From Haliclystus octoradiatus (taxonomy: Eukaryota > Cnidaria > Staurozoa > Stauromedusae > Haliclystidae), in the NCBI GenBank assembly GCA_916610825.1, contig OU744448.1:10030650-10094649 (forward strand): DNA of 64,000 bases, given 5' to 3'. Below, piece after piece: positions 1 through 64,000 of the stretch (within the stretch, counting starts at the first letter, position 1; every line of letters begins with the position of its first letter). Below the pieces are notes generated by a model. The model was not told the DNA's origin. It searched no databases and saw only the letters and a list, made by a program, of their open reading frames with translations. Made by a program: the position numbers and the translations under genes.

Positions 1-8
1 TATTTCAG

Positions 9-3000
9 ATCGATGAAGATCTATCGTGTAGAATCAGCATGTCAGATGCTCGATTTTCATTTCAAGATCAAACAAAAATATACAAACCAAATTGGATGTC
101 ACCAGAAAGTGAGTTATTGTTGTTTTGTTGATGTTTGATTGTTTAGTTATCCAATTAAATTGACTTGCACAAGTCTCACTTTTACTATGACGATTTTGAT
201 ATGTTGGTAAGTGACATATTTACGCTTACCGCTCGTCAAATTGCGGTATATCAAAGCGGGACTTATAGATCAGTCAACCAATTAAATAGAAAAGTTATAT
301 TTTGAAAGCTATTGAATTTAAGCAACAATGAGGCAAAATCCTCATCGTTATTTCAATTCTATTTTATGCTCTGTGTCAGAAAACATCGAGCACTCTCACA
401 TGCATTATAATTTGAAAGCTAGATAGAAATCTTTGCGTGTAAACATCTTTCTTAGTTTAATTATCACAAACAATTATATTTGCATCTAAGTTTTGTTTCA
501 AGAAATAATCAAATTGAAGCTGTAAACTTATATAATATATATGACATAATAACGAACTCTTTTATGTAATTATTTGACAATGGTGTACATTAAGCAATTG
601 GCGCACAATTTCCTATGAGTTATTGATATTTGGCGCACGAGAGGCCACACAAGGAGAAAAATAGAATGCATAAAGAAACCACGAGCCGCCACGGCGAGTA
701 ATTTCCTGAATTGAATTAAGTATACCAAATATCAATAGCTCATACAACAATGCGAAAAAGGCAATTCACTAGAGTTCACAGAAATTGAAATAGTCAGAAA
801 TCAAGGATATCTATAGATTTGAGTTCACAGAACTTGAATAGTCAGAAATCAAGGATGTTTAGATAATTTTAATGGATTTCAATGGGAAAAAGGTAATAAC
901 TAGAATTGGCAAGGGTGAAAATAGTCAGAAATACTCTAAAAGTCTAAGCATTATCCTGCCTGATACAACCTGACATCTGATTGTTGTTAATATTTCCTTG
1001 TTACAGTGCTACTTCATCAGCCAGAAACAGTCGACCAACGTGCTGCTGACATGTGGAGTTTTGCTATTCTGTTATGGGAATTAAGCACAAGAGAAGTACC
1101 TTTCAATAACTTATCGCCAATGGAGATGGGAATGAAGGTAGATCTATAAATAATTATACTATTTCTGTTTTTTGTATTATAACCACATGTTTAATGTATG
1201 AGAGGGAGTGGGTGTAACATCCATAATGCTGGTACTGTATAAGCGGATATCATAACTCCCAACCTGTAATTGTAGTGATTGACACAGTAACGCCCTACCG
1301 AAGACATCCGTACCACTCTTCTTAGAAGAATGGCTCTCTTCATTAAGAGCAGTGATGCTAAATACTCTTTATTGACCTCAGCCGTGACACTGCAGATCAA
1401 TTTCAACAGATTTCATGGTAGATATTCCTTGATTGTCGTTGCCCAACAATGCGTCGCAGCTACCCACAATACAATTCCACCCGCCATCCTTAGATGGTAC
1501 TCATTTGATGTTTTAGATTAAGTTAAGGCTGAGGTGTCCCTTCTGAGAATTTGAACCACAGTCGATCAGTTATGATCAGTTCTGAAGTTCGGTTGTCCTT
1601 CCATCTGACGAGAAAGTTTTCAGATTACTGCGTATCTGAGAGAAAATCTCAAATATACTGTTTTAGGAACTATTTTGTAGGTTTCTTTTTTTTGGGTGGG
1701 GGTATGCATTTTGGTCTAGAAAATGATATTTAGGGTATGGAATACATTCATATGAAATATCATAGTTTACGACATTATTCACGTCCTTGTCTTGAAATTG
1801 GAATAACTGGTCGTTTTCTTAACATTTTTGTTAACGTTGATGCTTCGATTATATATATCAAATTTCCCAGTCAAACATTTGATAATAACTGTGTTGGATC
1901 ACTCCACGACAACTTACAAACATAAAACTCCTCATCCTCTCAGTTTTTAGTGAATTTTATTTCTTCTAATGATAATAAAGAAGATTAAATTAGAGCCTGC
2001 TAAAGATTACGATATAATTGCTATTGCTCGCTATTAGAATGCTGAATGCAATATAGATTAACACATATCGTTCTGAAGCTCAGACCTTCTATACGATTAA
2101 TTACACTATGATAAAGTATATGAGATTTCTTTTTTTGAGGGTTCAAATCGATATATCATTTCAAATTTGTAATTTTCAACTCTGAAATATTCTGAATTTT
2201 AAGAAGAAACAACAAAAGAAACTTGTTGTCAATCACAGCAATAATGGAGTTCACTGATTGGTTTAAAAATGTTATTTTCACTAAAAATATGATATTTCTA
2301 CAGTGAAAATAACAACTTTCGAACATTGCTTTCTCTGCGGTGGAATACCCTGTATGCTAGAGCCATCTATTTACAAGAGTTGGGACACTCTTGGCTCCAC
2401 TCTCAGCTCCAATTGGACATATGCCAGTCACATGATTTTATGGACGCCATTTTTATTCCATTAGATAGATGGCTCTGCTATATACCACTGATAATTATAA
2501 TAAAATAGAGATATTTAATAGAAAACAATTACAAATGATTGATCAATGGTGTTTAGGCAATATATAGTATAAGAATTTCAGTCTAAAAATGTGAGATTTG
2601 ATTTTTAACTTGTTGAATGTCTTGAATGTTTCCGTCGGCCATCGTTCGTTATAAACGCAACGTCGGTTTAAATTATTTCCCATTTCTGCTAAATCAAGCA
2701 TTTACAATGCATTTACTATACTTCCACAAATGTTGAATCGCTTTCACAAGATATCCTATTTGCCACAATGTCATTATCAAATGAATTAGATGTCTTTTAA
2801 AACTTATAAAATGATGTAATTTTAAAGTTTAAGAAAATTGAAAGTTTTATTTACATATTTTCAGGACAGAAAAGCGCTCTGCGCATGAGTATTTGACTAC
2901 CGGGACTCTTGCTATTTTCAACCAAAGACTCGGTTACCGGGACTCTATCCACGTCCTTAATTATAATTACGATTGATTTATTTCTTAGATTGCCATGGAA

Positions 3001-3129
3001 GGATTGCGACCAACAATGTTACCAGGAATGGCAGCATCAATGACAAAATTAATTAAAATTTGTTGGAATGCTGATCCAGGCAAACGACCACGTTTCGATC
3101 AAATTATTGCAATTTTATCAAAAATGTAA
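9..3129 (+). CDS. ILK: Integrin-linked kinase, last three coding exons (join 9..108, 1007..1137, 2989..3129)
   Basis: Three exons with clean splice sites encode the C-terminal pseudokinase lobe of ILK, the adaptor of the ILK-PINCH-parvin complex at integrin adhesions. Exon 1 opens with [19 protein letters not shown], the counterpart of the human NIDEDMTARISMADVKFSFQ stretch. Exon 2 carries [20 protein letters not shown], the ILK hallmark. Exon 3 carries AMEGLRPTM and [18 protein letters not shown], then stop TAA at 3127. Phases agree: 100 bp ending in phase 1, 131 bp, 141 bp. The protein ends a few residues earlier than in vertebrates. A candidate poly(A) signal AATAAA lies at 3431. The ankyrin repeats and the start lie left of the window. 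The introns (898 and 1851 bp) hold small repeats but no other gene. Confidence 0.94.
611..856. repeat. Small inverted and direct repeats in an ILK intron
   Basis: An imperfect 21-bp inverted repeat with core ATGAGYTATTGATATTTGG has arms near 614-634 and 723-743 and a loop of about 90 bp. Just after it, a 36-38 bp stretch beginning with GAGTTCACAGAA is directly repeated (771-808 and 821-856). The first could be a remnant of a miniature transposon. No coding potential is seen. Confidence 0.5.
2359..2476. mobile_element. 118-bp MITE with 12-bp inverted ends, flanked by GCT
   Basis: The element starts AGAGCCATCTAT and ends ATAGATGGCTCT, a perfect 12-bp terminal inverted repeat. It is flanked by GCT on both sides (2356-2358 and 2477-2479), a possible 3-bp target duplication. 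One end, including ACAAGAGTTGGGACACT, recurs in reverse orientation at about 25481-25510, also next to GCT. It therefore looks like a member of a dispersed family. It lies in the last ILK intron. Confidence 0.6.
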
Positions 3130-4289
3130 ATGTAAGTGAAATTGACGTGAAATCTGAAAAAACATTTTTGAACAAAAATTGCAGTGGTATATCATATGTA
3201 ACACTTATAATGTCGATAGTAAATCAAATCAAACTATTTTCTAATTATATATACCACAAATATTTTATAATAGTATATTTGATTGTATAAAAATAGATAA
3301 CAGTAATTTTCAGTAATTAAATTGTGCGGACGGTATTTGTTTATTTCTGTTTGTTGATATCATTCTCCATAGATAGCAACTATTCAACAATCAGTCTTGT
3401 GAAAAAAGCTTTTAGCTTATTCAAGTTCTGAATAAATGATGATGATGATGATGATGATGATGATAATGGTTTAGTAGAAACCAACTAGTGGTACAAGCCA
3501 AACATATCAAAAGAAATAAATTCCAACTATTTATTCGATTCTTGTATAATTAATTTCAAGTACAACGGTCAATCAAAAACATCCATGACGACTGCAGCGT
3601 CGTGATTCGGAGGATGAATTCCCGGGGATGAATTTTAATTTGACTTGTTTCAGACTTAATTTTTGAAGAAAGCAGTTCGATATTAATCCTGGCTACAAAA
3701 TGCAACCCCTCAAAATAGCAAACTTGAGCAAGGTAAATATTGAGTATCTAAAAATATATAAATGTTTGCAGTTTGTAATATAAAAGTTTGTTGTTTATAA
3801 ACTTTAGCTGACAAGCGAACTAATGAATCTGCAATAATGCAGCATAGTCAATAGAAGATATTGTCAGGAAAGCGGCGCGTGTCAAAGACGGCAGTCTTTG
3901 ATGTTGTTTTGCCGCTGTCATGTGATCAGCTTAGTGCACAGATTTCTCATTTTCGCGCGAAAGCCCAAAACTCGTGTGTAGTCGAAGTTCAACAAGCTTT
4001 TCTTAGTTAATAATCGCTTTTATGAATGTATGTTTGTATCTTCTATTGACTATGAAAGTAGCGACGAAAAAATTGTGAGAAGATTGTTAAATAAGATTAA
4101 AATTGTGTATGCATATGTATAGCCTACCACTATAAACAACTTTATCTCTTATTTGTTGATTGTTTTGTTTTCTCCCGCACGGAATTTATAAGACTCCGTG
4201 TAAAATTGATTCAAAAACATTTGCGAATCACTTGTTTACTTTTTGAAATTTGCGAGGGAACTTGCCAGAGTTCACCATGAGAAAATAGT
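3130..4289. other. ILK 3' flank, AT-rich, with a GAT microsatellite
   Basis: This holds the ILK 3' UTR and flank, including AATAAA at 3431 and a (GAT)n tract at about 3436-3465. I see no further gene. A slightly GC-richer patch around 3860-3990 contains short palindromic motifs but no open reading frame. Confidence 0.5.
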
Positions 4290-4804
4290 AGAGAGTTTCA
4301 GATTGCATGAACGACGACGGTAGAAGGGTGCGCAGTGCTCCTGCGCATCTCTTGGAGGGGGGATCACTTATGTGCAAGAACCGTTCACGTGAACGGTATC
4401 GTCGTCGTTGAGGTCGTGAACGGTAGCGAAGCTCAACTTTAAAATGCAACAAATGTAGCGCAGAAAGTGCATTTAATACAATCTTAGTACTACTATATCA
4501 TTCAGAAATGCATTAAATTCTTTATCTATCAGAGGTTATTGATAAATACAAAATTGAAAAATATATATTTGGAATGGAGCTTATGGTCTTCTGCGTGGTC
4601 AAATACGTTTGGCTACATAAACATTTCGAAAACAACATCATAATAAGGTTTTAAGTAAGCGAAGGTTTGATTATTTTGACATCGAATTATTATAGATTTT
4701 GTTCTTGTTGAAGCTTGAAGTTTAAAATACAGATATAAAATATATTTCTACCCATGTTTGTGGTATGTTTTTTGAGTTAACTTTTGGCCGAAATGATTTG
4801 TTTC
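4290..4804. mobile_element. Truncated copy of the AGRGAGTTTCAGAT non-autonomous DNA element (family X)
   Basis: The first ~500 bp, starting AGAGAGTTTCAGATTGCATG, match the element at 16174-17012 closely, with the same order of motifs (ACGACGAC, GTGCGCAGTGCT, GAACCGTTCACGTGAACGGT, CTTAGTACTACTATATCA). The match stops at about 4804, where a hAT-like terminus CAGGGGCGC begins. The copy is therefore cut, probably by the hAT insertion. The GAACCGTTCACGTGAACGGT block is itself palindromic. No protein is encoded. Confidence 0.7.
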
Positions 4805-7800
4805 CAGGGGCGCAAATTGAAATTAATCTTAGGGGGGTGTCTGGGAAAAAGGAACGATTTTTTTCTTAAAATTTCTCATAGTTTCGTGTCATGTCTCCGA
4901 CATTTGTTAAGAAATTTTGCACTATAGGCACAGTGGACTGATCACTCTTAAAATTAACAAAAGAAATTCACTAATTTAATTTCACTACTATGTGTAAATG
5001 AAAAATTCAACAAATTTAGAATAACATGAATCATTACCTATTGAGTCAAACATGAATAAAATATATTTTTCTATCAATGATAATCATGTTGCATTTATTA
5101 CTTTGAAATGTGAATTGAAGTTATGATGTTTTCATGTCTTCCAGTCTTTGGTGCCTTCGACCACTTTTTAACAACATCATCCAAATTTAATGCACCTGCG
5201 ATGTCTCTCTCTGTTGCCAAACTCATTAGACCATGTAGAAGTGTTTGACTAGTTGTACTCCTTAATAAAGTCTTTATTAAGTTTAACTTAGAGAAAGCTC
5301 GCTCATTAGAGGCAGATGTTATTGGTGCTGTCAATGGTAGCTTCAGACAACGCAACTTTAATGGGAAAACATTCGAGTACTGAAGAGAATAACTTTAAGC
5401 ATCTTTAAAAGAATTGCACCCTGTCAAGTAATCTTTGCTATGAATTCGAATATTTCAATTTCACTTTCCAATGATTCGATATTAGGTCTTGCGGAAATCG
5501 GAAAAAGATTGAGAAGCTGTTGAACCTGATTCGATTTTATGTTCTCATTGTACGGTGGCTTAAAGACCAAAACAACAGGTTCAATAATTATGAATGCATC
5601 TTCATGGTTTTCCTTCATAAGTTTAGTACCTTTAAAAGTTATGTGCGATAAAAGCTTTGTAAAGTAAATTCAACACTGTTAACTGCATTTTCATCGTATC
5701 TCCTTGGCTGTACGCGTCTGCGATGGCGTTTCGAAAACTCTAAATCAGGATCCACATCGTGATCCATACTAACTTTTATTGATGCGTCAATTTGCTGATT
5801 TATAGCATCTTCATCCTTGCGAATAGAAGTTAGGATTCTTATAGTAGCAGAAGTTGCCTCCAACACATCTGTTACATTAAGCCTAACTGTTTGCACATGT
5901 TCAGTTGGTATTTTTGTTTTGGTCATAACATTTCGCATGAACGTTAATGCAACAACAACTTCTAACGAAACAAGCTTCAATGAAAGATTTCTGCTTTGTT
6001 TGCTGAAGAACGATCTCTTGTACCAGAAAGATTCCTCAATTGCATATTGCTCTCAGCATTCACATCTTCCTCCACCTGCTGCTTGAAGATTGCAAATCTT
6101 TTTGTACTGGAACTGAAAAATACATAGGCATTAGGCAAGTTGCAATGTATCAAACATGTTGGAAATAACACTACTTGATGCACAACTGTGTTCAACCGTG
6201 ATGTTGATGCGATGAGCAAGACATGGGAAGTATGGAATTTCTTTTTTCAGATATTCAGGCAGCTTTGCTTGGCAACCTTTAAGTTTACCGGACATTGAGG
6301 CTGTGTCATCATAAGATTGAAAAGCAACTGCTTCAGTGTCAAATCCCTGACTTTGCAAGTATTTAATGACTGCTTTTGTTTGACCATCTCCTGTTTTGTC
6401 ATCTGTTATGCACATATCAATGAGACGTTTCTTGATTTCACCCTCAGCAGACACGTATCTCACTACAACTGATAATTGGTCCCTGTGAGATGTATCCGGT
6501 GTAGTATCGGCCATTATGGCAAATAACTTTGCGCTGCTTGCTTCCTCTCGAATTCTCTCCTTCAGCTGCTCATGGAGAAGGTCAATGTATTGATTTTGGT
6601 AGTCCCAGTACATGTGCTCAGCTCGCTGGGGGCGTTTTACAGCATCATCTAGCCATCCTTTCAAAAGAGGACAATGACATGGAATCAAATGAACGACTTG
6701 ATGAAAATTTTCGTTCATATCATTTTCTGCATTAGATCCTCGAAATGCTAGCCCTTGACGACCAAGAAACCGTGCCGCATCGACCAATATCTTTATTGCT
6801 TCCCTATTTCTTTCCCTTTCGCACTTGATTTCAATGCACTCTTTTCTCTATGCCCTTTATTCAACATACTGTCAACATGTAAATTTTGTCGTTGGTACAT
6901 GGCCAAAGCTCCAACTGCAGATTTGTGACTCTTACTTGCGAAATGGCTCGAGAGTTTCCCTTTCTTTACTTTATCTCTACTTTTCATTTTGTGCCATTGC
7001 CGAACACCTTTAACCCACACCTCGGATGATTGTTCCAGTAGGAAACAGCTGACAGCAGAAACAATATGCAGCATCCTTTGCAATTGAAAATTCCAAATGT
7101 GGAAATTTTCTAAACCAATCAGCACAGAACCTGCTCTTCTTTATCGAAGGGTCGACATCACTATTTCTGGGATAGGATCGAAGTAATGACTGGAATGCAC
7201 CCATGCTCAATACATAATCTCTATCTTCATCATTCTTAATTTTTCTACGCAAACCAGGATCATGATGTACTGGCATAAAGCTCTGACTTGGTGATTCCGT
7301 GCTGTCTTGGCTTTGCCGCAATTCACGCAGACATGTTTCAGAATTTCCAAAAAATTTTAAAGATGATTCACGTACTTGTCTGACGGTCTCCACTACATCT
7401 TCCAGGATGGTTCTAGGGTAAGAAAATTCTGCTTGATTAACAGCATCCATTATTTCTTGGCGTGATGACAGTTTCTCGCATAGAAATCGTAGTTGTCCAA
7501 CACAGGTGATCCATTTTGACGTGCTCCAAGAAGAAGATGCCATATAATCATCATCATCATTCGAAGTATCTGATAAATCAACTGTCATTGAGGTGTCATC
7601 ATTCAGTTCCAATCTTTGCTGTTTTCTTGCTGGTTGTAAAGTATGAAGCTCGGGCTCTTGATGTAAAATCTAGATCTAGTAGCCTCTCTATATGAGTTAC
7701 ATTGCGAATTCTGAAGCGTGTCGATTTCGTCTTGTAACTCTTCTGTCATCTCTTTGCTTTTCATTCCTAACTTCTGATTGCTTTTCTCTACCGTTTTGTC

Positions 7801-7872
7801 TACAACCGTTTTGTTTACTAATTGAGCTACATTTGTTATTGCGTTGGCTGAATCGGAGGAGCTTGAACACAA
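4805..7872 (-). pseudogene. hAT transposase of the ZMYM/TTF-zinc-finger type, broken by frameshifts
   Basis: Successive - strand reading frames between 7872 and 5098 together give a hAT transposase of the kind annotated as zinc finger MYM-type 1-like or '52 kDa repressor'. In order: a TTF-type finger (CADWFRKFPHLEF, then AYCFCCQLFP) near 7140-7030; the RNase H-like core with FAIMADTTPDTSHRDQLS, SYDDTASMSGKLKGCQAKL and PCLAHRINITVEHSC at 6560-6170; and the hATC dimerisation segment APITSASNERAFSKL at about 5325-5280. The frame changes at least at about 7610, 7020, 6790, 6150, 5980 and 5400, so the gene is dead. CAGGGGCGC at 4805 resembles a hAT terminal repeat and may be the 3' end of the element. 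I could not find the other end with confidence. Known hAT elements cut and paste with 8-bp target duplications. Confidence 0.85.
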
Positions 7873-7879
7873 CTGCTAA

Positions 7880-10333
7880 GAATTAATTAAAGACTGACCT
7901 GATTGAGATGCACTTTTGGTGAAATGGCCTCGCAGCTATAGAAAAAACATCAAATATGAAAATAGGACCATATTATATATCAGCCGATTGAAAACTCTAA
8001 TTAACCAATACTGCATAGAATTTCAAGCTGAGTATACAAGGGCGCCGAAGTGGCAGCTGACCCTCCTGCCCTTGAGGCAGAGGGGGGCAGAAGGTGGCTT
8101 TTTTTCATACTTCTAGTTAAAGTAAAGCGTTACTCAGTGGGAAAGATTGAAAATCAGCATTTTTCACATGCACGATGAAACTTTTGTAGCTTCTACTTTA
8201 TCTTCTATGATATCGAGTTTCACCGGGTGCTGTGCCATTCAAAAATACATCAACAATATTGAAACATTTATTATTATCGTTTACCCAAATTATTTCTGGG
8301 AATCAGCTTTATCGATCTCGCTTCTGTTTCAAAACAACTTGTTCTCGGTGTTCTGTTTTGAATAGCTTAGAATACACTTTCTCAAAAATGTAGCTGCTGC
8401 AAAACCAAATTAACCCAAATTAGCCCAGCAACGCGGTGGACTGATTGCTAGTATTTTAATAATATGTCTACTGTGATCGGCTATGATTATATGCAAACTT
8501 TTTCGCTTTTTTATTCTTGTAACAACAGGCTTGTATATTGATTTCCACCAGTTTCACTTCTCCAAACTATTGAAATGATTTTGGTTTAGTCTTATTTTTC
8601 ATCATTGAATGAAGTTGAAAAATATTTTTGAACGTTAGAAATATTATAATTATTGATTTCTATTTTAATCTTGTTGAATTAGATATACTTGATTTAGCTT
8701 CATTATGTTGATCAATGGATAAGAACAAGGCACACTATTTTCAGATTCGTGTCTAACTTGTTCTGTGTTATAATGTGTATTTCTTATAGGTAATCACCAT
8801 AATGAAATTTCAATTTAGAAACGGTTACAGTTCTTTCATTAATTATGGACGAAAAATCTGAAAATGATAGATGCCGCTTGTAAACCAAATTTTTTATAGT
8901 TTTATATTAAAGGGTCAAATTTCAAATGATGCTTTGTTCATGTTAAATTAAAATATCATAAACATTCAATGTGATGAATCTTCGTTAATCTTTTATCGTC
9001 AATACAGTAGTTCAAAGTACGAAAACATAATGGTGTAATTTTCTGCACTGATCATGAGGCTACCACATCACGTGATCAAACTCACGATTCTGGTTGAAGT
9101 CAACTTGTGTTAGCCTGTGTGCATACTAAACATGTTTCTAAGCAAAACAGTAGGAAGTTAAAATAGCCCACCTACAGCTCATTTATTCATTACGCTTCAC
9201 TCGTGTCTCCCAACTTTACTTATTCAGGAATTTTGCGACGAAGCATGGCAACCCGTGCGTGAACCCTTAAACCATAGATCTACGTTTGTTCGATTTCAAA
9301 ACATATCTGGTTTGGTTTAGTTATTCTAGTAATCCAATGCAATTTAGTATTTTGAAATGTTTTAATTATCATAAAACTGATTGACTTACTTAAATTTGCT
9401 TGTTCAAATGATTTTTCTCGCAGCTTAAAATTAAAACAGAAAATTTTCCTTCTGGATATTTCATTTAGAGAGATGAAACGCAATTAGTATAATGGGAACT
9501 TTGAACGACAAACAAAATTAAAATATTGTAGATTTTAAATAATTTGATAATAGAAATAGTTTTTATAAGTTACGTTAAGTTATAGATTTAGAATATATTT
9601 TTAAATTGCATTTCAAACTTGTGTAATCATCGCAGGATATTTTTCAAATAGAAAGTTATTTTTTTAAAAATATTTATCTGATTATGTAACAACGAAGAAG
9701 GATGAGGTCTGGATTTTGCAGTTGCATAGTTGAAATGTTGTATTTCGTTCTTCTTCGTTTTAGCACTGTATCGATTTTAATATTTTGATTTTAATAAGGT
9801 TTGGCCAGTTATAGAGGTAGTTTCAAATTCGAAACATCAATCAAATATAATGCGAAATCCAGATTCCCATCTTAATGCAAGCTAATTACCAGGTCATTCA
9901 CGTTAAATTGCAATGACAAAATGTATATGAATTGAATGTCATTAAAATAAACATTTCTTCTTGAATTTCGAATTTCTTCAAGATGCCCTCTTGTGTAGGG
10001 TCTTCCCCTGTCGTCCTCGTATGGCTCCGACAACCCTGATTATCAGATTGTTTTAGCAACAGCCTTAAGGTTGAGATGTTATCAAATAACTATTGTTGAA
10101 AACATCTTGATTCCGCTTGGGGGCATATCACTTTAACTTCAGATATTTCTATTCAATTTCATAGATAATGATATGACATAAAAAATATCACAGAGGTTTG
10201 AAATATTTCGAAATAATCTTTAACCTCTGTTATTTTTTATCGCATATCATTAATATGAAGTATAAAATAAGAATACTTCTATTCAATTGACTCTGAATTC
10301 TTATCAGGTTTATATCAAGGTTAATAAAATCAC
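7880..10333. other. AT-rich intergenic stretch without recognisable genes
   Basis: Short open frames only, none with a recognisable family or splice context. The segment 8040-8100 is GC-richer and may contain the far end of the hAT element, but no inverted terminus was found. The rest looks like ordinary intergenic DNA. Confidence 0.5.
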
Positions 10334-10340
10334 TATAAAA
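10334..10340 (+). promoter_or_regulatory. TATA box candidate for the secreted peptide gene
   Basis: TATAAAA lies 98 bp upstream of the ATG at 10438, which would leave a short 5' UTR of roughly 70 bp. This is inferred from position only. Confidence 0.4.
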
Positions 10341-10437
10341 TAGATGATTTTTATAGAGCTTTATAGTTAGTGCTACTGTACCACCTATGGATATATCATC
10401 TATATCATCAGTGTTAGTTACTAATGTTCGTGTCAAA

Positions 10438-13400
10438 ATGGACTTGAAATTCATGATTTTGTTCTTTGGTTATGTCTTACTGATTAGTGTTCAAGGTAAA
10501 TAGAATTATATATTCTATCTTGAATATTTTTTACATGATATATAACCATATTACTTTGTGTATTATTTTGTTATCTCAAACAGCATAAGTGGTTATTTGT
10601 TTTTCTTATTAGAGTTGAATCTATATAATTTGGATGTATATAAATATCGGTTGACAGAAAAGGAGAGTCAGCTCTGCGAATTCTTTGATATAGTTTCCCG
10701 GTTTTTAATTTTTCGCCGGATTATGCAAGCATTTCGAAAACGCACAACATTACCTATAAATAATAGATAAAATATGTTGTTTGAAAGTTGACAGTAAATA
10801 TTTTCTGTAACTTATAACAAATTTCACTTTAAAGAAACAAAAATGACCGGTGGGCTCTACGCGCTCAGAGTCACGTGCGTGTTTGTCGTTTGTATTATTT
10901 CTGTCCTTGAAACAATGCTGAAACATGAAATTTGACGCCGTGCTTAGCCGCGACTGACATTGACCGTTGAATTTAGCGCTAAGCTTGATTCAAATTGAGC
11001 TCGTTGCGACCGCCGGTCAATGTTGCTCCTATAATTACATTTTATAAAAAAATTTTTCTTAGAATAAGTAAATAAGTTTTTCTCAAAATTAAAAATCTTC
11101 ACTTAAAATCTATGATAAAATATTTTTGCTTACAATTTGAAAACAATTTGAAAACAAGTAAAATCTTTGTCGAAATCATCAAAATTGTCTTCATATATAG
11201 CTATAAGATAACATAATTTTTATTTTAAGTACAAATGTTCTTGAAATCTGAATATTTTTATTATGCATTCTCAAAGAAATGAAATATAATATAAATATAA
11301 ATGAAATATAAATGACAATATGACTATCCATTTCTCAATACTACGAATGAAAGATGGCGACAGAAGATTGTGTTACACAATATGGCTATCATGCTTCAAT
11401 GTTCTCAAAACAATTTTGCTATTAGTGCATGATGAGAGTAGCGATTACAAAAGTTACGTCGTTACTTGTAGTCATTACTTTTACAGAACAGAGTCAACAA
11501 GAGTTTATAAAAAGTAACTTACCCGTCTTTCCCATCCCTGATCTGATGTATTTCATAATCAAACTGTTTTATTTTTGCTATTTCCTAAAACAGATTGCTC
11601 TTCGTTTGTTGTTATGATAAATTCTTTCAAGAATTCCGAGTCGAAATACGAAGTAGAGCGCATTGATGAAAAAGAAACCGATTCGATTACGAAAAAAGAT
11701 GCTTGATAAATAAATCAAGTAAAGAGTTTTATGGACTTGAATTCTTTGTGGACCTTGCATGAATGCAAATAGTTTCTATATGTAGTATGTGGCATAGAAA
11801 GAAATGCAAACAGCCTTATATACAGTATTATGTAAACCATCTATCCGGTTTGAGAAACGATACATGCGAGCAGGTTTGCAATTGAGCTATCAATCAAGTT
11901 GTACAGAATAAATCTTAATTACTTCGATGTTATTTGATATAATTTGAATCATATACAAAGTCATCCTTGAAGTTTGTTTAACAAACCCTGAAACTACCAT
12001 TTACCTGTCATACTTTATCTGATGGAGGACCTCAAGAAAATTATACCGGATTTAGTTTTGAAATACATTAGCACAACAACTATGACGAATACACAGATCG
12101 AATCAACTCGCAATAAGTCGTATAGGAACAATTTCTACCCCTTGTTCGTAGCAGAGCGGATTTTGCTCGGGTAGAGAAACCCTGGAATCTCAGGTTACTT
12201 TGGTATAGTGTAATTCGAATGCGTAGCCGTTATAAACGACACTACGCTCGGATGGCTATCCAGTATAGTAACATCATAACCTAACTATGATACATTTACG
12301 GGTCCGATTGGAAAGATGCCGATAATTGTGCCTTGCAACTACCAGAAATGAACATTTCACATAACCGATGATAGACATTTGTTATTGTTTCCAGGTTTCC
12401 TTGTAAACCTTGGCAGTGCTTTTATAAATAAGGCGATATGTGAACACAGCTTGAAGCAGTAAGGATTCGATATTTCAGACTAAACTCATCTTAGTTAAAA
12501 ACCACAAATCTTGGAATAATCAAATTCCATGCGAGGCTAGCGTACAGCTAGCGATTCTAAATTCATTATAATCTTTCCCAAATCGTCCAAAACAAGATCT
12601 TGAACGTCATAACAGGATTTCAAAAATGGCAAGGGTTGGGTTTGTATTGAACAGATTTAGTGCTTGTAGCTTAAGTCAAGCTGTCCTGAAATATTTATAA
12701 TGGAATCACGCTTGAATCATTCTTACGTTATCATCACATGATACCTCTACCTGTTGCTATTTTTTCATATTTAGAGGTATCTGATGATGTCGAAGAAGAT
12801 AAAATAGAACGTAAGTATTCGAATGAATAAGATTAATCATAATCAAATGAAGTAAAAAGTGTGTTTGTATATGTATATATGTATGTAAGTGTGTTATAAA
12901 TGATGCATGTTATGTGAATGTGGAAGCAACTTAAATTATTATCAAGCCAGCATCAAGAATCAATTATTCTACAATCAAAAGGCTTGGCAAAAAGATAACA
13001 GAAAAAACGACGAAAAAAGGCTACCGCCTTTTAATTTCAAAGGTTATCAATAGCTGATGCTAGAGTCAACTGTGCGTAATGCCATTTGAAGTTGCGTCCC
13101 AAAAGGCAACAACATGTTTGGGCAGTCTTTTTCATTTGATACATTTGTACCAGTTCTTCTTTTATTGTATTTATCCAGTTAATGTTATATAACGTATTTT
13201 ATTTAAATTTTTAACATCATTCTATAATAATAAACTTGCATATTGTTAGCAATAAATAAATAAAAATCCTTAAATTATAATGCTATACAATGCTATAATG
13301 CTGAAAAATGGGATGTATTATATGCTTAATTATCATAATTGTTTGACCGCATTTTATAGGTACTAATTCAGAGTTGATCAATTCTGTTGATTTGAATAAT

Positions 13401-13574
13401 TTTATCCCAAAATTTTGGATTCATCTTCGGTGGGGATGGAGAAATACTGTTCAATCAATCCTCAACACGGGAAAAGCAACACTTCGAAGTTGTCTACGCC
13501 GATCTTTGTGTCGTAATGGAGTTGATTTTGGCATAATGCATGGAGTAAGGAAGATCAGCAGAAAGAAACGATAG
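10438..13574 (+). CDS. Small secreted cationic peptide precursor, three exons (join 10438..10495, 12775..12810, 13360..13574)
   Basis: The 102-residue protein is assembled from three exons whose phases match (58 bp, 36 bp, 215 bp; both introns phase 1, donors GTAAAT and GTAAGT, acceptors TTTAG and TATAG). Exon 1 is a signal peptide (MDLKFMILFFGYVLLISVQ). Exon 2 adds an acidic spacer (EVSDDVEEDKIE). Exon 3 gives a roughly 70-residue body with about 15 Arg/Lys and 3 Asp/Glu, three Trp in FWIHLRWGWRN, two Cys in SCLRRSLCRN, and a basic tail ISRKKR before the stop at 13572. Signal, acidic pro-segment and cationic amphipathic body is the usual plan of helical antimicrobial-peptide precursors. I recognise no family, so that role is inference. 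AATAAA occurs at 13940. The introns are 2279 and 549 bp. A neuropeptide-like secreted factor is an alternative. Confidence 0.72.
10843..11023. repeat. GC-rich island with inverted ends inside the peptide-gene intron
   Basis: A 180-bp GC-rich block in very AT-rich DNA begins TGACCGGTGG and ends CCGCCGGTCA, imperfect inverted repeats, suggesting a MITE. It also contains TAGCGCTAAGC and GCGCTC motifs. Target duplications are not clear. Confidence 0.35.
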
Positions 13575-13939
13575 TATGAGTTATTTGAATTGGGTTATCT
13601 ATCTGTTTTAATTTCAAATCAGTCGTACTAAACTGAGCTATCAATAAGTTGCTTAATAAGAACTAATAACTACCGTGCATTATTCTAAAAGTCCATTTGG
13701 AATCAACAATGTTGATCGTGGTTACAGAAAATTGAAATATAGTAAATATTATAAAACCATGAACTATGTGATGTGTACAATATTTTGAATTTGCATTCCA
13801 AACTTCTGCTAGAGGATTGAAAGCTTGATTCCAGGATCTGAAGCCCATTCAATGTGGAGGTAGGACTCAAAATAGAAGTTGCACCTTCCTAGATGAAGTC
13901 AATTCTGCCTTCATTCAGTAGTTGACATAGAAATTTGTA

Positions 13940-13945
13940 AATAAA
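13940..13945 (+). terminator. Poly(A) signal candidate of the peptide gene
   Basis: AATAAA lies 366 bp after the stop codon of the secreted peptide gene, in the expected range for a 3' UTR end. A closer signal was not found. Confidence 0.4.
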
Positions 13946-14077
13946 AGGGGGTAGCATACAAGTTTCAACGTGATAAATAAGAATTACTGAACAAGGAATC
14001 AAATGAAAGGGTATAGACATTATCATAATTATTAATCTGTTGGTTAATAAAATAATGCTATAAGGATACAGAATGAA

Positions 14078-14290
14078 ATGAATGAATGAATGAATGAATG
14101 AATGAACGAACGAACGAATAATAATTGAATGAATGGATGAATAAATTAATAAATGAGTACATGAATAAATTAATAAATGAATGAATGTATGAATGAATAA
14201 ATAATAATTGAATAAATAGATGAATAAATTAATAAATGAAAAGTGAATGAATGAAGGAAGGAATGAATGAATAATGGAATGAATTTATTT
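14078..14290. repeat. Tetranucleotide microsatellite (AATG/AATA)n
   Basis: About 200 bp of degenerate AATG, AACG and AATA units. The first part (14078-14115) is nearly pure AATG/AACG; the rest alternates between AATA and AATG. Confidence 0.9.
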
Positions 14291-14399
14291 TCTATTTAAC
14301 AATTAGACACCAGTAGACCATGGAACAATAGTTATTTGATATAGAAGTCAACGCTGAATGGATGATGTCGTCGTTTAGTCATTTGCGTGTCGCGGTGAT

Positions 14400-14691
14400 G
14401 ATATTGTTATTATCATTAGCCACCAGGACACCAATTTGAAACGACGTATACTTTTATATGAGCAACGACGAAAACATCCAGGAACTTTTAAACGCAGCAT
14501 TTGTCATCGTCAACGATGCTACACCACCATCTACACACCTGAACCGTCCTTCCCTTTTAGCCAAAATGATAAAAATTGGATCAACAATCGCCCGAGACGG
14601 ACACCGTCTCTGGCAGTCTCCCTTTACAGTCACAATGTTTCTAACACTCTTGTATACTCTAAGTGGAATAATTGAAAATTTTCATTTGTAA
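14400..14691 (+). other. Unassigned open stretch with two overlapping open frames
   Basis: Two + strand frames are open together over about 240 bp: one from ATG at 14458 for 77 residues (begins MSNDENIQELLNAAFVIVND) and one open from before 14436 for about 80 residues, rich in Arg and Pro. Base composition is less AT-rich than the surroundings, and TTATCATTAG ahead of it could be a splice acceptor. I do not recognise either product. It may be an exon or a piece of an old element. Confidence 0.25.
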
Positions 14692-15139
14692 AACTTATTT
14701 TATTCATTTTGAAAGCATTATTACATCAGCACATGGACATGTATCAATTGACATCTCATATTCTCATGACCCCCTGAAATTTGTCAACTTAACACCAAAT
14801 AATGATTGCTTATCTGAAAAAATCTTTGTAAAGGTAGGCCTACCTTGAAACATTAACTTCACTGTGCAACTGTCTATATTTGCGATCAGCACACCTAAAA
14901 TCTTAGTTCAGGCAAGGTAGTAGAAGAGAGAGTAGTAACACATTTACGCTAATATTTATTTCAAAATCTGATTTACTTTTGTGTCCTCGGACCAGTAATC
15001 AGACAGAAGAAGTAATTATGCTATTACAAAACCGAGAATAGTTTATCACTAATTATCAGCGGAAAATGATTCTCCGTATATGAGATAATTTGATGTGACT
15101 CTACTTTGCTTTGCCTGTCAATTTTGACAAAATAAATAA

Positions 15140-15360
15140 AATGAAATGAAAGACGAATTTGCCCAGTCTAAGTATCCTATTCGTGGACACTATTTGAGAC
15201 TTCGTTCAAAAATGAGCTGAAGATATGATTGTTGCAAATATGCCTTCGCCAACAGAGTCATTAGTCCATGGAATAGCCTTTATTTGGAAATATTCCAAAC
15301 AAAACGTAACAAAGTTAATTTATCTAAATATTGTAGTTACTCTAGTTAAGTCTCATTTGC
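15140..15360 (+). pseudogene. LINE 3'-end remnant (CR1/jockey-like ORF2 C-terminus)
   Basis: Read on the + strand with one interruption, the stretch gives SKYPIRGHYLRL followed by YAFANRVISPWNSLYLEIFQ. This is the 'RGH..KL ... F.NRVI..WNSLP' block found at the C-terminus of many LINE ORF2 proteins, including the one at 31458-31787 in this window. Only this tail remains. AT-rich sequence follows. Confidence 0.65.
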
Positions 15361-16173
15361 TTGGTTACATATTTTATTATTTCATTTTTCTATTTACCAT
15401 ATGATATATTTTAACTCTTTATATGCACTGTCTATTGATATTTCTCTGTACCTATGATAAGTAATGTTTCATTTTTAGAATTTTTAATGCCACATGTAAG
15501 TGAGGATACATTTAAAAATATCCTCCTATGTTTCATTTACCTGTTAGACATGTGCTACACATATATATACATATATACATACATACATAGATACATCTTA
15601 AAATGGAGTTTTAATATATTGTATACTTACTGCAATGCAGTATTCTATATCATAAGCTAAAAATGATTATTTCTACTTATAAACATCTCCTATTTATTTA
15701 CTAAGATTATAAGTTACATAATTGTTAGTAGCTTGAAAACTTTTATTCGAACTTTAATATATTTACTGTAATGCACATCTCTATACAAATGGAGCGTAAC
15801 TCGCCGTGCCTGTCTGAATGTTTGTCCTCTTTTCACGCATTTATTATCTCATGAAATGTGACGATATTTAGTTCAAAATGATCGTAATAGTCCAAACAGT
15901 GAGATAGGCTAATAATATTTTACATATTCGCCTTGCACAAAAAGATATCAAGAATTATCAACAAAAATATCTGATATTTGAAGTCTTAGTTTTGATCCTT
16001 TTGTTGAATGGGTAATTATAAACCGTTGTCATGGTGTTTCGAGTGAATAGCGCTGCTATTGTTTTAGCCTAAATAAACGATCGTCCCCTGAGGAAGCATT
16101 TAGCAAAATATTGAATTGACATATCTACATGTTGTCATGGCGCTCCGATGAACGGCGCCGCGCATGGAATATT

Positions 16174-17012
16174 AGAGAGTTTCAGATTGCATGAACGACG
16201 ACGTTAGAAGGGTGCGCAGTGCTTCTGCGCATCTCTTTGGGGAATCACCTCTGTGCAAGAACCGTTCACGTGAACGGTTCATGAGCTATCTATCGTCGTC
16301 ATGAACGATAGCGAAGCTCAACTTTGAAATACGACAAATGTAGCATAGAAAGTGCATTCAATACAATCTTAGTACTACTATATCAATCAGAAATGCCGTA
16401 AATTCTTTTTCCATCAGAAGTTATTGATAAATACACTTGCAAAATATATACTTGGAATGAAATTTATGGTCTTTTGCGTGGTCAAATACCTTACATACGG
16501 CTACATAAACATGTTGCAAACAACACCATAAGGTTTAAAGTAAGCTAAGTTTGATGTATTTTGACGTCGAATTATAGATTTTGTTCTTGTTTAAACTTGA
16601 AGTTTAAAATACAGATTTAAATTATATTTCTACCGCTGTTTGTTGTATGTTATTTGAGTAAGATTTGGCCGAAATGATTTTGTTCATTTACTCTTTATTT
16701 ACAATATTAGTTGATTATTTCATTTAAACATGATTTAAAAGAAGTCTTCTTCCAATTATGTTGCATTAACGATTGCTTTAGACCTTTGCAATATGTAGCG
16801 TTGTTTTATCTTCAAAATCCATAACATACAAAATGCGTATTCGCCAGATTGACATTATCAAAATGATTGTTTTCATGTTTTGCAAAGAGATGGAACTACC
16901 GTCGTTGGCCAAAATAATCTGAAACGTAAACTGCGTGAGTACGACGATCAGAACAGGAAGTTGTATATGACGTGATCCTACCGTCGTCGTTCAACGAGAT
17001 CTGAAACTCCCT
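16174..17012. mobile_element. Complete 839-bp non-autonomous DNA element X, inserted in the left end of element Y
   Basis: Starts AGAGAGTTTCAGAT and ends ATCTGAAACTCCCT, imperfect inverted termini. It is flanked by ATT on each side (16171-16173 and 17013-17015). The undisturbed right end of element Y reads GGAATATTCCCACC, which shows the pre-insertion target and confirms a 3-bp ATT duplication (TATT if the last T is excluded). It contains the same palindromic GAACCGTTCACGTGAACGGT block as the copy at 4290 and encodes nothing. A 3-bp duplication fits PIF/Harbinger-like or CACTA-like transposition; family assignment is open. Confidence 0.8.
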
Positions 17013-17268
17013 ATTCCCACCCAGCGACCAGCATTCCACGGCGCGACCAGCATTCCATCAGTCTCGTTCTATGGAACTCATGCCTCGTTCTTGCAATGGA
17101 AAAGACCCGCGAAACAGACTTGAATGACAAATATTATTCAATCTATTTGATGTCACAACGTTAATATAAATATTGTGTTTCGATTCCTTTGATCTCAAAC
17201 TGTAATTTTACGTCAGCATAAGCTCTAATCTTTCTGAAATTACTGTGTTTTTATATATTCTGTTCACC

Positions 17269-17370
17269 ATGGATAATTTAAATGTAAGTGTTCCAAATCA
17301 TTACCACGAAAACATGGACGATAATATGGACGAATTTGATCTCTCGTTAGTTGAAGCTCTATCACAAATG
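17269..17370 (+). CDS. Possible first coding exon in element Y, unrecognised
   Basis: ATG at 17269 opens 34 codons ending in QM directly before the consensus donor GTAAGT. The peptide begins MDNLNVSVPNHYHENMDDNM and is acidic. Start plus consensus donor suggests a real first exon of the element's own gene. No continuation was identified across the repeat arm. Confidence 0.35.
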
Positions 17371-17647
17371 GTAAGTTACCTTAAAGTTATAAGTAATTAT
17401 GAGCTTTCTATTTCTATCCGGTTGGAAAATATGTTTCTGGTAATAATTTTGAAAGTATCCTAAGTAAACCTAGGCTGCTGCTATGTATTTGACCATTGGC
17501 TTGAGATAATAAATTCACACTGGAAGATAATATTTTACAGTCACTGAGTAATAACATACTGCGCTGTCATTCGTGAATATATATACGTTTTGAAATAATT
17601 GTAGTGTCTTGGAACAGACCATCCAGGCTATAAAATTGTGTACAACT

Positions 17648-19438
17648 GTTGTTTCTACTTATTCTATTTATCCACTCTCGACATCCTTATTGGGACAGTT
17701 TGGGGTTCTTTTGATGTAAATTATTCTTGGTTAGTGTCAATTAATGTTGTAAATTTTCACTTTTCAGGAGAGGTCAACTGCGTAGCCTCCAGATGTCGCT
17801 ATGGTGTATTTAAAATAGATGTGGCTATGTGTGTCATTACTTGGGTCTGTTCTAAATTAGTTTATGATAGATTACTCTATTGATTTTAAGATTATTGATT
17901 TCATAATATTTACTGGTTATATTTGATCATTATTAATTGGAGTGTGTCCTGTTCCAAATATATCACTTGGTATAAACTATTAGTCAACTAATGTTAATTT
18001 GGTTCATATTTACTTGTATTTGGAGTGATAATTACATAATATTTGAAAAGAAGATCCATGTACCTTTCTGTCACAGTTGTTATGAATGTATGTGGTCATA
18101 TTTTTCAAAGTTACAGTTCTTTGTTGCCTTCCCAGTAGATTGACATAATATTTTATTGTGTTGTTGTTTTATGTCCCAAATTTTTTAGGGGCCGTTTCAG
18201 AGGGGGGTGGTTCTCGTAAATTTTCCAAAAATCCCCCATTAATAGAGAGGCCATTCCGTAATTCCCACTATTTTTTAAAAAGATGGCGAGAGATTTTTCC
18301 TTCAGCTTAGCATTGACTACTTAGCTGTTTATGGATTTCATGGGGGCAGGAATTGCACTTACTGTTCTTCTCTACAACACCACGACGGTAATGATACACC
18401 AAATTAGTTTTACCTATAAACTAATGTTATTTCCACAACAAACAGGAGCAGACTACACCGTCCAACATGCATGGTTTGATTTTCAGAACAAGCAGCACCC
18501 TAGATCATAGATTCATTCTTCGTATTCTATCAAAGTTTTAGCTCTCTCCCCCCGCCCAGAGCACACCACAGTCAGGGTCATTTTATTCACAAAAGGTTTT
18601 ATATTTTAATCTAATGAATAGGACATTTAAAAAATAATTAAAATTGTTACACATAATGGTCGCTATGTTTACTATTCGAGCAAGGATATTCCAATTATAT
18701 ACCCCCAGACGGTCATTAAGCTCAGGTATTCAGGCAGAAGTGTATGAATGGCCTTCCTTTATGAGGATTAGATATGTTATAGTTGTTTGAGATGTCATTC
18801 GGCTCGTGTGCACAGCATATTGACCCAGTATAGTAGTTCCTCATACATTAATTTGAAGTGGTCACTCTGCTCAGGTAACTAATTCTATTGTTATATATGG
18901 ATAGTCTGATAATCTTTAACCTACCTGTTCAGATGTAGGCATAGGTTATAGCAATAATCAATATTGTTGTCATGGTTACTATTTGGTCCCAGGAATTACT
19001 GTTGTTCATTTCAGGTGGTCACACAGCTCAGGTAATACATATTCACACATGCTTGTACTGCTGTTGAGTTTCAAATCATTCCGAACTATTTTTTGCTGAT
19101 CTGCTGTATTGGTTCTCAAAACAAAGATCTTTTAGATGTAAATTGGTCGTATTGTTATGAAACTAGAGAGTGATAGGGTATTCTCTAATGGCAGATTCAA
19201 GTGTAGTGGATTGCAGTAGGTTCCCTTTTGCTCAAGGTAAATTCATAACGGATGACTCATAGTTGCAGGAAGTAATACCAGCAAAGACACAATATTAGTT
19301 GTTGTCTAGTATAGCATTAATGACAAATTGAAATCATGCAAATTGATATTAAAATTATTATCTAGGCTATCTTAAAACTGATGTAGTTATCAATATTGTC
19401 TTCCAGGCAATGTTTTTTTTAATGTTCTTTTTTCCTTC
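17648..19438 (+). repeat. Left arm of large palindrome 1
   Basis: About 1.8 kb that is repeated in reverse at 19916-21704 with roughly 98% identity by eye. It begins GTTGTTTCTACTTATTC. The same boundary also ends a third, more diverged copy at 41143-41845, so the arm is a mobile repeat with a defined terminus. The open frame near 17638-17883 has a one-base difference between the arms and is not convincing as a gene. Confidence 0.85.
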
Positions 19439-19915
19439 ATATCATTTATAAATTGTGTTGATAATTTAAATTTATATTATAGTGAAAGATAGTGATATAA
19501 CTATCATTATTTTAACAAAGATATTTTTTACTGAGAGTAGCCAAGTTAATAGTATTGATAATAGTATTCAATTCAATCATATTCTATAATTTTATATTAT
19601 ATTATATCATATTTGTTTTTTGTTACATTATATTTTAGTATAGTATATAGTATATAGTATAGCGACATCCATTGGTATAGGCCATTGTCCGTGTGGTATG
19701 AAATTGTCATTTTTGGATTTCAATATTAATAATCATAATAACTAGAGAGATCTGATACGCTGCGTGGCAGACCAGGGGGAGCGAAACGCCATTGCCCTTA
19801 TATATTTCACCACGATTGGATCATCAGAGGAGCGAATCGCAAAGGGAAATGCCAAAGAATAAATTCGTTGACAAATGGGAGTTGTTTCCGTTGCAGGTAT
19901 CAGATCAAAATGCAA
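19439..19915. other. 477-bp spacer between the arms of palindrome 1
   Basis: AT-rich first half with TATA runs, then a GC-richer part (19740-19900) containing GGCAGACCAGGGGGAGCG. No open frame of note and no self-complementarity across the centre. Confidence 0.5.
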
Positions 19916-21704
19916 AAGGAAAAAAGAACATTAAAAAAACATTGCGTGGAAGACCATATTGATAACTACATCAGTTTTAAGATAGCCTAGATAATAATTT
20001 TAATATCAATTTGCATGATTTCAATTTGTCATTAATGCTATACTAGACAACAACTAATATTGTGTCTTTGCTGATATTACTTCCTGAAACTATGAGTCAT
20101 CCGTTATGAATTTACCTTGAGCAAAAGGGAACCTACTGCAATCCACTACACTTGAATCTCCCATTAGAGAATACCCTATCACTCTCTAGTTTCATAACAA
20201 TACGACCAATTTACATCTAAAAGATCTTTGTTTTGAGAACCAATACAGCAGATCAGCAAAAAATAGTTCGGAATGATTTGAAACTCAACAGCAGTACAAA
20301 CATGTGTGAATACGTATTACCTGAGCTGTGTGACCACCTGAAATGAACAACAGTAATTCCTGGGACCAAATAGTAACCATGACAACAATATTGATTATTG
20401 CTATAACCTATGCCTACATCTGAACAGGTAGGTTAAAGATTATCAGACTATCCATATATAACAATAGAATTAGTTACCTGAGCAGAGTGACCACTTCAAA
20501 TTAATGTATGAGGAACTACTATACTTGGTCAATATGCTGTGCACACGAGCCGAATGACATCTCAAACAACTATAACATAGCTAATCCTCATAAAGGAAGG
20601 CCATTCATACACTTCTGCCTGAATACCTGAGCTTAATGACCGTCTTGGGGTATATAATTGGAATATCCTTGCTCGAATAGTAAACATAGCGACCATTATG
20701 TGTAACAATTTTAATTATTTTTTACATGTCCTATTCATTAGATTAAAATATAAAAACCTTTTGTGAATAAAATGACCCTGACTGTGGTGTGCTCTGGGCG
20801 GGGGGAGAGAGCTAAAACTTTGATTGAATACGAAGAATGAATCTATGATCTAGGGTGCTGCTTGTTCTGAAAATCAAACCATGCATGTTGGACGGTGTAG
20901 TCTGCTCCTGTTTGTTGTGGAAATAACATTAGTTTATAGGTAAAACTAATTTGGTGTATCATTACCGTCGTGGTGTTGTAGAGAAGAACAGTAAGTGCTA
21001 TTCCTGCCCCCATGAAATCCATAAACAGCTAAGTAGTCAATGCTAAGCTGAAGGAAAAATCTCTCGCCATCTTTTTAAAAAATAGTGGGAATTACGGAAT
21101 GGCCTCTCTATTAATGGGGGATTTTTGGAAAATTTACGAGAACCACCCCCCTCTGAAACGGCCCCTAAAAAATTTGGGACATAAAACAACAACACAATAA
21201 AATATTATGTCAATCTACTGGAAAGGCAACAAAAAACTGTAACTTTGAAAAATATGACCACATACATTCATAACAACTGTGACAGAAAGGTACATGGATC
21301 TTCTTTTCAAATATTATGTAATTATCACTCCAAATACAAGTAAATATGAACCAAATTAACATTAGTTGACTAATAGTTTATACCAAGTGATATATTTGGA
21401 ACAGGACACACTCCAATTAATAATGATCAAATATAACCAGTAAATATTATGAAATCAATAATCTTAAAATCAATAGAGTAATCTATCATAAACTAATTTA
21501 GAACAGACCCAAGTAATGACACACATAGCCACATTTATTTTAAATACACCATAGCGACATCTGGAGGCTACGCAGTTGACCTCTCCTGAAAAGTGAAAAT
21601 TTACAACATTAATTGACACTAACCAAGAATAATTTACATCAAAAGAACCCCAACTGTCCCAATAAGGATGTCGAGAGTGGATAAATAGAATAAGTAGAAA
21701 CAAC
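19916..21704 (-). repeat. Right arm of large palindrome 1
   Basis: Reverse complement of 17648-19438, with scattered single-base differences and small indels. It ends at CAAC (21704), the complement of the GTTG terminus. The two arms flank different unique sequence (17371-17647 versus 21705-22468). Confidence 0.85.
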
Positions 21705-21713
21705 GAGACATGT

Positions 21714-22027
21714 TCTGGTAACCTAGCCAAAAGGAACTTCTTACACTCGTCAACCTTATGCTGATCATTAGGAATATCAGCAGAATAGCAAGAGTCAACA
21801 GCATCAATAGCAGACAGAAGCTCTGAGGGGGTGAAGTGAGCTGTTTCAACGGAAGCAGAAGCAGGTGCTGTATCAATACTACTGATGGTGTCATCTTCTA
21901 AGACCTTGATTTGTTCACATAACTTAGATTGATCTCTTGAGGTTTTTGTCTCAACAAAATTGATAGCAGAACTCAGATCCTCTGAATTAAATCCTAGGCA
22001 TTCTTTGTCAAATAAATTAACTTCCAT
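21714..22027 (-). CDS. Coding-like exon in element Y, unrecognised acidic protein
   Basis: A true ATG at 22027 opens about 105 codons (begins MEVNLFDKECLGFNSEDLSS, later FTPSELLSAIDAVDSC) before the frame enters the repeat arm at 21704, where similarity to known coding sequence ends. It is acidic, Ser/Asp-rich and has no recognised motif. It may be part of an accessory protein of the element, truncated by the arm. Confidence 0.35.
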
Positions 22028-22571
22028 TGTAAACAGCTATAATACAAAACTTATATGGAATTATGGACTAGATAAACTAGAAATAAAAACGAAAACATGG
22101 ACTTATTCTTCAACTAAATTAAGATTACAATACCATAGAAAGATTAGAAACATCGGGTAAACTTCACGTACCTAATAAGTTACTACAGCTGCAGTAGGCT
22201 ATATCAAGATGTGATGTGGAACTGATGTAGTAGCCTACAGCTAGACAGTTGCATAGACTGAAGCGTAAAGTAATATAATTCAATAACTCAGCATTCAGTA
22301 TAAATCAAATGGAAAATTCAAAATAAAGAGCTAATAGAACGAGTTAGAAGGCTAAATAATTCAAACCAGTGATAATTTGATAAATAACCGATACAGATAA
22401 GATAAGATAACGAAATAATATGTCGGTGTAATAATATGTAAAATGTCGATGGCAGGCCTTATCATTGCTTTTCCATTGCAAGAACGAGGCATGAGTTCCA
22501 TAGAACGAGACTGATGGAATGCTGGTCGCGCCGTGGAATGCTGGTCGCTGGGTGGGAATATTCCATGCGCG

Positions 22572-22656
22572 TCACCGGTCACCGTCATGGTCACCGTTTT
22601 CGTAGCCAGTCATGGTCATAGTCATGGTCATGGTCATCGTTTTCGTAGGACCCTAC
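22572..22656. repeat. GGTCAT-type minisatellite between the two palindromes
   Basis: Repeated GGTCAT/AGTCAT/GGTCACCGT units, with CGTTTTCGTAG occurring twice. It separates element Y from palindrome 2. Confidence 0.8.
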
Positions 22657-22667
22657 TTTGACGCTGA

Positions 22668-23720
22668 TATTCGCTTTATATCATCCTTGATGGATTCGTG
22701 TTTGCACTGTGAAAGAATGCCTGACCTTGGAGTTGGAGTAGCGAAGAAATCAGCATTAAATCGGCAGTTGAAGCCTTGAAGTTATTTTAAATAATGGTAG
22801 ATTACATTTCTTTACAAGCGATTCAGAAGTACAAGGTTAGTTAGTATTACACCTATTTTATCTGAATTATTTGAATATAATCCCTCCTTGCAATTTTTAA
22901 TATTGCTTTTTCTCGCATTGCGCTTGATGATTGATAAGAAACTGTACGATTTCTGATTTGTAATTGAAATGTTTTCTGATTATTTTCTTGGCCAAAGCAG
23001 ATAGTGTAACGGTGTATAAGTTGTTGAGTAATCCGCTGGAGTATCCCGAAAGTAAGGATGGTTATAGACAGTTGTGAAAGGGTAGTGAATGAGATCGCGT
23101 CGCCGTTTTGATGACTCTAAAACACATTCATAATATTCATTCTTTCTAGCAACTGATTTGAAGTTTATAACTATACTATTGAGGGCATTGACAGATGCAC
23201 CATAGCCAATATGGATAAAGGATTCATGTAGTAGCTCCAATAACTTTTTTATAACTGATAATAACTGACTGATATTTTGCTTTGATTGTTATGGACAAAA
23301 TTGTAGATGTTTAGATTTATGTAGTGGGCTTTGCTGCTGGTATGTTTGTCTGAAAAAATGATCGTAAATAATGGAGATGAAATTATAATAAACCTATTTC
23401 TATGTATTTATTGCAGGAGCTTGTCAATCGCCAATCAATGCAGAATGAATTTGAGAAACCTCAGATTTTTAATTTTTGTTTTCGGAAACCAATCGCTTAT
23501 TTGCCAATGTCATATGTGATATGTCGCTACAAGCATTTTGATATGATTTTGTTATTGATGGACATTATCTGATAATTATTTTGTTAATAATTTGTAATAT
23601 GTAATATGTAAAATACTGTATAGTGTATCAATATTGAAATCGTAAAACGATAAATCATAATAATGAATCACATCACAAATCGATCAAATGATTCAGTTTT
23701 TATCGTGTGACTTTGTGTGT
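22668..23720 (+). repeat. Left arm of palindrome 2
   Basis: About 1.05 kb, repeated in reverse at 24172-25239 and almost identical. It begins CTACTTTGACGCTGATATTC, whereas the other end gives CTACTCTGACGCTG on the complementary strand. It contains a start-like exon (ATG at 22794, 14 codons MVDYISLQAIQKYK, then donor GTTAGT) on the + strand and an 86-codon open frame on the - strand (23240-22980). Confidence 0.88.
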
Positions 23721-24171
23721 CATAACAAAAGCGTTAATCCAGCTATGTCTCCAAAAGGTAAGAAATATAATTTATAACCGTAATATTTAATTCATGGTTC
23801 AAATTTTTACAAATTTTCAACACAAATTGGAAGAGCATTCTTATTGATTAAATGTATATGTGTTGTGTTCTAACTCGGAGTTTCATTATTATTCTATCAA
23901 ATGGTTTGTAATCTTTGAAATTGAAATGCTCGAAATATATAATCTATCAATCATCAGAACATGAAACTTTATAATATCATACCCATTCGTGGCAGAATAA
24001 CTACCTTACTACAACATAATTTGCAATGTTTACATCATTCGAATTCAAAACACATGCAATTTCTTCGCGCTAAGTTGAAGTCTTTCAGAAATCACGAACA
24101 TAAATGGCGCCCATGTGTCACGTGATAATCGCGTTGGCCAATAAGATGCTCAGCGGCAACATGAAAGTGTG
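23721..24171. other. 450-bp spacer of palindrome 2
   Basis: Unique AT-rich sequence between the arms. ATGTCTCCAAAAG followed by GTAAGA at about 23744 resembles a short exon with donor. Otherwise nothing is seen. Confidence 0.4.
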
Positions 24172-25239
24172 TCACACAATAAATCACACGATAAAAACTG
24201 AATCATTTGATCGATTTGTGAGGTGATTCATTATTATGATTTATCGTTTTACGATTTCAATATTGATACACTATACAGTATTTTACATATTACAAATTAT
24301 TAACAAAATAATGATCAGATAATGTCCATCAATAACAAAATCATATCAAAATGCTTGTAGCGACATATCACATATGACATTGGCAAATAAGCGATTGGTT
24401 TCCGAAAACAAAAATTAAAAATCTGAGGTTTCTCAAATTCATTCTGCATTGATTGGCGATTGACAAGCTCCTGCAATAAATACATAGAAATAGGTTTATT
24501 ATAATTTCATCTCCATTATTTACGATCATTTTTTCAGACAAACATACCAGCAGCAAAGCCCACTACATAAATCTAAACATCTACAATTTTGTCCATAACA
24601 ATCAAAGCAAAATATCAGTCAGTTATTATCAGTTATAAAAAAGTTATTGGAGCTACTACATGAATCCTTTATCCATATTGGCTATGGTGCATCTGTCAAT
24701 GCCCTCAATAGTATAGTTATAAACTTCAAATCAGTTGCTAGAAAGAATGAATATTATGAATGTGTTTTAGAGTCATCAAAACGGCGACGCGATCTCATTC
24801 ACTACCCTTTCACAACTGTCTATAACCATCCTTACTTTCGGGATACTCCAGCGGATTACTCAACAACTTATACACCGTTACACTATCTGCTTTGGCCAAG
24901 AAAATAATCAGAAAACATTTCAATTACAAATCAGAAATCGTACAGCTTCTTATCAATCATCAAGGGCAATGCGAGAAAAAGCAATATTAAAAATTGCAAG
25001 GAGGTACTATATTCAAATTATTCAGATAAAATAGGTGTAATACTAACTAACCTTGTACTTCTGAATCGCTTGTAAAGAAATGTAATTCTACCATTATTTA
25101 AAATAACTTCAAGGCTTCAACTGCCGATTTAATGCTGATTTCTTCGCTACTCCAACTCCAAGGTCAGGCATTCTTTCACAGTGCAAACACGAATTCATCA
25201 AGGATGATATTAACAAGCGAATATCAGCGTCAGAGTAGA
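24172..25239 (-). repeat. Right arm of palindrome 2
   Basis: Reverse complement of the left arm. Two open frames (24368-24556 on -, 24647-24907 on +) translate identically to their mirror copies at 23331-23519 and 22980-23240, showing near-perfect identity over at least 1 kb. One small difference is a TATATC versus TTAATATC change near the outer end. Confidence 0.88.
24647..24907 (+). CDS. Unrecognised 86-codon open frame in palindrome 2 (mirrored at 22980-23240)
   Basis: An open frame giving a protein with the segments NALNSIVINFKSVARKNEYY and TTYTPLHYLLWPRK before the stop. Composition looks protein-like and codons are identical in both arms. There is no ATG close to its beginning (the frame starts at a non-ATG codon after a TATCAG acceptor-like site), so it would be an internal or last exon. 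Function unknown. Confidence 0.3.
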   Translation: MELLHESFIHIGYGASVNALNSIVINFKSVARKNEYYECVLESSKRRRDLIHYPFTTVYNHPYFRDTPADYSTTYTPLHYLLWPRK

Positions 25240-25534
25240 TCAATCGGAATGAACTGTTTTCTGTGAATTCCATTTCACACTGAGATACACTTTTACTTTG
25301 TCAAATTATTAACATACAATCTCAAGCTTAAGAAACAATTCCAAGTGCTAGCAAAACATGAACATGCTTGTCAAGAAGCAAGGAAAACGTGTTGCGAATA
25401 ATAGACCTCGTTTGTCACGAACGAAAATGGCGCCCATGAATAAGGAATATTATCAGATTGAGGCTAAAAAGAACAATAGTGTCCCAACTCTTGTATATCG
25501 ATGGCTCTGCTGCCACGGGCTACAGGCGTTGCAC

Positions 25535-25770
25535 TGAAAGTCCGATACGCCGAAAGGTCGTTGCACCGAAAGTCCGTTGCGCCGAATGACGTTTTCGGCG
25601 CAACAAATTTTCGGCACAATGACCTTTCGGCGTATCGGACTTTCGGTGCAACGACCATTTGGTACAACGCTTTTCGGTGCAACGGACTTTCGGTGTATCG
25701 GCCTTTCGGTGCAACAGCCTTTTAGCGCAATGACCATTCGGCGCAATGGACTTTCGGCGCAACGACCATC
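25535..25770. repeat. Inverted minisatellite array, 16-bp unit CTTTCGGCGCAACGGA
   Basis: Units of 16 bp such as CTTTCGGTGTATCGGC and CATTCGGCGCAATGGA run in tandem on the right side. On the left (25535-25592) the same units run in the opposite direction, meeting at GACGTTTTCGGCG near 25590. The array can therefore fold as a hairpin. Several overlapping open frames on both strands are a by-product of the repeat. Confidence 0.88.
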
Positions 25771-26449
25771 AAAGGAAGCCAACATTCAGCATCGGCTACA
25801 AAGTGAGACGTGATTTAATCACGCTTCTGTATAGTGAGATGTGATTTTATCACGTTTCAGTATAGTGAGCTATCATTCATAATTTGTCATCTTTCGTACA
25901 TTCGTCATCTTTATTTAAGGTATTAAGCCAGTGTTCTGCCAGATTTAATTACTGTTTTTGAAATAACTAAAAAGCTATTCCAGAAAACTACTGCGTGAGC
26001 ATAAATTTGACCACAAAGCAAATTGTGAGCTAATTGTTAGCTAAATTTGATACCAAAAATATACAAACTTTCAGTGTGGGGAGCTTGACATATTGCATAT
26101 TTTTTCGGTACCCTAGCTGTTATGTTCGTAGGAAAGACAGATAATAGCAATAGAACATGTACTCTAGTCGAGTATAAACGTGAGTCCCGTTAGTAACAAT
26201 CGCTAATACCCTTCACTTTTATACCACTTTTTAATCAAGGCTTGATAATGTATCGCACAAGAATTGTAAATAAACGCTAAATTCTTAGGGTTTAGGCATG
26301 AAAATTTGAAGGTTTTCACTCGTAATAGCGTCTGAAAACAAAATAATTGTGGTCTCAATATCTGCCAATGTTACATGGTGCAAAAGCCATTCAGATATAA
26401 TTTTGGAAAAACCTTTTTTCATGGCCGTGATAGTCTCCGTGACGAAAGG
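25771..26449. other. AT-rich spacer between the two minisatellite arrays
   Basis: No gene seen. Contains a short direct repeat AGTGAGAYGTGATTTTATCACG-like around 25801-25858 and otherwise ordinary AT-rich sequence. Confidence 0.45.
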
Positions 26450-26668
26450 ACTCTCGGTGCAGTGTCATTCGGCGCAACGGACTTTCGGCGTATCTGCCTT
26501 TCGATGCAACGACCATTCAGTGCAACGACTTTCGGCGCATCGCTTTTCGGCGCAACGGACTTTCGGCGTATTGGTCTCGGCGCAACGACCATTCGGCGCA
26601 ACGGACTTTTGGTGCATCGCTTTTCGGCGCAACGGACTTCCGGCGCAACGGCCTGCACTCGGTGCCAC
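26450..26668. repeat. Second array of the 16-bp TTTCGGCGCAACG minisatellite, tandem
   Basis: About 13 units of the same 16-bp family as 25535-25770, all in one direction (TTTCGGCGCAACGGAC, CATTCGGCGCAACGGA, TTTTGGTGCATCGC). It lies just upstream of a truncated LINE. Confidence 0.88.
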
Positions 26669-26739
26669 TGTTATTGTATTACTGTAATGTAACACATTTA
26701 GATTAGCAAGGATGCTTTATGCAAATGCCCTAGAAAATA

Positions 26740-27647
26740 ATAAAATTTTAATTTAAATATCAAACTAAACCGCAGCAAAACCGAGGTAATGGTCTTTCAC
26801 TTTCGATTTCATCCACCATCTACTTCCCATCATTTTGACATTGAGAATGAGAGTCTTCCTATTGCATCATCTGTTAGGAGTCTCGGAGTTAAATTTGACA
26901 GTCAAATGACATTTAGTAATCATATCTCCAACATTTGCAAAACCTCTTTTTACCATATGCGCAACCTGTCTAAAATTAGAAAGTACCTTAGCAGAGAATC
27001 TGCAGAAATTGTTGTCCATGCCTTTATCACAACGAAACTGGATTATTTTAAGTCTTTATTATATGGATTACCTAAGTATCAAATTAAAAGATTACAACAC
27101 ATACAAAACACAGCGGCGAGGATAATCTGCCAAGTTTCAAAGTTTGAACATGTTACTCCAGTATTAATAGAGCTGGACTGGCTACCAGTTCAATATCGGA
27201 TTGTTTTTAAAATTTGTTTGTTAGTTTGTAGATCCTTAAATGGAATGGCACCGAAATATTTATCAAGGAATCTAGTTTTAAATAAATGTATAAGATCATT
27301 ACGTTCCACTAAAGACGAATTGCTTTTCCAACCAACTGGGCGCACAAAAACTTATGGAGACTTTATGTCCTTTTCAGTATGCGCTCCCATAATATGGAAT
27401 AAACTACCATTGGAACTGAGAAAATCTGGTAGTTTATCAACATTTAAAAAGAATTTGAAGACTCACTTATTTAATGAATTTTTAAAAAAGTTTATATGAT
27501 TATAAAATATTTTTGTATTTTAACGGTCTGATTTTTTAACCCTGTTTATTTTTTAACTTAGTTTTTAAATTTGTAATTTTAAGTCTTAATTTCCATAAAT
27601 TGTTAAAGTGCCTTGAGCTAATGGATACTTGCGCTATATAAGAAATA

Positions 27648-27703
<56 letters not shown>
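26740..27703 (+). mobile_element. 5'-truncated CR1/L2-like LINE with (ATT)n tail
   Basis: From about 26748 an open frame gives NRSKTEVMVFHF (the end of the RT domain) and continues as the typical C-terminal region: SVRSLGVKFDSQMTFSNHI, LLYGLPKYQIKRLQHIQNTA, LDWLPVQYRIVFKICLLV, stop at 27497. The 3' UTR ends TGCGCTATATAAGAAATATA and then (ATT)n at 27648-27703, the usual 3' signature of CR1/L2-type elements, whose integration leaves a short microsatellite tail. Endonuclease and most of the RT are missing, as expected from 5' truncation during target-primed reverse transcription. The remaining frame is uninterrupted over 236 codons, so the insertion is fairly recent. Confidence 0.9.
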
Positions 27704-27705
<2 letters not shown>

Positions 27706-28649
27706 TTACTCGCACCGCGTGTAACTGGGTACTAGTATTTACCAACAGAGTCCATCCACGATCCATCATACTCCATGGCCAACAGAATTGTGGCCTTCAA
27801 AAACTTGTGCCAATCAGAGCGACATAAAAAAGGTATCTCCTTTCGGGCCAGTATGGAAGCAAAAGAGGCAAAACTGCCCAGCCTATGCAGCTCACTATAG
27901 AACTCTGTGCCCACTGCCCTAGCAACACGTCAAGAAAGACCGTAGCAGCCGCTTGAGCATCAAATAAAATATTGAAATTCATTCGAAGTGCAACGTCCGA
28001 TAGAGCAATTCATAAGAAACTCATAAAAAACTGATAAAAAGAAGCAATGCTTTGCGATCATGCCATGCCCACTGCAGGCTAATATCACAATACTGTCGCC
28101 GTGCGGGCTGCTCGACTGATGAGACTGGCGTTCTCAGTCCGTTCGGCTACGACGTCCTAAGGTAATGACTCAACGAAGAGGCTGAGATGTGATTAATTAA
28201 CTAAAAATCAACGGATCCCTTCACAACGCTGAAAAAATTTTTTCTTTAACAATTGCTGCTGCTTTCGTAGTGATCTGAACGGGCGTTGCCGAGATGTCAT
28301 AGGAGCTCTACCAACTCTAAGATTAATCGGCCTGTAAAAACTATCGTCCATGGGTGGTCGTTTTGTTTCTGTTTATTGTGGCGGCTTCGCGCGAGGACAC
28401 GCTTGCCGTCGTCATGGCAGCACGAAACCCGACCGGAAGCCGGGGCCTCGCACCGGACCCAGCTGACACGAGAAACGAGTTGCCTAATGTCGAATGGTAA
28501 ATACGGTTCACAGAAATAACTATTCAAGTCGGTAGACGACGAGGGCGAGGAGTCTAACTGAGCCGTAAATGAGATTGTAGATTATCGAATAGCACCCTAG
28601 TTGGCTTCTAATAATACAGTTAGTTTATAGGTGTAATCTTCACCATAAT
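27704..28649. other. GC-richer stretch upstream of LINE B, possibly its 5' UTR
   Basis: Base composition is clearly less AT-rich than the neighbourhood, especially 28060-28560. Short palindromic pieces (CTGATGAGACTGGCGTTCTCAGTCC) occur. It precedes an intact-looking LINE ORF region on the + strand, so at least 28240-28650 may be its 5' UTR or promoter. No gene recognised. Confidence 0.35.
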
Positions 28650-28657
28650 ATTCTAGA

Positions 28658-28996
28658 GTGTGCTACGACAGTACATGCGTTCACATGCATTTAAAACATA
28701 CATCAAGAGTTGCACGCAAACAAGACCATTATCCCGGCAATTATCAGTCAAATCTAAACCCTCAACAACAACTACCTGTAAATCCGATCGCTCCGGTGCC
28801 TATTACAAACTTCATCAATGCTCAGCACAGGTTACCTCAACAACTAAGTCAACAACCACAACAGCATTTTTTATACAACCAGAGACCTCCCCCGCTCCCC
28901 CACGAAGAACGCCGGGCCCGAATGGAGCCTCAGCTACAACACTTAATGATGCTCCTCTCCAACAGATTGCCAACACAGACTCAACGGAACAATTAA
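28658..28996 (+). CDS. Gln/Pro-rich open frame overlapping the LINE B endonuclease frame
   Basis: A 112-codon frame rich in Gln and Pro (e.g. QLSQQPQQHFLYNQRPPPLP) is open over the same DNA as the N-terminal part of the endonuclease frame (28660 onward), which is Thr/Ser-rich there. It may be the end of ORF1 overlapping ORF2, or a by-product of a low-complexity region. I cannot decide which. Confidence 0.3.
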   Translation: MCYDSTCVHMHLKHTSRVARKQDHYPGNYQSNLNPQQQLPVNPIAPVPITNFINAQHRLPQQLSQQPQQHFLYNQRPPPLPHEERRARMEPQLQHLMMLLSNRLPTQTQRNN

Positions 28997-29571
28997 AATG
29001 TCTTTATTTTAATGCAAGATCACTATTAAATAAATTAAATCAGCTTGAGGTAATCCTAACCTCTAACACATACGATATAATATTCATAACAGAAACATGG
29101 CTATCATTGACAGTCCCTGATTCCTTACTAGTCTCAAACTCCGGATATTCCGTTGTCCGAAGAGATAGAGTAAATGCAATCGGTGGAGGTGTTATTATTT
29201 TTATTAAGGAGAACATTCGTTATGCGATATTAGAATTACCGTCGAAGTTTGACAATCTTGAGAGTTTGGTTATTGACGTAAGATTGTCAGCTCATCAAAA
29301 ATATCGAATGGCATGTTCTTACAACCCACCTTCAAAAGCTATTTCTATTATTGATACAGAGATCATCGGTTCGTTTTTTGATTTTTGTTCACAGTGTGTT
29401 TTCCCTTGTTTTTACATTGGAGATTTTAATTACCCATCTATTGAATGGGGCATTCCTCTTAGTTACGGGGGCAACTGTCATGATGTCTTTGTTGACGCTG
29501 TCACAAGAAATAACCTAAAACAAATAATAACAAGTCCTACACGATTGGATAACATTTTGACCTTCTTTTAA
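28660..29571 (+). pseudogene. LINE B ORF2 part 1: AP-like endonuclease
   Basis: About 300 codons. After a Thr-rich leader the endonuclease starts at CLYFNARSLLNKLNQLEVIL and shows IIFITETWL (catalytic E), GGGVIIFIK, and FYIGDFNYPSIEW (catalytic D and N). The frame stops at 29569, shortly after SPTRLDNILT, where the final SDH block should follow; CDHKSVEF is found in another frame at 29630-29650, so a frameshift lies between. Confidence 0.85.
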
Positions 29572-29735
29572 CGTCTGAGCCAGCTGTAATTACCGAGCAT
29601 GAAATTGTTGAACCTTTTACAGACACATGTGATCACAAATCTGTAGAATTTTCCGTTCAAATCCCTACATCATCATATTCTAAAGTTAATCATGCTAAGC
29701 GAAATTTCAGGAAAGCAGACAATTATAATATTTCA

Positions 29736-30541
29736 ATGATTTTGAAAGATATGAACTGGATACATTTATCGAAAAGTTGCCATGGTGATGTTCAATCTTT
29801 TTGGAGTATAATTTCTGAAATATTTGATTACTGTATTCATAACTTTGTTCCTTTGACTAAGAATAGAAAATTTAAGTATCCAAAGACAATTCGCTCTCTT
29901 GCTCTAAGGAAACGCCTGGCTTACAGGAATTCTGTCGTATCAAATACCGATTTTAAAAATGCATCGAAAGAGTATGAGAAAGCAGTAAAATAATTCAATA
30001 TTCAACGTGAAAAAAGTCTTCTGGAGGAAGTTTCTCTTTCCCGATTTTATTCATTTGTAAATAGTAAACTACAATCTCATCCTTCGATACCTGCTGTACA
30101 AAATGAAATAGGAGAAAAGGTAACTGATATCAGTGATAAAGTTGAACTTTTTAAAATTATTTTGCTACTGTCTTTACCCAGGATGATGGGAACAATCCTG
30201 AATTTTTGCAACAGGTCAATATTAGTACTACATCTTTGTCATATATCAATTTCTCTCAAAAGGATATTCTTAAGGAGTTACTTGCCTTACCAAATAAAGC
30301 GTCTGCATCTCCTGATGGATATCCAGCTATCTTTCTCAAGTCTATTGCTAACGATATTACTTTACCTTTATCCATATTATTTGAATCGTCTATGCAGTCT
30401 GGTCAACTGCCATCTATATGGAAAACAGCAATTGTAATTCCAATCTTTAAAACAGGAAAATCCTCATTATGTCAAAACTATCGCCCGGTTTCGTTGACAT
30501 GTGTAACATGCAACATGTGTAACATATCTCAAAACAAATGA
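29736..30541 (+). pseudogene. LINE B ORF2 part 2: linker and start of reverse transcriptase
   Basis: Frames at 29736-29993 and 30206-30541 carry the linker and RT blocks 0-2 (LPNKASASPDGYPAIFLKSI, then WKTAIVIPIFKTG and NYRPVSLTCV). A small duplication of TGTAACATGYAACATGTGT around 30500-30525 disrupts the frame before the next block. Confidence 0.8.
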
Positions 30542-31275
30542 AACAGTATTTTTTGAAACATGACCTTCTCACCAGAGAGCAGCACGGATTTTTAGAACGT
30601 CGCTCGACATGCACACAACTGTTATCTACTCTTAACATTTGCTCTAAAGCAATAAACAATACATTATTAATGGATACAATCTATTTGGACTTTAGTAAAG
30701 CTTTTGATACCGTGTCGCACAATAAGCTAGTTATCAAGCTCAACGCATATGGTATACAATTCGAGCTCATCAAATGGATATCATCATTTTTATCTGGTCG
30801 CACTCAATCCGTTTATATTGAAAATGTCTATTCTAATTCTTTAAATGTTGACAGTGGTGTACCCCAGGGCTCCGTACTTGGCCCTCTATTGTTTATTATA
30901 TTTATTAATGACATTGTAAGTTGCCTTGAGGACGAATGTCATATCAAATTGTTCGCAGACGACGCAAAAATCTTTTCTACAAGATCAGAGTCAAATCTAA
31001 ATCTACAGAGATCATTAGATAAAGTTGTTACATGGGCGCAAACATGGCAGTTACGTCTAGCTTTTCATAAATGCTGCGTATTTTCCTTTGGAAATGTCAA
31101 CGTTCAGCAACAGATTTACAACTTGGAAGAAAAAGAACTGAGAACAGTAAATAGAATAAAAGACCTGGGAGTTGTATTCACTACCGACCTCAAGCCTTCA
31201 GCTCATTGCGCTATTGTTACTGCAAAGGCCAAGTCTAGGTCATTCCTATATAATGAGAAAATGTTTCTCCAGTAG
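30538..31275 (+). pseudogene. LINE B ORF2 part 3: reverse transcriptase core
   Basis: 245 open codons with the main RT motifs: EQHGFLERRSTCTQL, YLDFSKAFDTVSHNKL, SGVPQGSVLGPLLFIIFIND and KLFADDAKIFS, the last containing the catalytic ADD. Ends at 31273 in the thumb/C-terminal region. Confidence 0.9.
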
Positions 31276-31457
31276 AGATGCTGATGTTTTAATGAAAGCA
31301 TACAGTGTGTACGTGAGACCACTTTTAGAATCAGTGTCTCCTGTATAGTCACCATATTTAATTAAAGATATTATTAGCATTGAAAAGGTTCAAAGAACAT
31401 TTATCAGGCATGTATGCCACATCAAACACATTTACGGTCAAACATATATAAACTCGT

Positions 31458-31787
31458 TTGAAGCATCTTAATATTGATTCTTTGGAATTAAGGAGAATCA
31501 AAAGCGATCTGATAATGATGTTTAAAATTATTAATAAACTAGTAGATTTACATTTAGAAGAATTTTGTAAATTCAAGAAAACTAAATATTCAATGCGAGG
31601 TAACTCCTTAAAGTTACAACTGACAAATGTATCCGGTAGGCTAAATATCAACAAATACCAATTTATCAATCGAGTAATTCCATGGTGGAACAGTTTACCA
31701 GAGAGTGTGGTAACCTCCAAATCATTAATTTCCTTCAAATCAAAATTGAACACTGTTGATCTAAATGCCTTATGCAAAGTTAATTAA
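31458..31787 (+). pseudogene. LINE B ORF2 part 4: C-terminal tail
   Basis: Open frame with RRIKSDLIMMFKIINKLVDL and NRVIPWWNSLPESVVTSKSL, the conserved end of LINE ORF2 proteins. The frame differs from the RT core, so at least one indel separates them. Confidence 0.85.
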
Positions 31788-31890
31788 CAATCTATATGAA
31801 CTACTAGTATAGTTAACACAATTAACACATTTTAATTTTATCCTTTCTTTATGTATTTAAAGGATATATGTAAGTGGAAGTTTTACTTTC

Positions 31891-34800
31891 CTATATAATC
31901 CGGTCAGTATTTTTGACAAATAAACAACAACAAGAACATAAGTGAATAAGAAATACAAGTGAAATCAACGTATATATAGTTAGTAGTAAGACATCTAAGC
32001 TGTTTAGTATTGCACTACTTTCCATATCATTATCCAATTTGTTCTCTTGTCGGCCACCATAGTTTTCCCTTTTACCCATTTGCTTACTTGTATCCCATGT
32101 AGGATATTCATAGCATAGCTTTGGTTCATAGCGCCATAATTCCACAAAGAGTTTCCAGTCATATCGAGATGGATAGGAGCATTGTTTTCTAAAATCTGTC
32201 AATATATTTTGAGTTTGGAAATCATCACCTCTTAATTTCCATAATTTCTTCATCATATCTGGATAAGCCCCATGTATTGATATATATTTCATACAAATAT
32301 CATCTTTATCGTATTCATTGAATAATTTTGTGAATGATGCAGATGGATGATGGTGTATTCTACTATCATGATGATATATATTGGATAATTTCAATCGATT
32401 ATTCCATTCACCTATCATTTGATCAGCCCATGGATGACACGTCAATTCATCATATTTTTGCCATAAATACGTCTTTACCAACCCTCTAGATAATAAAATG
32501 ATACTCTCTTCTGGTCGAACGATGTCTTCTTCGCAATGAAGCCAGCCCCATTGGAATAGATCAGGAGCAGGAAATATGAGTTCTTTAATGAAGCGTTTTG
32601 CACAAAGCATGATATCATCATCTAGTCTCATAAAGTAACTGAAATTATAGTTTTGCATGGTCCATATCATATGATATAGGAAACGATCACCAAATCGTAC
32701 ACCACTAAAATTAGGCTGCAAATAAATGTCTTTGTATGTTTTCATCTCTCTCATGAGGTCATCATAGTAATGGTCTGATTGTGATAAACTGTCAGTCATA
32801 AAAAGACACTTGACTTTAACCTACGAAAGAAACAACAGTGTTTTAAATGCATAGCAATAATGCAGACCCGTGACACCTGACAAGTTTCTAATCTTAGAGA
32901 AGTTGCTTAAATGCTATATACAATTATCAGCTTCCTCATATTTGTTATCAATACGATGGAGATCAAACATAGCACAAATTTAGTACAAGCATGATGGAGA
33001 CTGTTGGGTCATCCCCAGTGTAGGGGGTATTGGGGACGTGACACCCCATGGCGACTTGGTCAGTCGTCAAATCTTCCTTCAAATGTCTCCAATCAGTAAA
33101 AGAGGGAAGCAATGGCAAACGAATATTGTGATGTTCGCTTCCTAAGAATAGAAATAAAAGAGTTCTTTTAATTCTTGTCCGTATATTTATGTCCACACAA
33201 ATCATGAATACTGTATATAGAGACAATTATCTTCAACTTTTCGAGTTTCATCAGAGCGGATAAGAGAAATTTTAGCTCCGATGGGATCTCTTAATAACAA
33301 GGCCCGGAAAAGTTTTACTCGCTACCCTCGGCAAGTATTCCGATGATGACTTTGGGTCAATGTACAATTTAAACACGCATGGCAAACCTTCGTGTGTTGG
33401 ATTCAACTCTGAACTCCGCACCTAAGCCTGCTAATAATTTACGGTTACATATCCGGGTCGGACTCCGGTGAAGTCGGCAAATATATTGCTTGACACCCCC
33501 CTCAAACAAAATGTTTTTCAGGACGGCCCTGGTTTGAACTTCAAGGAAAATCCACTGCTTATCGAGGAAAGTACCAGAGATCCGAGATTCAAATTTAATC
33601 AAATGATTTGCAAGAGTGAAGGTAATGTTCTTACAAAAACGCAATGTTTTATGACGGAGATCTGATTATGTGAATTAATTTTCAAGGCACAATTATTCTG
33701 TATCGGCTCGATTCCCATATACACTCATTTGGTTTATGTGCCGATAATGACCAGGCAGAGCTTGCAGCATCATCAGATGGAATTATTGGACTTACTGATG
33801 GCACGTATACATGCTTTATTGGAATTACAATTTATGATTGGAAAACTTTTCAGATTCAAAAGGGCTACAAATGCAAAAAGTTGACTCTAAACACATAACA
33901 AAAAAAAAATCATATGTAGTTTGAGTTTTTTGATGATGTTTGACCAATAAATTATTAAAAGTATAAATTTTCTTATGAATTTGCTCTAACTTTCCGGAAT
34001 CACTAATCACGGATCCCAGGATTCCTACTTTTTTCGGACCCTGCAAGTAAGCTACTGTTTGAATATAGTACAGCAAGTTCGCATGTTTGCTTTTACGTAA
34101 CACGAAAGTATAGTTCTTCAAGCGTCTCGTTTCACTTGAAATGTGCCTCTTATTAATGATATTACGACATGACATACGTCTGTTCAATAGGAGACGATAG
34201 CGTACATAAAAAACTGTGTGTGCTAGCTCTTCTAAAGAGATGGCTCTGATCATACCATCTGGGTAAGATAGATCGTTTATCCACTCTGTCGTGCTCGTAG
34301 TAGCTTTGATTGCTCGTTAATATTTTGACGTGAATCTTTCATTCTATCAAAAAATATTGCTATGAATTTTTTTTAAGGAATATGTCAAATGTATCTCCCA
34401 AGTTGTTTACAATTAGCTTTTGTGTTGCAGTTGCTTCTTTCAAATATTGTTTTATAGAGAGGGTCCCGTTTGTCATTTTATTGCATATTGGACCTGTTGA
34501 TGCTGATGATTGGCAGGTGAATTTGGTTCTACCTACTGAAAGCCATGTTAATATCTAGGGTCATGTCCAGGTCATGCCCACACTTGTAATTAAACAATAT
34601 GCAAATAGGAAGATCCCATATGCTTGGATGATCCCATCGATCAGAGCTATTCCCCCTTGTAAACAGACCCGGATATACCAAGGCGTCACAGAACTTATGA
34701 AAATATTCAGACGACGGGCTACAGAGGCACATATACATGAATAAATTTTGAAGATAGCTTCAATATTATTCACATTCATTATACGCTTTATGATTCCAAA

Positions 34801-36227
34801 AAGCCGATTGAACCCAAGCCCTGATATACCTTTAGATGGAAGATATATAGAGTACTAGCAATGGGCTAGTATGATTTGTTTCCTGTTTTTTGAACTTGAG
34901 TAAAATCTCAATACCTATAAAATATTTATACATATTTCATCAACAAAATTCATGCGGAAAACATTTTCTGAAGTTAGGTTCTAGTATAACGTTGTCCACA
35001 CGTGAAAGGATCGCCTTCCGATTGACTGAGGAACAAATATGGGACGATGATGCCCACGGGGTTATAATAATGCCTATCCGTGATGGCAATCGAATAAAGG
35101 GAAACCGTAGTTTTGTTAGTATGCAATCGGCAGCATAAAAGTTTCGTTTCATTTCGATACAAAAAGGATAAACCAAAAATATAGCAACAAAACTCCCGAC
35201 ATAACTTTGTTTGAAAATTAGCGATTAAGTATACCATTTGCAAAAATTTTGTTTGAAAAAGAAAGAACTGATGTATGAACATACAGTTTTGGGAACTCTC
35301 TTTTATATGTTAAGAAAATGATAAAATGGAAAATATTTTGTATATATATATATGTATATATTTTAAAAATATATGTATACAATCAATTTTTATTTTTAAA
35401 ATTTTGATTCGGAACTATAATTTGAAGCGGAGCTATTGCTAGAGTCGTTGCAAAGTGCAAAAAATATTTCCAATGTAAAAAGTATAAATTGTTTATTGTT
35501 GTCAGGCTCTAGAATTAATGAGACAATTGAAACTCGTTTTTAGAATACAAACAACACCTTTTTGGTTATGCAAACGTACATAAATGGCTAAATAAGACAC
35601 ATGAAACATAAACTGTTTATTAAGACGAAAGAATACTACTGATTAAATATAAATGTAAGTAACTATGAGTAAGTAAGTGACCAAGTCAGCTGGTAGTTAA
35701 AGTAAATACAGTGGGTGCAAAAATATGTGTCATAACACGAGGGTTTGGTGGCTATTTTGGGGTAGGCCAATCAGTATGTTATCTCAAGAGTATGCTCAAT
35801 ATATTTACTCATTTTATTATATGCTTACCGCTCCATATGAATGACAGTGATTCCACCATGTGTCTCTAATCGCTTGGCGCCTGTCAAATCGTTTTACAGC
35901 AGTTGAGATGATCAATACTAAATCGAATTTTTCTTTTACTAACTTCAAAGTAACATTCCACTTTCGAAATACTGGATTTTCCATCAAGTCATCGGTTAAT
36001 TGCAAATTAGCAGATTTCAGTTTTGGCTCTCTATATTTAGTTGCATGATTTATCTTACAAATGTCATTGATTAATAACAGAATAGCAATTGAAAGAAATA
36101 TGTACATTACTGCATATTTCCATCTTGATCTCCATGCATTACAGATATTCGATTGACTGTATGATAAATCTTTAGAGCATGTTAGCAGAATTATGTTTTT
36201 CAATTTTGTTCTCAAAATTCTTATCAT
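31891..36227 (-). CDS. Beta-1,3-galactosyltransferase-family enzyme, two exons (complement join 31891..32820, 35829..36227)
   Basis: A 442-residue type II Golgi enzyme of the GT31 family. Exon 1 has a short cytoplasmic tail, a membrane anchor at about residues 38-54 (YAVMYIFLSIAILLLINDI) and the first catalytic motif FDLVLIISTAVKRFDRRQAI followed by RDTWW. Exon 2 gives VKCLFMTDS, YKDIYLQPNFSG, the metal-binding DxD as MRLDDDIML (about residue 200) and HPWADQMIGEW. The splice is phase 0 (donor GCG|GTAAGC, acceptor CGTAG|GTTAAA; intron 3008 bp). The first in-frame ATG is at 36227; the open frame goes further up but without ATG. Unusual: a second hydrophobic segment of ~26 residues close to the C-terminus (VLLLTIYTLISLVFLIHLCS), not typical of GT31. 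Sugar donor and acceptor cannot be told from the sequence. Confidence 0.88.
32821..35828. other. Intron of the glycosyltransferase gene
   Basis: 3 kb with several open frames of 60-140 codons. The longest, 34253-33825 on the - strand, is protein-like (contains KHANLLYYIQTVAYLQGPKK) but has no recognised family. Another on + at 33468-33665 ends in a GGTAATG donor-like site. These may be relics of an old element. A (TA)n patch lies at 35341-35352. Confidence 0.4.
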
Positions 36228-36311
36228 AATCTTAAAGCTATACAACAGTTGTTTGATGATTGATTGCAGTTTCAAATCTATCGATATTTTTGAATTCGAA
36301 GTGAATTGATT

Positions 36312-36689
36312 CTACCAAAGTGCATGGGGCAGTATTGCTTGTTTCACCGTAGTCAATAGTAGCTTGTACGTTAGCATGCGTAATTAGTAGTCTTTTGCGA
36401 GTGGCCTAGATTAACATAGGTGATTCTTGTGATTTTGAAGTTGACCTTTTATTCTTCCGGTAAACATCCAAGAGAAGTATTTGATTTGCTTTATGACAAA
36501 GAATAAATCTACTCAGACATACCATGGACATACTTTTATATTACATCAATATTCTGATGATGGCTGGATACGCTTGGTTTCTCGTATGAAAGTAATGTTG
36601 TAAAGCACTCTTTGTTATCCGTCAAACCTCAACAAAAGCACCACTATAAAGTCAGATAGACCTGATTAACCATGTACAAAGAAAGCCTT
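36312..36689. other. Upstream region of the glycosyltransferase gene
   Basis: AT-rich flank between the first exon and a tandem array. The promoter is expected here, but no clear TATA box was assigned. Confidence 0.4.
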
Positions 36690-37330
36690 ACAATGTAGAA
36701 CGTTGGCAAATTAATTACTAACAGACTTAAGTAAGACAATCAATACGGCGTTCTTGAATATAGGTTTGAGGCGCTGTGAATGTTAGTATAGAACGTTAGA
36801 GAATTAATTAGAAACAGAGTTTAGTAAAGCAGTCAAGTCACAGCGCTTTTGAATATAGGTTTGAGGCACTGTGAATGTTAGTATAGAACGTTGGCAAATT
36901 AATTACTAACAGATTCAAGTAAGGTAATCAGATCACGGCGTTTTTGAATATGGGTTTGAGACGCTGTGAATGCTAGTATAGACGTTGGCAAATTAATTAC
37001 TAACAGATTTCAATAAGGCAATCAGATTACGGCGTTTTTGAATATTGGTTTGAGACGCTGTGAATGTTAGTATAGAACGTTGCAGAATTAATCACTAACA
37101 GATTTCAGTAAGGCAATCAGATCACGACGTTTTTGAATATGGATTTGAGACGCTGTGAATGTTAGTATGGCACGTTGGCAAATTAATTACTAACAGATTT
37201 CAGTAAGGCAATCAATGCGGCGTTTTTGAATATGGGTTTGAGACGCTGTGAATGTTAGTATAGAACGTTGGAGAATTAATTACTAACAGATTTTAGTAAA
37301 GCAGTCAAGTCGCAGCGCTTTTGAATATGT
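36690..37330. repeat. Tandem array, ~95-bp unit, about 7 copies
   Basis: Units contain TAGAACGTTGGCAAATTAAT, ACTAACAGATT, AAGGCAATCAGATCACGGCG and GGTTTGAGACGCTGTGAATG and recur at about 36697, 36790, 36886, 36978, 37074, 37168 and 37261 (spacing 92-97 bp). Two unit variants exist: GGCAATCAGATCACGG and GCAGTCAAGTCRCAGCGC. The array lies about 0.5 kb upstream of the glycosyltransferase start. Confidence 0.92.
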
Positions 37331-37671
37331 TTGCATGTAATAAATTATTATTTTTTAATTAATTTGATATTAATTAAATATAGTGAGTAAAATTATAAGG
37401 TTGAATGCAGCTTATATTGCAGCATCAGAATGACGTAAATTGAAAATTTGAATAAGGTTCATCGATTTCTATGAAGTTTTCTATTAGTTAAACGTTCTTC
37501 ATCAGTCAAGTCTAATTCAGGATCAATGGCATTATATAACGTTTTGCATGCAATGTTTTTCAGTGGTTTGTATATAATGAATAATCTTGTTAAATTCAGC
37601 TGCTATACATAACTATACGAAGTTGCTAATTAGCTTGGAATCAATATTTTAATCTAGGAATATGTAATTAT

Positions 37672-37926
37672 TTATACCTCATTAAATTTATTGAAGGTTT
37701 GAACTCTGACTTTACTTTCTTTCAACCCTTGCTCTTCTTTTCTTTTTAACTGTTTTCTGGGGTTGGCAAGAAACGCAAATGTAGCATCTTTGGCTGATAG
37801 ACGATGACAGATCCACGCAGATAACATGATAGTCATTGCCACATCTTCTACATTCAATTACCTTCTCTCCTTTCTCAGTGGGTATTCCACCCATTGAGAA
37901 AGGATCATTATTCCTCCCGTTCTCTC
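37672..37926 (-). pseudogene. MULE copy C, C-terminal PHD finger (3' part of the split gene)
   Basis: The - strand gives KVIECRRCGNDYHVICVDLS then SQRCYICVSCQP, the last Cys/His pairs of a PHD-type zinc finger, followed by a Lys/Arg-rich tail. It abuts the 5-bp target duplication ATGGC of the Gypsy element; the matching protease half lies at 47952-48970 on the other side of the insertion. Relative to the protease frame the PHD is offset by one base, so the gene also carries a frameshift. Confidence 0.7.
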
Positions 37927-37931
37927 ATGGC

Positions 37932-38173
37932 TGTTGTATTCCCTATAATTTAATATTAGACTCTAGATTAATGAGTAAGCCAATATATTCCCAAGAGGCA
38001 ACCCTAACTTCAATATGATAATCAGTTGGTGTTTAGCTCAGTAGATGGTTGGTTCTACTGTAGCAACCCTATTTAGTATTTACATTATTATTATCATTTA
38101 TAAGTTTGAATTTATTGAGTGTTATCTTTGTTGTCTTTACTTGCGTTACACAACACTTTACACACTCACAACA
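37932..38173 (+). repeat. Gypsy 5' LTR, 242 bp
   Basis: Starts TGTTGTATTCCC and ends CACAACA, so the ends are TG...CA. By reading it is identical to the 3' LTR at 47710-47951. Flanked on the left by ATGGC (37927-37931). Confidence 0.96.
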
Positions 38174-38191
38174 TGGCGCAGTGATTTATTT
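38174..38191 (+). promoter_or_regulatory. Primer-binding site of the Gypsy element
   Basis: TGGCGCAGTGATTTATTT follows the 5' LTR directly. TGG complements the CCA end of a tRNA, as in most LTR retrotransposons. The tRNA was not identified. Confidence 0.75.
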
Positions 38192-38254
38192 ACCTTTTCG
38201 CGGAGATTAACATTACCGAATTCATTATTTACTCTTACCATTATATATATTACA

Positions 38255-39445
38255 ATGGAATCTCTTCAACTTGCAAAAAATTCTCGTACTGGCTATAAAA
38301 GTCTTACTTGTCGTGCATTAGATCGTCTTGATTCTTCTATCAATTTCTTCGATACAATTGAAACACACATACGTAATATTAATGATTTAAATGCCTCAGA
38401 ACTATCTTGTCAACAAGCAAAAACAGCATTGCAAAATTATCAATTGGCTCATCTGGCTGTAGTTACATTACAACCTATCGAAGACAACTCTGAAGAAAAT
38501 GACATAAATACTTTCGAAAATCGTCTGTTAGCAAGCGAATGTGTTATTTTACAACGCAAAACATTATTTACAAGGCCAACATCAACTCACTCGACGACAA
38601 GCACGTCCACCACATCATCGACACCACCAGTTCGCTGTACAGCAAAACCACCACCATTATTAGAAGAAGATGTTGATTTTAAAATATTTTCGCAATGGCA
38701 AGAAACCTGGTTTAATTATTGTAGCCTTATCGGTTTATCACTTCAACCACACGAACGCCAAGTCGCTACGTTTTGGGGACTTTGTTCTCCTGGGTTTTTA
38801 AGCATGATACGACGAGTCTTACAAATCGACCGAACTACAATATTAACGACGGACGAACTTCTTAATTTAATCAAAGATCATCTCAGATCAAAACGAAATA
38901 CGAATCTTGACTGGCAAAGCTTTTTAACTATTCGCCAAAGCGACAACCAAACCATCGACCATTTTTATACTTCCTTAATGGAAAGTAGTGATTATGCAGA
39001 TGTTGACAAAGTTACACCAGAAATCTTGAGAACAGCTATTTTAATTCTTGGTTTAAATGACGAAGAAATAAAACGTAAAGTCATTGCCAAAACGCCATCT
39101 TTGAATTTGGCTGACACACTCAAATTTCTCCAAACTGAGGAGGCTGCCACCGCAAACGCCCACACGTTGACAAATAACAATAGCAACAGTTTTACCGCTT
39201 CCGCTTTTACACGAAATAAAAACAAGTCAACGACAAAAGAACAATCAAAAGAGAATAAACACAAAGGTGCAAACAATCAATCGTCTGCATGTAAATATTG
39301 TGGTTTTTCATCTCATTATGGTCCTAAATGTCCTGCCGAGAAATCAATATGTCGTCATTGTAAAAAGACTGGGCACTACTCTCATGTCTGTCTCTCTACT
39401 TCAAATCACCATGACAACGAATTACAATTACAACCTCCCGTGAAA
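38255..39445 (+). CDS. gag: Gypsy Gag region of the gag-pol polyprotein
   Basis: From ATG at 38255 for 397 codons up to the nested insertion. The capsid-like part is followed by two zinc knuckles, CKYCGFSSHYGPKC and CRHCKKTGHYSHVC (both C-x2-C-x4-H-x4-C), which bind RNA during particle assembly. The frame is uninterrupted. After 39445 the frame runs into the nested transposon and stops at 39562, so about 39 of its codons there are foreign. The start was chosen as the first ATG with protein-like composition after the primer-binding site; the frame is open further up into the LTR. Confidence 0.92.
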
Positions 39446-39707
39446 GGTAAACGGAAAATTCAACTCGCGTCAGCTCTATTTAGTATCCAGTCTACTTTTT
39501 CAATAGTACGAGCGCGGTTACGTTTCCACGTAATGTTGCTTTTGCGTCTATCGTCAACTTAATCGCATTCAGTAATGGCGTTTGTCTCGTAGTTTAGTAA
39601 CTGCAAGCGTGCCGCAACATATAAGCTTTCACGATTGCCTTGACTTCATTGCTCATCAAAATTATAAGGGGAATATGTAGGATAACATATTTTGCGAGGC
39701 AAGCGCA

Positions 39708-40015
39708 ATAATATATGCATCCAGAGCGATGATGTTAGCTGTTTATGTTGATATATTTTTATGAAGCTGATACAAGTTGAATTGAGGCTGACACGAGTTG
39801 ATAGTATAGAAATATAAAAAAGAACAGAAGTAGTTTGTTGTTTATGCTTACGATATACCAAGAAAACCCATCAAAGTCTTACAGCATCATTTTACATCAG
39901 TTTGGATCATTTATGCCCTATAAGAAAGCATCCAGAGCGATGAAATTGGCTGCTATTTTGATATGTTTTTATGAAGCTGATACAAGTTGAATTAAGGCTG
40001 ACACGAGTTGAGAGT
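39708..40015. repeat. Sub-terminal repeats of the nested transposon
   Basis: A ~90-bp block with CATCCAGAGCGATG, TTTATGAAGCTGATACAAGT and AGGCTGACACGAGTTGA occurs twice (about 39717-39803 and 39929-40014). The CTGACACGAGTTGA part is a variant of the terminal CTGACGCGAGTTGA. Related motifs recur near the right end (43888-43990). These could be transposase binding sites. Confidence 0.75.
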
Positions 40016-40321
40016 CATTTTGAATAAACATGCCGAAGAATTGCAGAACAAAAATCCCCCAAAAAATTGGCGAAAAGTTTAGATGATGTTCCTTTACTGT
40101 TCAGTAATAATAATAACCGTAATAATATCTTCACATATAACGTAAATTATGAAAAAATTGAATTGTTTCTCCCGTTCTCAATCAAAGTCTTGACTTTTAA
40201 ATCAAACGTCCCACGCTTAGAAATCCATGATTTTTGGCGGGAAATATGATTCAAATCACACGTGTCGTCAGATCAAAGAGATCAATCCTTTTATTGTTCG
40301 TTTTAACATGGATCACGGATT

Positions 40322-41043
40322 TTGATTAATAATTTGAAATGGATCAATCCAGTAGTAGCATCAGTTGAAAAATTGGAAGAAGATGAAGTCAGTACTCTGG
40401 AACTGGAACGTAATCCCATCATAATAGAATCTGGTCAAATAGAACAAACCAGTATTAAACCTCAAGCAGCATGGGAATCTCTGTCTTCAAGACAAGATAC
40501 CAAGTCAAGCGGGACAGCGATAGACCTAGATGCAGCTGAAAACTTTATCAGGCATTTCAGCTTGGCAACAACAACAACTTTTGTAGTGTGGAATACTGCT
40601 AGAAGGGTTTTGGAAAAACAGGTATGACAATTAAACAACTGTAAAAATGCAAACAACAAAACTACTTTGGGAATGTCTTGTTACTTGTGAGAAATCATCT
40701 CAATTAAGGAATTTCTTACATCTCAGAACTATCTGATGTGAAAATTCATATTATGTACAACAATGACGTACCGTATATAGCTTTGAATCGGAAGGTGTAT
40801 GTCTGCCAGCATGGGAAATCACAGCCCAAACCAAAAGTTTGCAAAGTAAGTAAGCAGTCAGTCATATACAGATCCATCTCTGCAGCATACAAATTAAATA
40901 TGAAATACAGTAGGCTAGTAAGAAGACTACTTGCAAGGGATGAATCTCAAAAAGTTTTTTGTACTTTCCCAATTTTGCCACCTCTGTACAGCAACCACCT
41001 GTCTATTGCAGCCATGACAATGCTGTACCCATGTACCATGTGA
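40322..41043 (+). pseudogene. Transposase N-terminal relic in the nested transposon
   Basis: Two exon-like blocks. The first (to 40621) ends EKQ before a CAG|GTATGA donor. The second (about 40727-41043) has NDVPYIALNRKVYVCQHGKS and further Lys residues, resembling the Cys-containing DNA-binding domain (WRKY/GCM1-like, FAR1-like) that precedes MULE transposase cores. The exon junction is not in phase as read, so it is decayed. The family link is a judgement from the motif and the MULE-type ends. Confidence 0.45.
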
Positions 41044-41142
41044 CTTGATGTACTCATTGAATTATCCTTTAAAAGTGTGTTGTCTAAACAGGAAATGTCA
41101 AGGACCCTTCATGAGATTTATTCTAATAACATACTTGTAATC

Positions 41143-41845
41143 GTAATTCCTGCTACCATGGAATCCATAAACAGCTAGTTAATCAATATATTGAGCTAAA
41201 GGAACACTTTCGTCATTCTTTTAAAAATGGAAATAATGGAATGGCCTCTCTATTAACGGGACTTGGGGAATTTTTTATGAGAACAGCCCTTGAAAAAATC
41301 CTGAAACGGGCAAACGGCCCCTGAAAAAATTGGGAAACAAAACAACAACAAAATCTAAAAATGATCTCAATTTTCTGAAGGGCAACAAAGAATTGTAACT
41401 TTGAAAACTATGACCTCCAAACATTTATAACTGTACCATAGAATTTTATTTCAAATATTATATCTAGCTATTATTTCAAATACAAGTGAATATGAACAAA
41501 ACATATACATTAGTCGAATGATAATTTGTAGCAAGTGATGTATTTGAAACATGACACACTCCATTTAATAATGATCAAATATAAGCAGCAAATATTATAC
41601 AGTCAATAATCTTATAATCAATAGTTGTATACCATAAACTTAGAACAGACCCAACTAATGACACACATAATAATCTAGAATACACCATAGCGACATCTGG
41701 AGGCTACGCAGTTGACTTCTCCTGAAATTCGAAAATGTGCAACATTAATCTATCCACACTAACCAAGAATAATTTACATAAAAAATTGTCCCAACAAGGA
41801 TGTCGAGAGTGGATAAATAGAATAAGTAGAAACAACAGATAGCCT
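41143..41845 (-). repeat. Diverged third copy of the palindrome-1 arm
   Basis: Matches 20999-21704 in the same orientation at roughly 85% identity by eye (e.g. GCTACGCAGTTGAC and GGATGTCGAGAGTGGATAAA). It ends at the same terminus, AAGTAGAAACAAC at 41833-41845. This shows the arm is a dispersed repeat with a fixed end. Confidence 0.8.
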
Positions 41846-42204
41846 CCAGGGGTCATTTGAAAATGTACTGCTGCTTACAGGGAGGGCCAAATTTTGCTAG
41901 AAAGCTTGAATATAACACTATGTTAACAATGAAACAATCAATTGTCATTTGCAGATGTGAAGACCTGAATCTGAAGCTTTCCAGCGAGGTGTAAATTTGC
42001 TCAACTGCATTACAGGTATCAGAAATCCATTCAACATGAATCGCATACATGTATTATCGATGCATGAAAGGAAGGTACTACATTATCAAGTTGAATTTGT
42101 AACAATCTCTCACAGGAGTAACCATTTGGTCTGTTATGTTTCTTGTGACATGTGTGATGTGTAGAATGTACAGATCATTAACTTAGTTATGTCTTTTTTG
42201 ATAG

Positions 42205-42370
42205 CTAATTGAAATGGATGATGGTCGCCTCAATGACAACATCTTTAATGCATGCTAAAAGATGCTGCAAGATTGATACCAATCTGATAATGGCTTCCAA
42301 GACATACTTTTGCAAAGAAATATCCTTTAAACCAAAAAAAAATTGGGCAACAGCAACAACTTGGCATGGA
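42205..42370 (+). pseudogene. Ulp1/C48 protease relic in the nested transposon
   Basis: After the acceptor-like TTTTTTGATAG the + strand reads EMDDGRLNDNIFNA, then a stop, then KMLQD and DNGFQDILLQ, the N-terminal 'LND..I.AA..LL...F....GLQD' block of the Ulp1-like proteases found at 54578-53997 and 50640-50313. At least two stops interrupt it. The catalytic segment was not found downstream. Confidence 0.55.
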
Positions 42371-43288
42371 AGGAAAGTCAATAATAAAACTTAACGATAC
42401 ATTTCATGAAAAAATCCAGCGCTCTCTCTATAAATTCTGTCAGAAATTTTGAAAGAACTTGAAGTATGATTACAACCAAAATATGATGTTGTTCAATATC
42501 TAATGAAAAGTCTGATCTCATGTACTGTAGCGGGAAACAATAGGTTGCAGGAGTCAAATTTAATAAAACGTTTTGAGGGTGTATAAATGATAAAAGCATA
42601 AATGATGAATTAGGCCTACTTCTTCTTGCATTTAGTTTTATGTGAAATATCATAGCCTTCCGGTAATTGCTCTTATAAATGTGAATGTAAATGTGAATTT
42701 TCTGCTGAGGTTTGGCTTATGAATCATAAAAAATGTCAATTTTTATCCGCTTCTGGATGTAAATAGTGTAGGATGTAAATTCAATGTGAAATAATCAGCG
42801 GTCATCAATAAACCAGATTGCAGAGAAGGGTGATTGCACCCCTGAGAAGAAAGAGCGTTCCCTGGAAATGTTTTGGGGCAACAGAATTACGTTTCACTAA
42901 TAATTTGCAGACGATTGCTGGTGATATTTCGTTATTGGAGATTTCGGAAATTACATCACAAGCGTACAGTTGCGGGTACAAGGTGGAGGGGTACCAATCA
43001 TCACAGTAGGCCTACAGATGTATCTTTAAATCGTCCCTGAAAAGGTTTGGCACTGGAGGCACACGAAGAGTAACAAAAGCTCTACAATCTATCTAAAGCA
43101 ATTTAATCAGCAATTTTAAAGAATCTGTTGCCTTGCTGGCTCAAACCACAACAACAAAAGCAGAGACTAGTGAGAAGAGGGGGAAGTAGCCTGGCGTACA
43201 TCCTAGTTGCAAAGAATTCAGAAAACTTGGTTTTGCGCGGGGAATGCATTTATCTTTTAATAGAGTTTAAAACCAACTCCTAAAGATT

Positions 43289-43312
43289 GCGCGGGGAATG
43301 CATTCCCCGCGC
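43289..43312. repeat. 24-bp perfect palindrome
   Basis: The stretch is self-complementary: its left half GCGCGGGGAATG is followed by the exact reverse complement CATTCCCCGCGC. The left half plus CATT also occurs alone about 53 bp upstream (near 43236). It sits inside the nested transposon. Confidence 0.85.
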
Positions 43313-44270
43313 GGACCATTCTATTCAACCTGGGCGTACATGAAAGGTAGGCGGGTTATTTGAAAGTGTACTGCTGAATACAGGGAGGGTCCAGTCTGAC
43401 TCTGACTCTCTGAGTACTTCATGGATGGCCCTTAAACGTGTGATATTGTGTTATATTAAATTGGTTTTACTATTATATTTACGTAGTTCCCGAGAGTATT
43501 TCAGCAAAGTCCGAGGCAGATGTGTCTGTTAATGACTTTTTAAGAAGCAAAATTGATCTTAAGCTCAAATGTCTCTGCTCTTTGGAAAAATAATTAATTC
43601 AAACTTGAAGGCTCTGGATAAATGATGATGTATCATGTTCTTACGATGATGTTTTCTTAACAAAGCTTGTGAATTTCGCCTAACCCTTAGAAAATTATAA
43701 TAGGCCTATATGCTTGTTGTGTGAAGTGATGTGTGCGACCATAAAATCGCACAAACATCTTCGCAATATTACCCACATACAAATTAACTAACTAACTGAC
43801 TCAAAGGTATTGCTTATTTTGCTATTGAGGCAAAATGGGGAATTAGAATATGAAGAAATCAACGCCAATAACGAAGAAAAGAATCTCAACTCGCGCTAGG
43901 CTCATGTCAACTCGTCTCAGTTCGAATTCAGACAAACTCACTTGAATATTTTCACTTATCCATCTCATCTCAGTTAAATATATCTTCTTCATAAAAATAA
44001 ATACTTTGTTGCATATGAAGCTGTACTGATTCCATCATTTCAAACAATTTTACATTGCGTTTCCAACAATTTCACTCTTACAAAATCTGGAAACTGCACA
44101 GTTTAAACCGCCATCGCCATCATTAAAAGCTCAATATGAAGTTATGAACGTCAACTAAAACGCCAAGTAGCTTTACGCAGAAAACGCAGCCGCGTCGATA
44201 ACATTGAAAAAGTAGACTGGATACTAAATAGAGCTGACGCGAGTTGAATTTTCCGTTTACCCCCGTGAAA

Positions 44271-47258
44271 ACATCTCATGTAAAAATTCAAAATGTCGGC
44301 GAGGATTTACCGTTTCTTGATATTTGTGTTTACAAAGGAGAAAAGTATTTACAAACAGTTCAAGCTATATGCGATACCGGTGCACAACGTACAGTTGCTG
44401 GACCTGATTTTATTTCACAGCTGAAAATGGACATAGTTTCATTATTACCATCATCTAAAGATATATTTACTGCTATCAATAATAACCAACTTACACAATT
44501 GGGACAGGTTAGTGTGTATTTTAAACTTGCTGGTAGGGTAGTTCCCTGCAATGTCATTATATGTGATCAAATCGAAGGACTTTACCTCTCAATGCAAATG
44601 TGCAAAGATTTGAATATTATATCACAAAATTTTCCAGCTCCTTTAACACATCAAATCAATTCTATCAGTCATTCACCAAATAACTCATCTCCACTTATTT
44701 TCAAACATGATGAAAAGCAATGTTGGCTTGATTCTTTATCTACCAACCCATCTAATCAGCAAAAATCTGAAGATATCACAAAATTAAAAACTATTTATTC
44801 CAAAGTATTTCATTCTGATACCAGATTACAACCCATGAGTGGACCCCATGTAGGTGATACCATGAAAATTGAACTTAAACCTGATGCTGTTCCTTTCGCT
44901 GTCATGACAGCAAGAAAAATACCTTTTCCTCAGAGGGAGAAAGTTAAACTAGAATTAGATCGCCTGGAGAGTTTGGGTATTATTGCAGCTGTTGCAGATG
45001 AACCTGTCACTTGGTGTCACCCTTTGGTCATTGTTCCCAAATCTGACGGTGATGTTCGACTTTGTGTAGACCTCACCAAACTCAACAAGCAGGTAAATCG
45101 CACATTACACCCATCACCTACGCCTGCTGATGCCGTTGCTAGTATTGATCGTACTTCAAATATATTTACCCTGTTGGACGCTAAAAGTGGTTATTGGCAA
45201 ATGCCTCTAGACGAAGCTTCTCAACATTTAACCACCTTTATTACACCATGGCGACGCTACAAATTTTTGCGTGCCCCTATGGGGTTTATTTCAAGTGGGG
45301 ACTCTTATAATTTACGTATTGACCTAGCTCTAGAGGGTCTTTTACATGTTACTAAAATTGTTGATGATACACTTATTGATGCCGACTGTTATACCACCTT
45401 AATGTCTCGCACTTGTGATGTTTTAGAACGATTCGCAAAATATAATATTTCTTTAAATACGAAGAAGTGTGTATTTGCAGAAGAAAGTTTAAATTTTGTC
45501 GGTTACAAGATTTCACCTGGTAGTTATGCTGCTGATTCTAAAAAGCTTGACGCAATTTCCAAATTTCCTCAACCAACTAATCGCACTGAATTACGTTCCT
45601 TTCTTGGTCTTGTTAATCAACTTGGTATGTTTACGGCTGATTTAAGTGGTAAGCTAGCACCTTTCCGTGATTTATTAAAAACTTGTAATGAATTTTTATG
45701 GTTAGCAGATCATACTATAGCATTTGAAGCTACAAAACAATTATTACTTTCACCACCTGTATTATCCGGTTTTGATCCATCTTCACCTACTGTTCTTCAA
45801 ACCGATGCATCGAAAACTAAAGGACTTGGGTTTGTTCTACTTCAACAACAACAAGGTATGTGGAAGTTAATTCAATGTGGTTCCCGTTTTCTTCAACCCT
45901 GCGAAACACGTTATGCCATGGTTGAATTAGAAGCACTTGCAATTTTATGGGCCATTCGCAAATGTAAAGTTTATTTATCTGGTCTACCAGCATTCCAAGT
46001 TGTTACTGACCACAAACCACTTATACCTATATTTAATAACTATACACTTGATGCTATAGAGAACACTCGTTTACAATCATATAAATCAAAATTAAGTCAA
46101 TACCAATTTACTGTCACTTGGACTAAAGGCAAAGATCATGCTATTCCTGATGCATTATCACGTGCTCCGGTATGCGATCCCACACCTGATGATATTGAAG
46201 ATGATTCTCAATTTCCCACTGACCAGATCATTCGTATTGCTGCTTTACGTTTATCTCATGACGATTCTGAAGACAACACATCAATTACACGTGCACCTCT
46301 TGCTGATCCTATGATTGATCAATTACGTAACATTGCCCATACTGATACTCATTATCAACAATTAATTATTGCTATTCAACAGGACTTTCCTGAACCCATT
46401 ACACCTGCTGTTGGTTTATTTAGAAAAATTTGGCCAGAACTTAGTATTGATAATGGTCTCATCTTATTTGGTGATCGTCTTGTTATACCTCGTTCTTCTC
46501 GTTCTGATGTCATATCTCGTCTTCACGCATCTCATCAAGGTATAGAGCGAACAAAACGTCGTGCTCGTCAAGTTGTATACTGGCCTGGCATGAACAGCGA
46601 CTTAACTAATGCTGTCCAATCTTGTAAACAATGTGCTAAGTATCTTCCTAGTCTACAAAAGGAACCACTGATATCAGATCCATTACCTTCTAGAGTTTTT
46701 GAATCTGTCTCTACTGATTTATTTAGCTTGAATGGAAAACATTATTTAATATATGCAGATCGTTTATCTGGCTTTCCTTTTATTTCTGAATGGCGTGATG
46801 ACCCTTCTTCATCTCAAGTATTAGAAGTTATTAAACACCATTTTGTACAAACTGGTGTCCCATCACAACTTCGGTCGGACGGTGGTCCCCAATTTGCTGC
46901 CAAAGTATTTAATGATTTTTTAATTTCTTGGGGAGTTAATCGATCTCCTTCTTCTCCTCATTATCCTCAGAGTAATGGCCATGCTGAATCATCTGTAAAA
47001 TCTGTTAAAACATTGTTAGCTAAAGTTTCAAATGGAAATATTAAATCTGATGAATTTCTCCGAGGTTTACTAGAACTTCGTAATACTCCACGAGCTGAAG
47101 GTATTTCACCAGCACAGTGGGTTTATGGACATCCTTTACGTTCGTATGTTCCTGCTCATTTTAGATCATTTTCAAAAGACTGGCAATTAGCAGCAAAAAC
47201 TATTGATAAAAAATTAATCGACTTAGCCACGAAAAATAAAAAAATATTACGATTCTAA
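44271..47258 (+). CDS. pol: Gypsy Pol region: protease, reverse transcriptase, RNase H, integrase
   Basis: 995 uninterrupted codons after the nested insertion, in frame with gag. Aspartic protease ICDTGAQRTVAG; reverse transcriptase with LDAKSGYWQMPLDE and the catalytic KIVDDTLID (VDD); RNase H with LQTDASKTKGLGF and VVTDHKPL; integrase with the HHCC finger (HASHQG ... CKQCAKYL) and the DDE core: VSTDLFS, LRSDGGPQF, and the E in SNGHAESSVKSVK. The frame ends at 47256 in an A-rich run; the C-terminal part continues in another frame (next entry). Known role: replication by RNA intermediate and insertion of the cDNA. Confidence 0.95.
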   Translation, partial: TSHVKIQNVGEDLPFLDICVYKGEKYLQTVQAICDTGAQRTVAGPDFISQLKMDIVSLLPSSKDIFTAINNNQLTQLGQVSVYFKLAGRVVPCNVIICDQIEGLYLSMQMCKDLNIISQNFPAPLTHQINSISHSPNNSSPLIFKHDEKQCWLDSLSTNPSNQQKSEDITKLKTIYSKVFHSDTRLQPMSGPHVGDTMKIELKPDAVPFAVMTARKIPFPQREKVKLELDRLESLGIIAAVADEPVTWCHPLVIVPKSDGDVRLCVDLTKLNKQVNRTLHPSPTPADAVASIDRTSNIFTLLDAKSGYWQMPLDEASQHLTTFITPWRRYKFLRAPMGFISSGDSYNLRIDLALEGLLHVTKIVDDTLIDADCYTTLMSRTCDVLERFAKYNISLNTKKCVFAEESLNFVGYKISPGSYAADSKKLDAISKFPQPTNRTELRSFLGLVNQLGMFTADLSGKLAPFRDLLKTCNEFLWLADHTIAFEATKQLLLSPPVLSGFDPSSPTVLQTDASKTKGLGFVLLQQQQGMWKLIQCGSRFLQPCETRYAMVELEALAILWAIRKCKVYLSGLPAFQVVTDHKPLIPIFNNYTLDAIENTRLQSYKSKLSQYQFTVTWTKGKDHAIPDALSRAPVCDPTPDDIEDDSQFPTDQIIRIAALRLSHDDSEDNTSITRAPLADPMIDQLRNIAHTDTHYQQLIIAIQQDFPEPITPAVGLFRKIWPELSIDNGLILFGDRLVIPRSSRSDVISRLHASHQGIERTKRRARQVVYWPGMNSDLTNAVQSCKQCAKYLPSLQKEPLISDPLPSRVFESVSTDLFSLNGKHYLIYADRLSGFPFISEWRDDPSSSQVLEVIKHHFVQTGVPSQLRSDGGPQFAAKVFNDFLISWGVNRSPSSPHYPQSNGHAESSVKSVKTLLAKVSNGNIKSDEFLRGLLELRNTPRAEGISPAQWVYGHPLRSYVPAHFRSFSKDWQLAAKTIDKKLIDLATKNKKILRF

Positions 47259-47559
47259 TGCGCATTCATTATCACCTCTACCTATTGGATCTACTGTTAT
47301 TTTACAAAGTCCAATTACTAAACGCTGGGATGAAACTGGCATTGTTATTACTGCTAACCCACATGATTATGTTATTCGTTTACCTTCTGGCAAAGTCAAA
47401 TGGCGCAATCGCCGATATATTCGTAAATTTACCATTCCAGATGATGACGATATCAATACTCATGTCGATAATCCAAATAATACTGATAATACAGATGTCA
47501 CACTTCAGTTAAGACGTAGTACTCGTGCCCGTCAAACACCCAAACGATATTCTACTTAA
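47225..47559 (+). pseudogene. Gypsy integrase C-terminus, shifted frame
   Basis: Directly after the A-run at 47232-47246 another frame continues the protein with LPIGSTVILQSPITKRWDET and VKWRNRRYIRKF and stops at 47557. It is the GPY/F-like and tail part of integrase. A single-base change in the A-run accounts for the break, so either one mutation or a sequencing error separates it from pol. Confidence 0.8.
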
Positions 47560-47697
47560 TTTTATTTACTATTTAGACTATTTACTATTTACGATTTAAT
47601 TTACATTCAAGTCACAATTCCATTCATTATTATTATTTTTTTTTTTTTAGCTCATAATTAATTCATTTAGTTATTTCATTGACATTTTATTCGCTCC

Positions 47698-47709
47698 AAA
47701 AAGGGGAGA
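47698..47709 (+). promoter_or_regulatory. Polypurine tract of the Gypsy element
   Basis: AAAAAGGGGAGA lies directly before the 3' LTR. In this class of element it primes second-strand DNA synthesis. Confidence 0.85.
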
Positions 47710-47951
47710 TGTTGTATTCCCTATAATTTAATATTAGACTCTAGATTAATGAGTAAGCCAATATATTCCCAAGAGGCAACCCTAACTTCAATATGATAAT
47801 CAGTTGGTGTTTAGCTCAGTAGATGGTTGGTTCTACTGTAGCAACCCTATTTAGTATTTACATTATTATTATCATTTATAAGTTTGAATTTATTGAGTGT
47901 TATCTTTGTTGTCTTTACTTGCGTTACACAACACTTTACACACTCACAACA
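47710..47951 (+). repeat. Gypsy 3' LTR, 242 bp
   Basis: TGTTGTATTCCC to CACAACA, the same length as the 5' LTR and no difference seen on reading. Followed by the target duplication ATGGC (47952-47956). Confidence 0.96.
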
Positions 47952-48969
47952 ATGGCTCTTTCTTTTTGCAATTTTAAACTGCTCGATAGCTTCTTGTCTG
48001 AAACAGTTTGCCAGATGAGACCTCATCACACCAACTTCAAATCTTAATTTTCACTCTGAGAAATTCCAACCCTCGCAAATTGCAACAGCGTTTGCAATTG
48101 CAAAAATGCCTCCATCGCGAGCATTCTCTTGTTGCTGAACCGGCGGGATGGAGATATTGAATACTTTTTGTTGCGGGTGACTTTTGCAAAGCGTTATTTT
48201 CAAGCGCGATGTCAACGGAGATTTGTAACTGAAAAGAAGAAATCAGGAATAAATTATCAGTCAGAGCAACAACATCTTATTAGGGCTCCTGAGTCCTTAT
48301 ATATGAGAGCTAATTTTGAATCGAGTGTTTCTTATCATTGTGAGACCAAATGGAAAAATTATAGTATATATTGTAATATGTCTACACCTTGAAATATCAA
48401 TAATAAAAAAATGACAAGCAGTTAAATTTTCATTGGAATTTCAAACGAGAGCAATAATATTTATATGTCAGAGTGTACGTTCGGGGCTCGTGCAAATACA
48501 TATAAGCTTAGTGCCATCACGCATAATTTTACCTGGAGCTTCGAAGATTACTATCTAGTAAGAAGAACTTGTCATCTCCCGGCAATCTTGCAACCGTAAC
48601 CCAATGATCAATGCCTGTCGGCATTAGCTGCACACACAGATTGAATTTTTCTGAGTCATTTGAAAATTCTTTAAGTTGGACAGACTCCAAGCCATCGGCA
48701 TTGTAACTTCGATAGATCATCATCGATGCGGCGTCCACAATGGTACTCGACAACGATTCGCCAGACTCAAGATCTCTCATATCCTTTTCAGATAGATCAT
48801 GGCACTCTGAAGCAAATAAATGAAATTGTGGTTAACTGAGAATATCTCCAGCCGTACTTCCAACATTTAGACAATGCATGTATTATTTATTCACTTACCT
48901 TCCTTTGTTACAGTAGGAACTGTTTCCTCGTAGTTACTCGCATTTATAGCAACCATTGTATCATCTAAA
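47952..48969 (-). pseudogene. MULE copy C, Ulp1/C48 protease exons, catalytic Cys replaced
   Basis: Three - strand exons. 48969-48900: DTMVAINASNYEETVPTVTK with a GTAAG donor. 48811-48543: CHDLSEKDMRDL, then YRSYNADGLESVQL, HWVTVARL (catalytic His) and FFLLDSNL (Asp). The last, from about 48190 down to the Gypsy insertion: PPVQQQENARDGGIFAIANA and MRSHLANCFRQEAIEQFKIA. Aligned with copy A (VQQQKDTNSCGLFALAYA), the nucleophile Cys is Gly here (codon GGA). A TGA follows at NFSE. The gene is therefore dead as a protease, and the Gypsy element separates it from its PHD finger at 37672-37926. Confidence 0.75.
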
Positions 48970-49189
48970 ATCAATTATCGATACAAATTAAAACGTCTTC
49001 AGAACTTAAGTGACGCCGACGAACAACGAGGGGTACTATTACTGAAGAATTTGACCAAAAATATATACTGTATATCCCATTGTATAACTGATATCGCTCA
49101 ATTCTGATCACGTGATAATTTACGCCAATATTAACACGACATTAGCGTAATGTTGAGATGCTATGAGACTCTCGAAAGGCCGAAATCAA
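48970..49189. other. Flank of MULE copy C
   Basis: No gene seen. Upstream transposase exons of copy C were not found here. Confidence 0.4.
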
Positions 49190-49303
49190 AGGCCGCGGTA
49201 GCCTGCTCGCAGACTCACTGTCAAAATGTAAATTTGGTAAACAGTAGACTGTATACCAAGTTTACATTTTGACAGTGAGTCTGCGAGCAGGCTAAGGCCG
49301 CGG
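49190..49303. mobile_element. 96-bp hairpin MITE with 9-bp target duplication
   Basis: Element 49199-49294: 41-bp arms with one mismatch (left arm starts TAGCCTGCTCGCAGACTCAC) around a 14-nt loop. The direct repeat AGGCCGCGG sits at 49190-49198 and 49295-49303. The 9-bp duplication is the MULE type. The whole unit would fold as a long hairpin in single strands or RNA. Confidence 0.88.
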
Positions 49304-49989
49304 CGGCTTGGGCTTGTGAAATCTGACGTCTTTCTCTCCCCGCTCTTGTCTCATACACATCTCTCGTGTTCATATAAAACCCATGCAATCACGACCATTC
49401 TTTCAGAATTGCTTTCCATCAATGACCGTTCATCACAACTGTTACTTGACAAGGTTATATCTATATCTATATGTAATGTCAATGTCATAGTATTGAGCGG
49501 CTATAAAAATTGTAATGTGTAGGGCTTTTTGACCTACAATGTTCGAAGAAATTTCCATGCAAGAAAAGCTATTTAGGCTAAGATATATACTGAAGTCTCA
49601 ATGTGATGTTATATTTTAAATGCCGTGGTAAATTTATTTTACACACTTTACAAAAGTTATTTATTACAATTAATTAAAAAGTACTTAAGCTTAAGTTTGT
49701 AAATAGACAGCTAATTACATATTATGATTCTACAGTTAGTTAATTTAAAAATAGAGGGAGCAACAGATATTGATCAATTTTAGACTGAGAAACTGATGCA
49801 ATATTTCAAATGTACCGATTAAGCATCATACATAGAAAATATATTAAAATTATGTAACAAGTGTATATCATTTGTTCAAAATTTGTGTGAATATATATCT
49901 TATCTTATCTTATCTTATATCTTATATATCTAAAATTAAGTTGATGTTTATAGAGAAAATATTTTAACTGTACTGGCCATGATCAGGCC
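49304..49989. other. AT-rich gap with a (TTATC)n microsatellite
   Basis: TTATC repeats at about 49900-49925, otherwise nothing recognised. Confidence 0.5.
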
Positions 49990-50660
49990 AAATGTCATTT
50001 AGGCAGCCAGAGCAGAACCATGTCCTCAATTTTTTCAGTGGGATGTCTAAAGCCTAGAATTTCTCATGGAACCATTTCCTACAGCCTCTGCACTCTATCA
50101 TAGTTTCATCGTACTATTGAGGTATGCGACATTTACAATAGATCTTTATGCTATGACGCCATTGAAGACTTCTGTTAACAGTCTTTTGTTGTTTCGATTT
50201 TGGAAATGGAAGCATTTCTCTATTGTCTCTATTTCTCTAACGTTGATAAATCTTTGCTTTGATCTTTCGATCGCAGCAATGTCAATTTCCAGCCTACATG
50301 GCATTGTTCCCCTTAATGAGTCATATATATATATAGGTATACCAATCTATCGTATGGTGGCCTAACCATGCAGACCCAATGCGCTCTCACAGGATCATGC
50401 AAAATCTGCACATAGGGTTTTGATTGATCAATGTCAGTCTTGAATAATAGCCTCTGGGACAATGAAACACATTCTAGTCCAGCAACATGAGGATGCTTCA
50501 TTCTCAGAAGTTTCATTGCTGCCGTCATGTGGTTGTCATTCAGCCAATTCGTTTTTGATTGAAGGTCAATCAAATCTCTCTTTTCAAGCGACAGTTCAAT
50601 TATCCAACATTTTTGCGATAGTGTTTTTATGTCAGATTTTCTCATAAAAGCTGAAATAAA
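49990..50660 (-). pseudogene. MULE copy B: Ulp1 protease lacking its Cys block, plus PHD finger
   Basis: - strand from the TTTCAG acceptor near 50650: SLEKRDLIDLQSKTNWLNDN, then HVAGLECVSL, HDPVRAHWVCMVRPPYDRLV (catalytic His), then across a (TA)n indel DSLRGTMPCRL (Asp). The VQQQ...CG block is absent: the reading passes directly to MLPFPKSKQQ, the region that in copy A follows the Cys block by about 50 residues. A PHD finger follows (YCKCRIPQ, stop, YDETMIECRGCRKWFHEKF, stop, TWFCSGCLND) at about 50140-49997, with one zinc ligand (Cys after H) changed to Phe. Dead copy. Confidence 0.72.
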
Positions 50661-51325
50661 ATACAACATTGATCAAATGAAATCCTAAACACGTACCGTA
50701 GTGAACCTGATAATTAGATCAATAGATATATCCGACTATACGGCGTATTATGTAATGTAGGTTAAAATTGTGCAACTAAATAAATATTTTTTCCCTTGGT
50801 TTTCACTGGGGATTATCTAATTTTTCGTTAACAATGTAGTTTCGTTTAACCGTGTGTGCATACTCACCTTCGCAAGTTGTTCAACTTTTATTCTAATGTA
50901 CACTGCTGTTTCAAAATAACTGTTTTTACTAGGTCTAAGGGGTATATATCAACAGTTTTCTTGTAGAATAAGATTTGATGACTATGAAGAAATATCCCAA
51001 ATATTTCGATTTTTGGCAATTAGATTAGGTATCATTTGAAGCAGAATCTGAAATTTTAGCGTAGGCTAGAAAAATTCTCAAAATGCAACCCCTTACAAAT
51101 AGTACCCCCTATAATCATTGGGTCAACAGTCCCAGAAAAGACACTGATACAGTAAGATCTTTGCATGAATTCGATTCAGATAAGTCTCAAAAATACAGCT
51201 TCTAAAATGTCAAATTGTAGATATGTTTCTAATCATACAATACTTTTTAAAACACAATACTGTACCATATTACATTGTATTGAAACATTGTTTCTGTCAC
51301 ATACATATAACATGAGATATTTGAT
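50661..51325. other. Gap between MULE copy B and the ST13 exon
   Basis: AT-rich, no gene recognised. The ST13 3' UTR should lie in the right part of this interval, running leftward. Confidence 0.4.
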
Positions 51326-51475
51326 TTATTCTGGGTCAGGGGGTGGGGCTTGTCCCCCTCCAAATTTCTTTTGAAGATTTTCAATAACTTTCGCAACTTT
51401 AGGATTATTTTGATATTTTGACATATTGGCAGGATTCTGTGAAACATCTTGAAAGGTAGCGCTTATTTCAGGATC
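51326..51475 (-). CDS. ST13: ST13 / Hip (Hsp70-interacting protein), terminal coding exon
   Basis: The - strand, after a TTTTTAG acceptor, gives [20 protein letters not shown] followed by [20 protein letters not shown], a short GQAPPPDPE tail and stop TAA at 51328-51326. This matches the end of vertebrate ST13/FAM10 ([20 protein letters not shown], then SNPKVMNLISKLSAKFGG), the STI1-type domain of this Hsc70 co-chaperone. The exon is 150 bp and phase 0. The Gly/Met/Pro-rich repeat exon and TPR exons that should precede it were not found between 51476 and 64000, where the MULE gene lies in the same orientation. Either the preceding intron exceeds 12.5 kb or this is a stranded exon. Confidence 0.85.
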
Positions 51476-53830
51476 CTAAAAATAACAAAAGGGTAATTTT
51501 AAACAAAAGATTCACAATATGGGAGGAATGAGAGTCAATTTGTTGTAAGCCGGAATATCTCATAAAAGATCAGTAGACCCCATTTCGAAATAGAATTTAC
51601 GGGTCGTGGCTAGATCAGGGGTAACTCAAGGACATTGTGACGTCAACAGACAATTATACTATCATTCAGGATTTTTCAGTCTTGTACGATAAAGCTGAAG
51701 TCTCGGGCATCGTTTCATAATTTTTAAATATGGCGGAAAGTTTTGGATTAGACCTGTGCCACATGCCTCTGTACTTCACTTGACCTGCGGCTGCTGCGTA
51801 TAGGGGACATGTAAAAAATAAGGTCAAAAAGTGATGCACTCATTTCAGAAATATGAAATGACCAATCACAGCCAAGCATCTGTGACGTATCTTGGATCTA
51901 TGCAGTGATTGGTCCAATTACTTAATTTATGAAATTATCTCGTGACGTGACAACTTACAACTCCTTCAAGAACAAAATATTATTCAAACGTATTTTCAAA
52001 GCTCCAAGCAGAGGTTTTGAGCTCAATCCTATTTTCTTTTTTATATATCAACATGCTTCTCTTGGGTATTTAATTCGTTTTATCTGGAGATGTGCCTGCT
52101 TTATAAAGTTTTTAAACTGCCAAATATTGTTAAGCCGTTTAATACGCTGGCTCGAATGCAACTTGGATGTGTTTTCTTGTAGTTCAAACCAAGGTTTAAG
52201 GTTTTTAAACTTGATTTTATATTTATAAAATATATCAACATGCTTTTATTGCGTGTTACGATTGTTTTATCTGGAGATGTGCCTTCTGAATGCATAATCG
52301 ATTGATGTCGAACTGTAGGCCTAACACGTGCAACTTGGAAGAAAACGCGGAATGCCCTAACAAATAATAATTTGCTCATATTTAAACATTCATCACAGCA
52401 ATTGTGAAGATGACATACAAGTTTAAACTTTGATTACTTGTATGAGTTGAAAACAGCTGGTAAACTGGTATTAAACGGTAGATTATCAGCATGCAAATAT
52501 TGCAATTTTCCGTGAATGTGGCTGACACACTTTTCATTAATAGCGGCATAACATTGGACTTCATTACGGATATTTTTATCATTAGTTGATAGAATGGATT
52601 ACAGATAATACTTTTCTATGATATGAATGATTTGAATACATCTACTTTACTCTATTGTTAAATGTTAGTAATGTGAATGTCAGAAATATTTCCTTTGTGT
52701 GGTAACAAGAACAACATTAATATATTAATTCGGCTCAACGTTGTTTTTTCTGTAATACTCTGTAGAAGTTGTTCTTCATTCCGTTTCTCAATTCATATCT
52801 GCAATATTAATTCACTTCGATCAAAATGTCTAGGATTTGCAAAGCTACAAAATTACGTTTTGCTTTAAAATTTGAAATTGCTTTTACTGTAACTGTGTGA
52901 TGTCGATAAATGTCCTTCCGTCTTGACACCTATTGTTTTCGTTACTGTTGGCCCACCGCATATACTTGATAGCAGGCGCTTGTGGAGCGCATGCGTATTA
53001 GGGTCAGAATTTTCTCTGCGCATCACTTTTTGACCTAGCCTCATTCCATCACGGCCCTCATTTCCGCGCGGCGCTCCAGTGAGGGCCTAATAAAATTTAA
53101 GGTTGAAAAGTGTACCAGAAACCAAAAATATGGTGTGCCCAATCACAGCGCACCTTGGTGTCATGTGAGTTACAGCCAGGTGTTGGTTGGTCGGCCCATC
53201 GAAGAACAATAAAACGAGGTGTGAACAGAAATTGATATTTGCTTAATTCAGCTATTTTGAATTTCAACATTTTGTAAACAAACTGTCGAAGAAAACTAAA
53301 AACGTCAAGTTCACGGTATTACTTTGGATCAAATTGGAGCAACAGAATTATAAATATCTCGAAGGACTGTATGAACATTATGAAGGCCTTTTGTGGGCGT
53401 AGAATACAAAATAAAGGAGAAAACATCATGTTTTGACGGAGCGATGGAGCTAGGCTAGTTTTGGATTGCTGTTTCTACGACTAGAAATTAATATTTGTCA
53501 AAGACTAGTTAGACAAGCCTATTGTTACGTTAAACCAAATCATCGATCTATTACGTAAAAATGGAAAGAAGTTGAAAACGATAAGAGTGAGATACATTAT
53601 ATTGTCAGTTCAGTTATGGAATCCATCTAATTTTGCAATTATTCAATTAATGGCTGTGCTACTGCTCAGTATGACATGGTGAAGGTGGGTAAGGTAAGGT
53701 TATAAAACAAATCGTTCAATGAGGAACTATATATATAATGATTTATGAATAGTATACAGGAGGTAATGTTCCAAACTGTATTTTAGTAGAATAATTTTAT
53801 AGAATTTTTACAGAAGTTAAACGAACGAAG
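51476..53830. other. Region upstream of the ST13 exon without recognised exons
   Basis: A ~180-bp-spaced direct repeat (ATATATCAACATGCTT ... TTTATCTGGAGATGTGCC at 52044-52100 and 52226-52280) is present. GC-richer patches at 51830-51930 and 53030-53230 share CCAATCACAGC. No coding exon recognised, although ST13 exons could be expected here. Confidence 0.45.
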
Positions 53831-54040
53831 TTATTCGAAGATCAGCTTGTGAGCTTGTTCAGCATCATTTCTAGCTTCTTTACAATCTTTGCACAGCCAA
53901 TATGCTGTTGCTGCTGTCGCTGTGTCATAGTCATGGAATGAAGGGTGAAAGTATATACTTTGCAAATCTTACATTCCTTCATTTTTTCCTCACCATTCAA
54001 CAAAAAAAGCTTGGGCATTCTGCATTTGCAGTAAACAGAA
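53831..54040 (-). pseudogene. PHD-like zinc finger at the C-terminus of MULE copy A
   Basis: Read across a frameshift, the - strand gives YCKCRMP, KMKECKICKV, YFHPSFHDYD and YWLCKDCKEA, i.e. the Cys pairs and His of a PHD finger. Copies B and C have the same C.CRIP/ECRRC patterns. PHD fingers usually read histone H3 tails, so chromatin targeting of the product is a reasonable inference. Confidence 0.55.
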
Positions 54041-54578
54041 ATTGCAAAAAGTCTGTTTTTTTTGCGTGGATGCTAGTCCTTTCACTGAACGGGAAGGGCA
54101 TCATTGCGTCATTCTCGAGGCAGTGTTTGAGATGAATGCGCATCTCTTTTGGCTTAAAGTTCATTTGTTTTAACGGCAATTTAAAGCATTCTGCTGTTGC
54201 ATATGCCAAGGCAAATAGGCCACAGCTATTTGTATCTTTTTGCTGTTGAACATCCATCAAAGCAATAAATAGTTCTGTGCTACTGCAATAGCTTAAAGAA
54301 GACAGTAGACTTTGAGTATCTATGTCGAGATTATCGGAGTAATTACTGTCGTACAATTTTAACTTGTGATGCTCTTCCATTGTACTTGCAGTAACCCAAT
54401 GATTCGAATTTCTGTTAAAAACTTGAACAAAGTTATTGATTGGTCGAGCTGGTAATTGCTCTGGGATCATCAGAATTGGATCTTGCAGTCCTTAAATCTC
54501 AGGAAATTGGCATTTCAGCAACCAAAGACCGGCGGCTACAATTGTATCATTCAGCCATTCAGATTGTGAAGATAAAAT
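53997..54578 (-). pseudogene. Ulp1-like C48 cysteine protease domain of MULE copy A
   Basis: Exon 54578-53990. SQSEWLNDTIVAAGLWLL, then an in-frame TAA (54494-54492), GLQDPILMIPEQLPARPINN, HWVTASTMEEH (His), LKLYDSN (Asp), DVQQQKDTNSCGLFALAYAT (Gln and nucleophile Cys), MRIHLKHCLENDAMMPFPFS. The family cleaves SUMO/ubiquitin-like tags or precursors. Apart from the one stop codon the domain is complete and the triad is intact. Confidence 0.85.
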
Positions 54579-55256
54579 CTGCAAGAGAAATATATTTACT
54601 TCATTCGACATGCTTAGCATCAGGAATTTCAGGATTACAGTTTTCAAGGGTGAGTGAGGATAGATCACAATGTTAATTGATTCACATAGGCCTACCATTT
54701 TATCTCTGTTTGAAAGGTCAACTCCATTAATTCCTCCAACCTTTAACCATTGATCATTATTTACAGAAAAGCTGCTTTTTTCTTCATCTGACACATTAAT
54801 TACAAATATCTAAAAAAAAATACAAAAACATTACTGAAACAGAAAATTTTGAAGGTATTGTGAAATATTACAATTTTTAACCAAATAAATCAGACTAAGC
54901 TATCAGACTTTTCTTGAAATAATTTCACTAAGATCTTCTTGTAATAATAATCAGACCTTCTTGGATATGTTCATTTTGTTCCCTTTTTATTTACTGAATG
55001 ATTTTATATTGATTCTATTTTACCTTATTAAATTGGTATGTGAAAGCGTAGCTTACAGTTCAAACCTACCTGCTGGCTTTCTACTGGTTTCTCCTTGATT
55101 TCAACTATTAGCGTCTGTGCATCATCATTATATGTTTCCTGTTTTGTTTTCTGTTTTTTCCACCCTATGTACAGTAAAATGATTAAACAAAGTAAATTAT
55201 CTAACATATGAATTTGTTGAAGTGTTACATAATAAGCTAATTACTGAATTGTGGCA

Positions 55257-56108
55257 GTTTACAAAACGGAGTGGATAATGTTCCGGCAGCCGGAATCCTG
55301 AGCAACCGGAAAACGGAGTGCTAAAGATAATGTTCCGTGCATCTCTTGTGCATGTGTAATGCGTTGTTTTCGTTTCTCTCACATTTGTTCAAGCAAGATG
55401 CAATGGCAAAGGTCGGTCCTGTTCCTCTATCACGTTAATAACAATTCTGTTCATCAATTTAATGATAGAATATAAAATAATTTAACTTAAAGTGCTGGAG
55501 GTTAAAAACACTTTATACGAGGGATTCATGACGCTAGATGCAACACCAAACCCGCAAACCGTTCTTCCAAACTTATAGGAAAAGTGAACGAACTCGGCTT
55601 CGGTTTTGAGTTTCAGAATTTTGACTTTTGGTATACGACAAAATCAGAATTGGTAGCCCGCATATAGCATCAGTTACAGAAAAAGGAAATGACTAATAAG
55701 TAATTATCCCATATTATTAGCCTACAAATTAACAAAGTAAATTGTTTTGAAATATTGTTAGGCTACATAAACATTTTCTGAAATCTTTCAAGAGCGCCAA
55801 ATAATTATCACAACACTCAAACATTGGAAACGCTGGGTCGCATTGCTGAAAAGCTTCAATAAATCAAACACACAATAAAATGATTGATGCATAGATCTGT
55901 TGAATATCGCTTTGTTTTATATTTATTCCAAACAGTCGATCCAATATACGGTGTAGGTGCTATAAACTTTTTACAAACTATTTAAGATTTAATTTGGATC
56001 AATCGACACAGCCATGTTTATTATCTACATACGCATGCGCAAAGGACAACTTTATCTTTTGAGGACAGCTTTCCGGCAGCCAGAACAATATCCACTGCGT
56101 TTACAAAA
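55257..56108. mobile_element. 832-bp non-autonomous element with 10-bp duplication in an intron of MULE copy A
   Basis: Element 55267-56098: the left end CGGAGTGGATAATGTTCCGG and the right end (reverse complement GCAGTGGATATTGTTCTGG) match over ~28 bp with four mismatches, both running into GCCGGAA. GTTTACAAAA flanks it at 55257-55266 and 56099-56108. The 9-10 bp duplication again points to MULE-type mobilisation. The left end carries a second, internal copy of CGGAGTG...ATAATGTTCCG. No open frame. Confidence 0.78.
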
Positions 56109-59100
56109 AATATGCTTTTAGTTATAATGTTTAGACCTACAAGCCTTCTGTATGTACTGTTTTTCTCTTGATTGCTGTTGTTTTCTGTCTGACTGTATTT
56201 ACATTTGACGTTTTCCCACTTCCTAGTAAAACCTCTCCTTCCTCAGATATACCAATGGTTGAGTGGGAACGTTCCATGTCTGCAACAACACCTGAGTAAT
56301 CAAAATAAAATGTACAGATCATTATGTCTGCATTAATACATACACATATTTAGGTACTACACAATACTGAAACTTGCTATTAATAATGATTCCTTTTATT
56401 TAGATGCTCGTACAATTTGTTCATACATCAGATCTCTTGAATATAATCTGTTCAGACTGATGTCAGAAGCATTACCAACAAAGCATTCCTCTACATGATG
56501 AGTATGTTTAGTTGAATTACTTCAATGCAAATTAACCCATTGGTTAGGCTACTCACTAGGCTTGCTTGTGACATCACTAATAATAACACTCACATTGGCA
56601 CGTAATTGGCTCTTGCAGGTTGTGGATTGTGTTTACCAATGATTGTCAATATTCAGGCTAAATGGACTGTTATTTGCATAGGCCCCTACTGTGTTCATAG
56701 TTCAGTCAAACCTGTCTATAACGGCCATTTGGTCACATTGGAAAGGCTATAATAATGGCAGTTATACAAGAGCTGTAAAATTACAAAATATATGAAGAAA
56801 AACATTTGGTTGTTGATACAGTGTTATGCACTTTTCATTCATCAAATCCTTGCATGCCTTATACGAAATGTGTACTTTGCATGTCAACAGGTGAAACGAC
56901 ACTTCTTATACACGTAGGTTTGACTTTACTTTACTTTGAATTGCGCAATTCTAAACATTATTCCATTGAAATACTGAAGAAAGAAAAAAGCATCAATTGA
57001 ATTACAATTATACACACCATAGCGTTTGGCTTTGTTTTTCTTTCTTGCTTTCAGTTGACGATGTATAGGTGCATTTCTTGATTTCGATCTCTTTGCTTGC
57101 TTAGCTTTCTTAGGTGAGCCATCTTCGTCTTTTAATGGCAATTTGTTGTCTGTTGGTTGTTGGAATCTGAATAATTGAAAAAAATGCTCAAGTTAATCAT
57201 CTGGAATGAACGTTATTTCTTGTCGATAACATCTCAAATATATTTACTAACCTTCAGGACTTCATTGAGCATGATGTGCAGCCTACCAAAACACTGTGGA
57301 TCTGTAACCACATATAATGTATCCATCACAGATTTAACTGTTGAAACACATTAATTACGATTAGAAAGCTGAAGTGGTTGTGTAGATGGTTTTTGTTCAT
57401 AGATGATGCCCTCCAAATCCAAGATTAGACCGTTGTTGTCTATATCATCAGATAAATCAATTGACAGATCAGTGGATGAATCATAGTTGGCCATAGTTTG
57501 TTAACTGCCATTGCTCAGCAGATACACAAGGGGATTGCACAGATGTGGACAGCTGAACAACGGAAGAAGAAAGAGAACTACTTTCCAAGATTTTTCTCTC
57601 TTCAGCATTGAATACTAATTCATCAAGCCTGAAATATGGATAATTCAAAAACTTTTCACCCAAAGACTCCCATTTTTTCTGATGAAAACTCGCAACAGCA
57701 CATAAATGCTTGCACAGGCTTCTATTTCTTGAGAAGTCCACACATTCACATGTTGGGAGTTCATTATCATCTCCTAGCCAGACATGATATTGCTTCCTTG
57801 AATCTTCTTCACTTTGGATTGTAAAATGTCGATCGCCAATACGCGTTATACTTTTTAAATCCAGAGTTTTTGCCCCTTCAAGTCTGATGGTAACGTGTTG
57901 CACAAGATCTTGTGGCCGATTGTGAAAAAATGTGGGTACGATTGAAGGGTACTGTCGGTACAATGATGTTGCCTGCATGTTTAATGTCTTGTACCTATGT
58001 TGCAATGAATACATAATTTGTTAAACAAGTATTAACAATAACCTGAGAAAAACAGTTCAAGAGTTCATGAACGTAGATTGCCTCAAATTTTCATGAACTG
58101 TTCATGAACTGTCTGTGAATTCCTGAACTGTTTTTCACAGGGGTTATAACAGAAATATTATATTATAATACAAAATCATCCGAAACAAGCTAAACTAAGA
58201 TTGTATTTAGCAGAACATACTTTTTGTAACTGTTTGGTAGGAAAACGGTGACAATTGCTTTCATCAGCTCTTTCAAGGTTCCACTCTTCTTGTTCTCTAG
58301 CGCTTTTGATTTCAATAAACCGTTTTGCCTTTCAATACCGTTATTGGTATACACTGATAAAACAAGCGATTTCTGCCGTTGGAACTTCACCCATTTCTAA
58401 AGCAGAGAAATGAAATAGCTCAGGCATAATTAATAGTATTGAATGTTATTATGTTAACTTATTCAATCAACTTAATCATCTCTGTCGCTAGTGTGCAATA
58501 TACATTTGAAAAAAAAATTGAAATTACCTCTCCTAATATGTTTAGTTTAACTATAGCCTATAGCCTAGCCTGAAATATATGTTTACAGTTCAACCTTTGG
58601 TTTTACCGGTTTTGCAGAGGATAAGTGCAAATTCTTAGAAATAATTTATTTCAAATTCACCTTAACATGTGGTTTTCAGTAGTTTGTAAAGTAATTTTGC
58701 AGTTTCTCTGACTGCTTCCATATGGCACTTTCTTTAAATATTGCCAAATTGTGTGTATATTGCTTTTCATCTAAACTATCAGCAATACTATTAAGATAGG
58801 TTAGTATTGTATCACAATCAGCAACCACTCCATGTTCATGCTTGGATAACCATTTACTCCAGGCCTTTTTACGGTGGAAATCACACAGGTGAATGTATAA
58901 GCCTTGAAATTAATAATGCAAACCAATATTAATGTCACACATGAATACGTACTGATGATATCAGAATAGTTAGTGTACAGTTATTAAAATACTTACCGGG
59001 AAAACAACGCTCGAGTGCATTTATTTCAGCCAATGAAAAGTCAACAATAAAATTTGTTGGTTTCCAATTTGGATTTTCTCGCTAATAAGCTTCAGACCTT

Positions 59101-60679
59101 CTGCAATTGATTCTTCATCTTCGTTCTCCAGAATTAAAACTGCAACATCTGCATAACAGACATTTGTTTTTACGCAAACAAAAAAAAGAGGGACATCATA
59201 CCTGTAAAATAAATGAGAAATTGATTTCATTGAGTGGTGTTCCAAGGAATGCACTCTAATCATATTATGTGAAAATTGGATATTTATTATTGCATGAATA
59301 TTGGAAAGAGAGCGTCAACTTCTATTTCTTAAATTTACGCATCTCAATTGCTTGTGTTTATTTAGGAAATTTGGTTTGAAGAAATCTTTAGATAGCTTGA
59401 TATGCATGCATTTTCACAATTTGCAATTTTAAGCAAACCAAAACTTTATCAATATACATACCGGTATCAAAATTTGTTTGCTTTTTACTATCATGCCATC
59501 AAGCTTATAAAGGTTGAATAGCATATTTTCACAAATATTTTACACAAGCTTAATGAATAATGATTTCATTCAATTTTAATACAAGCATGTAAAGCATATG
59601 TAACTTTCTAATAGATGCCTGGTTAATTCACATTTAGTTATGTTACATCTCTGATGGTATTTTCACATTACCTGCAAACCCTGTATGTTGCATCAAGAAG
59701 ACATAAATCTTGGCCATAACGAAGCATCAAAAGGCGCATCCATTCTGATTGGTATATATAGCAGTAAAAATCTCTCTTCATCTGATGAAGCCTGAAGTAG
59801 AATGTTAAATAATTGTTCAGTATTTGACATCTTCTAATTTCCCCTGTGAATACGAATTCATGGACTTTGTTAACCATCAGTTCATTAACCTTGTAAATAT
59901 CAGTTTATGATCATTGTAGACAGATCATGGCATTAACTTAACCGCTTATGAAATTTTGCTTGAAAGTATATCAAGTTTGATTGGCAAGTTTTTATTAAAT
60001 TTTGGTTGACGGTTCATGGAAACAGGCCATTTAAGATTTATTGACTTCATGAACAATTCATGACTTCATGACAATTTTGCTAGGAAAAAATAGCCTATTG
60101 GCTATATTTCTATTTTTACCCGACAGTGTGCAACTAGTCCAGTCAATCTAAAATTTGACCAAGGACAAATTGCAACACAAGCTTTTTTTATGGAGTATAG
60201 GGTAGAATTTTATGCTGAACAACATATCAAAAATCGAGAAAAATCGAAGTGGCGGAAGGTACTCAATTTGATAGAAATTAGTTACGGTCGGCATGAAAGC
60301 GAGGCTGTGTCATTTAGGGCTAAAAACTGAGCGATATTTCAAAAAATAAGAGAATGTACGCAATCAAGAAGAACACACTCAGTGACACAATATAATTACA
60401 GAAAAAAAATCATAAGTTGATCATTATAACAGAAAAAACCATAACGAGGCTAAAAATTATATTAGGGAATTTACTGTACTTTTACTGTACTATCACCAAT
60501 AACAAATGCGCATTAAAATAGGCTAGGCATAAGAACACGCATTAGCTCCTTGCAATTAGAGGGAGATCGATGTACCTAACGATTATATTAATTAACTACC
60601 AGGCAAATATTAAAATATTAAATTCTATTCAAATCGGCAAAATCAAAATAAAGCATATATAAATCAAGTAGACCATCAC

Positions 60680-61985
60680 GTACAAAACAAGGATGCGTCT
60701 AATCACCCTCAGTAGTGAAATGGGTATGATCCAAGAGCCAATACCAATAATAGGAACATTCTTGACATCATAAAATCATATCTAGGTTAGATAGAATGTA
60801 TATATAAATCCATCCCATAGGCATCACAGATACATCTAACCCCCTCAGTAGTATAATAGGTGTGGTCCAAGAGTCCAATATCAAGAACAGGAACATTTCT
60901 GACATCATAAAATCATATCTAGGTTGCATAGAATATATATATAAATCAAGTAGACCATTCCATATGCATATTAGATACATCTTATCACCCTGAGTAGTAT
61001 AATAGGTGTGGTCCAAGAGTCCAATACCAATAACAGGAACATTCCTGACATCATAAAATCATATCTAGGTTAGATAGAACGTATATATAAATTAAGTAGA
61101 CCATCCCATAGGAATCACAGATACATCTAACCCCCTCAATAGTGTAATAGGTGTGGTCCAAGAGTCCAATATCAAGAACAGGAACCTTTCTGACATCATA
61201 AAATCCTATCTAGGTTGTATAGAATATAAATATAAATCGAGTAGACTATCCCATATGCATATTAGATACATCTAATCACCCTCAGTAGTATAATAGGTGA
61301 GGTCCAAGAGTCCAATATCAAGAACAGGAACATTTCTGACATCATAAAATCCTATCTAGGTTGTATAGAATATAAATATAAATCGAGTAGACCATCCCAT
61401 AGGCATGACAGGTACATCTAATCACCCTCAGTAGTATAATAGGTGAGGTCCAAGAGTCCAATACAAATAACAGGAACATTTCTGACATCATATAATCATA
61501 TCTAGGTTGCATAGAATATATATATATAAATCGAGTAGACCATCCCATACGCATTATAGATACATCTAATCACCCTCAGTAGTATAATAGGTGTGGTCCA
61601 AGAGTCCAATATCAAGAACAGGAACATTTCTGACATCATAAAATCCTATCTAGGTTGTATAGAATATAAATATAAATCGAGTAGACAATCCCATATGCAT
61701 ATTAGATACATCTTATCACCCTCAGTAGTATAATAGGTGTGGTCCAAGATTCCAATATCAAGAACAGGAACATTTCTGACATCATAAAATGATATCTACG
61801 TTACATAGAATGTATATATAATTCAAGTAAACCATCCCATAGGCATTACAGGTACATCTTATATATATATATATATATATAAATCAAGTAGACCATCTCA
61901 TAGGCATTATAGTTACATCTCATCACCCTCAGTAGTATAATAGGTGTGGTCCAAGAGTCCATAACTTTCACCATCATAAACTTTA
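60680..61985. repeat. 146-bp satellite array, about 8-9 copies
   Basis: Units share GACATCATAAAATCATATCT, AAGTAGACCATCCCATAGGC, CACCCTCAGTAGTATAATAG and GTGTGGTCCAAGAGTCCAAT. The GACATCATA motif lies at 60773, 60901, 61047, 61192, 61338, 61484, 61632 and 61778, mostly 145-148 bp apart; the first unit is shorter. Two alternating unit types differ in ATACCAATAACAGG versus ATATCAAGAACAGG. Open frames on the - strand follow the repeat and are not genes. Confidence 0.93.
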
Positions 61986-63510
61986 TCTATGATTATAAAA
62001 TAATATAGATGTTGAATACAATGGATGTATATTTCTAATAAAACCATTCAAAATAGATTGAAGAGACATTCAACCATTGTTGCGATAATTAACATGTGTG
62101 GTCTAGGGGTCCACAGAAGATAACAAGAACATCCTCAATTGCTCAAAAGATATCTAGGTTGCACGATACCAGACATGCAATGTTTGTAAATTAGGGGTTG
62201 AGCAACAGTTGGGGCCTTTTACGGCTCATCAGGACGTGTTATTGCCCTAAATTTTGTCTGTGAAATCGTGAATAGGCATTCTTATCTACGTTATTGCGTT
62301 ATCGATGATTTTTGCGTTATATAAAAACAAAAACATGAAGTTTTACAGAATATTTCAGATAAAATCATAGCAAAATTCCCTATTTGGGACGCCATAATTC
62401 AAAAAGTTCTCAAGGGGGTGAATCTCCAGACCCCATTTTAAGACTTCAACCCTGTTTTCCTATTTTTATCATGCAAAATTTTTATTATTTGCAAACACCT
62501 TGTTCACCATTCAAACTTTGCATGTTCAGCTAAATATTAATAATACGATTTAAAAGCAGATAGGTCTGAATTGAATTAATTTCAAGAAAGCTCTTTCGTT
62601 TGAATGCATGAAATTTGAAACTTTCATTATGCTATGCGTGAAATTGTACAGATTGAGTACGTAAATACGTTATTGCCATGGCATATAGGGGGCCAACAGT
62701 TGTGTGCACTATTATACGGGGTGCATTAATATGCTGCCAAACTATGTCAGAAATAAAGATAATAGGCCAACAAATGTTATTGGTCCTGATTTGGATCACT
62801 CAGCAGAATTGATGCTATCATGTGTAATACTGTTATAGCAGAGCCCATAGGTATTGGCAATTGTACATGCATTTACATCCAAATATCTGGGAGTCTTGCA
62901 TCCTGTCTAAATCACTATGTCTTAGCAAACAACTGAGAACTGAATCCTTATGATCATTTTTATTTTCACATCATGAATTCATGATCATGCTACATATCGA
63001 ACAAACATTAGAATAATTGAATATAATTCATTAAAAATATGTTTCACTTACTTTTAATTAAAATACTGACCTTGATTTTGGAAAATAGAAAGCCAATACA
63101 ATAAGTGTTAGGCCCTATTGAATATCTACAGATTTTTGCTTTGAACCTTGTCCTTGATAATGCCTGTCATCCTTCGTTTTCCTCTGCAACATAACACTGG
63201 GAGACTTTTCGAACCGATAACATTCCATTATGAATTAATTCGTGAGAGAGTTTCTTCGAATCAAATATCTTTGAGTACCAAAATTAGGAGGAAAGTGTAC
63301 CATTTCACCATTAAACCATAAAAAATCATACGCAAACCTGAATGATACGCGAACGATGCCTACCATCTTGTTGTATTGTCTTTCGATCAAAATTTGACAG
63401 TTTCCGAAAACATGTCGCGCTCAGCCTGTGCGCAGACGTTTAGATGGAGGCATAATGGCGTTTTAGAAAGGGTTAATAATTTGTGACTTTAAATGCAAAT
63501 AAAGTAATGT
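61986..63510. other. Interior of the AAC-flanked element right of the satellite
   Basis: AT-rich, no coding potential recognised. A (TA)n tract at about 61860-61880 belongs to the last satellite units. Confidence 0.45.
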
Positions 63511-64000
63511 TCCGCCACCTCGATTTTTCTCGATTTTCAGTATGTTGTTAAGCGTTAAATTCTGTTCTAGAATCTGTAAAAAAAGCTTGTGTTGCAATTT
63601 GTCCTGGGTTCCGTGTTTTTTCGATCTAGATTGACTGGACTAAACCTCATTTTCTTCTCTGTCCCACTCGTTGCATAGCTTTACCACATTTTCTTGATCA
63701 TCATGAGAATCCAATCCATAAAAGCGCAATCTGTTCAAGATATTTCGAATATCTTTGGGCCGGGGATAGTAGCGTCGACGCATCTCAGAAGGTTGGTCCT
63801 GCCCGTGGAAGAGCACATTATTTACATACTCTTTTTTAAACTTTTTTCAATTTGACTAAGTGCGGATATTGCTTTTATAAAGCTGCTCTATCTTCTCCAC
63901 AATTTCAGGACAGATTGCCTCTCGTAGTTCAGCAACCTGCATATTTATTGAATTTAGAACTTAAACAGATATATATATATATATATATATAATAATAATG

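Follow-up and report, generated by a model that had tools for sequence, protein, structure and literature searches.

A decayed Mutator-like transposon copy in Haliclystus octoradiatus and relatives that join CARF, transposase, SWIM, Ulp1-like protease and PHD domains

We have analysed a stretch of 64,000 nucleotides from the staurozoan Haliclystus octoradiatus (contig OU744448.1; hereafter the window) and find that positions 53831-64000 very probably hold most of a decayed copy, copy A, of a Mutator-like family encoding a CARF-MULE-SWIM-Ulp1-PHD gene. In better-preserved copies the order begins with an N-terminal CARF/ALS2CR8 domain, which binds zinc and DNA, and a MULE DDE transposase like that of ZSWIM1/3; after these come the SWIM finger, a linker rich in basic residues, the cysteine protease of Ulp1 type and, at the C-terminus, the PHD finger. 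The coding exons of copy A, with MULE transposase, SWIM finger, Ulp1-like protease and PHD-like finger, lie on the minus strand between 63954 and 53831. This copy of the element is dead, with frameshifts, stops, two inserts and a missing 5' end, and its gene is a pseudogene. Three families have elements elsewhere in this genome in which CARF, MULE, SWIM, Ulp1 and PHD follow one another inside a pair of inverted repeats, and in these better-preserved copies the gene most likely encodes, to judge from its sequence, one spliced protein.

A Pfam search of the copy A read-through, with X placed at breaks, matched MULE (PF10551, 1.8e-10), the ZSWIM1-3 RNaseH domain (PF21056, 1.8e-9), SWIM (PF04434, 4.1e-5 on the whole copy) and, slightly below the curated cut-off, ALS2CR8 (PF15299, 1.7e-5). 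Up to E 10 no Pfam family of Gypsy-type integrase core was matched in copy A, the enzyme matched being MULE instead. C48 is weak by Pfam in copy A (0.001 on its own exon, 0.33 on the whole) and scores close to or under the Pfam cut-off in several copies; a profile built from 11 relatives in other animals matches the Ulp1 of copy A at 2.3e-32. The first-pass annotation, which had proposed such a profile check, had correctly placed the transposase motifs (LLDATY, VDFSLAEINALE and TNNGIERQN, within 59791-58221), the SWIM finger (57994-57252) and Ulp1 (54809-53831), and the splice pairs it named, 55070/54809 and 57252/57166, fit GT-AG sites. Its account of the element holds from transposase to PHD but overlooked the N-terminal CARF/ALS2CR8 domain and the 3' end at 51602. 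Its count of at least ten introns is fair at the level of a model of predicted exons. In the C6 copy of the A family the reading phase agrees at 8 of the 9 junctions from T1 to U2, the exception being L2-L3, and when the exons of C6 are plainly joined they do not form one continuous open frame.

Table 1. Features of the window, with positions counted from its first nucleotide
Feature	Position	Strand	Evidence
Copy A, A family, whole recognisable element without 5' end	51602..63982	-	alignment to C7 and C6 copies
CARF/ALS2CR8 domain, C-terminal part, frameshifted exon	63645..63954	-	PF15299 1.7e-5; own profile 9e-24
Foreign insert in A, ~100-nt inverted ends, TA duplication, 146-bp minisatellite	60135..63642	.	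missing from C6 and C7 copies
Transposase exon T1, first Asp (LLDATY), frameshifted	59672..59791	-	
Transposase exon T2, second Asp (VDFSLAEINALE), frameshifted	58997..59201	-	
Transposase exon T3, TGA stop inside	58661..58902	-	
Transposase exon T4, Glu (TNNGIERQN)	58221..58396	-	
SWIM finger exon and linker; linker frameshifted, with TAA	57252..57994	-	SWIM 5.2e-6
Lysine-rich linker exon L1	57018..57166	-	
Linker exon L2, 3' boundary approximate	56141..56291	-	
Linker exon L3	55070..55164	-	
Exon U1, protease region begins	54696..54809	-	
Exon U2, Ulp1/C48 (one TAA inside) and degenerate frameshifted PHD, stop at end	53831..54578	-	
Second insert in A, 1.7 kb, short direct repeat at ends	51750..53456	.	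missing from C6 and C7 copies
3' terminal inverted repeat of copy A, GGTCGTGGCTAGATC...	51602..51708	-	matches ~107-110-bp TIRs of C6 and C7 copies
Relic B, broken, with the N half of Ulp1 and a PHD	50003..50640	-	PHD 1.1e-3; own profile Ulp1 4e-12, PHD 4e-7
Relic C Ulp1, Gly in place of the catalytic Cys	47949..48831	-	C48 4.2e-3; own profile 1.4e-17
Gypsy LTR retrotransposon within relic C, itself host to element D	37932..47951	+	
Right 9-bp target duplication of D, CCCGTGAAA	44262..44270	.	9/9 with left
Element D, MULE derivative whose TIRs are identical over the first 59 nt	39446..44261	+	
Left 9-bp target duplication of D, CCCGTGAAA	39437..39445	.	
Relic C PHD, separated from its Ulp1 by the Gypsy element	37760..37873	-	

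The exons of the window copy had been thought to read through, and this they do not do: frameshifts or stops interrupt the frame in the CARF part, in the transposase, in the linker and in both Ulp1 and PHD. We reject the idea that these breaks are only mis-drawn exons, since those compared fall in frames that the C6 copy keeps open. Identity of copy A to the C7 and C6 copies is 96-98.6% at the DNA level (over 63982-63643, 60134-53457 and 51749-51602). Copy A retains its 3' terminal inverted repeat (TIR) only, and because its 5' end is missing its own target duplication is not visible. We considered whether that end lies just beyond the window and reject this: a profile search at 1e-3 of the 20 kb to the right of the window matched nothing, and in the 10 kb adjoining the window the top match of a lenient tblastn search (E 0.003) fell in the Ulp1 region, not in the N-terminus. 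The 100-nt inverted repeats at 60158/63609 are likewise rejected as the ends of copy A, since they bound an insert that has no counterpart in C6 and C7.

Target duplications of 8-11 bp, usually 9 bp, are a hallmark of MULEs, and copies with terminal repeats and 9-bp duplications, which the first-pass annotation had asked for, were found. L020 is an 8307-bp element with a 9/9 target-site duplication (TSD) and all five domains in order. In the F family, for which MULE PF10551 scores 1.7e-10, the C7 copy has TIRs and a 9/9 TSD and is 99% alike to the C4 copy over the stretches fetched; the nine domain stretches of the C4 copy (CARF x4, DDE x2, SWIM, Ulp1 and PHD) are stop-free except for a single TAG, which falls at the splice-acceptor edge of one stretch. 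This family has at least 7 loci, with a constant transposase-to-Ulp1 step of 3016-3020 nt. The A family has at least 10 further loci in the genome; its C6 and C7 copies have TIRs of ~107-110 bp, with a target duplication of 8/9 in C7 and one offset by 7 bp, not adjacent to the ends, in C6. Among D-type TIR pairs, 16 of the 20 fetched have perfect 9-bp TSDs and 4 have no matching TSDs. Duplications were scored by script for the 20 D-type pairs and L020, and otherwise by eye. The A-family 26-nt terminus occurs at 305 or more places across the genome and the 22-nt terminus of element D, which carries scraps of CARF (40759-40854) and Ulp1 (42223-42324), at 241 or more.

Predicted proteins with the same make-up are found in amphioxus, Hydra and sea urchin, those of Hydra and amphioxus being related, and in four of the homologues (P0001, P0007, P0010 and P0021) Ulp1 and PHD lie C-terminal to the transposase in a single predicted protein. 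The Ulp1 carriers found have mostly one Ulp1 type, with PHD; a distinct SENP-like Ulp1 is present in some, namely in an amphioxus, a sea urchin and a mollusc. No Ulp1 match was found in 22 of 36 homologues, and a scallop homologue has a USP deubiquitinase in the C-terminal slot where others carry Ulp1. Such single-protein homologues across animals, one fish cluster (P0004) representing 28 member sequences, and the many introns would also suit a domesticated host gene that joins transposase, Ulp1 and PHD and is not mobile. However, TIRs and 9-bp target duplications surround the same gene, the further A-family loci and the F loci with their constant internal spacing show it to be repeated, and termini and short derivatives number in the hundreds. 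The TIR and TSD data refute the host-gene reading for the A, D and F families, and we regard it as very improbable overall.

Ulp1 lies downstream of the transposase on the same strand at 28 of 41 related loci (28 of 60 clusters overall, among the matches listed); the other 19 clusters are distant ones, which we split off at 30% identity or less. Among the matches listed, with full tables read by eye, 13 of the 41 related loci have no Ulp1 downstream, and a single sister subfamily accounts for 7 of these. Of the 47 Ulp1 rows used, 17 are out of reach of any transposase cluster. Each part is therefore also found without the other. The count took in all 132 transposase rows and 47 of 288 Ulp1 rows (from two tables, with many places in both), leaving out D-type scraps, long-ORF families and weak rows, and the genome-wide locus counts, drawn from best-scoring candidates, are lower bounds. 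It might be argued that a MULE transposase relic merely came to lie next to an unrelated Ulp1-PHD relic: no transposase was found near relic B or relic C, two Ulp1-PHD relics close by in the window, and Ulp1 and PHD-like fingers are also present in other multi-copy frames of the same genome. Yet order and strand are the same at 28 or more loci, and in the fetched elements of three families the parts lie inside the same TIRs; shared TIRs and repeated order refute chance adjacency, to which we give next to no credence. Copies in which the protease-PHD part never shares inverted repeats or a transcript with the transposase part had been named in advance as telling against a joint gene; the elements fetched show the two inside the same repeats, and the proposed animal MULE gene joining transposase, SWIM, Ulp1 and PHD across many introns is supported by relatives with the same order inside TIRs. 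We note that the Gypsy element splitting relic C has LTRs identical at 242/242 positions and a 5-bp duplication.

The protease had been described as complete, and its His, Asp, Gln and Cys are indeed all present in copy A, but a TAA lies inside the domain; the four residues are invariant in 6 of 6 aligned proteases. Similarly, a PHD-like finger is present at the C-terminus as described, but in copy A one of its Cys ligands is missing and a frameshift divides it, and it is complete only in relatives: the eight zinc ligands (C4-H-C3) are full in the C4 copy of the F family and legible beside one stop in the C6 copy. The protease-PHD part is under purifying selection (pN 0.32-0.49 and pS 0.73-0.86 in 19 of 19 between-family pairs). 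Branches in the tree of the proteases are long. From its sequence, the Ulp1 domain may remove SUMO and the PHD finger may target chromatin. It is also possible, if rather doubtful, that in a real element the Ulp1-like domain acts on a non-SUMO target such as NEDD8 or ubiquitin and that the PHD is a purely structural zinc finger. Besides SENP1, the profile matches SENP8 and further enzymes of ULP type, OtDUB among them, and the scallop homologue has a ubiquitin protease at the same place; SENP1 is nevertheless the best match by sequence (2.7e-7), though specificity does not follow from overall similarity. In the nearest PHD fingers a Trp forms the methyl-lysine cage, and it is replaced in 6 of the 7 PHDs read from the genome (A, C, D/L020, F, G and H) and kept in relic B, as would suit a structural role. 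Set against the aromatic cage of histone-reading PHDs of the PHF2/PHF8/BPTF type, Trp precedes F/Y-H in P0001, P0007, P0022 and relic B, and S, I, E, H, D or Y takes its position in L020, P0013, F, G, H, relic C and the A family.

If the gene of the better-preserved copies acts as its domains suggest, CARF and SWIM would bind the inverted repeats and the DDE core would cut and then rejoin the DNA. The proteins from which Ulp1 might strip SUMO, or a tag akin to it, would be the transposase itself or host factors of silencing or repair close to the insertion, where the PHD finger would perhaps bring it. We suggest tentatively, as an idea only somewhat on the doubtful side, that animal CARF-MULEs form a widespread class with an exchangeable C-terminal deconjugase slot, stripping SUMO or ubiquitin at ends or breaks, and that vertebrate CARF was domesticated from such a transposase; vertebrate CARF would then be a transposase's DNA-binding part. 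The F family, with its several loci, offers candidates for testing the reason that Ulp1 or OTU proteases are present in transposons with no relation to one another (Mutator, Ginger1).

Kaonashi-type ULP MULEs of plants reportedly carry a Ulp1-like protease (Hoen et al. 2006 are said to have described them); compared by description, they share MULE and a Ulp1-like protease with the elements here and belong to the plant lineage. Vertebrate CARF/ALS2CR8 and ZSWIM1/3 are host genes, and have Pfam domains PF15299 and PF21056 in common with the N-terminal and catalytic parts of these elements; through CARF/ALS2CR8 these transposons are linked with a family of vertebrate transcription factors. Neither a CARF-transposon link nor a USP deubiquitinase in the C-terminal slot of such a transposon was found in the open-licence PubMed Central papers searched, where the sole report found of Ulp1 in animal Mutators was that of Bao et al. 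(2010, PMC2836005). According to that paper, hydra and lancelet have Mutator transposons that encode Ulp1, so the combination is not, as had been supposed, previously undescribed. Its Figure 1e legend speaks of an alignment of the Ulp1 and PHD domains found in Mutator transposases, and it cites Bao and Jurka (Repbase Reports, 2008 and 2009) for Ulp1-bearing MuDR elements of Hydra and Branchiostoma. The novelty here is therefore modest, Ulp1 (with PHD) in animal Mutators having been reported there in outline. By description, those elements join MULE transposase and Ulp1 as ours do, whereas the passages of the paper that deal with them mention no CARF domain, which the elements here carry. Ginger1, as presented in PMC2836005, is alike in having a C-terminal Ulp1 after a DDE enzyme, introns and, in Ginger1-9_HM, a PHD finger, but has a Gypsy-integrase-type enzyme and 4-bp duplications where the elements here have a MULE enzyme and 9-bp duplications.

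We have found that copy A, a decayed Mutator-like (MULE) element within the window, is dead, and that it belongs to a family whose better-preserved copies carry, in order, CARF/ALS2CR8, a MULE transposase (exons T1-T4), a SWIM finger, a linker (L1-L3), a Ulp1 protease (U1-U2) and a PHD finger. The exon boundaries that the first-pass annotation named are compatible with GT-AG sites. A single read-through protein of copy A, with an X placed at each break, matched the Pfam families MULE (1.8e-10), ZSWIM1-3 RNaseH-like domain (1.8e-9), SWIM (4.1e-5) and ALS2CR8 (1.7e-5, slightly under the Pfam cut-off). Its Ulp1 scored 0.33 in Pfam with the entire read-through, 0.001 with its exon alone and 2.3e-32 with a profile made from 11 relatives. 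Frame changes lie in the CARF exon, T1, T2, the linker, and upstream of and within the PHD finger, and stops lie in T3, the linker and Ulp1. A 3.5-kb insert after the CARF exon, flanked by a TA duplication, and a 1.7-kb insert before the 3' end are both absent from two related copies. We place the 3' end at 51602 because the DNA of the related copies on contigs C6 and C7 is 96-98.6% identical to that of copy A. The 5' end is missing; similarity to relatives ends at 63982, and a profile search of 20 kb rightward gave no match at 1e-3.

Features of the window, with their positions
Feature	Position	Strand	Remarks
Domain exons of copy A	53831-64000	-	
CARF exon of copy A	63954-63645	-	absent from the first-pass annotation's text
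Insert of copy A	60135-63642		146-bp minisatellite array, ~8 copies, between ~100-nt inverted ends
Relic B (broken Ulp1-PHD)	50003-50640		
Hairpin	49192-49301		110 bp, near-perfect; arms of 54 nt at 91%; lies between relics B and C and may be a small foldback element
Relic C, Ulp1	47949-48831		
Relic C, PHD	37760-37873		
Element D	39446-44261		
Dispersed repeat	41137-41838, 17646-18362, 20991-21704		~77% alike; one place within element D
Tandem repeat	36696-37329		95-bp unit, 6.7 copies, adjoins relic C PHD
B3GNT-like gene	31894-32820		35 protein matches, 40-52% identity, those with an organism name (a minority) including Hydra, Hydractinia, Rhopilema; host probably a medusozoan cnidarian

In the 261.9-Mb assembly (33 contigs; the window is C4:10030650-10094649), A-like transposase is present at no fewer than ten more loci at ~69-91% amino-acid identity, two of which were taken over their whole length. 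The C6 copy (9707 bp) has terminal inverted repeats (TIRs) and a candidate target duplication, 7 bp offset, and its compared exon frames are open save for a single stop in the PHD finger. The C7 copy is 12956 bp long, has TIRs and shows a target duplication that agrees at 8/9 positions. It is more damaged: stops interrupt T1 and Ulp1, the reading frame changes in the CARF exon, ahead of the PHD finger and within it, and part of L3 has been lost. The 26-nt terminus of A recurs at 305 genome places (144 + 161) with at most 2 mismatches (reversed-pattern control, 0), and seven measured pairs of A-type termini are 391-402 bp long and MITE-like.

Across the genome, the 132 transposase matches listed group into 60 clusters. 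In 28 of these a Ulp1 match follows the transposase on its own strand, at distances of 1.4-7.0 kb where up to 10 kb was allowed. Distant MULEs (at most 30% identity), all lacking Ulp1, account for 19 of the 60; the 41 nearer clusters comprise 28 with Ulp1 and 13 without, 7 of these 13 forming one sister subfamily of A. No transposase cluster is in reach for 17 of the 47 Ulp1 rows used, relic C included. The protease module is thus usual, not universal, and the parts occur separately too. We note that long open frames at C11:3271000-3274999 (L055, 917 aa) and C1:20386000-20389499 (L056, 547 aa) carry a region that by eye is YqaJ-type nuclease-like, then PHD-like fingers, then a Ulp1 domain; the genome Ulp1 search found the 917-aa frame at eleven of the loci listed, and this type may be a further mobile element using the Ulp1 and PHD module.

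Two further families, D and F, occur in the genome. Element D has inverted ends identical across the first 59 nt and a perfect 9-bp target duplication, CCCGTGAAA. It sits inside a Gypsy element with identical LTRs (242/242) that separates Ulp1 from PHD in relic C, and so relic C predates the Gypsy insertion and D postdates it. The 22-nt terminus of D recurs at 241 places (124 + 117) with at most 2 mismatches (control, 0); perfect 9-bp duplications flank 16 of 20 fetched D-type TIR pairs and are lacking in 4. Among the 15 of these 20 elements covered by a profile scan (L015-L029), L020 (8307 bp) carries CARF, MULE, SWIM, Ulp1 and PHD in order, and the scan found nothing beyond CARF and Ulp1 scraps in the remaining 14. 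Two apparent frame shifts in its transposase keep us from calling L020 intact. At the seven listed loci of the F family, the spacing from transposase to Ulp1 is constant at 3016-3020 nt. In the C4 copy of this family, long open frames cover the CARF end together with DDE (308 aa), SWIM (382 aa) and Ulp1-PHD (314 aa), and nine domain stretches are stop-free except for a TAG at one acceptor edge; a search for the 5' terminus of this copy found none. The C7 copy, 99.1-99.4% identical to it over the fetched stretches (both ends, middle excluded), has TIRs and a 9/9 target duplication, AATTCGTTA. The F SWIM finger scored 0.04 in Pfam, under the cut-off, and 6e-39 with a profile of the relatives' whole SWIM region.

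The coding sequences show that the protease is under purifying selection. Its His, Asp, Gln and Cys do not vary across six aligned proteins. In a comparison of seven coding stretches, each of the 19 between-family pairs gave pN of 0.32-0.49 against pS of 0.73-0.86, with synonymous change saturated; the two within-family pairs gave dN/dS of 0.41 and 0.54 from few changes. Compared by sequence with solved structures, the element tail matched SENP1 (2.7e-7), and the PHD part matched PHD fingers from PHF2, PHF8 and Dido1 (1.2e-8 to 2.2e-7), in which a Trp is the cage residue. This Trp is kept in P0001, P0007, P0022 (predicted proteins of other animals) and relic B, and is replaced by Y in the A-family C6 copy, S in L020 and P0013, I in F, D in relic C, and E and H, respectively, in G and H, two other PHD sources in the genome.

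At least 36 predicted proteins from other animals match, in a search that scored the 8000 candidates with most words in common. By our own profiles, into whose building 11 of these proteins went, 14 of the 36 have Ulp1 and 12 have PHD; amphioxus, Hydra and one sea urchin have homologues with both. The same profiles found neither Ulp1 (0/8) nor PHD (0/8) in the fish CARF-MULE-type proteins (P0004, P0011, P0015, P0018, P0019, P0024, P0025 and P0035). P0019 and P0024 have one gene name common to two species, and for this reason are possible host genes. In scallop P0012 (Argopecten irradians), a CARF-MULE protein, a C-terminal UCH/USP domain (residues 899-1091, 1.3e-15) stands in the place of Ulp1; the C-terminal stretch of P0014 resembles that of P0012 by look and gave no UCH match. 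Ulp1 of P0006 clusters with those of one sea urchin and one mollusc (98/97) and its transposase with amphioxus and fish (98/97), a conflict that may be a gene-model error. Copy A transposase likewise clusters with amphioxus and fish (98/96), its Ulp1 with that of P0013 (89/98), and P0013 transposase is placed apart from that of copy A (91/86); we draw no conclusion from this conflict because all the branches are long.

Lastly, the first-pass annotation knew of no described animal MULE with both a SUMO-protease fold and a PHD finger. Our literature search found no link of CARF to such transposons. The term Ulp1 never occurs in the available parts of PMC10027918, PMC13359780 and PMC6431247, and in the available main text of PMC6446971 'ulp' and 'protease' never occur and both mentions of PHD concern Rehavkus. 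PMC2836005 reports that hydra and lancelet have Mutator transposons encoding Ulp1, and according to its Figure 1e legend that panel aligns the Ulp1 and PHD domains found in transposases of Ginger1 and Mutator. On the strength of that report, Ulp1-bearing Mutators are already known as a kind, and what is new here is a fuller anatomy of that kind of element.
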